A stretch of 38,191 nucleotides of DNA. It comes from a virus. How positions within the stretch are numbered: the stretch's first letter is position 1; the number at the start of each line of letters is the position of its first letter. Both the position numbers and the translations under genes were made by a program. The stretch covers positions 1 through 38,191 of IMG/VR virus record IMGVR_UViG_3300025308_000346; one strand, written 5' to 3'. This document shows positions 1-38,191 of this stretch, one piece after another. Below the pieces are notes generated by a model that searched no databases, was not told the DNA's origin, and worked only from the letters and a program-made list of their open reading frames with translations.

Positions 1-177
1 ATGCAAAACGACAAGGATCTGGCCACACGCGACACACAGCGCAACCTGGGCGCCGAGTTGCTGGCATCGGTCAAGGCAATGAAGGCCAATGAGGCCGCGC
101 GGGTGACGAAGGTGACACCGACGTTGGCCGCAGAGGCACGCGCAAGGCGGAGCTGTCACAAAAAACCTCGCAGATAG
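1..177 (+). pseudogene. Relic of an HTH antitoxin-like gene (HigA/NadS-type N-terminus)
   Basis: The frame from the first base encodes 58 residues beginning MQNDKDLATRDTQRNLGAEL. This resembles the N-terminal stretch of small HTH antitoxins, which typically read ..LGxELLxSVxxMKAxxxxRVTxV before the DNA-binding helices. After about residue 46 the frame ends in a Lys/Arg-rich tail and a stop. In the +2 frame at 141-170 one can read RKAELSQKTSQ, which looks like the first HTH helix (..LSQxxFA..). This suggests a frameshift, after which the gene is cut off and runs into SRAP-like sequence. The gene may also start upstream of the window. The family assignment rests on recalled sequence character only. 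Confidence 0.4.
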
Positions 178-182
178 CATCT

Positions 183-368
183 TGCAGTGTCGTTTCGATG
201 GGTGAACACCCGCTGATGACGCGAATGCACAAACCGGAGGATGAAAAGCGCAGCCTGGTGATTATTCCGCCGGAGCTTTACGGAGAGTGGCTACGTTGCA
301 GGGACCCAGAAGTGGCACAGGTTTTCTTGGTGAACGACCCGGCTGAGTGCATGTGCACCCTGTTATGA
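183..368 (+). pseudogene. C-terminal relic of an SRAP (YedK/HMCES-like) protein
   Basis: The frame ending at the TGA at 366-368 encodes HPLMTRMHKPEDEKRSLVII followed by PPELYGEWL and FLVNDPAECM. This matches the C-terminal part of SOS-response-associated peptidase (SRAP) proteins, where a conserved 'HPLMxRxHKPxDEKRSxVI' segment carries the active-site histidine. SRAP proteins crosslink to abasic sites in single-stranded DNA. The N-terminal domain with the catalytic Cys2 is absent, so this is a remnant. It is joined without a gap to the antitoxin-like relic upstream, implying a deletion fused the two. Confidence 0.55.
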
Positions 369-509
369 ATGCCCATATGCTTATCCGCACAGTTAAATCA
401 CACTATATTTTGTACACTAGGCAATATGGTATGCAACCACGGCCTCACGACAACATTGTATTTCTTAGCCGAATAGAAATGCACCAACCAAAAAACTTTC
501 AATGCTTGC

Positions 510-1436
510 ATGCCAGAAAAGCACCCAGTTACTACATTCAGCCAAACCAACATGAGTGAAAAAATGATCAAAAAAAACGAACTGCACGAAAAGAAACAAA
601 CAGAGTGCGAGCAGAGAAAAAATTGCTTTGTTATAACGCCAATCGGAAACGATGGCTCAGCGACCAGAAGAGCCGCTGATGGACTAGTTAGCGCTGTAAT
701 CAAACCCACTTTGACAGAAATGGGATATTCAGTTTTTGTAGCTCATGAAATATCACTTACCGGTTCAATCACTAAGCAAGTGCTAGAACACGTCATAGAA
801 GATGAACTCGTAATTGCCAACCTAACTGAATTAAACCCAAATGTAATGTATGAACTGGCAGTTAGGCACGCAACTGGGCTACCCGTAATTTCACTAGCTC
901 AAGCTGGAACAAATTTACCATTTGACATTTCCGAAGAAAGAACAATCTTCTTCCACAATGACATGAATGGCATAACCGAACTTAAGCCCAGACTTATTTC
1001 TGCAATTGAAGAAGTAATGCAAGCAAGCACACCAGACAACCCTGTATATCGAGCACACAATGCACGCATAATAAAAGAATCAACAACACTTCCAGACATA
1101 AATAGCTTACTCTTTGAGAAATTAGATCAAATACAAAATGACATTCTAAAAACTCAATACAGTCGCGATATGATTTCTACCAGCTGGAAAAATGCAGAAA
1201 ACGACGCTAGTCGTTACTTAACAAAAATTAGCATCCCGAGCTGCAGTAATATTGAACTGCATAAATTCAATCAATATCTGCAAAAAATTTCCAAAGGGAA
1301 AATCAAAGTTCACGATTATCGCGACAACGGAACCACAATAGAAGTCTCAATCCTTCATCACAACTCGACAATCACTGAAGAATTAGCTGAAGCTGCTGAG
1401 TACGCTGGAATTATTTTTGACAATAAAAATCTCTAA
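510..1436 (+). CDS. TIR/nucleoside deoxyribosyltransferase-like protein, possible antiphage effector
   Basis: A 308-residue protein that I recognise only at fold level. Residues 39-150 carry the pattern of TIR/NDT-type Rossmann-like nucleotide-processing domains: CFVITPIG at 39-46, an alternating strand/helix pattern, then a NPNVMYELAVRHA motif (109-121) whose Glu115 sits where the catalytic Glu of such N-glycosidases lies. The remaining ~150 residues show no familiar domain and could be a sensor region. The gene is AT-rich, unlike the GC-rich late operon it faces, and stands alone at the prophage edge, as cargo or defence genes often do. Two starts are possible (510, or the ATG at 552); neither has a clear ribosome-binding site. 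NAD or nucleotide cleavage in abortive infection is inference. It converges with the spanin genes, with about 136 empty bases between them. Confidence 0.75.
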   Translation: MPEKHPVTTFSQTNMSEKMIKKNELHEKKQTECEQRKNCFVITPIGNDGSATRRAADGLVSAVIKPTLTEMGYSVFVAHEISLTGSITKQVLEHVIEDELVIANLTELNPNVMYELAVRHATGLPVISLAQAGTNLPFDISEERTIFFHNDMNGITELKPRLISAIEEVMQASTPDNPVYRAHNARIIKESTTLPDINSLLFEKLDQIQNDILKTQYSRDMISTSWKNAENDASRYLTKISIPSCSNIELHKFNQYLQKISKGKIKVHDYRDNGTTIEVSILHHNSTITEELAEAAEYAGIIFDNKNL

Positions 1437-1572
1437 AGCACCAACTACACTTTAATGACAAACAAAAACAGAAGCCTACAGGCTGGGCGACATTCTCTTG
1501 GTAGCCAGTTGAAGAAAATCAACAATTCCCCCCAGCACCATGCGGAGTCGGGGAGAAATTCGTTTGAGCCAA

Positions 1573-2088
1573 TTACGATGCTGGCCACAGCAAACGGGAG
1601 AGGATGTCTACCCTATCAACACACCGCTTCAGCTCCACCACTACTGCGTCGGCTTCGCTTGCGAGACCGACAAGAAACTCTGCAGCCTCGTTAGAAAGTT
1701 CGGCTCGCTGCGCCTGATCGGATCCGCCGCCGGCAGGGTTGGCCGCAGCGCTTGCAGTTGTGCCGCTGGCAGCTTTGATGGGGACTGACATGCGCTGACG
1801 GCCAGCAACATGGTCAGCAAGAATGCGGTTCTTTTCAGCTTGTACATTGAGCAATCCTTCACGGTAACGGGTTTCGGCGGCCAGCAGCTGGCCGGCTGCG
1901 GCGGACTCGGCGCGGCGCAGTTGCTGCTGCAAATCATTGATGGCGGCGTTGTCGTCACGCTCGCGAGTGACCGCGGCGAGCTGCTGGTCTTGTCGCTCGG
2001 CAGACTGGCCAGACCAGTACGCGAGGCCGTGCGACAGCCCGAGCAGCACCACCACAACGATGATGGGAGCGAGTTTGCTATTGATCAT
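1573..2088 (-). CDS. Rz: i-spanin (Rz-like inner-membrane lysis protein)
   Basis: A 171-residue protein with an N-terminal transmembrane anchor (about residues 7-25, hydrophobic and Val/Leu-rich). A long Gln/Glu/Arg-rich coiled coil (about 30-95) and an Ala-rich C-terminal part follow. This is the layout of Rz-type i-spanins, which span the periplasm with an outer-membrane lipoprotein partner and disrupt the outer membrane at the end of lysis. The start at 2088 overlaps the endolysin stop (ATGA), and an AGGAGG lies 8 bases upstream inside the endolysin gene. A partner lipoprotein is encoded in another frame inside this gene (1641-1847). Last gene of the late operon. Confidence 0.85.
   Translation of the reverse strand: MINSKLAPIIVVVVLLGLSHGLAYWSGQSAERQDQQLAAVTRERDDNAAINDLQQQLRRAESAAAGQLLAAETRYREGLLNVQAEKNRILADHVAGRQRMSVPIKAASGTTASAAANPAGGGSDQAQRAELSNEAAEFLVGLASEADAVVVELKRCVDRVDILSRLLWPAS
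1641..1847 (-). CDS. Rz1: o-spanin lipoprotein (Rz1-like), nested in Rz
   Basis: A 68-residue ORF in a different frame wholly inside the Rz-like gene. It starts MYKLKR, continues with a hydrophobic signal segment and ends in a lipobox (V-S-A-C, Cys20), so the mature protein would be a small outer-membrane lipoprotein of 49 residues. The mature part is moderately Pro-rich, as in lambda Rz1. Nested Rz/Rz1 is the classic lambda arrangement. The position inside an i-spanin and the complete lipoprotein signal make chance unlikely. Confidence 0.8.
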   Translation of the reverse strand: MYKLKRTAFLLTMLLAVSACQSPSKLPAAQLQALRPTLPAADPIRRSEPNFLTRLQSFLSVSQAKPTQ

Positions 2089-2582
2089 GCCAAGCGACCT
2101 CCTGCCGTCGCATACACGGCCAGTAGTGCTTCGGCGCTGTGCTCGTTCTGGCCATAGCCGGCCCCCGGCAGCGATGCCCAGCGGCTGCGGCACTTGCTGA
2201 TGGCGGTGGCGATGTTGCCGCGCTGGATGTCGTCCAGAGCGCGGCACTCGCGGATCAGCTGCAGCGCGATACGGTCCTGATTGATGGCGCCGAAGTTGCT
2301 GAGCCCGAGCTGCTTGCGGTAGGCGTCGTAATAGCGCGCCAGGATCTGGTAACGGCCGGCGGCGCTGGACTTGATGCCCAGCTTCGGCAAATCAATGACA
2401 CGCCGCGGGTGATCGCTATAGCTGCTGAACAGCAACGGTGCCTTTACGGTACTCCCGACGATGACGTTGTAACCGTCATCGCTGGTGGTGAGCAGGCCAC
2501 GCCCCAGCTCGGACACGGCGATCATGTCGAGAAAGGCCAGGACATTGCGGCCACCGGCCTCTTGTTCCGAAATGCGAGCCAT
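2085..2582 (-). CDS. Endolysin, lambda R-like lytic transglycosylase (GH104)
   Basis: A 165-residue protein closely resembling lambda R. It has FLDMIAVSEL with the likely catalytic Glu25, then YNVIVG, YSDHPRRVI, SAAGRYQIL, YRKQLGL, and RWASLPGAGYGQ near the C-terminus, all in the lambda R order. The enzyme cleaves the MurNAc-GlcNAc bond of peptidoglycan to give 1,6-anhydro ends. No signal peptide is present, so it depends on the upstream holin for access to the wall. It sits between holin and spanins and overlaps the spanin start by 4 bases. A terminator-like hairpin lies between holin and this gene. Confidence 0.95.
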   Translation of the reverse strand: MARISEQEAGGRNVLAFLDMIAVSELGRGLLTTSDDGYNVIVGSTVKAPLLFSSYSDHPRRVIDLPKLGIKSSAAGRYQILARYYDAYRKQLGLSNFGAINQDRIALQLIRECRALDDIQRGNIATAISKCRSRWASLPGAGYGQNEHSAEALLAVYATAGGRLA

Positions 2583-2595
2583 GTGACTCCTTCCA

Positions 2596-2621
2596 TAAAA
2601 AAACCCGCCTCATGGGCGGGT
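2596..2621 (-). terminator. Intrinsic terminator-like hairpin between holin and endolysin
   Basis: Reading on the minus strand, ACCCGCC / GGCGGGT arms with a 5-base loop are followed by a run of seven T. One of a set of near-identical hairpins inside the late operon. Confidence 0.75.
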
Positions 2622-2641
2622 GTGGTCGTCGGTGGTAATGG

Positions 2642-2920
2642 TCAGGCAGAAATCTTGTCTGCGCGGCGCTTGAGCCAGGCTTCCAGGTACTGGGCACCAA
2701 CAATGCCCAGCCCGGCGCCAATCCCCACCAGCGCCGGTAGCGGTAGTGCGGGAAACTGCATCAACGCTACGCCTGCAATGGTGGAGGTACCGGCACCCAG
2801 AATGGCGCGGCCAAAGATCAGGCGCGTGGTGATGGCTTCATCGCTGGACAGCAGCTTGCCCAGCCCGATCAGCGACCCTACGCACAGCAACCACAACAGT
2901 CCTTTTTCATGTTCCTGCAT
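2642..2920 (-). CDS. Holin, LydA-like (holin superfamily III type)
   Basis: A 92-residue hydrophobic protein with a short polar N-terminus (MQEHEKG). Membrane segments lie at about 8-24, 36-56 and 60-78, and the C-terminus is basic (LKRRADK). The pattern ..GxGxLL..ExxTxRxxxGRAxLxAGxxxxAGxxLMxFP.LPxxALVGIGAxLG.. fits the LydA-type phage holin family. It would form inner-membrane lesions that release the endolysin encoded just downstream. It follows the gpD gene after a hairpin. Confidence 0.85.
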   Translation of the reverse strand: MQEHEKGLLWLLCVGSLIGLGKLLSSDEAITTRLIFGRAILGAGTSTIAGVALMQFPALPLPALVGIGAGLGIVGAQYLEAWLKRRADKISA

Positions 2921-2930
2921 TACAACCCCC

Positions 2931-2960
2931 TAAAAAGTGAACCCCGCGAAATCGCGGGGC
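2931..2960 (-). terminator. Terminator-like hairpin between gpD and holin
   Basis: On the minus strand CCCCGCG-ATTT-CGCGGGG is followed by TTCACTTTTT. It separates the tail module from the lysis cassette. Confidence 0.65.
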
Positions 2961-2974
2961 TGGAGTGAAACAAG

Positions 2975-4024
2975 TCACGGCGCCAATGCCACCAGCGCCT
3001 TGGGTTTTTTCTGTCCTGCTTTCTTCTTCCCCTTCTTCGCCGGCTCGGCTTTCTTGTTCAGGATCAGTTCCAGGCTGGTTTCCCAGCCGCCGCTGCTGAA
3101 TTCGTGCGTCACACTGTCGATGGTCCAAAGGTGGTCGACGCCGTCCTTGATGCCCTGCGTGCGCAGTTTGCGCTCGGCCACGATGTCTGCCCGCCCGGCC
3201 ATGGTGATACTCATGGTTATTTCCGAGCGCGCCGCCCGGTTGCTGGCGGCCTTGGCGGCCGCCGCCGCCGAGCCTTTGCTACTCGCCGTGTGACGAATCA
3301 CCCGCGGCGGCGCACTCGGGTTGTCCGGATTGGGCACCAGCACCGATTGCGTCTTGCCGGTGGCTTTGTCGTGGTGGCGTACGATGGCGCCGCCAGAGGC
3401 GTTGCGATCACTGGACTTGAAATGCCAGCCCTTGATGTCCTTGCGGTGGAGCACCAGCGTGGGCAGCGTCTTGCCGGTGACACTGGCAGTCTGGCCACCA
3501 CGCGGCAGCACCAGGATCTGGCCACCCTTCACCGTCGCGGTGGCGTCGTACTGGCTAGCCAAGCGGGTGATGAAGTGCAGATCGGATTCGTTCATCTGAT
3601 CAGCCCGGGCAACAGTGGCCTTGACCTTGCACACCGCCTTGAGCTTGTTGCGGGCGGCAATGTCCTTCACGACCTGCTCCAGTGTGGCGCCCTCCCACGA
3701 GTGGCGCCGCGGCTGCTTGATCTTGCCGGACATGTCCGCCGGCCGACCACGAAACACGATGATCTGCGGCGGGCCACTGGACTCGACTTCGTCCACCCGG
3801 TATTGCCCGATGCGAGTCAGCCCGGTTTCGACATAACCCAGGCTGACATCAAGCATAGCGCCGCGCGGCGGCAGACCGACGGCGCCGTTTCGGTCGTCAA
3901 GGGTAACGGTCAGCTCGTCGGAATCCAGCCCGGCCTTGTCGGTGATGCTGATCGAGATCAGGCGGTCTTGCAGCGTCGCGGTAATGTCCTGACCATTGGC
4001 CAGGATACGAAAGGTTGGCCGCAT
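2975..4024 (-). CDS. D: P2 gpD-like baseplate hub / late control protein D
   Basis: A 349-residue homologue of the gpD family (Phage_GPD), the trimeric hub that links tail tube and spike, equivalent to T4 gp27. Visible family features are an N-terminal ..DRLISISITDKAGLDSDELTVTLDDR segment (here 22-47) and LGYVETGL/IGQYRVDEV. A middle ..LxQVVKDIAARNxL.. and NESDLHFITRLASQYDA (about 144-160), and a Lys/Ala-rich C-terminal tail, follow. The start codon ATGCGGCCAACC itself overlaps one copy of the 9-bp repeated word. It follows gpX with a 3-base gap, in normal P2 order U-X-D. Confidence 0.95.
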   Translation of the reverse strand: MRPTFRILANGQDITATLQDRLISISITDKAGLDSDELTVTLDDRNGAVGLPPRGAMLDVSLGYVETGLTRIGQYRVDEVESSGPPQIIVFRGRPADMSGKIKQPRRHSWEGATLEQVVKDIAARNKLKAVCKVKATVARADQMNESDLHFITRLASQYDATATVKGGQILVLPRGGQTASVTGKTLPTLVLHRKDIKGWHFKSSDRNASGGAIVRHHDKATGKTQSVLVPNPDNPSAPPRVIRHTASSKGSAAAAAKAASNRAARSEITMSITMAGRADIVAERKLRTQGIKDGVDHLWTIDSVTHEFSSGGWETSLELILNKKAEPAKKGKKKAGQKKPKALVALAP

Positions 4025-4027
4025 GGA

Positions 4028-4234
4028 TCACTCCCACAGCGTGACGGTTTCAGTTGTGGCGCTGGCGATGTCCGGCATGGCGATATAGATGCCCTGCGGA
4101 TACGGCTGTGCCTGCCCGGCCAGATCCACGTTGGCAGCCAGCACCGCCTCAACAGTACCGTTGAGATGGCCGTAGTGCGCGTGGCAGAGACTGTCCAGGC
4201 AGTCACCGTCAGACGTTCTGATAATCTTCGCCAT
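4028..4234 (-). CDS. X: P2 gpX-like tail protein (LysM-like)
   Basis: A 68-residue protein starting MAKIIRTSDGDCLDSLCHAH, a gpX family (Phage_tail_X) signature with a LysM-like fold. It acts in tail assembly near the hub and may bind peptidoglycan. The start at 4234 is chosen because family members begin at this methionine and it lies 26 bases inside the end of the gpU gene, suggesting translational coupling. Confidence 0.92.
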   Translation of the reverse strand: MAKIIRTSDGDCLDSLCHAHYGHLNGTVEAVLAANVDLAGQAQPYPQGIYIAMPDIASATTETVTLWE

Positions 4235-5075
4235 AGCGAGACAGCTCCAGCGTGAAGGCCTGCTTGCGCGGCGCACCGTCGACAAACAGATACGCCTGTT
4301 CTTCGTTCAATTGCGCCAGGTACCAGCGCCCCAGGTGCTCACCGTAACCCGTGGTCAGTGTGAGCGGCTGCAGGGCATCACCCAGCTCGCGCAGGCGGTC
4401 GATGTGTCCGGCGCCATGCTGCGCCAGGAAGATCGCCCCTTTCAGCGTGATGCGGTCACCGCCCTTGCTTACCGCCTGCTCTGCCGCGCGACGCGTCAGC
4501 CGTTCCTGGCTGGCGATGTTGAACTGGGTGGCACGGGACAGGGTGTCAAACGCGGCCTGTCCCAGTGCAAAGCGGAACGGCACACCCAGCTCCGGCGCCA
4601 ACTCCAGCAGGTAGCCCCGTGCCGGTGCGCCACTCATGTCCAGCCCTGCCGCCAATGCCCCGCCGAATGACTGCACCAGCGAGACGCTGCCACCACCCAT
4701 GCGCATGGCGAGGGCGCGCGCATCTTTCGGCAGCCGCGCGTAGGCGGTAAGCGAGTAGCCCAGCGCCTGTTTCAGCTTGCTGTTGCTTGCCGCCAGCGCA
4801 CTGCCCGCCGCCTGCAGCAGGTTATTGCTGGAGCCGGTCATGTCCTTGGCAGCCAATGTCAGCAACCCGGCCGCACGCTGCACCGTCCTGCTGCTGGCGC
4901 CGGTCAGTGGTGCACCAGCCGACAACAGCGCGGCGGCCTTTTCTACCTGCACCGCCGCGCCGGTGGCACTCTTCACCGCCGACGTGACATCGGCCACCGC
5001 CCGCGGCAAATTGGCGACGCCGGCGGCGCGGCTGGCGCCATCAACGGCCAACCGCAGCACTGCTTCAAGTTCCAT
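4209..5075 (-). CDS. U: P2 gpU-like tail protein with a long Ala-rich N-terminal extension
   Basis: 288 residues. The C-terminal ~125 residues are gpU (Phage_P2_GpU): FALGQAAFDTLSRATQFN near 168, GDRITLKGAIFLAQHGAGHIDRL, and then ..GRWYLAQLNEEQAYLFVDGAPRKQAFTLELSRYGED.. P2 gpU is only about 160 residues, so the first ~160 residues here are extra. They are Ala/Ser/Leu-rich, predicted helical, and contain no motif I recognise. GpU is needed for tail completion next to the tape measure. An AGGGGG lies just upstream of the ATG at 5075, so the long form is the likely product. It follows the tape measure with a 1-base gap. Confidence 0.88.
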   Translation of the reverse strand: MELEAVLRLAVDGASRAAGVANLPRAVADVTSAVKSATGAAVQVEKAAALLSAGAPLTGASSRTVQRAAGLLTLAAKDMTGSSNNLLQAAGSALAASNSKLKQALGYSLTAYARLPKDARALAMRMGGGSVSLVQSFGGALAAGLDMSGAPARGYLLELAPELGVPFRFALGQAAFDTLSRATQFNIASQERLTRRAAEQAVSKGGDRITLKGAIFLAQHGAGHIDRLRELGDALQPLTLTTGYGEHLGRWYLAQLNEEQAYLFVDGAPRKQAFTLELSRYGEDYQNV

Positions 5076-5076
5076 T

Positions 5077-8016
5077 TCATCCCCCTACCGGGTCATACAT
5101 CCCGCTGCCACTTGTCTTGGCTTTGGCGGACCATTGGTCAAACAGCCGCTTCAGGTGCGGCGCCAGCTGCGCGGCGATCTCTGCCGGGTTCTTGGCATCG
5201 CCCAGCACCTTGACGTCGATTTTTGGTGAGAAGGTAAAGTGCTGCACGACGGGCGGCGGTGGCGCCTTGGCCGGCGCCGGCTTGGCCGCGGGTACGGCAG
5301 TCGGTGCTTTGGCTGCCGCTTCCGGCTTCGCTGTCGCCCCAACCGCAACAGGGCGCTTGATGACCGTCGGCGCCAGCAGCTTGGCATCCTCGTCACCATG
5401 CAGCTTGTCGTACAGCCAGCCGCCCAGGGTCTGCTTGCGGCCACCGTTGGCCGCCGTCAGCCCTGCCGTAATGCCGGCATTGATCGCGGTACCGACGCCG
5501 TAGCCAGCCACGCCCGCTGCGGCAACCATGCCGGTAGCGGCCGCCGCTGTTGCGGCACCGCCTGTTGCTACGGCACCCAGCGTCGGTGCGGCCATGGCGG
5601 CACGACCTGCCGTCACCGTCCCGCCCAGCGCACTACGCACAGCGGCACCGACACGCGTCAGCTTGCCCGACGGTTTGCCTTTGCTGTCTGGCGCTCCCGG
5701 CAAGTCCGGCAGGCCGCCACGCGGCATGTTGGTGACGAATACCTGCTGCACGCCGGCGCCAGGCTTGCCACCACCCAGCACCTCAGACAGCACACCCGGT
5801 AGACCGCCCTTGCCTGCTGCCGCCGCCCCTACCTTGCCACCCAGCGTGGTCAGTACCTTGCCGGCACCCCACTGCACGGCGCCACCGACAATGCGCTTGG
5901 CCGCAATGCCCAGCGTCACCACGCCAGCGGCTAGCCCCAGCGTCGATGCTTCCGGATGGCCTTGCGCAAAGCTGGTACCCAGCTGCAGAAGCGATGACGC
6001 CAGATCGGCAGCACCGTTGGTCACCGGCCGGATGGCATCACCGACGGCGATCATGCTGGCGTTAAAGTCCGCCGCCACCGCCTCCCAGCGGCTGTTCGAA
6101 GTGTCGTCGCGGGCGGCTTTGTCACCTTCCAGCTTCTTGCCGCCATCCGTGCTCAGGATCTTGGCCTGGTCGCTCTTGATCTGGCCACCGTACTTGATCT
6201 GCGCCAGCGCGCCGGAGCGTGCCTGCTGATCGGTCAGAATGTCGGCCAGACCGGCCATTTTCAGGTAGGCATCCAGCGCCTCGTTCTCTTGCTGCTTGTT
6301 GCCGCCGCTGTTCTTGATCCTGGCTTTCAGATCCGCCAGCTTCTTCGCCTGCGCCGGGCCCTGCTTGGCGGTGAGCTTTTCCGTCAGCGCGATGAAGGCC
6401 TCGACGGGGTTGTAACCGGCCTTCATGTACGCCTTCATCGACTCCTGCAGTGACACGCCAGCATCGGCAAACTTCTTGTCGGTATCCGGCGCGGTGATCT
6501 TGGCCAGCAGGTTCTTGAAGTTGTTGGCAGCGCTGTCCGGGTCACCGGTCAGCTTGACCTGTGCCTGCAGGCTGGCGGCGATGTAGCGCACCGCGTCCGG
6601 ACCCTGAAAACCCAGCGCGCCGGTGGTGGCCAGCAGCTCCGGCATGAAGCGGGCCATCTTGTCCGACTCGAACGCGCCCAGATCGCCTGCGACGGCCACC
6701 TCGCCCATGGTCTTGCGCATGTCTTTCTGCGACACGCCGTTCTGGTCGAAGGAGTAGATCAGCTTGGAGGCGTCTTCCGGCGCCATCTTCTGGCCTTTGA
6801 CCAGCTCGGCCAGCAGGCTGCCGTGGCCAATGGCTTCCTGCCACCCCATACCTTGTGTCACCAGACCATTGATGGCCTGAGCCAGTGCGGTACGGTCCAT
6901 CTTCTGGTCGGCGGCAATCTGCATGATGCCGCTAACCAGCTCCTTCTCGCCGGCCTTGTTGGCGATACCAGACTTGATCGCGATGTCGCGGGTCTCTGCC
7001 TGGAAATCACCGCTGATCTTGGTGGGCACAGCGGCGGCACCGATGGTGGTCACCCCGGCGGTTTTGCCCAGCTCAATGCCGGACTGAATCTGGCCGATGC
7101 CGTGCTGCTGCCACTGCATGCCTTTCTCGGTCTGCTGCAGCTTGCGCATGGCCTTGTCGAGGTTGCCGACCTCGATGCCCATGTCGCGCAGCTTGGCGGC
7201 GTTCGCCGCCAGCTTGTCGCGCAACGGCACGTCAGCCAGCTGCTGCTGGCCTTGGGCGGCCTGCCTGGCTGCCGCCCCCAGCTTGACGGTCTGGCTGGCT
7301 GCATCGCCAACGGCCGATCCGGTGTTGCGCAGCTCGCTGCGGGTGGCCTGCAGCGTGGCGCGCTTGCCCTCGAATGCTTCTTTAGCGGCGGCTGCCGCGC
7401 GCTGTGCCTTGCCCAGCTCGCTGGTCAACCGGGCTTCTTCCGACGTCGCCGCCTTGGCTGCATCGATCTGGGCTTTCTTGGCTGCGGCCAGCGCCTTGGC
7501 CTGCTGAGAGGCACCACGGGCGGCATCGGCCTCCTCCTTCAGCGCCAGCACCTGCTGGCGGGTCAAGGCGCTGTTGTTCTTGCCGTCCTGCCACGCTGCA
7601 CGCTTGATGTCGGCATGCGCCGCGGCCAACCTTGCCGACTCCGTCAGCGCACGGTGTTCAGCCTCCAGCGCCGGCACCGCCGCGGCTTGGCCGGCGGCAG
7701 CCTGCTTGGCGGTGTTCAGCGCCTGGGCCAATTCGCCGACACGGGTAGTGGACGCCTGCCAGTCTTTCTCAAGCCCGCCCAGCTCGCCCCGCAATTGGCG
7801 TACGCTTTCCAGCCCGATCCGGCGCCCGGCCTTGTCTGCCTCGGCCAGTTCGCGCTGCAGGCGTTGGGTCTCACCAATCAGACTCTTGATGCCCTTGGTG
7901 TCCGCCATGCCCTTTTGCAGGCCTTCCACCGATTTCTGCGTCTTGCCGACGGCGGCGCCCAGCGTTGCAGATACGGCGCCACCGATTACAATACCAATGG
8001 CAACATCTTTAGACAT
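5077..8016 (-). CDS. T: Tail tape measure protein (P2 gpT type)
   Basis: 979 residues, the longest gene in the window. The N-terminus (MSKDVAIGIVIGGAVSATLG) is typical of P2-type tape measures. Residues ~20-300 are Ala/Lys/Gln-rich coiled coil. A conserved core near 310-480 (GKTAGVTTIG, FQAETRDIAIKSGI, GLVTQGMGWQEAI, FDQNGVSQKDMRKTMGEVAVAGDLG) follows. The C-terminal third has hydrophobic helices, a Gly/Ala-rich membrane-like stretch (~825-860) and a Pro/Ala/Lys-rich linker. It sets tail length by spanning the tube and is thought to be released at DNA injection. The start is preceded by AAGGGC. It follows E/E' after a 200-base gap that holds a possible plus-strand gene. Confidence 0.95.
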   Translation of the reverse strand: MSKDVAIGIVIGGAVSATLGAAVGKTQKSVEGLQKGMADTKGIKSLIGETQRLQRELAEADKAGRRIGLESVRQLRGELGGLEKDWQASTTRVGELAQALNTAKQAAAGQAAAVPALEAEHRALTESARLAAAHADIKRAAWQDGKNNSALTRQQVLALKEEADAARGASQQAKALAAAKKAQIDAAKAATSEEARLTSELGKAQRAAAAAKEAFEGKRATLQATRSELRNTGSAVGDAASQTVKLGAAARQAAQGQQQLADVPLRDKLAANAAKLRDMGIEVGNLDKAMRKLQQTEKGMQWQQHGIGQIQSGIELGKTAGVTTIGAAAVPTKISGDFQAETRDIAIKSGIANKAGEKELVSGIMQIAADQKMDRTALAQAINGLVTQGMGWQEAIGHGSLLAELVKGQKMAPEDASKLIYSFDQNGVSQKDMRKTMGEVAVAGDLGAFESDKMARFMPELLATTGALGFQGPDAVRYIAASLQAQVKLTGDPDSAANNFKNLLAKITAPDTDKKFADAGVSLQESMKAYMKAGYNPVEAFIALTEKLTAKQGPAQAKKLADLKARIKNSGGNKQQENEALDAYLKMAGLADILTDQQARSGALAQIKYGGQIKSDQAKILSTDGGKKLEGDKAARDDTSNSRWEAVAADFNASMIAVGDAIRPVTNGAADLASSLLQLGTSFAQGHPEASTLGLAAGVVTLGIAAKRIVGGAVQWGAGKVLTTLGGKVGAAAAGKGGLPGVLSEVLGGGKPGAGVQQVFVTNMPRGGLPDLPGAPDSKGKPSGKLTRVGAAVRSALGGTVTAGRAAMAAPTLGAVATGGAATAAAATGMVAAAGVAGYGVGTAINAGITAGLTAANGGRKQTLGGWLYDKLHGDEDAKLLAPTVIKRPVAVGATAKPEAAAKAPTAVPAAKPAPAKAPPPPVVQHFTFSPKIDVKVLGDAKNPAEIAAQLAPHLKRLFDQWSAKAKTSGSGMYDPVGG

Positions 8017-8028
8017 ACGGGCCCTTCA

Positions 8029-8226
8029 ATGCACGCAGGCAAATGGTTTGATCTGATCGGAACGGCAGTGGTCTTGCTGATGGCCGCCGGTGGCGCGATA
8101 TACGGCATCAGCCAGCACGGGCTATCCACCGCGACCGTGTTGTATGGCGCCATGGCCGGGGTGCTGGTGGGCTGCACCCCGATTGTGGCCATCGCCTTGC
8201 TGCTGTACTGGCTGTCCCGCCGCTAA
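8029..8226 (+). CDS. Small two-helix membrane protein antisense to the tail operon (candidate)
   Basis: A 65-residue ORF (MHAGKWFDLIGTAV...YWLSRR) on the plus strand, filling the gap between the E' frame (ends 8223) and the tape measure (starts 8016). It has two clean hydrophobic segments (about 8-28 and 37-61), a short polar loop and a C-terminal Arg-Arg, like many small phage inner-membrane proteins. Third codon positions are G/C-rich as in its neighbours, and no minus-strand gene explains the space. Against it: no good ribosome-binding site, no visible promoter, and orientation opposite to the surrounding operon. Function unknown. Confidence 0.5.
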   Translation: MHAGKWFDLIGTAVVLLMAAGGAIYGISQHGLSTATVLYGAMAGVLVGCTPIVAIALLLYWLSRR

Positions 8227-8354
8227 TCCGGCGGCTCATCCACTGCCAGCCACTGCGCCAGCTCGGACACCGGTACCGCGCGGATCTCGTCCCGGCTCCA
8301 GCCGTAGCGCTCAGCCAGCCGGCGTGACCACAGCCACCACAGCGGACTGTTTCC
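8223..8354 (-). CDS. E': gpE'-like extension of the tail assembly chaperone, read by frameshift from E
   Basis: About 43 codons in a second frame, overlapping the end of gene E and ending in TAG at 8223-8225. They read NSPLWWLWSRRLAERYGWSR and then DEIRAVPVSELAQWLAVDE. This has the aromatic, short-helix character of E'/G-T type chaperone extensions (W..L...YGWS.DEI...PVSEL). No ATG, and no convincing GTG or TTG start, is found in frame, so expression by ribosomal frameshift from E is likely, as in P2 and Mu. The offset relative to E is +1 (equivalently -2), not the -1 of P2. Where the slip occurs is not certain; GGGAAAC at 8349-8355 is the nearest slippery-looking site. Confidence 0.6.
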   Translation of the reverse strand, partial: GNSPLWWLWSRRLAERYGWSRDEIRAVPVSELAQWLAVDEPPD

Positions 8355-8616
8355 CGTCGGCAGCTGGTTCTTCCGAAGACAGCCGAAGATAGGCTTTCTG
8401 CAACTTGCCGTAATCGCGCAGCGTCACCTGACGCAGATCGTCCGGCGCGCACGCGGCCATATTCGCCAGCATGGTCATTTCAAACTTCGCGTCATCATTG
8501 CCCGCCAACTGGCGGGCATCGAGCTGATCGCCGACCGTCGGTTCGCGCAGCACGACTTGATTGGTTGGCAAGCCATTGATGGTGACCGGGGTAGACAGCT
8601 TGATGGTTTCGTTCAT
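8311..8616 (-). CDS. E: Tail assembly chaperone (P2 gpE-like)
   Basis: A 101-residue protein starting MNETIKLSTPVTINGLPTNQ and continuing VVLREPTVGDQLDA. It matches the family of E/41/14-type tail assembly chaperones (Phage_TAC_7). A helical middle with LRQVTLRDYGKLQKAYLRL follows. It would bind the tape measure during tail assembly. The start at 8616 follows GGGGTTGTCCTGAA and is where family members begin. It lies between tail tube and tape measure, the position where dsDNA tailed phages nearly always carry a frameshifted chaperone pair. Confidence 0.88.
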   Translation of the reverse strand: MNETIKLSTPVTINGLPTNQVVLREPTVGDQLDARQLAGNDDAKFEMTMLANMAACAPDDLRQVTLRDYGKLQKAYLRLSSEEPAADGKQSAVVAVVTPAG

Positions 8617-8636
8617 GGGGTTGTCCTGAAATGACA

Positions 8637-8659
8637 ACGCCCCGCACAAGGCGGGGCGT
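8637..8659 (-). terminator. GC-rich hairpin after the tail tube gene
   Basis: ACGCCCCGC-CTTGT-GCGGGGCGT on the minus strand, followed only by TGTCATTTC, so a weak terminator or an RNA-stability element. Confidence 0.45.
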
Positions 8660-8678
8660 CAAAGGTTGGCCGCGAGGG

Positions 8679-9182
8679 TTACAGGCCCAGCGCGGCACGT
8701 TCGGCGGCGAGTTCGTCCACACCATCAATGATGCGGATCAGGCCGACAGGATCGATCTCGTACACCACGGCACCATCAACTTCCAGCTTGTAGTAGTCCG
8801 GCGTGATCGCGTACTTGGTTTCGTTCTTTTTGCCGGCCTCCCAGTTGCCCATGTCGACTTCGGTGAGCAGGCCGCGCAGGGTGCAGACGGCACCGACGAC
8901 CTTCCCCTTCCTGTCGGTAAAGGCACCGCGGAAAGTGCCGTTGAAGGCACTGCCATCAGCCAGGCCAAACATCGCCAGCGAAGCCTTGTCGATACCGGTC
9001 AGCGTAAAGCCGGCCTCCATTTTTTCCATCCCGACAGCCAGATCGATTTCGCCATCCATGCCGCCACCGCGCCAAGCCTCGGTCTTGCGCTTGAGCTTGG
9101 GCAGCTGCACCTGCGAGGCCTTGCCGGCGTAGCTGGTGCCTGCCAGAGCCAGGTTGAAGTTGGTGAGAGTTTGCGGAACCAT
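8679..9182 (-). CDS. FII: Major tail tube protein (P2 FII)
   Basis: A 167-residue protein of the P2 FII tube family: it begins MVPQTLTNFNLALAGTSYAG, has ..QVQLPKLKRKTEAWRGGGMDGEIDL.. (about 22-47), and ends with ..VYEIDPVGLIRIIDGVDELAAERAALGL. It polymerises into the inner tube of the contractile tail. It directly follows the sheath gene with a 12-base gap. Confidence 0.95.
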   Translation of the reverse strand: MVPQTLTNFNLALAGTSYAGKASQVQLPKLKRKTEAWRGGGMDGEIDLAVGMEKMEAGFTLTGIDKASLAMFGLADGSAFNGTFRGAFTDRKGKVVGAVCTLRGLLTEVDMGNWEAGKKNETKYAITPDYYKLEVDGAVVYEIDPVGLIRIIDGVDELAAERAALGL

Positions 9183-9194
9183 GATTTTTCCTTG

Positions 9195-10361
9195 TTAAGC
9201 GGCCAGCACTTCGGTGATCCACTGGTTCGTTACTTCCACGCGGAAGATCGGGTTCTCTGCCGGTGGCACGTCGGTAAAGCGGATGTTCCAGTACACCTTG
9301 CCCTCTTCCAGCTGCGAGGCCGTATTCAGTACCGGATCCGGGTAGACCTCGAAGTTGATGATGGCGCCGGCATTGCGCAGGTCGCCCATGAACGCATCCA
9401 GCCCTACGGTCACATCATGCACATAGGTCTTGGTGATGCCCTTGTCCACAGCCCACTGGTGGCCGCGCAGGATGGCATCCATCACCATGTCGGTGGTGCG
9501 CACGCGGGTGACAAACGACCACTTCGGATCGGCCGACAACGTGCGGTTACCCCACAAGCGGAAGCCGCCATCGCGGATGATGGTGGACACATACGCCTGG
9601 TTCAGCAGGTTGGCGCGGCAGGTCGGATCGCCATACAGGTATTCCACCGGACGGCCAGTGCCCAGCACTTCGGCAAACTCGGTGTTGGATGGCGACGCCC
9701 AGAAACCGACCTCGGCATCCTTGGCCGCGAACAGGCCAGCAACGGCACCCGACGACGGCAGCAGGATTTCGCTGCTGCTGGTGGTATCCCACACCTTGTT
9801 GCCGCCGGCATCGACCAGGTACAGCCGCTTGCTGCCAAAGTTAGCCGCGTAGGCAATGGCGGCATCATCGGTGGTGTTGGGGCCGTCGATGATGCCGATG
9901 GCGCGCAGCTTGCCGGCCAGGCTATCTATGGCGCTGGCTACCGCTTGCGTCGACGAGTGGCCCGGCGCCACCAACAGCCGCGGCTGCAGACCGACAGCCG
10001 ACTTACCATCCAGCAGCGCCTGCAAGCCGGTACGCACACCGCCGGCAGTCACACCGCCGATGATGGCGCTGGTCTGCAGCGCAGGATCGGCATTGGCCTC
10101 GACACCGACGGCGACGATGGCCGCACGGGTCTTGCTGTAGATAGCCTTGAGCTGGCGGAACATCGGGCTGTTCGCGCCAAACGCTGCCGCCGCCTCGCGA
10201 TCATTGGTGATCTTCACCGGTTGGTTTGGCGTTGCCAGACCGGCTCCCGGCGTGAAAGTGTCGACGATACCGATGACCGACGACGACGGCAGCGCAATGG
10301 GGCGCGGCCCGCTGTCGACCAGTACGACTTCGGCACCGTGGAACAACGACTCGTTAGGCAT
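9195..10361 (-). CDS. FI: Tail sheath protein (P2 FI)
   Basis: 388 residues. MPNESLFHGAEVVLVDSGPR, GIVDTFTPG and the C-terminal GDLRNAGAIINFEVYPDPVL, RFTDVPPAENPIFRVEV mark it as a P2-type contractile sheath. The C-terminal strands form the domain-swapped mesh of the sheath. The start at 10361 is chosen because GGGAGG lies at proper distance; an upstream in-frame methionine at 10373 is not needed. The gene follows a terminator-like hairpin (10382-10404). Confidence 0.95.
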   Translation of the reverse strand: MPNESLFHGAEVVLVDSGPRPIALPSSSVIGIVDTFTPGAGLATPNQPVKITNDREAAAAFGANSPMFRQLKAIYSKTRAAIVAVGVEANADPALQTSAIIGGVTAGGVRTGLQALLDGKSAVGLQPRLLVAPGHSSTQAVASAIDSLAGKLRAIGIIDGPNTTDDAAIAYAANFGSKRLYLVDAGGNKVWDTTSSSEILLPSSGAVAGLFAAKDAEVGFWASPSNTEFAEVLGTGRPVEYLYGDPTCRANLLNQAYVSTIIRDGGFRLWGNRTLSADPKWSFVTRVRTTDMVMDAILRGHQWAVDKGITKTYVHDVTVGLDAFMGDLRNAGAIINFEVYPDPVLNTASQLEEGKVYWNIRFTDVPPAENPIFRVEVTNQWITEVLAA

Positions 10362-10381
10362 ATTTCCTCCCAAATGGGCGT

Positions 10382-10404
10382 AAAAAAACCCGCCAGTGGC
10401 GGGT
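10382..10404 (-). terminator. Intrinsic terminator-like hairpin upstream of the sheath gene
   Basis: Minus-strand ACCCGCC-ACT-GGCGGGT stem followed by seven T. Same family as the hairpins at 2596 and 14931. Confidence 0.75.
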
Positions 10405-10446
10405 GCAAACTTGCATCAGGCAATACGGTGACCAGTTAATCGCCCC

Positions 10447-10902
10447 TTATTGGAGAGACACCGGAATGATCTCGTGCGGCAGCACCCACAGGTTCTGCGG
10501 AGTGACGGCGTGCACACTGTCGCGGCGGATCAACGGCTGGCCAGCGCTGTCGAAAGACCATGCAATCAGCTCGCTGCAGAACCAGGCCCCGGCCTCCTGC
10601 CAGTCGCGGTTGATACCGAGGCCGGCAATGCCGCTCCAGTCGTAGCGCTTGCCGATCTGGCTGCGGGCGGCGGCCAGCACCTGGTCAGCGTTGTGGCTCG
10701 GGATCCGCATCAGCGCGGCACGGCTGGCGCGGGTGATCGCGGTGGTCAGTGGCGCGGCACGCACGCCATGGCCGGCCACGGCCTCGATTACCTGATCTCC
10801 GTCGACCAATGCAACGTGTGAGAACGGGCCGCCGGCCCGGACGCGGATCAGCAGCGACAGCGGCAGGTTGGTGGTGGTGAACAGCAGGTGCAGGTGTTTC
10901 AT
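10447..10902 (-). CDS. YiiX/permuted NlpC/P60-like cysteine hydrolase in the tail module
   Basis: A 151-residue protein with the two marks of the permuted papain-like (YiiX/YebB, NlpC/P60) fold. These are an early catalytic-type His in GPFSHVALV (His29) and a late Cys in GAWFCSELIAW (Cys109, with Glu111). Between them is VLAAARSQIGKRYDWSGIAG. Members hydrolyse amide bonds, in some cases peptidoglycan peptides. It has no signal peptide. It overlaps the upstream gene by TGATG and lies between the fibre genes and the sheath, where P2 has no such gene. A role in wall penetration or in modifying a host or tail protein is inference. Confidence 0.75.
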   Translation of the reverse strand: MKHLHLLFTTTNLPLSLLIRVRAGGPFSHVALVDGDQVIEAVAGHGVRAAPLTTAITRASRAALMRIPSHNADQVLAAARSQIGKRYDWSGIAGLGINRDWQEAGAWFCSELIAWSFDSAGQPLIRRDSVHAVTPQNLWVLPHEIIPVSLQ

Positions 10903-11549
10903 CAGCCAACCTCCCGCGCGATCTCGTCCATCGCCGCGATGATCTGGTCGGTCAGCACCTGCGCTGCCTCGATGGTGGTCGAGCGTGCTACTTCATATTT
11001 GCGCATGCGCAGAGCCGAGAGCGCGTCCTGGGCGGCGCGCAGCGCGGCTGCCTGGGCGAGAATCGCGTCGGTTGCGGCGCGAGTGGTCAGGCCAGCCGGC
11101 TCGGCGAAGCTCGTCACATATAGGCCGGGCTCACCCTGGTAGCTGGCATCTTTGAACGCTTGGGCGGCAATCTCGCGTACGCGGTACTCGGCTTCGAAGC
11201 GGGTCCAGCGGCTGTAGATCAATGCTGCGCGAGTGTCGATACGTTCCACCAGTTGATGTTGCTGATCTGCGAGGTCGATTGGGGGTGGTTGATCGAATAC
11301 TCCGAGCATGACCCAATCGATGGGCACTGCCCCAGTGGCCTGCAACTCGGCGGCCAGTGCCGACACATAGTCGCGCCGCTTCTGATCGGTGATAGGGTCT
11401 GGCTGCGGCTGCGGGGTCTCCGGTGCAGCCTCACCCGAGAGTGCTTGCAAGTACTCGCGGCGCGCCTGAAGAGCTTCTGTCTCCCACGCGGCTGTGTTCA
11501 CGCTGGTATCGGCAGTGCTGCCGTCCGGTTTTTTCCAGTGAATAAACAT
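10902..11549 (-). CDS. Probable tail-fibre assembly protein, family not recognised
   Basis: 215 residues starting MFIHWKKPDG, with a Pro/Gln linker (TPQPQPDP) at about 45-52. The rest is helical and Ala/Gln-rich with no motif I can name. It lies directly after the tail fibre gene (TGATG overlap, with GGAGGG upstream), the position of P2 gene G, whose product is the fibre chaperone. No similarity to gpG is evident by eye. It may be a fibre chaperone or an accessory tail protein. Confidence 0.7.
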   Translation of the reverse strand: MFIHWKKPDGSTADTSVNTAAWETEALQARREYLQALSGEAAPETPQPQPDPITDQKRRDYVSALAAELQATGAVPIDWVMLGVFDQPPPIDLADQQHQLVERIDTRAALIYSRWTRFEAEYRVREIAAQAFKDASYQGEPGLYVTSFAEPAGLTTRAATDAILAQAAALRAAQDALSALRMRKYEVARSTTIEAAQVLTDQIIAAMDEIAREVG

Positions 11550-12787
11550 CAAGCATCCCTCCCGAAGACAAAGATGTAAAAGCGCGTGCCATCGAATCGC
11601 CCGTTGGTTTCAGTATTGCCGGTCTGCACCTGGAAGGTGCTGGTGGTCTTGGCAAAGCCGCTCTCTTCGGTGATGCCATGTGAAGTCTCTCCGCTGGCCC
11701 CTGCAGAAAAGCCCATCACGGCGTAATTGCTGTTGGCTAGCCCTCGCGCCAGGGTGCAGGTGTACAAGCCAGCAGATACGCGGGTAACCGCACTGATGCC
11801 GAAGCTGTCCAAAATCGCACCCGCGCCACTGACGGCCGCCCACGCCTTGCAGGTGTTGAGTGCCCGGATGCCAGCACCCGCTGGCAGCGTGACATCACCT
11901 GCTGTGGTGTAGCCAGCCGCGGCAACCGCGCTACCACCAATAATTACGCGGCCAGTGGCATCAACCAGTAGCGCGCCCACCCCGCCGACCGCCAGGCCGA
12001 GCTGATCGGCGCCGGGCGAGTAAAGGCCGGTGTCCGTATCGCCGGTCAGGGCCAAACCCGGTGCGGCAGCGGTGCCTAGTGGTACCTTCGGCTGACCAGT
12101 CAGGGACGGTGACGCCAGTGGGGCTTTGGCCGCCAGAGCATTGGTCATCGCGGTGGCAAAGTTCGGGTCATTACCCAGCGCCGCGGCCAGTTCCGCCAGC
12201 GTATCTAACGTTGAGGGGGAGGCGGCGACCAGCGCAGCCACCGCCTCTGCAACCTTGGCATCACCTTCTGCGCTGGTCAGATACTGCGGATGTGGGTCTG
12301 CCGCTGCCGTGTGCGAGGCCATCACCTGGTCAACGTAGCCGCGCGGCGCCAGTACCACGCTTGGGTCGATTTTCAGCTCCACCGCCTCAGCGTTGGCCAC
12401 GATCAGCACCATGCGCAGGATCTGCGTGCGTCCGCTGCCGCTGGCTAACACCGGCTTGTAGGTGTCCGGGCAGTTGGCCACGGCGCACAAGTCGCCGGCT
12501 GCATCGTACAGACCCAGCTCGCGGATCCACCATCCGCCCACGTCTTCCGGGATGATCTGCTCGGCCACGATCAGGCTGGCATTGGCCGGATCCACAAACA
12601 GGGTGTTGAGCGGCGCGCGGCGGTTTTCGTGCACAAGGGCGATCTGGTTACGGTTGGGGATGGGTGTGGCGCCGTTGCCATCACCCACCGCCATTTCGGT
12701 GAGCTGCAGCGTGGTGCCGAGGGCGGTGGCGGCGGCCAGCTTAGCCTGGCCAATCGCCGTGAGAATGGCGAAGTAGATTTGAGCCAT
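11549..12787 (-). CDS. H: Tail fibre protein (P2 gpH-like N-terminus)
   Basis: 412 residues. The first ~160 are the tail-collar fibre attachment domain of P2 gpH-like fibres (MAQIYFAILTAIGQAKLAAA, LQLTEMAVGDGNG, IPEDVGGWWIRELGLYDAAGDLCAVANCPDTYKP). Residues ~180-290 form a shaft-like region including TLDTLAELAAALGNDPNFAT and the TGDTDTGLYSPGADQLGL motif common in fibre shafts. The C-terminal ~120 residues (from about AGAGIRALN) form a compact tip that should set host range. This tip is the part expected to vary between related phages. Confidence 0.9.
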   Translation of the reverse strand: MAQIYFAILTAIGQAKLAAATALGTTLQLTEMAVGDGNGATPIPNRNQIALVHENRRAPLNTLFVDPANASLIVAEQIIPEDVGGWWIRELGLYDAAGDLCAVANCPDTYKPVLASGSGRTQILRMVLIVANAEAVELKIDPSVVLAPRGYVDQVMASHTAAADPHPQYLTSAEGDAKVAEAVAALVAASPSTLDTLAELAAALGNDPNFATAMTNALAAKAPLASPSLTGQPKVPLGTAAAPGLALTGDTDTGLYSPGADQLGLAVGGVGALLVDATGRVIIGGSAVAAAGYTTAGDVTLPAGAGIRALNTCKAWAAVSGAGAILDSFGISAVTRVSAGLYTCTLARGLANSNYAVMGFSAGASGETSHGITEESGFAKTTSTFQVQTGNTETNGRFDGTRFYIFVFGRDA

Positions 12788-12790
12788 GGG

Positions 12791-13402
12791 TTAGTTGCTC
12801 CCCCTGATAGTGAGTGTGTCGATGGTGTGGGTGCCACCGCCGAGCGCGGTGATGCCAGTGACGACGATCTCGCTCGGGGTGTATGGGTAGACGGTCAGCT
12901 CGTCGCCGAGATAGGCGGCGGCACCGATGTAGACCTTGCCCTTGCCAGCCAACGCGATGCGCAAGGCAGGTACGAAGCTGCGTACGTTCTTGTACTCGGC
13001 GATCAGGGCCTCGATCCGCTGCGGTGTCGATTCGTCGATTCCCCTGTCGTGCAAGTCGATGTCGATTTCGAACGCGTGCGGCGTGCCACCTGCCGCACGG
13101 CGGTCGCTGATACGCGCATTCAGCCCGATCGATGCCAGCGCAGCGATTACCGCAGCGGGTGTGCCCTTGCGGCGATGGGTAGGGACTGCATCACGGATCA
13201 GTTGGCGCTGCTGCTCTTCGGTGAGCGCCGACTCCCAGCCCTCTACCGAAAGCGACCACGCCAGCCAGGGCAACCAGGCAGCTGGACAGCTGTCGGCATC
13301 CCAGATTGTGGCGATGGGGGACGGGTCGGACGTCAGCGTGAGGCTGTCAGCAAGAGCCGCCTCAAGCGATGTTCGGTTCGGAGGCAGCAGGTGTCGGCTC
13401 AT
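12791..13402 (-). CDS. I: Tail protein I (P2 gpI-like baseplate protein)
   Basis: A 203-residue gpI family member: LLPPNRTSLEAALADSL, WDADSCPAAWLPWLAWSLSVEGWE at about 37-60, RRKGTPAAVIAALASIG. It is a baseplate wedge component at the fibre attachment site. The start at 13402 (ATGA overlap with gene J) is preferred over the in-frame methionine 18 codons upstream, which lies inside J. The C-terminal ~60 residues (Val/Gly/Thr-rich) diverge from short P2 gpI proteins. Confidence 0.9.
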   Translation of the reverse strand: MSRHLLPPNRTSLEAALADSLTLTSDPSPIATIWDADSCPAAWLPWLAWSLSVEGWESALTEEQQRQLIRDAVPTHRRKGTPAAVIAALASIGLNARISDRRAAGGTPHAFEIDIDLHDRGIDESTPQRIEALIAEYKNVRSFVPALRIALAGKGKVYIGAAAYLGDELTVYPYTPSEIVVTGITALGGGTHTIDTLTIRGSN

Positions 13403-14370
13403 GGCGCCCTCGAAATCTCGATGCTGTCGCACAGCGGAAACTGATTGATCCCACACATCACGTCGGTAGCCGGTTCATCCAGCAGCACCCGCGCGATACC
13501 AGGGCCGTGTAGCGCGGCAAATAGCGCAGAGCGGGGCATGTCGCCACCGAGCTTGTGCCGGACGGTACGCAGCGCATCCAGCCGTTCGCGCGCGGCGGCT
13601 TCAGCCACGGCCGGGTCAGGGCCTGGGTCGAACTCGAGCGTGCCACGTATCTGGTAGTGCACTGCTTGTGCCTGGAGTGCGTGCGGGTGGTCGGTCAGAG
13701 GTCGAATGCTGTCGGCCGACAGGTGCGCCTCTACTATTGGCAGCAGTTCTGTGTAGCTGTCGTCGTCGTGCTGGACGGCGAGCACGTTGACCACCACATC
13801 ACCGGGCATCGGCTCGACCAATCCGGCGCTGTGCGTGACTTGCAGCACGATCGCGCCGGCCGGCAACAATGCGGTGACTTCCGGCGATACCACGACACGC
13901 GCGAATCTAGGGGCATCGACCGAGACATCAGCCACGCTTGCCGAAGCCGACAGTGCATGAAAGACGTAGGCGCCGACGCTGCCGGCTACCGACGTACCTT
14001 CGAGTGCCTGCTGAGCACGGAAACGTAGCCGCTCGTCGTCTTCGTAAATAGGATCGCGCGGCGGATCAGCTTCCAGGTCGCCCGGGTCAACCAGAAGGCG
14101 CTTTATATTCAACAACGCGACTGCGTGGTCGAGATCCGCTCCATGAGCGAATGCCAGCAGGCGGGCCAGCGCTACGTCGTTGACTCGCGCCCGGTACATC
14201 ATCTCGTCGTAGGCAGACAGCTCAAGGAGCTTCACCACCGGATCGGACTCAAGTGCGGCCGACCAGGTGGGACAGAGCGCTTTGAAACGCTCGACCTTGT
14301 TGGCATACAGCTTCTCGAAATCCAGTTCTTCGAGCAGCGATGGCGGAGGTAGTTGGGTCAGGTCAATCAT
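13399..14370 (-). CDS. J: Baseplate assembly protein J
   Basis: 323 residues of the Baseplate_J family (T4 gp6-like wedge). N-terminal IDLTQLPPPSLLEELDFEKL, PVVKLLELSAYDEMMYRARVNDVA near 45, LLAFAHGADLDHAVALLNIKRL, and a central repeat-like domain ending GDVVVNVL. It overlaps W upstream (ATGA) and I downstream (ATGA), so the three are coupled. Confidence 0.95.
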   Translation of the reverse strand: MIDLTQLPPPSLLEELDFEKLYANKVERFKALCPTWSAALESDPVVKLLELSAYDEMMYRARVNDVALARLLAFAHGADLDHAVALLNIKRLLVDPGDLEADPPRDPIYEDDERLRFRAQQALEGTSVAGSVGAYVFHALSASASVADVSVDAPRFARVVVSPEVTALLPAGAIVLQVTHSAGLVEPMPGDVVVNVLAVQHDDDSYTELLPIVEAHLSADSIRPLTDHPHALQAQAVHYQIRGTLEFDPGPDPAVAEAAARERLDALRTVRHKLGGDMPRSALFAALHGPGIARVLLDEPATDVMCGINQFPLCDSIEISRAP

Positions 14371-14699
14371 GCTGTCACGTCCAGTATCTGGTTTTCACCG
14401 ATGTAGTCGCCTTCGATGCGGAACACCGGTCGCCCATCGACCAGGGAGATCAGCGACACGCGCTTGAGCTTGATCCGCGGCTCCCAGCGGGCAAGCGCCC
14501 GGGCCGCCTCGCTCTGTACCGCCGCGATCCAGCCGGGATTGACCGGCTGGTCCACCATGCGTGGGATGTTGCTGCCGTACTCTGGCCGCATCCGGCGGCT
14601 GCCGATCGGGGTGCTCAGGATGTCAGCCAGCGACTGCCGCAGATGCTCAATGCCACTCACCGGCTGACCGGTGTCCCGGTTCATGCCGGTGAGGCTCAT
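14367..14699 (-). CDS. W: Baseplate wedge protein W (GPW/gp25 family)
   Basis: 110 residues with the gp25 signature: GIEHLRQSLADILSTPIGSR, RRMRPEYGSNIP at 38-47, and a C-terminal FRIEGDYIGENQILDV. It bridges sheath and baseplate and acts early in contraction. Start after the small gene at 14705 with a 5-base gap; overlaps J. Confidence 0.95.
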   Translation of the reverse strand: MSLTGMNRDTGQPVSGIEHLRQSLADILSTPIGSRRMRPEYGSNIPRMVDQPVNPGWIAAVQSEAARALARWEPRIKLKRVSLISLVDGRPVFRIEGDYIGENQILDVTA

Positions 14700-14704
14700 C
14701 GGGA

Positions 14705-14914
14705 TTACTCCGCAGCGCTGTCAGCCGCGGCCGGCTGGCGTGCAAAGTCGGCATGGCCATCCAGATACGCAATGACGTCCTTGTCGGACGTGGTCACGGT
14801 GTAGTTTTCCACCGGTACCGCACGGCCATCTTTCAGGAACAGGGTGCGCGACTTGAATGCCTTGTCGCGGAAGACTTGTGCGGCAACAGTGACTGCCAGG
14901 GTTGGTTTACTCAT
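14705..14914 (-). CDS. Small tail-module protein of unknown function
   Basis: 69 residues, MSKPTLAVTVAAQVFRDKAF and then KSRTLFLKDGRAVPVENYTV. Its length, its position between V and W, and the tight 5-base spacing to W argue for a real gene. The methionine at 14914 is chosen because the upstream part of the frame crosses the terminator hairpin. No family recognised. It lies just downstream of the hairpin at 14931-14951. Confidence 0.75.
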   Translation of the reverse strand: MSKPTLAVTVAAQVFRDKAFKSRTLFLKDGRAVPVENYTVTTSDKDVIAYLDGHADFARQPAAADSAAE

Positions 14915-14930
14915 GACGGCTCCAGAAATG

Positions 14931-14951
14931 AAAAACCCGCCAGCGGCGGGT
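14931..14951 (-). terminator. Intrinsic terminator-like hairpin between V and the next gene
   Basis: Minus-strand ACCCGCC-GCT-GGCGGGT followed by TTTTT. Same stem sequence as the hairpins at 2596 and 10382. Confidence 0.7.
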
Positions 14952-14977
14952 GGGTGGTTCAATTGCAAACGGATAAA

Positions 14978-15613
14978 TCATGTCGGCGGGCCAACTGGTG
15001 CACCATCGCCCTGCTCAACGTGGCTATGCCCACCCAAACTGATGGAACCAGCGGTGACGTCAGCATCGGAGTGGATATCGCCCTTGGCCTCAATCGCGCC
15101 GCCAAAGCTAGCCTTGGCGCCACCATTAGCCAGGTGGTTGATGGCAGCACCAACGGTCAGGTTGTTGGTCACCATGACGTCCTGCGCATCCAGCGTGATG
15201 GTGGTGGTCTTCACCGTCACGCTGTCAGCTGCATTCACGTTGACGGTTTTGACGCCGTCCACCAGCAGTGCGCCGGCGGCGTGGTCATACTCGATGACTG
15301 CACCGTCCGGCATCAGCCAGCCGACCACGTCGGGGCGACCATCACCATCAAATTCACCGGTGTAGAAGCCGATGATGGCGACACCCTGCGCCGGGTCGCC
15401 GGACGGGTTCAGCAGCACGGCCTGTTCGCCGATGCTGGGCGGCCTCCAGTGGCGGGCGCGCCCTGCTGCTACGGCGCTCCACATCACCCAGTCCGATGTC
15501 CAGCCGTCGGACTCGATGCGCACACGCGGCGGCTTCATCTGCACCGCCGCCACATTGCCCAGCATGATCAGACTGGAGAGCTGCCGGTCCATTTCTGACT
15601 GTTCGTAGCTCAT
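14978..15613 (-). CDS. V: Baseplate assembly protein V (tail spike)
   Basis: A 211-residue P2 gpV homologue. The N-terminal OB-fold domain (SSLIMLGNVAAVQMKPPRVR) with SDWVMWSAVAAGRARHW and IGEQAVLLNPSGDPAQGVAIIGFY is followed by a repetitive beta stretch (VKTVNVNAADSVTVKTTTITLD) and a C-terminal GHSHVEQGDGAPVGPP. The C-terminal H-x-H motif is the place where P2 gpV binds its iron ion at the spike tip. The spike pierces the outer membrane. Confidence 0.95.
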   Translation of the reverse strand: MSYEQSEMDRQLSSLIMLGNVAAVQMKPPRVRIESDGWTSDWVMWSAVAAGRARHWRPPSIGEQAVLLNPSGDPAQGVAIIGFYTGEFDGDGRPDVVGWLMPDGAVIEYDHAAGALLVDGVKTVNVNAADSVTVKTTTITLDAQDVMVTNNLTVGAAINHLANGGAKASFGGAIEAKGDIHSDADVTAGSISLGGHSHVEQGDGAPVGPPT

Positions 15614-16101
15614 GGCGTCACTACCGATTCTGTATCGCCGTCAACGGACCACTGCACTTCGCGCGGTACAAACGACGGCAAAGCGATATCGGACGGCTCG
15701 CCGACATCCAGCTCGTGCACCCACTCCACCAGCCAGACTAGGTAGCCATCCAGCTCGGCATGGTGAAAACCATCCGGCCCGATCTGGCGAAGTTTGGCGG
15801 GCGTCACCGGTTGGTCGAAAGTCGTGGCCGCGTGTACCTGCGCCGCCACGCGCGTGGCAAGCTGCCGCACAGCCAGCTCGGCCTTGGCCGCAGTCGGATC
15901 ACACACCACCCGGGCCTGCATGATGGCGACCAGTGCCAGCTCGCCGGTACCGGGGTCGGTGCCTGGCTCAAATTCAGCCAGCTCCAGCACCAGCAATGGC
16001 AGGCTGACGCGCTCGCCCAGCTCCGGGTAAAACTGAACATCCACTTCTGGCAGGGCTGCAGCCAACCTTTGTTCGATGGCGTCGTGTAGTGCTTCAATCA
16101 T
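15610..16101 (-). CDS. Probable tail terminator/completion protein
   Basis: 163 residues, MIEALHDAIEQRLAAALPEV, then DVQFYPELGERVSLPLLVLE and a strand-rich C-terminus. This resembles the lambda U / Mu gp37-type tail terminators (helix, then 'Y..LGE....P.L.LEL..'), which cap the tube and join it to the head. It lies where lambda U or P2 R would be, between the Z-like gene and V, and overlaps V by 4 bases. Family assignment is by context more than by motif. Confidence 0.65.
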   Translation of the reverse strand: MIEALHDAIEQRLAAALPEVDVQFYPELGERVSLPLLVLELAEFEPGTDPGTGELALVAIMQARVVCDPTAAKAELAVRQLATRVAAQVHAATTFDQPVTPAKLRQIGPDGFHHAELDGYLVWLVEWVHELDVGEPSDIALPSFVPREVQWSVDGDTESVVTP

Positions 16102-16111
16102 CAGAGGTGTC

Positions 16112-16645
16112 CTATTTCGTCAGCTTGCTGACTTCCCAACGCAGCTCCTGCTCCAAGATCTCGAACAGCCGAGCCTGCGCACGGGCAGCGACGGAGCGGA
16201 AGGCACGCTCGCCAGCCTCGTCCCACTCAAACCGTACCTGCTCGTAAGGCGTACGCGCGCGGCCAACCCGGCGGAACACACCGCCATCGTTCGGACTGCC
16301 GCGTTTGCTGCGATACAGCCACGCGCCGTCAAAGCGGTGCCGACCGACCGTGACGCCACGCCGGGTCTGGCGAGCCTTGCCGAGGCGGGCGGCCTCGATC
16401 GCGTTGATACCCAGCCAGACCTTGCCCTCCTTCGCCGAGCGCAAGAAGAAGTACAGCCGCTGCTTGAGCACCTTCTGCGGCACCTTGATCTCGCTGGAAA
16501 GTGAACGGGCGACATGGGTTTTAATCCAGTCGCCCGTCTTGCGCAGTGCCCGCCGCCAGGCATTGCTGACCGCCACTTGAGACAGCCCGTTGACCAGCTG
16601 CAGCACGGGGCGGATGTCAATTTCGGCCTTGATCGCAACTGGCAT
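16112..16645 (-). CDS. Z: Minor tail protein Z-like
   Basis: 177 residues, starting MPVAIKAEIDIRPVLQLVNG and containing SNAWRRALRKTGDWIKTHVA, VSKLTK at the end, and a basic middle (KARQTRRGVTVGRHRFDGAW). This fits the lambda Z (Minor_tail_Z) family, which acts at the head-proximal end of the tail during joining. The start at 16645 has GGAGAGAGC just upstream; the longer frame upstream overlaps the head-tail joining gene and is out of frame with it. Confidence 0.8.
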   Translation of the reverse strand: MPVAIKAEIDIRPVLQLVNGLSQVAVSNAWRRALRKTGDWIKTHVARSLSSEIKVPQKVLKQRLYFFLRSAKEGKVWLGINAIEAARLGKARQTRRGVTVGRHRFDGAWLYRSKRGSPNDGGVFRRVGRARTPYEQVRFEWDEAGERAFRSVAARAQARLFEILEQELRWEVSKLTK

Positions 16646-16656
16646 GCTCTCTCCTG

Positions 16657-16950
16657 CTATTTGGCCCGCAGCACAAGCGTGCTGCGGCCGGTACCGTCCG
16701 GCTCGACGCTGACGACGACGTAGTCGCCCTGCCCTGTCACCTGCACCTCGGCGCTCTTGCCCACCCCGACGGCATCGGCATCCTGCACCACCAGGTGAGG
16801 TTCGCGGATGCTGGTATTGAGCTTGCCCAGTGCCGGCTGCAACCACGGTGCGTAGAACATGCCGGAGACCGGCTTGCCCTGCACCGTGGCGGCATCGCCC
16901 AGAACGTCGAACACCGTAGCGTCGATGTCGGCCATCAGGTCACGGAACAT
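16657..16950 (-). CDS. Head-tail joining protein (lambda FII-like)
   Basis: 97 residues: MFRDLMADIDATVFDVLGDA, KPVSGMFYAPW, then a strand-rich half with DYVVVSVEPDGTGRSTLVLR. Size and position right after the major capsid gene fit the Phage_attach (FII) family, which completes the connector. Starts one base after the capsid stop. Confidence 0.75.
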   Translation of the reverse strand: MFRDLMADIDATVFDVLGDAATVQGKPVSGMFYAPWLQPALGKLNTSIREPHLVVQDADAVGVGKSAEVQVTGQGDYVVVSVEPDGTGRSTLVLRAK

Positions 16951-16951
16951 G

Positions 16952-17956
16952 TCAGGCTGCTTTCATTTTCAGGCGGATTACGGCTGCCGGGCGGGTGTTC
17001 AGGTTCAGTACGTTGGACTGGGACAGCATGTCCACGCCCTTGCCGTGCCTCAGCAGCTCCAGCGAGGTGTAATACGGCAGGCCCATGGTGCCAACGGAAT
17101 CGACATGGTCAGCCGGCGCGAAACGGGTAATGAACATGTCCGGTACGCCCTCCGGTACCACGTACGCCAGGTCCGGATCGATGAAGGCGATGGTGCCGAC
17201 CTTGCCGGTATAACGCTCCCACACCATGCCACCAAACTCGATGGTGTCACGCGGATCGCCGCGCAAGGCCGCAGCCTGCGGACCGTATTTGAAGGTTTCT
17301 TCCAGGTACTTGTTGGCCACCAGCGCAGCCCAGATGTTCTTACCGCAGAACACGCGCACGCCGGTGCTGGATGCCGAACCCAGCGCCTCTTCGACGGCTT
17401 CCACTACTTTCAGGCACTGGCCACGCAGATTCGGACCTGTCGCGCTCAGATCAATCTCGATCTCGTCCTGCTCGATCTGGAAGTGATGGTAGATATCCAG
17501 CAGTACACGCTGGCCGTCGGCATCCATCACCAAGCCCTTGACGGCACCGATGCGGTGATACTCGGTAGTGGCATCCAGCTGGCGCTTGTGCTTGTTCAGT
17601 CGCTTCGACACAACTGCCTGCACCGTTTCAACCTCGGTTTCACTGCCGAAAGCGCGCAGGTTGGTCACTTCGTCGGCGCGGATGACACTCTGTTGCGGCA
17701 GATGGATGGTGCTGAAGTTCAGCAGGCTGCGCTTGTCACCCCCGACCTGTTGGCCGGAGCCGCCGCGCTCACCGGCCGCCACCAGCGACAGGGTATTGCC
17801 CTCTTTCTCGATCTCCACCGTGGTGGTGGTAATCCCTTCTTCTTCGAACAGCCCCAGCGCGGCCAGGCGGCCCGGGGTCTGGGGGCCTTCGTTGATCGCG
17901 GCAGTCAGCGTCGACAGCGAAAAGGCGTCATCTTCAAAAATGGCAAGGGTAGGCAT
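16952..17956 (-). CDS. E: Major capsid protein E (lambda gpE family)
   Basis: 334 residues of the Phage_cap_E family with the HK97 fold: FEDDAFSLSTLTAAINEGPQ at 7-26, LGLFEEEGITTTTVEIEKEG, a middle ..RVFCGKNIWAALVANKYLEETFKYG.., and the C-terminal FAPADHVDSVGTMGLPYYTS. Forms the icosahedral shell with the decoration protein encoded just upstream. A hairpin lies in the 70-base gap before this gene and could set the ratio of the two proteins. Confidence 0.95.
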   Translation of the reverse strand: MPTLAIFEDDAFSLSTLTAAINEGPQTPGRLAALGLFEEEGITTTTVEIEKEGNTLSLVAAGERGGSGQQVGGDKRSLLNFSTIHLPQQSVIRADEVTNLRAFGSETEVETVQAVVSKRLNKHKRQLDATTEYHRIGAVKGLVMDADGQRVLLDIYHHFQIEQDEIEIDLSATGPNLRGQCLKVVEAVEEALGSASSTGVRVFCGKNIWAALVANKYLEETFKYGPQAAALRGDPRDTIEFGGMVWERYTGKVGTIAFIDPDLAYVVPEGVPDMFITRFAPADHVDSVGTMGLPYYTSLELLRHGKGVDMLSQSNVLNLNTRPAAVIRLKMKAA

Positions 17957-17977
17957 GGTTCAGCTCCTGAAATGCAA

Positions 17978-18005
17978 AAGGCGCCGACCTTGCGGGCAGC
18001 GCCTT
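17978..18005 (-). terminator. Hairpin between decoration and major capsid genes
   Basis: AAGGCGC / GCGCCTT arms with a 14-base loop; on the minus strand it is followed by TTGCATTT. May act as an attenuator or protect the mRNA end. Confidence 0.45.
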
Positions 18006-18026
18006 GAATGATGGGTGGCGGATGGT

Positions 18027-18365
18027 TTAGCGGACGACGATGAACAGACTGCCAAAGTCGAAACGGGCATTCGCATCCAAGCCGGTGAGCAGGTCGCCCT
18101 GCACCTCTGCCAGACGGCCGGTGACGACCACGCGGGTGGACTCAGTGCGGGCTGGCGCCGGCGCATACAGCACGGCAGCCGCGACACCGGCAGTTGCGCT
18201 GGCGTTGTCGTAGGGCACATACAGTTGCTGCACCGAGTCGTAAGCCAGCACCTGGCCGGCGGGCAACGCGGCACCGGCAGCCAGGTCGACGATGTCATTG
18301 CTGATCTGGCCAACGGTGGAAATCAGGTGTTCGCCGGTCCGGCCTGCTTGATGAAGGGTGCTCAT
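18027..18365 (-). CDS. D: Head decoration protein (lambda gpD family)
   Basis: 112 residues of the HDPD family: GRTGEHLISTVGQISNDIVD, ALPAGQVLAYDSVQQLYVPY, GRLAEVQGDLLTGLDANARF. Trimers bind the expanded shell and stabilise it against packaged DNA. The start overlaps the protease stop by 4 bases. Confidence 0.92.
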   Translation of the reverse strand: MSTLHQAGRTGEHLISTVGQISNDIVDLAAGAALPAGQVLAYDSVQQLYVPYDNASATAGVAAAVLYAPAPARTESTRVVVTGRLAEVQGDLLTGLDANARFDFGSLFIVVR

Positions 18366-19543
18366 ACATTACCTCGCTGTGGGTTGGCCGCACGGGCACG
18401 GCGGCTTGCATAAATGTCGCGGGCCGATGGGCCCTTGTTTTTCGGGGTGGACGGATCGTCCGCCGGCGGCAGGTTGTCCAGCTCTTCGCCGGCGCCGGCC
18501 ACCATCTTGTCAAACAGCCGCGCTCGGGCAGATTCCACATCCAGCCCACTGGCGATCAGGCTGTTGGCCAGCTCCGGCAGCTTGGCGGTCTTGCACAGGT
18601 CGCGGATCTCGGTGGCCTGGGCCACTGCGCTGCGGATGGCACTGTCACTTGCCAGGGCGCTGACGGTGATCACACTGTCAACGGCAACGGCCGGCAGCGA
18701 GGCCTCGTTGCACAGACGTGCCGCCAGCTTCGCCATCGCCACCGGGTCTGCCGCGGCGGGTGGCGCCGGATCAGGAGCAGGCGCCGGATCAGGAGCAGGC
18801 GCCGGATCAGGAGCAGGCGCCGGGGCCGGGGCCGGATCTGCGGGCGGTGTAGCGGGCTCGTCCAGCGCCTGCAGCAGGGCTGGCGGCGCGTTCTTCAGCC
18901 GACCCAGACCGGCGCGCAGGTTGGCGCTGGCTTTCAGCGGCACAAGGTCGGTGACTTCGTCCACTAGCCCCAGCGCCAGCGCTTCTTGCGCGGTCAACCA
19001 GGTGGTGTCATCCAGCATTTTGATCAGCTCGTCGGCACTCAGCGCCGGCGCCTTGGCGCGATAGCAGCCGACCAGGTTGTCGCGCACCTTGTCCATCATG
19101 TCGGCGGTGGCGCGCAGGTCCTCGGCCTCGCCCATGGCAAACGTCCACGGGTTGTGGATCATCATCATGCTGTTGGCCGGCATCACCACGCGGTGGGCAC
19201 CAACGGCGATGATGCTGGCGATACTGGCGGCCACGCTGTCGATACGGGCGGTGACGCGGTTACCCAGGCGGCGCAGAGTGTTGTGGATGGCAAGGCCGTC
19301 GAACACGTCGCCACCAAGGCTGCTGATGGCGATCACGATTGGGCGCTGGCCATCGTCGGCGGCCTTCAGGTCACGGATGAAGTCGGCAGCACGAATGCCC
19401 CAGACGCCGATGTCGTCATACAGCTCGACTTCCAGTGACTGATCAGCAGCAAGGTTGGCCGCATTGCTGATGCGGTACCAGCTGCCGCTGGCCGCCGGCG
19501 CGGGTGCCGGGCCGTTGAAAATGCGGGGGGTTGCAGGGTTCAT
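18362..19543 (-). CDS. Head maturation protease, ClpP-like (S14/S49 type), with C-terminal scaffold-like domain
   Basis: 393 residues. The N-terminal ~210 residues are a ClpP-fold prohead protease: VIAISSLGGDVFDGLAIHNT (69-88), IDSVAASIASI with probable nucleophile Ser107, MMMIHNPW with His130, and LGLVDEV with Asp195. A Pro/Ala/Asp linker with perfect 18-bp repeats (about 243-276) then leads to a helical C-terminal part that may act as scaffold, as Nu3 does within lambda C. It removes scaffold before DNA packaging. Overlaps the portal stop (ATGA-type coupling). An internal methionine (VAMAKLAARL) could give a separate scaffold, but no strong ribosome-binding site precedes it. Confidence 0.92.
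   Translation of the reverse strand: MNPATPRIFNGPAPAPAASGSWYRISNAANLAADQSLEVELYDDIGVWGIRAADFIRDLKAADDGQRPIVIAISSLGGDVFDGLAIHNTLRRLGNRVTARIDSVAASIASIIAVGAHRVVMPANSMMMIHNPWTFAMGEAEDLRATADMMDKVRDNLVGCYRAKAPALSADELIKMLDDTTWLTAQEALALGLVDEVTDLVPLKASANLRAGLGRLKNAPPALLQALDEPATPPADPAPAPAPAPDPAPAPDPAPAPDPAPPAAADPVAMAKLAARLCNEASLPAVAVDSVITVSALASDSAIRSAVAQATEIRDLCKTAKLPELANSLIASGLDVESARARLFDKMVAGAGEELDNLPPADDPSTPKNKGPSARDIYASRRARAANPQRGNV
18762..18815. repeat. Three perfect tandem copies of an 18-bp unit in the protease linker
   Basis: The unit ggcgccggatcaggagca is repeated three times without mismatch and followed by degenerate copies. On the minus strand it encodes Ala-Pro-Asp-Pro-Ala-Pro steps of the linker. 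Copy number is likely to vary by slippage without loss of frame. Confidence 0.95.
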
Positions 19544-21033
19544 GGTTGTTCCTTTTTTGCGTCGTCATCACGATCATCGACGATGATTTCGCCCTGGTCG
19601 TCACGCTGGCGCGGGTCGGAGTCGTAGGCCAGCCCCAGCCCGTCGGCGCGGGCGTTATCGGCGGCGTTTTCGGTGTCGATCGTTTCGGCATCGGCGCCAC
19701 GCTTGAGCGCGACTTCGCTGCGGCTGGTGAAGCCGCTGCGCACTGCCAGGCGATCCGCCTGCACGTCCTGCACCGGATGGATATACGCCCAGCCCTGCGG
19801 AACCCAGCGCGCGCGCTGGAACGGTCGAGGGTTGGCCGCATAGCCTGGCAGGCTGATGGCGCCGGAAAGCACCGCCATATTCAGCACCGCACGCCATACC
19901 GGCTTGCACAGCTGGTGCACAAAGATGGCGTGCTGGCGCTGCTCTACGCGGCGGCGGAACTCGTTCAGGATGACGCGGATCACGCGGTCGCTGATGTTGC
20001 GCAGGTCGCCGGTCAGCAGCTCGTACGGCAGACCCATGCCGGCGGCGATGGCCGCCAGCTGCTGCCGCATGAAGTCCTGATAGTTGTTGCCGGCATCAGG
20101 CGGGTCGCTGAACTCGACTTCCTCGCCCGGTGCCAGCTCCTGCATGGTCCCCGGCTCCAGCCCGACCAGCGGTGCGAAGTCGGCGACAACCTGCTGCCCC
20201 GGCTCGCCGGGGAATGCGGCGTCTTCGCTCGGTTTGCGGATGAAGCCGGCAAACAGGTTGGCGACTTCTTGCCGGAACAGCACCGCATCATCGAACTCGT
20301 CCAGCGTCTTGAGGCGCAGCAGCACGGTGGCCAGCATCGGCACGCCGCGCAGCTGGCCGGGGCGGGTCGGCTCGTACACATGCAGCACCTGTTCTGCCGG
20401 CACCCGCACCAGGCTGTTGTAGGAGCCTTCCCCAGCACGCTCACCGGGGTGGCTCTTGTACATCCAATAGGCGACACGCTTGCCGATGGCGTCGAACTCG
20501 ATGCCCTGGCGGATGCGGTTGCCGTTCGGCGCGGTACCGGTCTTGTCGTGAGGCACGAACTCCGGCTCCAGCAGCTGGATCTGCAGCGGCACGGCCAGGC
20601 CGTCTTCCAGTCGGCGCGGCCGCAGCCGGACGAAACACTCGCCGCTTTCAAACAGGCCTTGCGCGACCAGTGCCTGCTGGCCGTAGAAATTCAGCACGCC
20701 ATCCGCATCGGACTCCTCGCACCAGTCGTCCCATACCTCCTGCAGCATTTGCCGGATGTCGGCATCCGGGTGACGCGGTTTGGGGGCGATGCCGGTACCG
20801 ATATGGTTGGAGACCTGCGTGTCCAGCGCCTTGAAGGCATACGGGTCATTGCGTGCAGCGTGGCGGCTACGGTTGCGCAGGGTTTGCAGGCCGCTGCCGG
20901 TGGTGCTGACCGGCCCACTACTGCCGGGCTGCCAGTTGTTGGCACGCCGTCCCTGCCCCGCGCCCTCGTAGCTGTTCTTCAGCCGGGTCGGCATCAGAAA
21001 GCCGCGGCCACGCAGTGTCGGGAAAGCGCTCAT
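19540..21033 (-). CDS. B: Portal protein, lambda type
   Basis: 497 residues of the Phage_portal_2 (lambda gpB) family: YEGAGQGRRANNW near 22, ARNDPYAFKALDTQVSNHIG (60-79), IGTGIAPKPRHPD, FVRLRPRRL, PAEQVLHVYEPTRPGQLRGV and DFMRQQLAAIAAGMGLPYEL. Twelve copies form the ring through which DNA enters and leaves. The Asp/Glu-rich tail (IIVDDRDDDAK) is typical. It overlaps gpW upstream and the protease downstream. Confidence 0.95.
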   Translation of the reverse strand: MSAFPTLRGRGFLMPTRLKNSYEGAGQGRRANNWQPGSSGPVSTTGSGLQTLRNRSRHAARNDPYAFKALDTQVSNHIGTGIAPKPRHPDADIRQMLQEVWDDWCEESDADGVLNFYGQQALVAQGLFESGECFVRLRPRRLEDGLAVPLQIQLLEPEFVPHDKTGTAPNGNRIRQGIEFDAIGKRVAYWMYKSHPGERAGEGSYNSLVRVPAEQVLHVYEPTRPGQLRGVPMLATVLLRLKTLDEFDDAVLFRQEVANLFAGFIRKPSEDAAFPGEPGQQVVADFAPLVGLEPGTMQELAPGEEVEFSDPPDAGNNYQDFMRQQLAAIAAGMGLPYELLTGDLRNISDRVIRVILNEFRRRVEQRQHAIFVHQLCKPVWRAVLNMAVLSGAISLPGYAANPRPFQRARWVPQGWAYIHPVQDVQADRLAVRSGFTSRSEVALKRGADAETIDTENAADNARADGLGLAYDSDPRQRDDQGEIIVDDRDDDAKKEQP

Positions 21034-21242
21034 CGAATCCCCTTTCCTGCGTGGTACAGCCGGTGGCTGCGATTGCGTGGCTGGCCGTTCTGTTGCGCCA
21101 GATCGCGCTTGATGGTGTTGCGCAGCTCGATCAGCTCCGTGACGCTGCGGTACTCGACGCGCCGGTCAGCGTATTGCACGACACGTTCGCCCCGCGCCAG
21201 GGCTTTTTCGATCGCGTCCAGCTGGGTTTGAGTGAATGCCAT
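21030..21242 (-). CDS. W: Head-tail joining protein gpW (lambda type)
   Basis: 70 residues of the gpW family: MAFTQTQLDAIEKALARGER, VEYRSVTELIELRNTIKRDL. Small helix-hairpin-helix protein that joins head and tail after packaging. It lies between TerL and portal exactly as in lambda and overlaps the portal start. Confidence 0.92.
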   Translation of the reverse strand: MAFTQTQLDAIEKALARGERVVQYADRRVEYRSVTELIELRNTIKRDLAQQNGQPRNRSHRLYHAGKGIR

Positions 21243-21243
21243 G

Positions 21244-23193
21244 TCATCGCCGTTTCAGGTATCCCGACTGCGCACGACGGCGCTGTGGGGCGGATAAAGC
21301 AGAAGACCCCGCTTTGGGGGCGGGGTTTTTTGCGGTTGCAGGGTTGGTCACAGTGGGCGGCGCCTGATCAAACAGGCCGGTCTGCGCGTACTTGATCTTG
21401 AGCCGTTCCCAGTCTGCCGCCTGATAGCGATGCAGGCCCAGGTAGTGCGCCATAGCCAGGTTGTAAACGTTCAAGTCCAGCACCTCGTTGCGCTCGGACT
21501 TCGGCTTGACCCAGTCAGTCACGGCACGGCCTTTGACGTAGCGGATCAGCTTGCGCTCGGCGGTAAGCTGATCGAAGTGCTCGGCCGGCAGGTCTTTGCT
21601 GAAGTGCTGCGCTCCCGGGCCTTCCAGTAGCTTGAAGCGGTTGTAGAGCCAGTCCTTGGCAGTATCGGTGCCGATCAGCCACAGTTCGCAACCGCCCTTC
21701 TCGGTAGTGCCGCGCCATGTGACATCGACCTTACTCGGCCGCTGAGGCAGCACCGGCTTGCCGCGCTTGGATTCCCCCTTGATCGCCAGAATATGACGCC
21801 AGCGACGCAGGCGGCAGAACTGGTAGACCTCTTGCGTATGGTTACCGCCCGAGTCCACTGCGCCGGCCGCGATGGTCATGCGGCGGCCAGACGGGTGGAT
21901 GAACTCGGCCTTCAGCTCTTCGTCCAGTGTGTCCCAGGTGCGCTGCTCGGCAGGGTCGCCCATGATCACGCGGTGGTCGATGGTCCAGCTTTCCAGCCCT
22001 TCGCCCCAGCCCTTGATCAGCAGCTCCAGGCGGTTCGCCTGGGTATCGACCGCTGCCGTCAGCATCAGCACGCCCGCCGGGATCGTACGCAGGGCGTAAT
22101 CCTCAACGCGAGCGAGCAGATCGGCACCGCGGGTGCGCTCCTGGGCGTTGTCCCACACTCTGGACAGCCGGGTGTTGTAGAACACCTGCATCGGCTCCGG
22201 ATCACCCTTCTGCAAGGAGACTTCGGCTTTCTCGTGCTGTTTCAGCAGCGCGGCCCACGATACCCAGCCCAGCGGCATGTACAGCGCCGAAATGTGGTAC
22301 GACTCGGTTTCGCCATCGCCCTCGGCCGTTGCTCGCCAGTCATCGCTGGCCAGCATGGTGCTCTTGTGGTGCTCCTCGATGCAGCAGCCGTTCTCGATGC
22401 AGACATAGTGTGCGGCAGTGCGATCCGCATTCCATTTCAGCTGCTCGAACTCCAGCGTCTGGCTTTCGCCGCAATGCGGGCATGGCACGTAGTAACGCTG
22501 CTGGTTGCCTTCCTTGTACAGTTCGGCAATCCGGCTGGCACCGTCGACCGTCGGCGAGCTGGAGTAGTAAATCTTGGCGTTGCGGCCAAAGGTGGAGGTT
22601 CGCGCTTCAGCCAGCACAACCGGATCGCCCTCGTTATTGACGTTGCGATCCCATCGATCGATCTCGTCGCCGTACAGGTAGCGTGCGGACACCTCAGCCA
22701 GGTTGGCCGCAGCACCAGCCGTAGTGATCATCAGCGTACCGCCGGTGAATTCCTTGGTGTCGATCGTGTTGCGGCTATCACGGCTGCGCGGTGCCGCAAC
22801 GCGGTCGCGTAACGCAGGGATAGCATCCAGATTTTTACCAATGCGTCCGGACAGGCGTTTGGCCAGATTAAGCGAAGGCTCCAGCGCCAGGATGTTACTC
22901 GGTGCCATATGAATCAACGCACAGATCCAGTTCAGGAAAACTTGCGTCTTCAGCATCTGCGAGGCCCCCATCACCACTACACGGCGGCAGGGGTGCTCCG
23001 GCGACAATGCCCGCATCACGCCGCGCGCATAGGGCGTGCGGTCAGTCTGGTACTTGCCCGGCTCCGCTGCACCTGCGTCGGCAGGAATGCGCTGATGCTC
23101 ATCGGCCCACTGATCAATCCAAAGCGCAGGATCAGGACGCAAACCAGAAACAAAACCCTTCACATACGCGACAAAGCCGCTTGCATATTTCAT
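21244..23193 (-). CDS. A: Terminase large subunit (GpA family)
   Basis: 649 residues. The packaging ATPase domain shows the variant Walker A VVVMGASQMLKTQVF (Gly76...Lys82) and Walker B YLYGDEIDRW (Asp176, Glu177), both usual for the GpA family. The nuclease half carries AAVDTQANRLELLIKGWGEG, with an acidic residue of the RNase H-like site, and AVDSGGNHTQEVYQF. It translocates DNA into the prohead and cuts at cos. It starts with a 4-base overlap with TerS. An intrinsic terminator on the opposite strand lies within its 3' end (21306-21331). Confidence 0.95.
   Translation of the reverse strand: MKYASGFVAYVKGFVSGLRPDPALWIDQWADEHQRIPADAGAAEPGKYQTDRTPYARGVMRALSPEHPCRRVVVMGASQMLKTQVFLNWICALIHMAPSNILALEPSLNLAKRLSGRIGKNLDAIPALRDRVAAPRSRDSRNTIDTKEFTGGTLMITTAGAAANLAEVSARYLYGDEIDRWDRNVNNEGDPVVLAEARTSTFGRNAKIYYSSSPTVDGASRIAELYKEGNQQRYYVPCPHCGESQTLEFEQLKWNADRTAAHYVCIENGCCIEEHHKSTMLASDDWRATAEGDGETESYHISALYMPLGWVSWAALLKQHEKAEVSLQKGDPEPMQVFYNTRLSRVWDNAQERTRGADLLARVEDYALRTIPAGVLMLTAAVDTQANRLELLIKGWGEGLESWTIDHRVIMGDPAEQRTWDTLDEELKAEFIHPSGRRMTIAAGAVDSGGNHTQEVYQFCRLRRWRHILAIKGESKRGKPVLPQRPSKVDVTWRGTTEKGGCELWLIGTDTAKDWLYNRFKLLEGPGAQHFSKDLPAEHFDQLTAERKLIRYVKGRAVTDWVKPKSERNEVLDLNVYNLAMAHYLGLHRYQAADWERLKIKYAQTGLFDQAPPTVTNPATAKNPAPKAGSSALSAPQRRRAQSGYLKRR
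21306..21331 (+). terminator. Intrinsic terminator on the plus strand, inside the 3' end of terL
   Basis: Plus-strand ACCCCGC-TTTGGGG-GCGGGGT followed by an unbroken T-run. It would stop transcripts antisense to the late operon; no plus-strand gene ends here. Confidence 0.55.
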
Positions 23194-23759
23194 TCTGTCA
23201 TCGCCTTGTTCAGGTCATCTTCGCCCAGCTTGGTGACATCCTCCAGCATCTTGCGCAGGCGGTCGCTCAGCTCGCGTTCCAGCTTCCAGGGGTCGGAGAT
23301 CGCAGCCAGATCGGACGATATCTGCTTGGGCAAGCCCATCACCGAATCCCGCAGCAGCCTGGCGTAGCGGTATGTGGCCTCTTCGACTGCCTGTCGCTCA
23401 ACCGTATTGCCGCAGACCTTGTCATATTCAGCCTGTGCCAGGAGCGCTAGGTATTTCTCGCGACTAGCCTTGTGCGTGTAGTAGTCGGAACTGCCGCCCT
23501 GCGACTCGGCTGTGTCCGGTGCATCCGCAGTCACCTGGCTGCGGACATCACGCTGCGTGCGGGTGTCGACATGCCGCTGGCGAACACCTTCTTTCGATGG
23601 GTCGGCGGTCTTGCCGAGTTTGGCCAGCGTTGCGTCAACATCGACTGACTTGCCATCCGGCGACATGATCAGCCGCCCCTGTGATCCCAGCTTGGTCACA
23701 TAGCTGGGCGACCAACCCTGCGAATCCGCAAAGGCCTTTCTGCTCAAATATGTGCGCAT
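23190..23759 (-). CDS. Terminase small subunit (Nu1-like)
   Basis: 189 residues. The N-terminal ~55 residues form a winged-helix/HTH (YLSRKAFADSQGWSPSYVTK, LGSQGRLIMSPDGKSVDVDA), as in lambda Nu1. A linker (ADPSKEGVRQRHVDTRTQRD) and a helical C-terminal region that should contact TerL (residues ~90-189) follow. It recognises the packaging site. The 50 bases directly upstream carry TTTCAC iterons that may be its binding sites. First gene of the late operon. Confidence 0.85.
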   Translation of the reverse strand: MRTYLSRKAFADSQGWSPSYVTKLGSQGRLIMSPDGKSVDVDATLAKLGKTADPSKEGVRQRHVDTRTQRDVRSQVTADAPDTAESQGGSSDYYTHKASREKYLALLAQAEYDKVCGNTVERQAVEEATYRYARLLRDSVMGLPKQISSDLAAISDPWKLERELSDRLRKMLEDVTKLGEDDLNKAMTE

Positions 23760-23761
23760 GG

Positions 23762-23813
23762 TTTCACCATCATTTCACTAGATTTCACCGTGGGTGAATT
23801 TCACTAACTTCAC
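23762..23813. repeat. TTTCAC iterons upstream of terS, candidate cosB or operator
   Basis: TTTCAC occurs at 23762, 23773, 23783 and 23799, with CTTCAC at 23808. Spacing is 11, 10, 16 and 9 bases, close to one helical turn. A perfect inverted repeat TTCACC-GTG-GGTGAA spans 23784-23798. In lambda the small-terminase sites lie just upstream of Nu1, so binding by TerS is a reasonable guess. Confidence 0.6.
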
Positions 23814-23912
23814 AGCGCAGCCACTAAAAAAGAATCGCGAGTCTCCAGCCTCGTACCGGGCGCAGAATCGCTAGGGTCCCCGTCTCTCCCAGGTCGGCAG
23901 CACAAAAAGACA

Positions 23913-23939
23913 GCGCCCCGATCAACAGACCGGGGGCGC
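23913..23939 (-). terminator. GC-rich hairpin with T-run, second of two in the leader
   Basis: GCGCCCC / GGGGCGC arms around a 13-base loop; on the minus strand the stem is followed by TGTCTTTTTG. It lies in the untranslated leader before terS and may be a late-leader terminator. The GC block GGGGGCGCCGAAAGCAC beside it is also a possible cos region. Confidence 0.5.
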
Positions 23940-23988
23940 CGAAAGCACAACACAGAGGAGAAACGACCACGCAAACACCGCAAAAACG

Positions 23989-24012
23989 CAAAAAGCCCGC
24001 TTTCGCGGGCTC
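23989..24012 (-). terminator. Intrinsic terminator downstream of the Q-like gene
   Basis: Minus-strand GCCCGC-GAAA-GCGGGC followed by TTTTTGCGTTTTT. It ends early transcription or is the tR'-like site that an antiterminator must override. The rest of 23760-24069 holds no supported gene. Confidence 0.75.
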
Positions 24013-24021
24013 TTGACGGAA

Positions 24022-24067
24022 TTTTCAGCTGTATCTGAAAACGGATATTAGTCCGGTCAAACCGGAC
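24022..24067. promoter_or_regulatory. Two inverted repeats between the Q-like gene and the late leader
   Basis: TTTTCAG-CTGTAT-CTGAAAA spans 24022-24041 and GTCCGGT-CAA-ACCGGAC spans 24051-24067. They lie right after the stop of the Q-like gene. On the minus strand TTGACC inside the second repeat could serve as a -35 box, but no good -10 follows at normal distance. Candidate late promoter or antiterminator loading region. Confidence 0.4.
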
Positions 24068-24069
24068 AG

Positions 24070-24633
24070 TCAACACACAGCTTCAACTTCCTGGCAATGA
24101 TCGATATAACCCGACGCGATCAACCGGTCAGAAATCTTTGCCTGCGCCGCGTGCTCCACCGCCCGCAAAGCCGCGGCCACCTTGTTGTTGATTTTGCGGA
24201 CCTGATCAGCCGAGCAACCATACCGGCCACCAAGCATCTCGAACGTCAAACGTTTATCGCCAAAATGCCGCATCGTCAGATCAAGCGCCAGCTTCTCATG
24301 GCATGAACTGGCTGCCCCCATCGCCACACCAGACAACAACACGCAGCACCCCAGCCACTCGGCAGCCGGCGCATCCGCCATGCAGCAAGGACACGCCGCC
24401 ACCCGTTCACTGAACCGTGCCTGCAATGCTGCCGCCTGCACCTTCGGCAGATCCCCGATCAGCCGTTTGATATTGCCGGCCTCGCCCGCACCATCCAGCC
24501 CGACCAACCCCCGGCCAGACCCGATAGACACCGTCCCTGGCACAGAAGCCCCCTTCACAGACGCCTTGAACAAAAAGGCAAACCGCAGCGCCTGACCTAC
24601 CGAATCAAACAAAACATCACCAGCAACAGACAT
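24070..24633 (-). CDS. Putative late-gene regulator, Q-like antiterminator
   Basis: 187 residues starting MSVAGDVLFDSVGQALRFAF. The middle holds a Cys cluster (CPCC at 81-84, CC at 96-97, C111). The C-terminal quarter has an HTH-like segment, FEMLGGRYGCSADQVRKINN (131-150), of the kind seen at the end of phage antitermination (Q-type) proteins. I do not recognise the family with certainty. Position is the main argument: it is the last early gene, directly before a leader with terminators and the terminase gene, as Q is in lambda-like phages. The start at 24633 is chosen because upstream codons lack any protein-like character. Confidence 0.55.
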   Translation of the reverse strand: MSVAGDVLFDSVGQALRFAFLFKASVKGASVPGTVSIGSGRGLVGLDGAGEAGNIKRLIGDLPKVQAAALQARFSERVAACPCCMADAPAAEWLGCCVLLSGVAMGAASSCHEKLALDLTMRHFGDKRLTFEMLGGRYGCSADQVRKINNKVAAALRAVEHAAQAKISDRLIASGYIDHCQEVEAVC

Positions 24634-24716
24634 AAATTTCCCGATCACCCCTGACCGGATACCACACCAAAGCGCGGCGGCCTCTGTGGGCCTGCTCAGC
24701 GCACCACAACCAACAC

Positions 24717-25712
24717 CTACGCGAAATCCACCACCCCGCGGCGATACTCCTCCGCAGACAAACCAGCCAGCGAAAACACCTCCTGCTTCCACAGCCCAAG
24801 AGGCACCCCCGGAGGCGGCGCAAAGCCCAGCTCCTGCGCCTTCAGCTCGATCCCCTTCGCCGTCAGAAACCAAGGCCGGCCATTTGACACCCCTGCAGAC
24901 CGCGCCGCAGGCGCCAAACCCTTCGCAGGCGCACGGCTGCCAGAAGCCGCCCGGAACTGCACCGCATTCACCAACCACTTGCGGAACCTCGCCTGCCAAT
25001 CCGGCGACAACACCGGCCTGCTGCAGCCCAGGTAATACGACACAAAGCCCACCTGCTCCGTCGCCACATCCAGCCCATAGCCCTTAGCCAACGCCACCGC
25101 CTGCTCATCGGCCACAAAATCCACCGGCACGCGAGAGCCACGCGCCGCAGGCCGCGACACAGCACCAGCCTTGCCGCCAACACACTCACGCTTTTTACGG
25201 ATAACCGGACAAGCGGAAGTGTGCCCCTCATCAGCAGCACCACCGTCAACCATCACCCCGGCACCACCCTCAACCGCAACGTTGGCCGCAACCTCCAAAA
25301 CCTTACCAGCACTGGCTTTCCAGCCATTCGAAACCGGCCGCTGAACACCACCGCCAGCCGTACGCTCATTGGCCCCAGATTGGCCCCTCATGTTTTGGAC
25401 AAGCTTATCCGTCAACGCGCAAGGCAACTCGAAAACGAAGTTCCCGCAGTCCACCAGCAAGCCCAGCGAACACAACCGCGCAATCGCAGCCCGCCAACGC
25501 TTGCGCGTCACCGGCGGCGGCGTATGCCGGCCACGCACCGCATCCACCGTCAGCAAGTCACGGAACACCTGCTCCTTCAGACGCGTCACCAAGCCCACCA
25601 CACCGGACGCAAAATCCATCCGGCGGCGCAGCCCCACATACAGCTTAAGCAGATCCCCCGGCTCACCCGCCAGGCAATCCCACTCAGCATCCGTCAACAC
25701 AATAGAAGGCAT
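24717..25712 (-). CDS. Phage replication initiator, O-like / DnaT-like C-terminal domain
   Basis: 331 residues. The N-terminus (~1-100) looks like a winged helix: LTDAEWDCLAGEPGDLLKLY, TRKRWRAAIARLCSLGLLVD. A low-complexity linker of ~90 residues follows. Residues ~195-245, VPVDFVADEQAVALAKGYGL and GFVSYYLGCSRPVLSPDWQARFRKWLVNAV, match the DnaT-like DNA-binding domain found in replication O proteins. It should recruit the host helicase to an origin. An origin would be expected within its own gene, but no clear iterons were seen. The start at 25712 overlaps the previous stop (TGATG). Confidence 0.75.
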   Translation of the reverse strand: MPSIVLTDAEWDCLAGEPGDLLKLYVGLRRRMDFASGVVGLVTRLKEQVFRDLLTVDAVRGRHTPPPVTRKRWRAAIARLCSLGLLVDCGNFVFELPCALTDKLVQNMRGQSGANERTAGGGVQRPVSNGWKASAGKVLEVAANVAVEGGAGVMVDGGAADEGHTSACPVIRKKRECVGGKAGAVSRPAARGSRVPVDFVADEQAVALAKGYGLDVATEQVGFVSYYLGCSRPVLSPDWQARFRKWLVNAVQFRAASGSRAPAKGLAPAARSAGVSNGRPWFLTAKGIELKAQELGFAPPPGVPLGLWKQEVFSLAGLSAEEYRRGVVDFA

Positions 25713-25948
25713 CACCCACCCCGAACAAAAGGCCGCGTCGCCACCCGGCGAACAGCCAAATCCAACCCCAACGCCTGCAAACGCAGCCCCAGCGCCGCCA
25801 TATAGTCATCCCCATACAGCGACCTCAACCGACGCTCCTCGCGGCGCTGCAACTCCAGCCAACCCGCAGCGGACAACGCCGCCAAAAACGTCGCATCACT
25901 TGGCAAACGGCCGCTCTCCTGCAGCCACTCCAACACCACCAGAGTCAT
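25712..25948 (-). CDS. Small early protein of unknown function
   Basis: 78 residues, MTLVVLEWLQESGRLPSDAT followed by a helical, Arg/Leu-rich body (LELQRREERRLRSLYGDDYM). It is tied to its neighbours by a 53-base overlap upstream and TGATG overlap downstream. A copy of the repeated word (AAGGTTGGCCGCA) ends immediately before its ATG. No family recognised; possibly a replication accessory. Confidence 0.65.
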   Translation of the reverse strand: MTLVVLEWLQESGRLPSDATFLAALSAAGWLELQRREERRLRSLYGDDYMAALGLRLQALGLDLAVRRVATRPFVRGG

Positions 25949-26090
25949 TGCGGCCAACCTTGCTATCCAGCAAACGGATCAACGTCTTTAACAAAGCAGC
26001 GCCGGCCGCATGCCGATCATCGGGATGCGCACAACGCACCCGATAAGCCTTACGCTGCAACACCTGCAACACCGGATCAGGCCGGCGCAT
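25896..26090 (-). CDS. Small basic early protein of unknown function
   Basis: 64 residues, MRRPDPVLQVLQRKAYRVRC and then AHPDDRHAAGAALLKTLIRL, with a Gly/Val-rich end. Starts 14 bases inside the CII gene and ends inside the next gene, so the early genes form one coupled chain. The start at 26090 was preferred because the longer upstream frame is an Arg/Trp-rich shadow of CII. Confidence 0.6.
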   Translation of the reverse strand: MRRPDPVLQVLQRKAYRVRCAHPDDRHAAGAALLKTLIRLLDSKVGRNDSGGVGVAAGERPFAK

Positions 26091-26535
26091 GACACACACC
26101 CCGGCGACGCGCCGCGCGCAGCGCACCCGCCAGCGCATGCAAACGCGTAACGTTGGCCGCAATCGCATCCTCGATCGCATCCATCTCCGACGCACTGATC
26201 CGGCCATCTGCCAGCGCAGACGCCACCTGGACGCCCACATCACCATGCGCCTCCATCAGCGACGACAACCCCATCAGCGGCGACACCTCCGAAATCGAAC
26301 CATCGCAAGGCATACACACAAAACCGCACTCGCTCGCAAACGAAAACAGCACTCGGAAATCACCCGACAACTGGCTGATCCGTACTGCAGACAACAACCC
26401 CAACACATGCGTCGGGATATTCGGATTCACCTGGCTGCGCAACGTCGAAGCCGCCATGCCCAGCCGGACAGCCAATGCCTCCGCACCGCCCGGATAGTCA
26501 TGCACCACAGAATGAGCAACATCCAAAACAGACAT
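26077..26535 (-). CDS. cII: Phage regulatory protein CII family
   Basis: 152 residues with the CII family (Phage_CII) signature: MSVLDVAHSVVHDYPGGAEA and LAVRLGMAASTLRSQVNPNI (an HTH), THVLGLLSAVRISQLSGDFR, then FASECGFVCMPCD. Members activate establishment of lysogeny or regulate early genes. The C-terminal half (70-152) is helical. The start at 26535 has GGGAG upstream. It follows a terminator that overlaps the end of cro, so its transcription may need readthrough. Confidence 0.9.
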   Translation of the reverse strand: MSVLDVAHSVVHDYPGGAEALAVRLGMAASTLRSQVNPNIPTHVLGLLSAVRISQLSGDFRVLFSFASECGFVCMPCDGSISEVSPLMGLSSLMEAHGDVGVQVASALADGRISASEMDAIEDAIAANVTRLHALAGALRAARRRGVCHAPA

Positions 26536-26608
26536 GATCGACTCCCGCCAAAACGACCGTGGACGACGCGGCAACCCCGCACCTAGACTCACAGCCAGAT
26601 CAAACAAA

Positions 26609-26633
26609 TAAAAAACGCCCGGCTCAGCCGGGC
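26609..26633 (-). terminator. Intrinsic terminator at the end of cro
   Basis: GCCCGGCT-G-AGCCGGGC on the minus strand followed by GTTTTTTATTTG. The cro stop codon lies within the stem-loop. Confidence 0.85.
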
Positions 26634-26971
26634 AAACCCAAGCCATCAGGGGCATTGGCTTGAAAACTTGAAAGAGACAGCTGCTCGGGAAACCGGGCAG
26701 CCCTCACCCGCACCAGATCGGGCAAGGCTTCAACACCACCGGCATGGCCACACACCAGAACAGCGGCGGACTGCCAAGGGAAATCCGGCGACAACACCTC
26801 GCAGGAAATCCCCGAATGCAGCTCAATTAGCACCGCAAGCGCCGGCGACACCCGGCACTTGCCACGAAGAATCTTGCAAAGCGCAGGCTGCGAAATGCCG
26901 ATCAGCCGGGCGGCAGCAGATTGGCCACCAACCGACTTCACCCATGCCGTGATAACTGAACGAGTATCCAT
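26624..26971 (-). CDS. cro: Cro-like regulator (YdaS-type HTH)
   Basis: 115 residues. The first ~60 form an HTH of YdaS/Cro type: MDTRSVITAWVKSVGGQSAA, ARLIGISQPALCKILRGKCR, VSPALAVLIE. The C-terminal half is unusual for Cro, which is normally below 80 residues; it has no motif I can name. It is divergent from the cI gene and transcribed from a good sigma-70 promoter whose start point falls at or next to the ATG, so the mRNA may be leaderless. The start at 26971 is preferred for that reason and for the fit to the HTH. Confidence 0.85.
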   Translation of the reverse strand: MDTRSVITAWVKSVGGQSAAARLIGISQPALCKILRGKCRVSPALAVLIELHSGISCEVLSPDFPWQSAAVLVCGHAGGVEALPDLVRVRAARFPEQLSLSSFQANAPDGLGLPG

Positions 26972-27054
26972 GGCCGCGATTATACCCAAAGTTATCTAAA
27001 CGGCAATGCCCAATGTTGTTTGACGATAAATAACCTCAGGAATAAGCTGCAGAA
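26972..27054. promoter_or_regulatory. cI/cro divergent promoter-operator region
   Basis: Minus-strand promoter for cro: TTGCCG (27001-27006), 16-base spacer, TATAAT (26979-26984). Plus-strand promoter for cI is weaker: TTGACG (27020-27025), 17-base spacer, TAAGCT (27043-27048). In both cases the start point predicted from the -10 box falls on or beside the ATG. Possible operator half-sites are CCAAAGTTATC (26986-26996) and GATAAATAACC (27025-27035). Both words recur at the 36.1-kb promoter. Confidence 0.7.
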
Positions 27055-27780
27055 ATGACACGACTTGGCGAACACATCAAACTGGCGCGCGAACTGCGCG
27101 GCATGACACAAGCAGAGCTGGCGGCCAAAGTGCCGATCAGCCAGCCCGGCCTGCAAAAAATCGAGGCCGGCGGCACCACGCGCAAAATCCTCGAAATCGC
27201 CAAGGCACTCGGCCTGACCGCCGAACAGCTCAGCAACGGCGACGTCCACCTGCAAAAAGACCCCGCCAGCCAGCCACTCACCGGCAGCCAGGGCAATGCA
27301 GGCATACGGCACATCACCGTCTGGGACAACGAAGACCAGCTCCCGCAGGACGAATACATCTTCCTGCCGGCCATCGACATCAAACTCTCCGCCGGCGGCG
27401 GCTCGCTGGTCTGGCACGTCGATGAAAAAGGTCAGCGGCAGGCCTACACTCGCCGCTGGGCCGATCGCATGAACATCAACCCCGACACCGCCGCCACCAT
27501 GGTCGTCAGTGGCGACAGCATGGAACCGCGCCTGCTCGACGGCGACAGCATCGTTGTCGACTACAGCCAGAACGGCCACATCATCGACGGCAAAGTCTAC
27601 GCCATCGCCCTGGAAGAACAGCTCTTCATCAAACGTCTGTTCAAGGAAGTCGGCGGCGGCATCCGTATCGTCAGCGACAACGACAACAAGCGCATCTACC
27701 CTGACAAGGTGGTACCGCCAGAGCACCTGCACCTGCTACGCATCATTGGCCGTGTGGTGGCCGTCAGCGGCGGCGTGTAA
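27055..27780 (+). CDS. cI: CI-like repressor, XRE HTH plus LexA/S24 peptidase domain
   Basis: 241 residues. HTH at about 5-60 (GEHIKLARELRGMTQAELAA and KVPISQPGLQKIEAG). The S24 domain has an Ala113-Gly114 cleavage site in LSAGGGS, nucleophile Ser155 in SGDSMEPRL and Lys193 in LFIKRLF, so RecA-stimulated self-cleavage and SOS induction are expected. It maintains lysogeny by binding the region just upstream. No ribosome-binding site lies at normal distance from the ATG, consistent with a leaderless maintenance transcript. It ends at a bidirectional terminator. Confidence 0.95.
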   Translation: MTRLGEHIKLARELRGMTQAELAAKVPISQPGLQKIEAGGTTRKILEIAKALGLTAEQLSNGDVHLQKDPASQPLTGSQGNAGIRHITVWDNEDQLPQDEYIFLPAIDIKLSAGGGSLVWHVDEKGQRQAYTRRWADRMNINPDTAATMVVSGDSMEPRLLDGDSIVVDYSQNGHIIDGKVYAIALEEQLFIKRLFKEVGGGIRIVSDNDNKRIYPDKVVPPEHLHLLRIIGRVVAVSGGV

Positions 27781-27795
27781 GCCGATGGCCAGACG

Positions 27796-27829
27796 CAAAA
27801 AAGCCCACTCGGTTGAGTGGGCTTTTTTA
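27796..27829. terminator. Bidirectional terminator between cI and the defence operon
   Basis: GCCCACTC-GGTT-GAGTGGGC with A-run on the left and T-run on the right, so it works on both strands and separates the two convergent units. Confidence 0.92.
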
Positions 27830-27849
27830 CATCATATAATTCAACATCA

Positions 27850-29844
27850 CTACTGAATCATATACTCGCCGTCATTGAAAACAGTAAGGCAACTTTCATC
27901 CAAACCTAAAACAGCCATATCAGCAACAGGAATACTAGTAGCAATAATAACCTGTCCTTTTTCTGAAAATTTTTCTTTTGATTTTTTCAGCAGCGCGATG
28001 AAACTTTCATGGCTTGCTTCATGCTGTCTAGGCTCGTCAAAAACGACAAACCCCCCATGCTTAACCGCATCAAACTCCACACCAAGCTCCATCAATGCCA
28101 GCGTATATGCCCAAATAATTCTAATAGAGTCACTCGCAGAAATATCAGCCACAATATCAAAACCATCCAATTCAGGACGAAAAGTTTGACTGGAGATATC
28201 CAGGGCATGAATGTTCATATTTTTATATGAAAAATCTTGCAGGTTGGCTATTAAGCGCGACTTCAATGCGTCAAAAATTTCTTTTGAGACCCCACCCAAA
28301 TCAGACTTCATTGCAATTTCAAGCGATTCAGATTTTAAATAATGCTCTTTAAAAATCACCTCAGCACTGGCATTTAACTTGTCTCGTTGTGAAATTATTT
28401 TCTGAAAATCTCTTTCTAAGAATCTTAATTCAGCAACCTCTTTGATTTCATTTCCAAAAGCATCTAAATACTTTCTCTCTTCATCTTTAAACGAACCAAT
28501 TAAAACCTCCACTCTCTCCAATTCACTTTGCATTGACCGCCCTTGAACAATGCCAGCCCTCAACTCTTCATTATTGCGACTATTGATAGCATCATAGAAT
28601 TTCTTCTGGTCTTCCAAGTATGCAATATTTTGATCTATGGTCATCGGTTCATAACCATCTTCAACTGGTGTAAAGCTCTCTTGCAACTTGGTGTCACATA
28701 CTGGACAGTTTTTCGTCTCAATATTAATGCCATTTTTAGCGCCAACACTAATCAATCGACGAAGCTGCTTATATCGATCAAGATCATTTTCGAGAGAAAC
28801 AAGTTTCCTATTTATTTTTTTACTCGTAGCTTCGATGTTGTTGTTTTTTTCTGAGAGTGCAAATATTTTTTCTGATATTAGCTGACGCTCTGATATGGCG
28901 GCTTCCAATTCATGCCCAAAACTCCAGCCTTGCAAATCTTGATCAATCTTCCTGATTCTTCTCTGCAAGTTTGATAAATAATCTCCGACCGTAACCCTAT
29001 CTCCATTGCTAACATGATATAAAACACCTAGACGAACATAATCTTCAGAATCTATATCGCAATCAAAATTCACCAACAGGCCATTTAACTCACCCAATGT
29101 CTCAAATGATGACTTAATGCCTTCCCACTGAATTTCAAGTTGCCTTATTGCAACTTTGTATTTTTCAACATCGCCGCGACGACTAAAATCAGAAACACCA
29201 AGACAAAACTCAAGTGCAGTTTTTTTAAGATTTTTTATCTTATAGTAAAGTGGCGCATTGGCTTGTATTTCAGACCACCCCCTTTTTTGCTCGATAAAAA
29301 ACAATGGAAAAATGCATTCCAAATACAAAGGTGCAAGACTGCCATCGAACCTTGGGACCATTGGCAAATTCCAACCAATAAATTTTGCCAACCAGTTATG
29401 AAAACCCAGCTCACTAATAGCAGAACCAACTGACCCTGCCGACTTCAAGAAAAAATCTTGAGCCTCACCTTTAGAAACAACCGTTATTTTATCCGGATTA
29501 CCCTTCACCTCTCGTCGCAAACAAACAATATCACCGTTTTTATTGGATACTTCCAAGTCAACAAATGACCCAACAACAAAAAAACCTTGTTCATTATTGT
29601 TATTCTTGTTCTTATTCAAAAAAATCGCATTTGTAATTGCAGCAGGGAACGGCGCTCGTCTGCCAGGCCCCAATATAGACTCCAACCCTAGCGCATACGC
29701 AATCGAATTAACAAAGGTAGACTTACCAGAGGAGTTCTCAGCACGAATAACATTCAACCCATCATTAAACGGAATGCTTACAGAAAAATTCTTATCTTTC
29801 GTAATCACGTTTATTGAAAGCTTCAGCAATTTCAACCCCAGCAT
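27850..29844 (-). CDS. SMC/Rad50-like ABC ATPase of an ABC-three-component (Lamassu-like) defence system
   Basis: 664 residues. A divergent Walker A lies at 35-43 (AENSSGKST, with Ala in place of the first Gly). Coiled-coil arms cover ~225-375 and ~400-500, with a CPVC hook motif at 380-383 at their tip, as in Rad50. Walker B is GGFVVFDEP (597-605, Asp603/Glu604), preceded by a degenerate signature near ISASDSIRI. Lamassu LmuB / ABC-3C ATPases have this size and plan and are thought to sense phage DNA or replication structures and unleash the effector. GGGGGTGAT lies just before the ATG. It is the last gene of an AT-rich operon and starts 1 base after the middle subunit. Confidence 0.85.
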   Translation of the reverse strand: MLGLKLLKLSINVITKDKNFSVSIPFNDGLNVIRAENSSGKSTFVNSIAYALGLESILGPGRRAPFPAAITNAIFLNKNKNNNNEQGFFVVGSFVDLEVSNKNGDIVCLRREVKGNPDKITVVSKGEAQDFFLKSAGSVGSAISELGFHNWLAKFIGWNLPMVPRFDGSLAPLYLECIFPLFFIEQKRGWSEIQANAPLYYKIKNLKKTALEFCLGVSDFSRRGDVEKYKVAIRQLEIQWEGIKSSFETLGELNGLLVNFDCDIDSEDYVRLGVLYHVSNGDRVTVGDYLSNLQRRIRKIDQDLQGWSFGHELEAAISERQLISEKIFALSEKNNNIEATSKKINRKLVSLENDLDRYKQLRRLISVGAKNGINIETKNCPVCDTKLQESFTPVEDGYEPMTIDQNIAYLEDQKKFYDAINSRNNEELRAGIVQGRSMQSELERVEVLIGSFKDEERKYLDAFGNEIKEVAELRFLERDFQKIISQRDKLNASAEVIFKEHYLKSESLEIAMKSDLGGVSKEIFDALKSRLIANLQDFSYKNMNIHALDISSQTFRPELDGFDIVADISASDSIRIIWAYTLALMELGVEFDAVKHGGFVVFDEPRQHEASHESFIALLKKSKEKFSEKGQVIIATSIPVADMAVLGLDESCLTVFNDGEYMIQ

Positions 29845-29845
29845 A

Positions 29846-30304
29846 TCACCCCCAGATAATAAATTTAACCACTTTATCGGTTAGTTTAGATTTTATGTCT
29901 TGCAAAAACTCTCGCTCAGCCGATGCCACATCAGCTTGTTCAGCCAATTCGACCAAGGACTGCCCCATTGACATCAACTCAACACGCCCACTATTGGACA
30001 TAGAAAAGTAGCCTTTTGCGATACCAATCTGAATAGCCCTATCAACATTACTATCAGGCATCACTTTAGGTGATTCGTCAGAATACCCAAAAAGAAAATC
30101 CTTATATTCATGCCATCTAGCTGGTCTTAAAACCATCCAACTGCCCGCTCTTATTTTTGCTGTTGGCAGGCCGACACCATCCGAACTTAATAACTTCATA
30201 CACAAACATAACATCAACAATCGCCATAGTGGCCGATTCTCAATTGGCACCTCATAACCAGCATCACTGATTACAATTCGAACACTACCATTCATATCAT
30301 TCAT
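29846..30304 (-). CDS. Small middle subunit of the ABC-three-component system (LmuC-like)
   Basis: 152 residues, MNDMNGSVRIVISDAGYEVP, then two helices, and a winged-helix-like part at ~85-125 (NVDRAIQIGIAKGYFSMSNS followed by GRVELMSMGQ). The size, the order effector-middle-ATPase, and the winged-helix pattern fit the middle components of ABC-3C systems, which bridge ATPase and effector. Assignment is by architecture; the sequence family itself was not recognised. It overlaps the effector stop (ATGA). Confidence 0.7.
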   Translation of the reverse strand: MNDMNGSVRIVISDAGYEVPIENRPLWRLLMLCLCMKLLSSDGVGLPTAKIRAGSWMVLRPARWHEYKDFLFGYSDESPKVMPDSNVDRAIQIGIAKGYFSMSNSGRVELMSMGQSLVELAEQADVASAEREFLQDIKSKLTDKVVKFIIWG

Positions 30305-31212
30305 GACAATATAAAATCCATTTTACATTCAGCAATCCATTTTGAAACAAAGCCAATTGAGAATTTCTCGGAATTCTGCATGGATATTTTTTGTCTCAAA
30401 CTACTGACATTAGCCCTATTCTTTTTTAGCAAATCCATTACAAGCTCTGCAGGGTCTTCTTTGGAAAACAACGCATTTGTTTTTAATATATTCAAATTAG
30501 CAGCAACCATATCTGAGATCTCCTTATGCAACTCTGGAAACTCTTCTCGGTATGCCACAATCAAATCCTCTAACACCAGATAGTCACCGATCAAGCTATC
30601 AACCATAGCACCAGGGGATGGTGCAATTTTCCCACACTTTCTAATTAAATTGTTATGAAAATTAGTATTTATAGACTTCCACTGATCTTTTTCTTCTTGG
30701 GTGATCTCGCGTACAGGGAAGTCAATTGCACTTTCGATAAGCATTCTAGCCTTATGCTTCTCCAAAGGATAAGCATCGTCACTTTCAATTCTAACTTTAA
30801 AATTACCTTTATTTATAAATGATGGTGCTTTTTTTAAGAATGTCTTTGTTTTTGTGTTGCAATAACTTATCAAGTCCTTACTGCGCACATTAGGAACCAA
30901 CAATAACCACTGTGTAATAACCAAGCCATCAAGCAACAAGCTTATTCCACTTTCATTTTTAATTAATTTATTAAGATCTTCATTGATTTTATTTTTCACC
31001 CTCTGCTTGTGATCTTCCATGCTACACGAAGGATCTGGAAAGTAGCATTGGAATAATGTCCCATCATCCGCAAAAAACTCTAGCCCATGATCACCACTAT
31101 CAGCATGAGGAACAGAAGTAAAGGATCTAACACCATAGTGTATCCTTAATATTTTCTCGCAATAATTTTCCCAAGCAGTCCCATCCATTGCGTCCTTAAA
31201 AGAAGAACTCAT
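30301..31212 (-). CDS. Putative effector of the ABC-three-component system, restriction-endonuclease-like
   Basis: 303 residues. The N-terminus has a REase-fold pattern: helix with GTAWENYCEKIL (Glu15), then SGDHGLEFF (Asp41, Glu45) and GTLFQCYFPD (50-60). In Mrr/Cap4-like nucleases the last motif reads QxK; here it is Gln55-Cys56-Tyr57, so the catalytic Lys is missing or displaced. The remainder is helical and likely binds the middle subunit and ATPase. The start at 31212 is chosen for GAGGG upstream; a TTG 8 codons earlier is less likely. It would be the nuclease released on infection, if active. Confidence 0.65.
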   Translation of the reverse strand: MSSSFKDAMDGTAWENYCEKILRIHYGVRSFTSVPHADSGDHGLEFFADDGTLFQCYFPDPSCSMEDHKQRVKNKINEDLNKLIKNESGISLLLDGLVITQWLLLVPNVRSKDLISYCNTKTKTFLKKAPSFINKGNFKVRIESDDAYPLEKHKARMLIESAIDFPVREITQEEKDQWKSINTNFHNNLIRKCGKIAPSPGAMVDSLIGDYLVLEDLIVAYREEFPELHKEISDMVAANLNILKTNALFSKEDPAELVMDLLKKNRANVSSLRQKISMQNSEKFSIGFVSKWIAECKMDFILS

Positions 31213-31246
31213 ATCCAACCCTCGCAAACAATTCAAATATTATCAA

Positions 31247-32374
31247 TTAATTATTTTTATCAACAGAGGTAGGCTTGACAATATTTTTTGCATCCAATTT
31301 ATTAACTATTGCCATTGCTAACTCTTGCATATTAATTGGAAACGAATCTTTTGAAACCATTGAAAAATCACGTTGCGCAAATATCCTATCTGCCATTTCT
31401 ATTTTAATCTTATGCTGCTGCTCTTCTGGCAATGTCGCCAAATATGGACTCAGCGCTTTTAAACTTAGTGATGTTTGCAGATGGCTATACTGCTGTTCTC
31501 GATGTTTTGCAGACTCCCTAGCCAAATATCCGGCGGGCACTGATAGTAACAATGCCAATGTCACTCGAAATAGCGAGTTCTCCCATTTGAAATCATTGCT
31601 AGTCGTTTCAAAAAAAGCAACTGCAACAATTACTACCACTGCCAGCATCAAAGCGACAGACCCATTTCTCATGGCATCTGCGGTTTTTTTCTCTTCCGCG
31701 GCACTATTCTCATAGCTGCCAGCTATCGCCCTTTGCGACAAAACATCAAGCATTTCGTTAACTTGATCTTCCTTTTCTTTGAACTTTTGGACTGCTGCTT
31801 GATAGATGCCCTCACCCCTAGCCTCGGCATTTATCACTGACAAGTTCAAGCTTTCAATTTTATCATTCAAGGATGATAAGTTTTTTTGCAACTCATTTTT
31901 TTCGCTATTCAATCTATCAGAAAACGAGTTGAGATCACTACTCACAGCAAAAATTTTTGACTTCAAACCACTTAACTCATCAATCCTTTCATTGTAAAAA
32001 TCATTTAGCACAGTTTTCTTTTTTGATAAATTAATTATTTTCCCCGCTTCAGTAGCCAGCGATTCCAAATACACAAAATCAAAAACTCTTAAATGGCTTG
32101 CACTGTTATTATTATTGTGATTTTTTCTTAAAAGCTTTAAAAGCTTTATTACGGAGTAATAATTTTTTCTGGCAATATCAAATATAACGTCATCAGTTGC
32201 GTTAGCATCAAGTGAATGAAAATAGTCTTGATGGTTTTTCGCGTATAACTCAAATCCACCTTTTACATCCGCAGGATAATTATCAATAAAATCTTCAATT
32301 TCGCAAATTTTTTCATGAATGCTTTTAAATATCTCTCCAAGCTTTTCCAAATGAAAATCATAAAATTCAGACAT
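31247..32374 (-). CDS. Coiled-coil membrane protein, first gene of the defence operon, family unknown
   Basis: 375 residues. An N-terminal helical region (1-120), a long coiled coil (~125-215, Glu/Lys/Asn-rich), two hydrophobic helices at about 239-256 (NGSVALMLAVVVIVAVAFF) and 268-285, and a ~85-residue cytoplasmic C-terminus (KALSPYLATLPEEQQHKIKI). I recognise no family. It precedes the effector by 34 bases and shares its AT-rich composition, so it appears to be a fourth component. It could be a membrane-bound sensor or anchor, or an independent cargo protein. The start at 32374 has GAGGGG upstream. Confidence 0.75.
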   Translation of the reverse strand: MSEFYDFHLEKLGEIFKSIHEKICEIEDFIDNYPADVKGGFELYAKNHQDYFHSLDANATDDVIFDIARKNYYSVIKLLKLLRKNHNNNNSASHLRVFDFVYLESLATEAGKIINLSKKKTVLNDFYNERIDELSGLKSKIFAVSSDLNSFSDRLNSEKNELQKNLSSLNDKIESLNLSVINAEARGEGIYQAAVQKFKEKEDQVNEMLDVLSQRAIAGSYENSAAEEKKTADAMRNGSVALMLAVVVIVAVAFFETTSNDFKWENSLFRVTLALLLSVPAGYLARESAKHREQQYSHLQTSLSLKALSPYLATLPEEQQHKIKIEMADRIFAQRDFSMVSKDSFPINMQELAMAIVNKLDAKNIVKPTSVDKNN

Positions 32375-32401
32375 GTCACACCGCCCCTCTAGCAGCAAAC
32401 C

Positions 32402-32430
32402 TTGACGCAAACCGTTTCACAATTTAAGAT
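32402..32430 (+). promoter_or_regulatory. Sigma-70 promoter for the Ash/BRO-N unit
   Basis: TTGACG (32402-32407), 17-base spacer, TAAGAT (32425-32430). The start point would be about 32437, directly before a double hairpin. It diverges from the defence operon, whose first gene starts at 32374. Confidence 0.6.
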
Positions 32431-32438
32431 AATTTCAT

Positions 32439-32473
32439 CCCGTTCAATCACGGGTCACAGGTTTGGCGACCTG
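32439..32473 (+). ncRNA. Double-hairpin RNA leader (possible C4/P4-CI-like regulatory RNA)
   Basis: Two adjacent stem-loops open the predicted transcript: CCCGT-TCAATC-ACGGG (32439-32454) and CAGGT-TTGGCG-ACCTG (32458-32473). In P1 and P4-type phages a small antisense RNA with such hairpins sits upstream of antirepressor or Ash genes. The resemblance in position is clear; identity as C4 RNA is unproven. Confidence 0.4.
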
Positions 32474-32526
32474 AAATTCCATGGCGAACAAAAGCTGCCC
32501 ATGCGGCTGTTTTTGTTCCTGCGCTT

Positions 32527-32742
32527 GTGCGCGCCTTCTATGGCGGGCCGGCGGGGAGACCTTTGGGTCTGCCGGTGTCCGTGGAGCCGGTTCGCCAACC
32601 CCGTTCGGTCTGCCACCCCCGTTTGGCGACGAGGGTGGCGGTAAATATACCGTTATCCCGGAGGCCATCATGGCTGCTCAATCCCTTGTTTTTCAGAACA
32701 TCACATTCGATATCACAGACCATTGCGGCCAACCTTGGTTAA
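32527..32742 (+). CDS. Ash-like leader ORF overlapping the antirepressor start
   Basis: A 71-residue ORF starting GTG (MRAFYGGPAGRPLGLPVSVE, then PVRQPRSVCHPRLATRVAVN). The Gly/Pro/Arg-rich GxPxGLPVS...RQ...C...RVAVNIPLS pattern recalls the phage Ash family, which typically precedes antirepressor genes. It overlaps the BRO-N start by 73 bases in another frame. The BRO-N frame is also open back to 32481 with a Cys-rich start, so this stretch is unusual in being open in two frames. Whether it is translated or only a conserved regulatory region is unclear. Confidence 0.35.
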   Translation: MRAFYGGPAGRPLGLPVSVEPVRQPRSVCHPRLATRVAVNIPLSRRPSWLLNPLFFRTSHSISQTIAANLG

Positions 32743-33593
32743 GGGGCTTCCAAATTGGAAGTGCCTTGGGCTACAAAAATCCATCCGCTGACATTCCAAA
32801 ACTTTTCGAACGAAATGCAGATGAGTTCAGTGACGACATGACCGCATTGGTTGAGCTGGATACAGCCGGCGGCAAGCAGTCGGTACGGATCTTCTCGCTG
32901 CGCGGCGCTCACCTTCTTGGCATGCTGGCCAAAACCGATCAGGCAAAGGCATTCCGTCGCTGGGTACTCGATGTGCTAACGCAAAAGCATAATTCCACCG
33001 ATTATATTGTGTCGTCATCGCAACTGTCTTCGGATGTAACGAAATTTAACGGCCAAGCGGTACTGACTGTGCGAAGGTTGGCCGCATGCTTTGGCCTGAC
33101 TACCAGCACCATCCAGAACTACAGTCGCCAACACGCCTCTCACCTACTCGAAAACACCCACTACTTCCAGCTCACCGGCGAAACGCAACGCCACTTCCGC
33201 CTCGATAATCGCAGCTCCCCCGATACGCCATCACGCAACCAGCCCTCCCTCACCGTCTGGACAGAGGCCGGCGCGCTACAGCTGGCACAATGCATCTCGC
33301 TCACCTTCGCCACCCAGGCCATGCCCGCCGTTCGGCGCTATCTGTACACCGCAGCCCCTGCCCCGGCACAGCCCTACTCCGCGCGGCCAACCTTGGCCAC
33401 GCCCCCTGATGGCCGCCGCCTGCTGCTAAGCACAGACCGCCACGGCAACATCCAGTCCGAGCCGGTACCACTGGATGCCTTCGTCGTCCGCCGCGAAGAG
33501 CTGGCCGCCCGCATCGCGGCACGCGACGAAATCTGGACACGAGCCGAACTGGCAGCCATCCTCACTGCCGCGGCGAATCGCCTGGCCGGCTGA
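32670..33593 (+). CDS. BRO-N domain antirepressor
   Basis: 307 residues. Residues ~1-105 are a BRO-N (Bro family) DNA-binding domain: SLVFQNITFDITDHCGQPWL, IGSALGYKNPSADIPKLFER, FSLRGAHLLGMLAKTDQAKA, FRRWVLDVL. The second part (~130-215) has an HTH-like LTVRRLAACFGLTTSTIQNY and a Pro-rich linker, followed by a helical C-terminus. Such proteins act as antirepressors or regulators of early phage genes. The ATG at 32670 has GGAGG 5 bases upstream; an N-terminal extension to 32481 is open but unlikely. A terminator follows. Confidence 0.88.
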   Translation: MAAQSLVFQNITFDITDHCGQPWLRGFQIGSALGYKNPSADIPKLFERNADEFSDDMTALVELDTAGGKQSVRIFSLRGAHLLGMLAKTDQAKAFRRWVLDVLTQKHNSTDYIVSSSQLSSDVTKFNGQAVLTVRRLAACFGLTTSTIQNYSRQHASHLLENTHYFQLTGETQRHFRLDNRSSPDTPSRNQPSLTVWTEAGALQLAQCISLTFATQAMPAVRRYLYTAAPAPAQPYSARPTLATPPDGRRLLLSTDRHGNIQSEPVPLDAFVVRREELAARIAARDEIWTRAELAAILTAAANRLAG

Positions 33594-33610
33594 AGCTCCG
33601 CGCCATATGC

Positions 33611-33644
33611 AAAAAGCCGGACAGCGAGGGCTGTTCGGCTTTTT
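33611..33644 (+). terminator. Terminator after the BRO-N gene (copy 1)
   Basis: AAAAAGCCGGACAG-CGAGGG-CTGTTCGGCTTTTT. Almost identical to the terminator at 35116-35151 on the other side of the Fic gene. Confidence 0.9.
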
Positions 33645-33653
33645 CGATCAAAC

Positions 33654-33761
33654 ATCGGCAGAAAGATCGGCAATATTTCGTCTTAGCCATCAAGACTTCA
33701 TCAGTAAACCATTGTTGATACTAGTTTATACTCGTCTAAATATCGGCAGAAAGATCGGCAA
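33654..33761. repeat. Duplicated 20-bp box flanking the fic promoter
   Basis: The sequence atcggcagaaagatcggcaa occurs at 33654-33673 and again at 33742-33761, 88 bp apart. Each copy contains two ATCGGCA words 12 bases apart. The second copy ends at the base before the Fic ATG. Between the copies TTGATA (33715-33720) and TAAATA (33737-33742) at 16 bases spacing could be the promoter. The layout suggests autoregulation by a DNA-binding protein, possibly the winged-helix end of Fic itself. Confidence 0.7.
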
Positions 33762-35018
33762 ATGACCGAAGGAAAACTGGAATTTTACGACCATCCATCA
33801 CAAATGGAACCCATGGTGATCGAAGACTCACGCCCGCTGTTCGGCGAGCTGGTGGGGTTGGCGCATGATCTGTGCCTGGAATCGGAACGGCTTGATGCCA
33901 AGATCCACAAGCAAACCGCGCGCGGGCTGGCGGAGCTGGTTTCAGGAATGAACTGCTATTACAGCAACCTGATCGAAGGCCACAAGACTTTGCCGATTGA
34001 TATCGATAAGGCCATTCAGGACACGGCGCGCTTTGGTGCAGACAAAGATCACCAGAGCCTGGCACGTGCGCATATCGTGGCGGATCGCTGGGCGAGAAGC
34101 TGGCAGCTGACACAACACAATCTGCCTTTCTTCCTGCAGGAGACTCACCGGCTATTTTGTGATCACCTGCCCACCATAATGCTCATCCTGGAAGATGGCT
34201 CGGTGATGACGCCGGGCGAATTCCGTCAGCGTGAAGTGCGAGTCGGGCGCCACGTGCCACCAAAGAGCGAACACCTCGGCGTGTTCCTGAGCCGCTATAC
34301 CGAGGTGTACGGCCGGCGGCTGGCATGGGCAGACAAGGGCGGCATTTCCCGGCTGACCAGCATTGTTGCCACATTAGCCGCCCACCATCGTCTGGTGTGG
34401 ATTCACCCGTTTGCGGATGGTAATGGCCGCGTTGCGCGCATCACGCTGGATGCCATGCTCAGAGCCTGTGGTGTGAACGGCACTTCGCTATGGTCAATGT
34501 CTCGCGGCTTGGCCAAGCAGGCCGACACCTACAAATCACTGCTGGCCCAGGCAGACGAGCCACGCCATGGCGATCTGGATGGCCGCGGCAACCTGACCGA
34601 ACGCGGGCTGGCGGAGTTCTGCCACTTTGGCCTGCAGATGGGCATTGATCAGGCCAGATTCATGGCCAGCATGTTCGATCTGGATAGCTTCGGAGCCAGA
34701 GTAGACAAGTACTTCCGACAAATTCGCAGCAACATGCTGCGGCCGGAATCAGCCTATCTGTACATGCATGCCTTCACCATGGGCGAGTTTGAGCGTGGCG
34801 AAGCCGCACGGCTAACCGGCTTGAGCGAACGCACAGCACGTACCGTACTCGGCCAGCTGGTCACTGAGGGGTTTCTGGTATCGGATACGCCCAAGGGCAA
34901 GGTTCGGGTCGGCTTTCCAGTCCACGCCATGTCTTTCCTACTGACAAACCTTTACCCGCATGGCGACATCGATGTCACAGAGCAGGCCTTGCGGGCGATG
35001 CATGCCAAAAAAGGCTGA
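33762..35018 (+). CDS. Fic family protein (probable AMP transferase) with C-terminal winged helix
   Basis: 418 residues. The Fic core motif HPFADGNGR (215-223) is complete, so transfer of AMP or a related group to a target hydroxyl is expected. The inhibitory motif SNLIEG (Ser68...Glu72-Gly73) lies upstream of the core, as in class II Fic proteins, so the protein is probably autoinhibited. The C-terminal ~90 residues (FERGEAARLTGLSERTARTV, LGQLVTEGFLVSDTP) form a winged helix. No ribosome-binding site is seen before the ATG. No separate antitoxin is present. It may be a single-protein toxin or regulator carried as cargo. Confidence 0.92.
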   Translation: MTEGKLEFYDHPSQMEPMVIEDSRPLFGELVGLAHDLCLESERLDAKIHKQTARGLAELVSGMNCYYSNLIEGHKTLPIDIDKAIQDTARFGADKDHQSLARAHIVADRWARSWQLTQHNLPFFLQETHRLFCDHLPTIMLILEDGSVMTPGEFRQREVRVGRHVPPKSEHLGVFLSRYTEVYGRRLAWADKGGISRLTSIVATLAAHHRLVWIHPFADGNGRVARITLDAMLRACGVNGTSLWSMSRGLAKQADTYKSLLAQADEPRHGDLDGRGNLTERGLAEFCHFGLQMGIDQARFMASMFDLDSFGARVDKYFRQIRSNMLRPESAYLYMHAFTMGEFERGEAARLTGLSERTARTVLGQLVTEGFLVSDTPKGKVRVGFPVHAMSFLLTNLYPHGDIDVTEQALRAMHAKKG

Positions 35019-35115
35019 CGACATCCTGCTGGCCACCGGGAGGATGCAAACGGAACCTTCACTGCCGGCAGCATGACAGCGGCCAACCTGGACGGCTGGC
35101 CTGCTGCTCCAAACG

Positions 35116-35151
35116 CAAAAAAGCCGGACAGCGAGGGCTGTCCGGCTTTTT
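35116..35151. terminator. Terminator between fic and the membrane protein gene (copy 2)
   Basis: AAAAAAGCCGGACAG-CGAGGG-CTGTCCGGCTTTTT with A-run and T-run, so it serves both convergent genes. Differs from copy 1 by one stem base that restores full pairing. Confidence 0.92.
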
Positions 35152-35970
35152 CTATTTCACATCGGGCTTCGTGCCCTTGCCGGGGCTGGTGCGCTCGTGC
35201 AGCAAATACCAGTCATTCTTGCGCGGCATAACCTTTGCGCCCTGTGCCGTGTACAGAACGATATTTTTATCGGTGCTGCCAACCAAAACCCCCTCATACA
35301 GTACCTTGCCCTTCGCATCCGTAATCTTGGCGCAATTTCCCCAGCCATCGATGGTTTGGCGGTGACACCCTAACGCATTGAAATCCGATATTTTTTCCTG
35401 AGCATCGTCACGACCTTGCTTCGATGCAGACAGGGGGATTTGCCACCAAAACAGAGCCATGGCACCGACTGCGGTAAAAAGCAACGCAGCCGCATAGGAA
35501 ATCGCCACCGTCATGATTGATACAAGCGTTACATCATTCTTACTCGGGTGAAGCCATCGCACGAATCGGTTAAGCAGATGATGGTGAGGCAAGTTTGCCA
35601 ACCAGCGGATCAGCTGTAGCAAGAGATACAGCAGCACACCACCACCTATTACGTATGAAAGCATCAACAAGGGCTGCTTCCAGTCAACAAAGCTCACCAA
35701 GGCCTCTACCACCTTGAGCAGGAAGATGCCAACCAGTTTGTATGCATGCACATAGAGGACAGACGTGCTTACCGGCAAGTCCTCTACCCGAACGCCAAAC
35801 GCCTCCACATAGCCTTCGTAGTAGTACGTCCCGATAAGAAAGGCACTAGGCGCGATGATGGCAGTCAGCACGGCCCACAGCTTGACCTGATAGAGAAGGC
35901 TGGATGGCTGCTGGATGCTGCTTGCACTGGAAGAACGCCTCCGCCTACGACGGTAAGTTGGCTTGCCCAC
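35152..35970 (-). CDS. Membrane protein of unknown function
   Basis: 272 residues starting at GTG. A very basic N-terminus (YRRRRRRSSSASS) is followed by four hydrophobic helices at about 29-50, 68-92, 100-122 and 148-176. A soluble C-terminal ~95 residues contains two Cys (GCHRQTIDGWGNC, 201-213) and a strand-rich segment (VLYEGVLVGSTDKNIVLYTA). By the positive-inside rule the N-terminus is cytoplasmic. I recognise no family. Its isolation and orientation, opposite to fic and to the early operon, suggest a lysogenic cargo gene, perhaps for superinfection exclusion (inference). Confidence 0.7.
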   Translation of the reverse strand: MGKPTYRRRRRRSSSASSIQQPSSLLYQVKLWAVLTAIIAPSAFLIGTYYYEGYVEAFGVRVEDLPVSTSVLYVHAYKLVGIFLLKVVEALVSFVDWKQPLLMLSYVIGGGVLLYLLLQLIRWLANLPHHHLLNRFVRWLHPSKNDVTLVSIMTVAISYAAALLFTAVGAMALFWWQIPLSASKQGRDDAQEKISDFNALGCHRQTIDGWGNCAKITDAKGKVLYEGVLVGSTDKNIVLYTAQGAKVMPRKNDWYLLHERTSPGKGTKPDVK

Positions 35971-36115
35971 GTTGTTACCCTATCGCTTGAGTAGTTAATT
36001 GGCATGTTAATCGATAAGTCACACCTCAACCCACAAGCCTGACCCACGAATAGCAGTCCGACTACCAGCCCCCTCAACGCCGGCGTGACACTTTTGCCAC
36101 ATCGCACCACCACAA

Positions 36116-36181
36116 AAATAACAACGGTTATTTACAAAATAATCCTCATGGCTATAATGACGCCAAGTTAACCAAAGTTAT
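36116..36181 (+). promoter_or_regulatory. Promoter-operator for the rightward early operon
   Basis: Promoter TTTACA (36131-36136), 16-base spacer, TATAAT (36153-36158). A palindrome AAATAAC-AACG-GTTATTT (36116-36133) overlaps the -35 box. CCAAAGTTAT (36172-36181) lies just after the start point and is identical to the word at 26986-26995 in the cI/cro region; GGTTATTT here also matches AAATAACC there. Repression by CI or Cro is therefore likely. The bases from 36182 to 36352 form a GC-rich leader with no supported gene; 35971-36115 shows nothing recognisable. Confidence 0.65.
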
Positions 36182-36352
36182 TAACCAACCGACTAACACC
36201 CCTTCAGCCTGGGCAAACGCTGCGCCTCACTGCGCCGCGCGGTGGTGGACTAGCCAACCCCACCCGCCCTCGCCCATGCCGTGCACGCATCACCGCGCCG
36301 CGCCGAAGGGGGCTGAGACTTACACCGCACGCACATTCAAAGGAGAAAGACT

Positions 36353-36598
36353 GTGAAAACGCCAGGCCTGTATTACCAAACACCAGATGGTCGCACCATT
36401 CAAATAACCGGGAGCGACATCTGGGTTATTGAAGCGCACCAAGACAAGACCTTTGGCTTCAAACGCTATGTTGATGGCTTGCTCCATGAAAGCCACGCGC
36501 TGATGAAACGAAAGCGCGCGGCCATTGCTGCCTCAGCAATTATTCAAGGTTATCAACCACCACGTGCCCTGCTTCGTTGCGATAAACCAGCTGGTTGA
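36353..36598 (+). CDS. Small early protein of unknown function
   Basis: 81 residues from GTG (MKTPGLYYQTPDGRTIQITG), with AAGGAG at good distance. A compact strand-rich start and basic middle (ALMKRKRAAIAA) suggest a nucleic-acid or protein binder, but no family is recognised. First gene of the operon after the promoter at 36.13 kb. Its 3' end overlaps a convergent gene by 59 bases. Confidence 0.7.
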   Translation: MKTPGLYYQTPDGRTIQITGSDIWVIEAHQDKTFGFKRYVDGLLHESHALMKRKRAAIAASAIIQGYQPPRALLRCDKPAG

Positions 36599-36740
36599 AC
36601 TCAACCTGAACCAGGTTGGTTCCGCGTTGCTTCAGCCGGTAGAAGTCAAGCCCACCAAAGTACAGCTCCATATCGTCGTCGTAGCTTTCAAGGTGCAGCT
36701 TCAACTGGCCCACCGTAATGTTTGGATAGTCTTTTTCCAT
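36540..36740 (-). CDS. Small conserved-looking phage protein on the opposite strand
   Basis: 66 residues, MEKDYPNITVGQLKLHLESY, then DDDMELYFGGLDFYRLKQRG and QVEFNQLVYRNEAGHVVV. AAGGA lies just before the ATG at 36740. The GGLDFYRLKQRG and EFNQLVYR segments look like a family I have seen in other phages without known function. It runs against the surrounding plus-strand operon and overlaps the previous gene tail to tail. Confidence 0.7.
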   Translation of the reverse strand: MEKDYPNITVGQLKLHLESYDDDMELYFGGLDFYRLKQRGTNLVQVEFNQLVYRNEAGHVVVDNLE

Positions 36741-36810
36741 AACCAATTCCTTTTTGCATGATGGAGCACCCATTCTATATGCAAATGGACTTGAAGCATT
36801 GGAGAGCACC

Positions 36811-37041
36811 ATGTCTCGAATTTGCCTGCTGTTACTGCTGTGCTGCCTGCCCGGCCTTAGCCATGCCGAGTGGAACAAGCGCGCCGTGCGAATCAAGGCG
36901 CCCACAGCGCAGAGCCTGACGAATGAGCAGCCTGCTCGCGGTGAATATCGCCAGATCGTGGCGGCGCGCCGGCCAGCCGTCTCATGCCTGGAAATTTTGA
37001 CGCCAAGTGCGGGCAGCACGCCTGTCTGGGCATGTCCTTGA
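36811..37041 (+). CDS. Small secreted protein
   Basis: 76 residues. A clear Sec signal peptide (MSRICLLLLLCCLPGLSHA, cleavage after Ala19) leads to a ~57-residue mature protein starting EWNKRAV with two Cys, perhaps forming a disulfide in the periplasm. GGAGAG lies just before the ATG at 36811. Function unknown; a periplasmic product in an early operon could modify the cell envelope (inference). Confidence 0.65.
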   Translation: MSRICLLLLLCCLPGLSHAEWNKRAVRIKAPTAQSLTNEQPARGEYRQIVAARRPAVSCLEILTPSAGSTPVWACP

Positions 37042-37063
37042 AGCAAGGAAAACAGGGAGAGCA

Positions 37064-37237
37064 ATGATGCAACCGTCTTTCAAAGAAACCCTGATCGGCC
37101 ATGTGCCGGAGGCGCTGGCAGAGCAGTTCCGCGAGCGGGGTTACAGTCTGCGCTTCATCGGCTGGGGCATGCTTGGCCTGCCGGTGCACGAGGTGCGCAA
37201 GCTCCCGCGGCCGCAGCCGGCCGGAAAGGTGGCGTGA
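37064..37237 (+). CDS. Small early protein of unknown function
   Basis: 57 residues, MMQPSFKETLIGHVPEALAE and then QFRERGYSLRFIGWGMLGLP. GGGAGA precedes the start. The next gene begins inside its stop (TGATG). No family recognised. Confidence 0.65.
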   Translation: MMQPSFKETLIGHVPEALAEQFRERGYSLRFIGWGMLGLPVHEVRKLPRPQPAGKVA

Positions 37238-37353
37238 TGCGCACGGAACTTAAGCAGGATCTGCTGGCCATGGAAAAAGCATTTGCACGCGGTATGGGCA
37301 CCTGCGCCGCGTTCATCGCCCTGCTGACCTTGGCTGACTGGATTGCGAAATGA
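37237..37353 (+). CDS. 38-residue single-helix membrane peptide
   Basis: A very short gene, MRTELKQDLLAMEKAFARGM followed by GTCAAFIALLTLADWIAK. The C-terminal half is a probable membrane helix. It is linked at both ends by stop-start overlaps (TGATG before, ATGA after), which argues strongly that it is translated. Function unknown. Confidence 0.6.
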   Translation: MRTELKQDLLAMEKAFARGMGTCAAFIALLTLADWIAK

Positions 37354-37682
37354 ACACGCTACATGTCGACACCCTGATCCGGCTGGGCGAGCAGTTCGCC
37401 CACGCTGTAGCCACGCTAGCAGCCCACAGGAAGGACTTTGACCGCGCAGACCAGCTAGTAGGCCATCTGTCGCTCTGCGGCGTGCCAGCGGTCGCTGTGC
37501 CGCCCAGCTGGCCATTGACAGCCTACGCGCCGCTGATCGTCGTCAACAGCATCGAGCATGCCGTGCCGGCGATAGAGGCCACCGGCCACATCGTCATCAA
37601 CAACCAGGGCAAATATCTGATCAACCCGCCGGAGGGTGCCACGATCGACGCATTCACCTTCCGACTGGAACAACGCACCTAA
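37350..37682 (+). CDS. Small early protein of unknown function
   Basis: 110 residues, MNTLHVDTLIRLGEQFAHAV with a helical first half and a strand-rich second half (APLIVVNSIEHAVPAIEATG, HIVINNQGKYLINPP). Overlaps the previous gene by 4 bases. No family recognised. Confidence 0.65.
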   Translation: MNTLHVDTLIRLGEQFAHAVATLAAHRKDFDRADQLVGHLSLCGVPAVAVPPSWPLTAYAPLIVVNSIEHAVPAIEATGHIVINNQGKYLINPPEGATIDAFTFRLEQRT

Positions 37683-37697
37683 CAACAGGAGAACACC

Positions 37698-38003
37698 ATG
37701 AACTTTGCCACCATCGCCGACCCTCGCGAGATCCGTCACAACCTTGGCCTGAACCAGAGTGAATTCTGGAGCCGCGTCGGCGTTACCCAGTCCGGCGGCT
37801 CTCGCTACGAATCAGGCCGCAACATGCCCAAAGCCGTCCGCGAGCTGGTACGCCTGGTGCACGTCGAGCAGATCGATCTGGCCAAGGTGAACAACACCGA
37901 CCTGGCCGTGATGGAGTACCTGAAGAAAAGCCACGCCGATCTGTACCAGAGCCTGAAGAAAGCCGTCCAGGCACAGCAATCAACGGCAGGCAGCGTGGCA
38001 TGA
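37698..38003 (+). CDS. XRE-type HTH regulator
   Basis: 101 residues. The HTH lies at about 9-40: PREIRHNLGLNQSEFWSRVG, VTQSGGSRYESGRNMPKAVR. The C-terminal half is helical (DLAVMEYLKKSHADLYQSLK). AGGAG precedes the ATG. It may tune the early operon it is part of or control integration genes beyond the window. Confidence 0.85.
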   Translation: MNFATIADPREIRHNLGLNQSEFWSRVGVTQSGGSRYESGRNMPKAVRELVRLVHVEQIDLAKVNNTDLAVMEYLKKSHADLYQSLKKAVQAQQSTAGSVA

Positions 38004-38191
38004 GCCGCGACCCGCGCAAGCAACCACAGCAGGGAGACGTGCTGCGCCGTTTCGGTGTAACGCGACACGTCACCGGCGTGCTGCAGAACCAGCGCGGCAC
38101 GCTGACCCATGTGCAATTCAATCAGGATCAGCAAACCACGATCAGCGCCTGGCGCAGCTGGGCAAATCAGGATTGCGAAGTGTTGGGTTAA
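38000..38191 (+). CDS. Small protein of unknown function at the window end
   Basis: 63 residues, MSRDPRKQPQQGDVLRRFGV and then TRHVTGVLQNQRGTLTHVQF. The stop TAA is the last codon of the window, so it is complete. Overlaps the HTH gene by 4 bases (ATGA). No family recognised. Confidence 0.65.
   Translation: MSRDPRKQPQQGDVLRRFGVTRHVTGVLQNQRGTLTHVQFNQDQQTTISAWRSWANQDCEVLG

Follow-up and report, generated by a model that had tools for sequence, protein, structure and literature searches.

The window analysed here, by which we mean the whole stretch of 38,191 bases, is an IMG/VR virus record whose late genes lie on the minus strand, and the cos-like region is the one between terS and the next gene upstream (Table 1). 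A whole-genome pattern search found an exact 43-nt string of the window in Vogesella indigofera DSM 3303, which also has this predicted cos and this start of terS (L155), so a Vogesella-like host is likely. The stretch 27850-31236 is AT-rich (about 36-40% G+C vs about 62%) and contains matches to the Lamassu proteins LmuB (27850-29844, E 5e-91) and LmuA (30301-31236, E 1e-22); it is probably defence cargo of the prophage. A Fic-domain protein encoded at 33762-35018 matches the SoFic defence model. On the minus strand, 24073-23991 bears a promoter-like TTGACT/TAATAT site with a GTCCGGTTTGACCGGAC palindrome inside the spacer, and a terminator-like hairpin follows 30 nt beyond it, an arrangement reminiscent of the lambda pR'-tR' late-gene switch.

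Table 1. Late genes and features of the predicted cos region (bp 1 is the first base of the predicted cohesive end)
Feature	Position	Strand	Evidence or remark
Lambda-family portal	19540-21033	minus	
terL, GpA-type large terminase (ATPase and endonuclease)	21244-23193	minus	PF05876, E 1.3e-78; PF20454, E 3.4e-98
terS, small terminase	23190-23759	minus	phrog_57, E 2.2e-25
Predicted cosB: GTGAAG 23813-23808; GTGAAA 23804-23799, 23788-23783, 23778-23773 and 23767-23762; TTCACC 23798-23793	23762-23813	minus	
First full word with inverted partner, GTGAAATTCACC	23793-23804 (bp 48-59)	minus	position equivalent to N15/lambda R3
Conserved TTAGTG between cosN and cosB	23822-23827 (bp 25-30)	minus	place of the lambda I2 segment
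cosN-like 16 bp, CG^AGGCTGGAGACT^CG = CGAGGCTGGAGACTCG	23838-23853	minus	sequence
cosQ-like GGGGACCCTAGC	23870-23881	minus	upstream limit of conserved block; fixed-spacing pattern in IMG/VR and genomes
Terminator-like hairpin including the GC block, outside cos	23911-23941	minus	outside conserved block
Second terminator-like hairpin, upstream of cos	23991-24014	minus	

The five TTTCAC-like words that the initial annotation had pointed out upstream of terS are all present, four of them exact (starting at 23762, 23773, 23783 and 23799) and the fifth being CTTCAC at 23808-23813, as is the palindrome formed by TTCACC (23784-23789) and GGTGAA (23793-23798). Their spacing had been called near-helical, which holds for two of the four start-to-start distances (11, 10, 16 and 9 nt) and fails for the rest. 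TTTCAC is not enriched across the whole window (16 matches vs 16.8 expected). Four copies in 60 nt were seen in none of 100 dinucleotide shuffles (maximum 2), but since at least one hexamer was as frequent as this in 56 of the 100, the cluster by itself is weak evidence. Its weight comes from conservation, as the relatives compared have the words in matching positions; thus chance clustering, which the shuffle test alone does not exclude, is excluded by conservation.

A scan with the TerS protein retrieved nine IMG/VR loci, two almost identical to the window and seven with about 58-61% TerS identity. The block common to these relatives extends, on the terS coding strand, from GGGGACCCTRGC down to the start codon, with the conserved pattern GGGGACCC...TACG-GGGC..GGACY-CGC...TTAGTGGC...GTTAGTGAAATTTCACC...GTGAAA, and the whole word array of the window recurs in it. 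Among the seven diverged loci this agreement stops at GGGGACCC, and the DNA farther upstream is unrelated in most. When IMG/VR was searched with the pattern GGGGACCCTNGC, a gap of 14-20 and ACGNGGC, at least 120 matches were obtained; among the matches listed, the gap was 14 in 105, 15 in nine and 16-18 in six, and ACYCGC, which is outside the search pattern, occupied a fixed place in 105/105 of those with gap 14, 7/9 with gap 15 and 0/6 with other gaps. In the genome collection, a longer pattern had only 33 matches. Pseudomonas accounts for 26, all with gap 14; the other seven, from Vogesella, Pseudogulbenkiania, 'Beta proteobacterium L13' and a proteobacterial MAG, all have gap 15. Some genome matches carry the signal without terS, and a looser pattern was run over the complete sequence of nine genomes that contain loci of this kind. 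The signal was also matched in 79 of 398 Pseudomonas genomes and in five of 61 genomes of the Vogesella family group, and the reversed-pattern control gave no match in any genome scanned (the nine whole genomes, the 398 and the 61). BLAST of the phage collection yielded no useful isolate phage with the Pseudomonas-type cos. To judge from coordinates, no IMG/VR match starts or ends at the predicted cut among the 80 listed of 110 stretches from one search and all 63 from another. Searches of the open-licence PMC literature gave no report of the GGGGACCC signal or of Pseudomonas satellites with multiple cos sites.

Within the conserved block, the parts of a lambda-like cos site can be recognized. 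The 16-bp CGAGGCTGGAGACTCG has CG at both flanks, and six of its eight symmetric pairs are complementary (CGAG/CTCG arms, as read from the sequence); by analogy with lambda, the nicks would fall inside these flanks and leave a predicted 12-nt cohesive end, AGGCTGGAGACT, at 23851-23840. The first base of GGGGACCCTAGC stands 30 nt ahead of the predicted top-strand nick. Between cosN and cosB, nearly every TerS-linked locus has a TTAGYG-type match that begins at bp 25 or 26, although among the loci examined four of the TTGAAA label have no such match, and the TTAGTG of the window may have a role like that of lambda I2. As no IHF consensus is found within 23750-23900, cosB would be at best of a simple, N15-like kind.

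Behind the same cosQ-cosN we found five classes of word, GTGAAA, GTGAAC, TTGAAA, GTTGAC and GTTAAC. The full pattern occurs at 146 loci, with TerS called in 117; three loci with Nu1-like TerS were excluded, which reduced the distinct TerS entries from 98 to 95 and left 114 TerS-linked loci. The first class word begins at bp 48 in 112 of these 114 and at bp 49 in the other two; by class, bp 48 was seen in 10/10 loci for GTGAAA, 53/53 for TTGAAA (counting the first-word variant CTGAAATTCAA), 10/12 for GTTGAC, 13/13 for GTTAAC and 26/26 for GTGAAC. In three loci of the GTTAAC class (L025, L036 and L140) cosB is about 340-620 bp long, with several GTTAAC clusters and spacers between them. Three other loci (L042, L052 and L091) have the same cosQ-cosN followed by a TerS like lambda gpNu1 and different downstream DNA, so that TerS families seem exchangeable behind one cosN.

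The word changes together with the protein. When the 95 distinct TerS are compared over residues 1-65, the nearest neighbour shares the word in 95/95; a comparison over the remainder of the protein gives 93/95. Since the C-terminal part tracks the word almost as well, the argument for the N-terminal domain is carried by 11 pairs with C-terminal identity of at least 0.75 and different words: their N-terminal identity is 0.60, whereas the 470 pairs that share a word reach 0.97. (Four classes fell together when TerS were grouped by single linkage at 55%, and this grouping was discarded.) Thus, the word appears to vary with the N-terminal part of TerS, as would be expected of TerS-binding sites. 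An AlphaFold model of the window TerS was built with 15 sequences (mean pLDDT 69, pTM 0.30; pLDDT about 80-84 for the N-terminal 50 residues). Its residues 3-54 align with terminase DNA-binding domains (7LWR, Z 7.8; 7LW0, 7.6; 7LXS, 7.5), with chain B of RppC-TerS 6HN7 (Z 7.3) and with gpNu1 1J9I (Z 5.5, rmsd 1.6), all middling values, with MerR/Xis folds scoring only slightly lower. Foldseek alone gave no match for the model at E <= 0.001.

It is very likely that the region immediately upstream of terS is a cos region, and we are confident, short of certainty, that 23881-23762 on the minus strand is the cos site of the prophage and works like that of lambda. The N-terminal winged HTH of TerS would dock on the GTGAAA words (cosB), 23804-23793 being the R3 equivalent, and the docked TerS would keep the GpA-type TerL at cosN, the symmetric 16 bp of 23853-23838. 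TerL would then nick the strands 12 nt apart to produce AGGCTGGAGACT ends, and GGGGACCC (cosQ) would be needed when packaging terminates at the next cos. This reading is supported by satellites that have the same signal and no terminase, including one in Vogesella with GTGAAA words, which are described below.

The initial annotation had placed a candidate cos region directly upstream of terS with its cut at a GC-rich block; the conserved block and the layout agree with the former, but the predicted cut moves by about 80 bp. The block is there (23930-23940), it is GC-rich and upstream of the words, and a cosN at 23931-23940 would fit a lambda-like layout. However, it forms one arm of a hairpin (a 55-nt stretch with MFE -25.2 kcal/mol) that is followed by TTTTT on the minus strand and is therefore terminator-like. 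It stands about 80 bp past the conserved cosN-like 23853-23838, which is that much closer to terS, and it is missing at the matching place in most relatives compared, while 23881-23760 is kept. We accordingly rule it out as cosN and regard the chance of a cut there as negligible. The words might instead be operators, bound by a protein that represses or activates terS transcription, or replication iterons, as they lie immediately upstream of the terS start codon with terminators and a promoter-like site farther upstream. This is very improbable, since in satellites without terS neither the words nor their distance from cosN is changed, the words track the TerS N-terminus, and in the GTTAAC class the terS start is about 260 bp farther off with the first word still at bp 48. 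TerS-binding sites near terS are found in pac phages too, and TerS might bind here while TerL, packaging by the headful mechanism, needs no fixed sequence for its cuts. The only Pseudomonas helper-satellite pair found in the literature, AH14a/AH14b, reportedly showed no evidence of cohesive ends (PMC4936722), albeit with a different terminase. A pac site at this place nevertheless seems a slight prospect, given a symmetric, lambda-like cut sequence conserved at strict spacing beside the words and a TerL of the lambda GpA family.

The same signal, in duplicate, is common in Pseudomonas. In the 398 genomes we counted 96 loci, of which 19 are head-to-head pairs under the strict pattern and 77 match it once. 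When the pattern was relaxed, another cos, convergent with the first and no more than 480 nt away, appeared at 41 of these 77; terS is present at 22, and the remaining 14 have neither. The terL gene is within the stretch in all 22 terS loci and in three of the 14 (L263, L294 and L317), and neither terS nor terL was found in any of the 41 relaxed pairs. Thus, 60 of the 96 loci are pairs, 25 have terminase genes and 11 have neither, and at least one cos-pair element is carried by 51 of the 398 genomes. With one more pair from P. karstica (G002, L160), outside the 398, the total is 61; the pair loci are L217-L236, the 20 studied in detail, and 41 of L260-L336. The two arms bear different words in 61/61 pairs, the combinations being TTGAAA+GTTGAC (42), TTGAAA+GTGAAC (14), GTGAAC+GTTGAC (4) and TTGAAA+GTTAAC (1); 77/81 arms have their first word at bp 48 or 49, and the reversed control for pairs gave 0/97. 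The pairs are related by descent, forming 50, 32 and 20 clusters at 95, 90 and 85% identity, with spans clustering near 281-284, 292-295 and 301-303 nt. A third cos is present in several (L231 and L234, by eye; L265, L270 and L308). In 14 of the 20 pairs L217-L236, a palindrome of type TTACCGnnnCGGTAA lies between the arms.

These 20 loci, extended to at most 34 kb, have the pair near one end. Variable cargo comes next, then the DUF927 and AlpA-like proteins, and a tyrosine integrase is reached at about 10-17 kb. By protein clustering, with Pfam run on one member of each cluster, the integrase is found in 13 elements, DUF927 in 11 and AlpA in eight; the integrase cluster is absent from the fetched stretch in seven of the 20. 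Direct repeats of 19-44 nt enclose the pair and the integrase in 11 of the 13 integrase-bearing elements. TerL, the window TerS, four other TerS, the portal and the protease had no tblastn match in any of the 20 elements, and the shared satellite proteins (F1, F3, F16 and others) had no informative PHROG match. In the two elements tested, cargo proteins match defence-system models. By gene content the elements have what defines Gram-negative PICIs, namely integrase, AlpA and a replication protein, with no structural or terminase genes, and to judge by sequence they look like integrative satellites. In Vogesella alkaliphila, the stretch 3128-16261 of locus L257 has a single cos at 4389 with GTGAAA words, together with a protein that resembles the DUF927 proteins and one that resembles integrases, next to a tRNA-like stretch; this element is likely a satellite of phages like that of the window.

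It is likely that the cos pairs allow packaging by several different helpers. We think it probable that these Pseudomonas satellites form a common class in which about 250-450 bp hold two or three complete cos sites, set head to head, and each site bears the TerS words of a different helper class. Through the use of helper cosB rather than Rpp, one element could be packaged by terminases of several unrelated TerS specificities, going either way round the circle. Alternatively, the pairs could be decoys that trap the phage terminase as a defence rather than packaging sites of the elements themselves, which would agree with the defence matches in the cargo beside them and with the common interference of satellites with their helpers. 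This is unlikely, however, as the pairs lie near the end of elements with integrase, AlpA and DUF927 and no terminase, and both arms keep cosQ, which would be unnecessary for initiation. The satellite pairs are the finding of larger interest: they suggest a simple evolutionary route to wider helper choice, they make that choice directly testable, and the cos-pair signal can serve as a sequence tag for locating such satellites. For the window itself, predicted cut and binding coordinates are now available for a terminase family whose isolate relatives are very few, and the natural series of TerS domains paired with DNA words should help in studying how TerS reads DNA.

Among known satellites, the PICI EcCICFT073 has two cos sites, both functional and neither with the helper cosB; they require the island protein Rpp, and cos1 is read by Rpp-TerS (parts of PMC6092414 and PMC6739421). 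The Pseudomonas elements resemble it and other Gram-negative PICIs in having integrase, AlpA, a replication protein and a helper-like cosQ-cosN and in lacking structural genes, but differ in the helper-type cosB of each arm, of two different classes set head to head, a combination that we did not find in the open-licence PMC literature; no Rpp was identified among the few shared proteins searched. The Pseudomonas satellite AH14b is described as headful-packaged (part of PMC4936722) and was rejected for this reason as a known example of a cos-pair system.

The terminase relatives of the window among isolates are the Pseudomonas phages Haddon, Presto, Turba, Lodos, Meadow, LPPA36, LPPA56 and vB_Pae_U5, with about 60% identity in TerL and 42-45% in TerS. 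They too have a word array upstream of terS, but with GTTAAC words nearer the predicted cut and a cosQ-like GGGGCCCC at another distance. The Haddon record (PQ571161.1) ends at ...GGGTGATTC, and its other end (L002 1-30) folds back on the sequence around the predicted cut, only a few bases from ...CGTTCT|CGCG. The break thus occurs where the sequence resembles the predicted cut, but this is no more than suggestive. The record end is a foldback, and the genome was assembled by SPAdes from Illumina reads (part of PMC11841053), so we do not take the record end as proof of a cohesive end.

The roles of cosQ, cosN, cosB, TerS and TerL in lambda are known from experiment, and the window shares with lambda and N15 a 12-nt span between the nicks (in the window, the predicted ones), CG/CG flanks and 2-fold symmetry (parts of PMC4669245 and PMC9026076). 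The lambda order proposed in the initial annotation is supported, since the window most likely reads cosQ-cosN-cosB-terS-terL with the words between the predicted cut and terS. The distance from cosQ to the cut is 30 nt for GGGGACC in the window (23881 to 23852, the cut being the predicted one) and 30 nt for GGGTCC in the lambda record; by position only, the first word at bp 48 coincides with the start of N15 R3 (bp 48-60), R3 of lambda being at bp 50-65 (part of PMC9026076), and terS starts at bp 93 vs bp 89 in N15. A GpA-type TerL and a TerS with a winged HTH (the fold of the window TerS coming from the middling model) are also common to the window and lambda-like phages. On the other hand, cosB consists of four or five short words vs one or three long R sites in N15 and lambda, and the predicted cohesive end equals that of lambda at 6/12 positions, while in the relative L031 it would start with GGGCGG, identical to the first six bases of lambda's. 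The cosQ-like sequence is GGGGACCCTAGC, with core GGGGACCC, vs GGGTCCTTTCCG, with core GGGTCC, in lambda. As cosQ has no apparent variation in the lambda-like group, according to the part of PMC4669245 that treats it, the window cos would be lambda-like in its working and outside the narrow lambda-like group. Raw identity to the lambda cos is not significant within the window, with 22/46 overall (rank 34, with 33 better places), 10/16 for cosN (rank 101) and 13/19 for the core (rank 7); thus, the likeness of this cos site to that of lambda lies in its layout and spacing.
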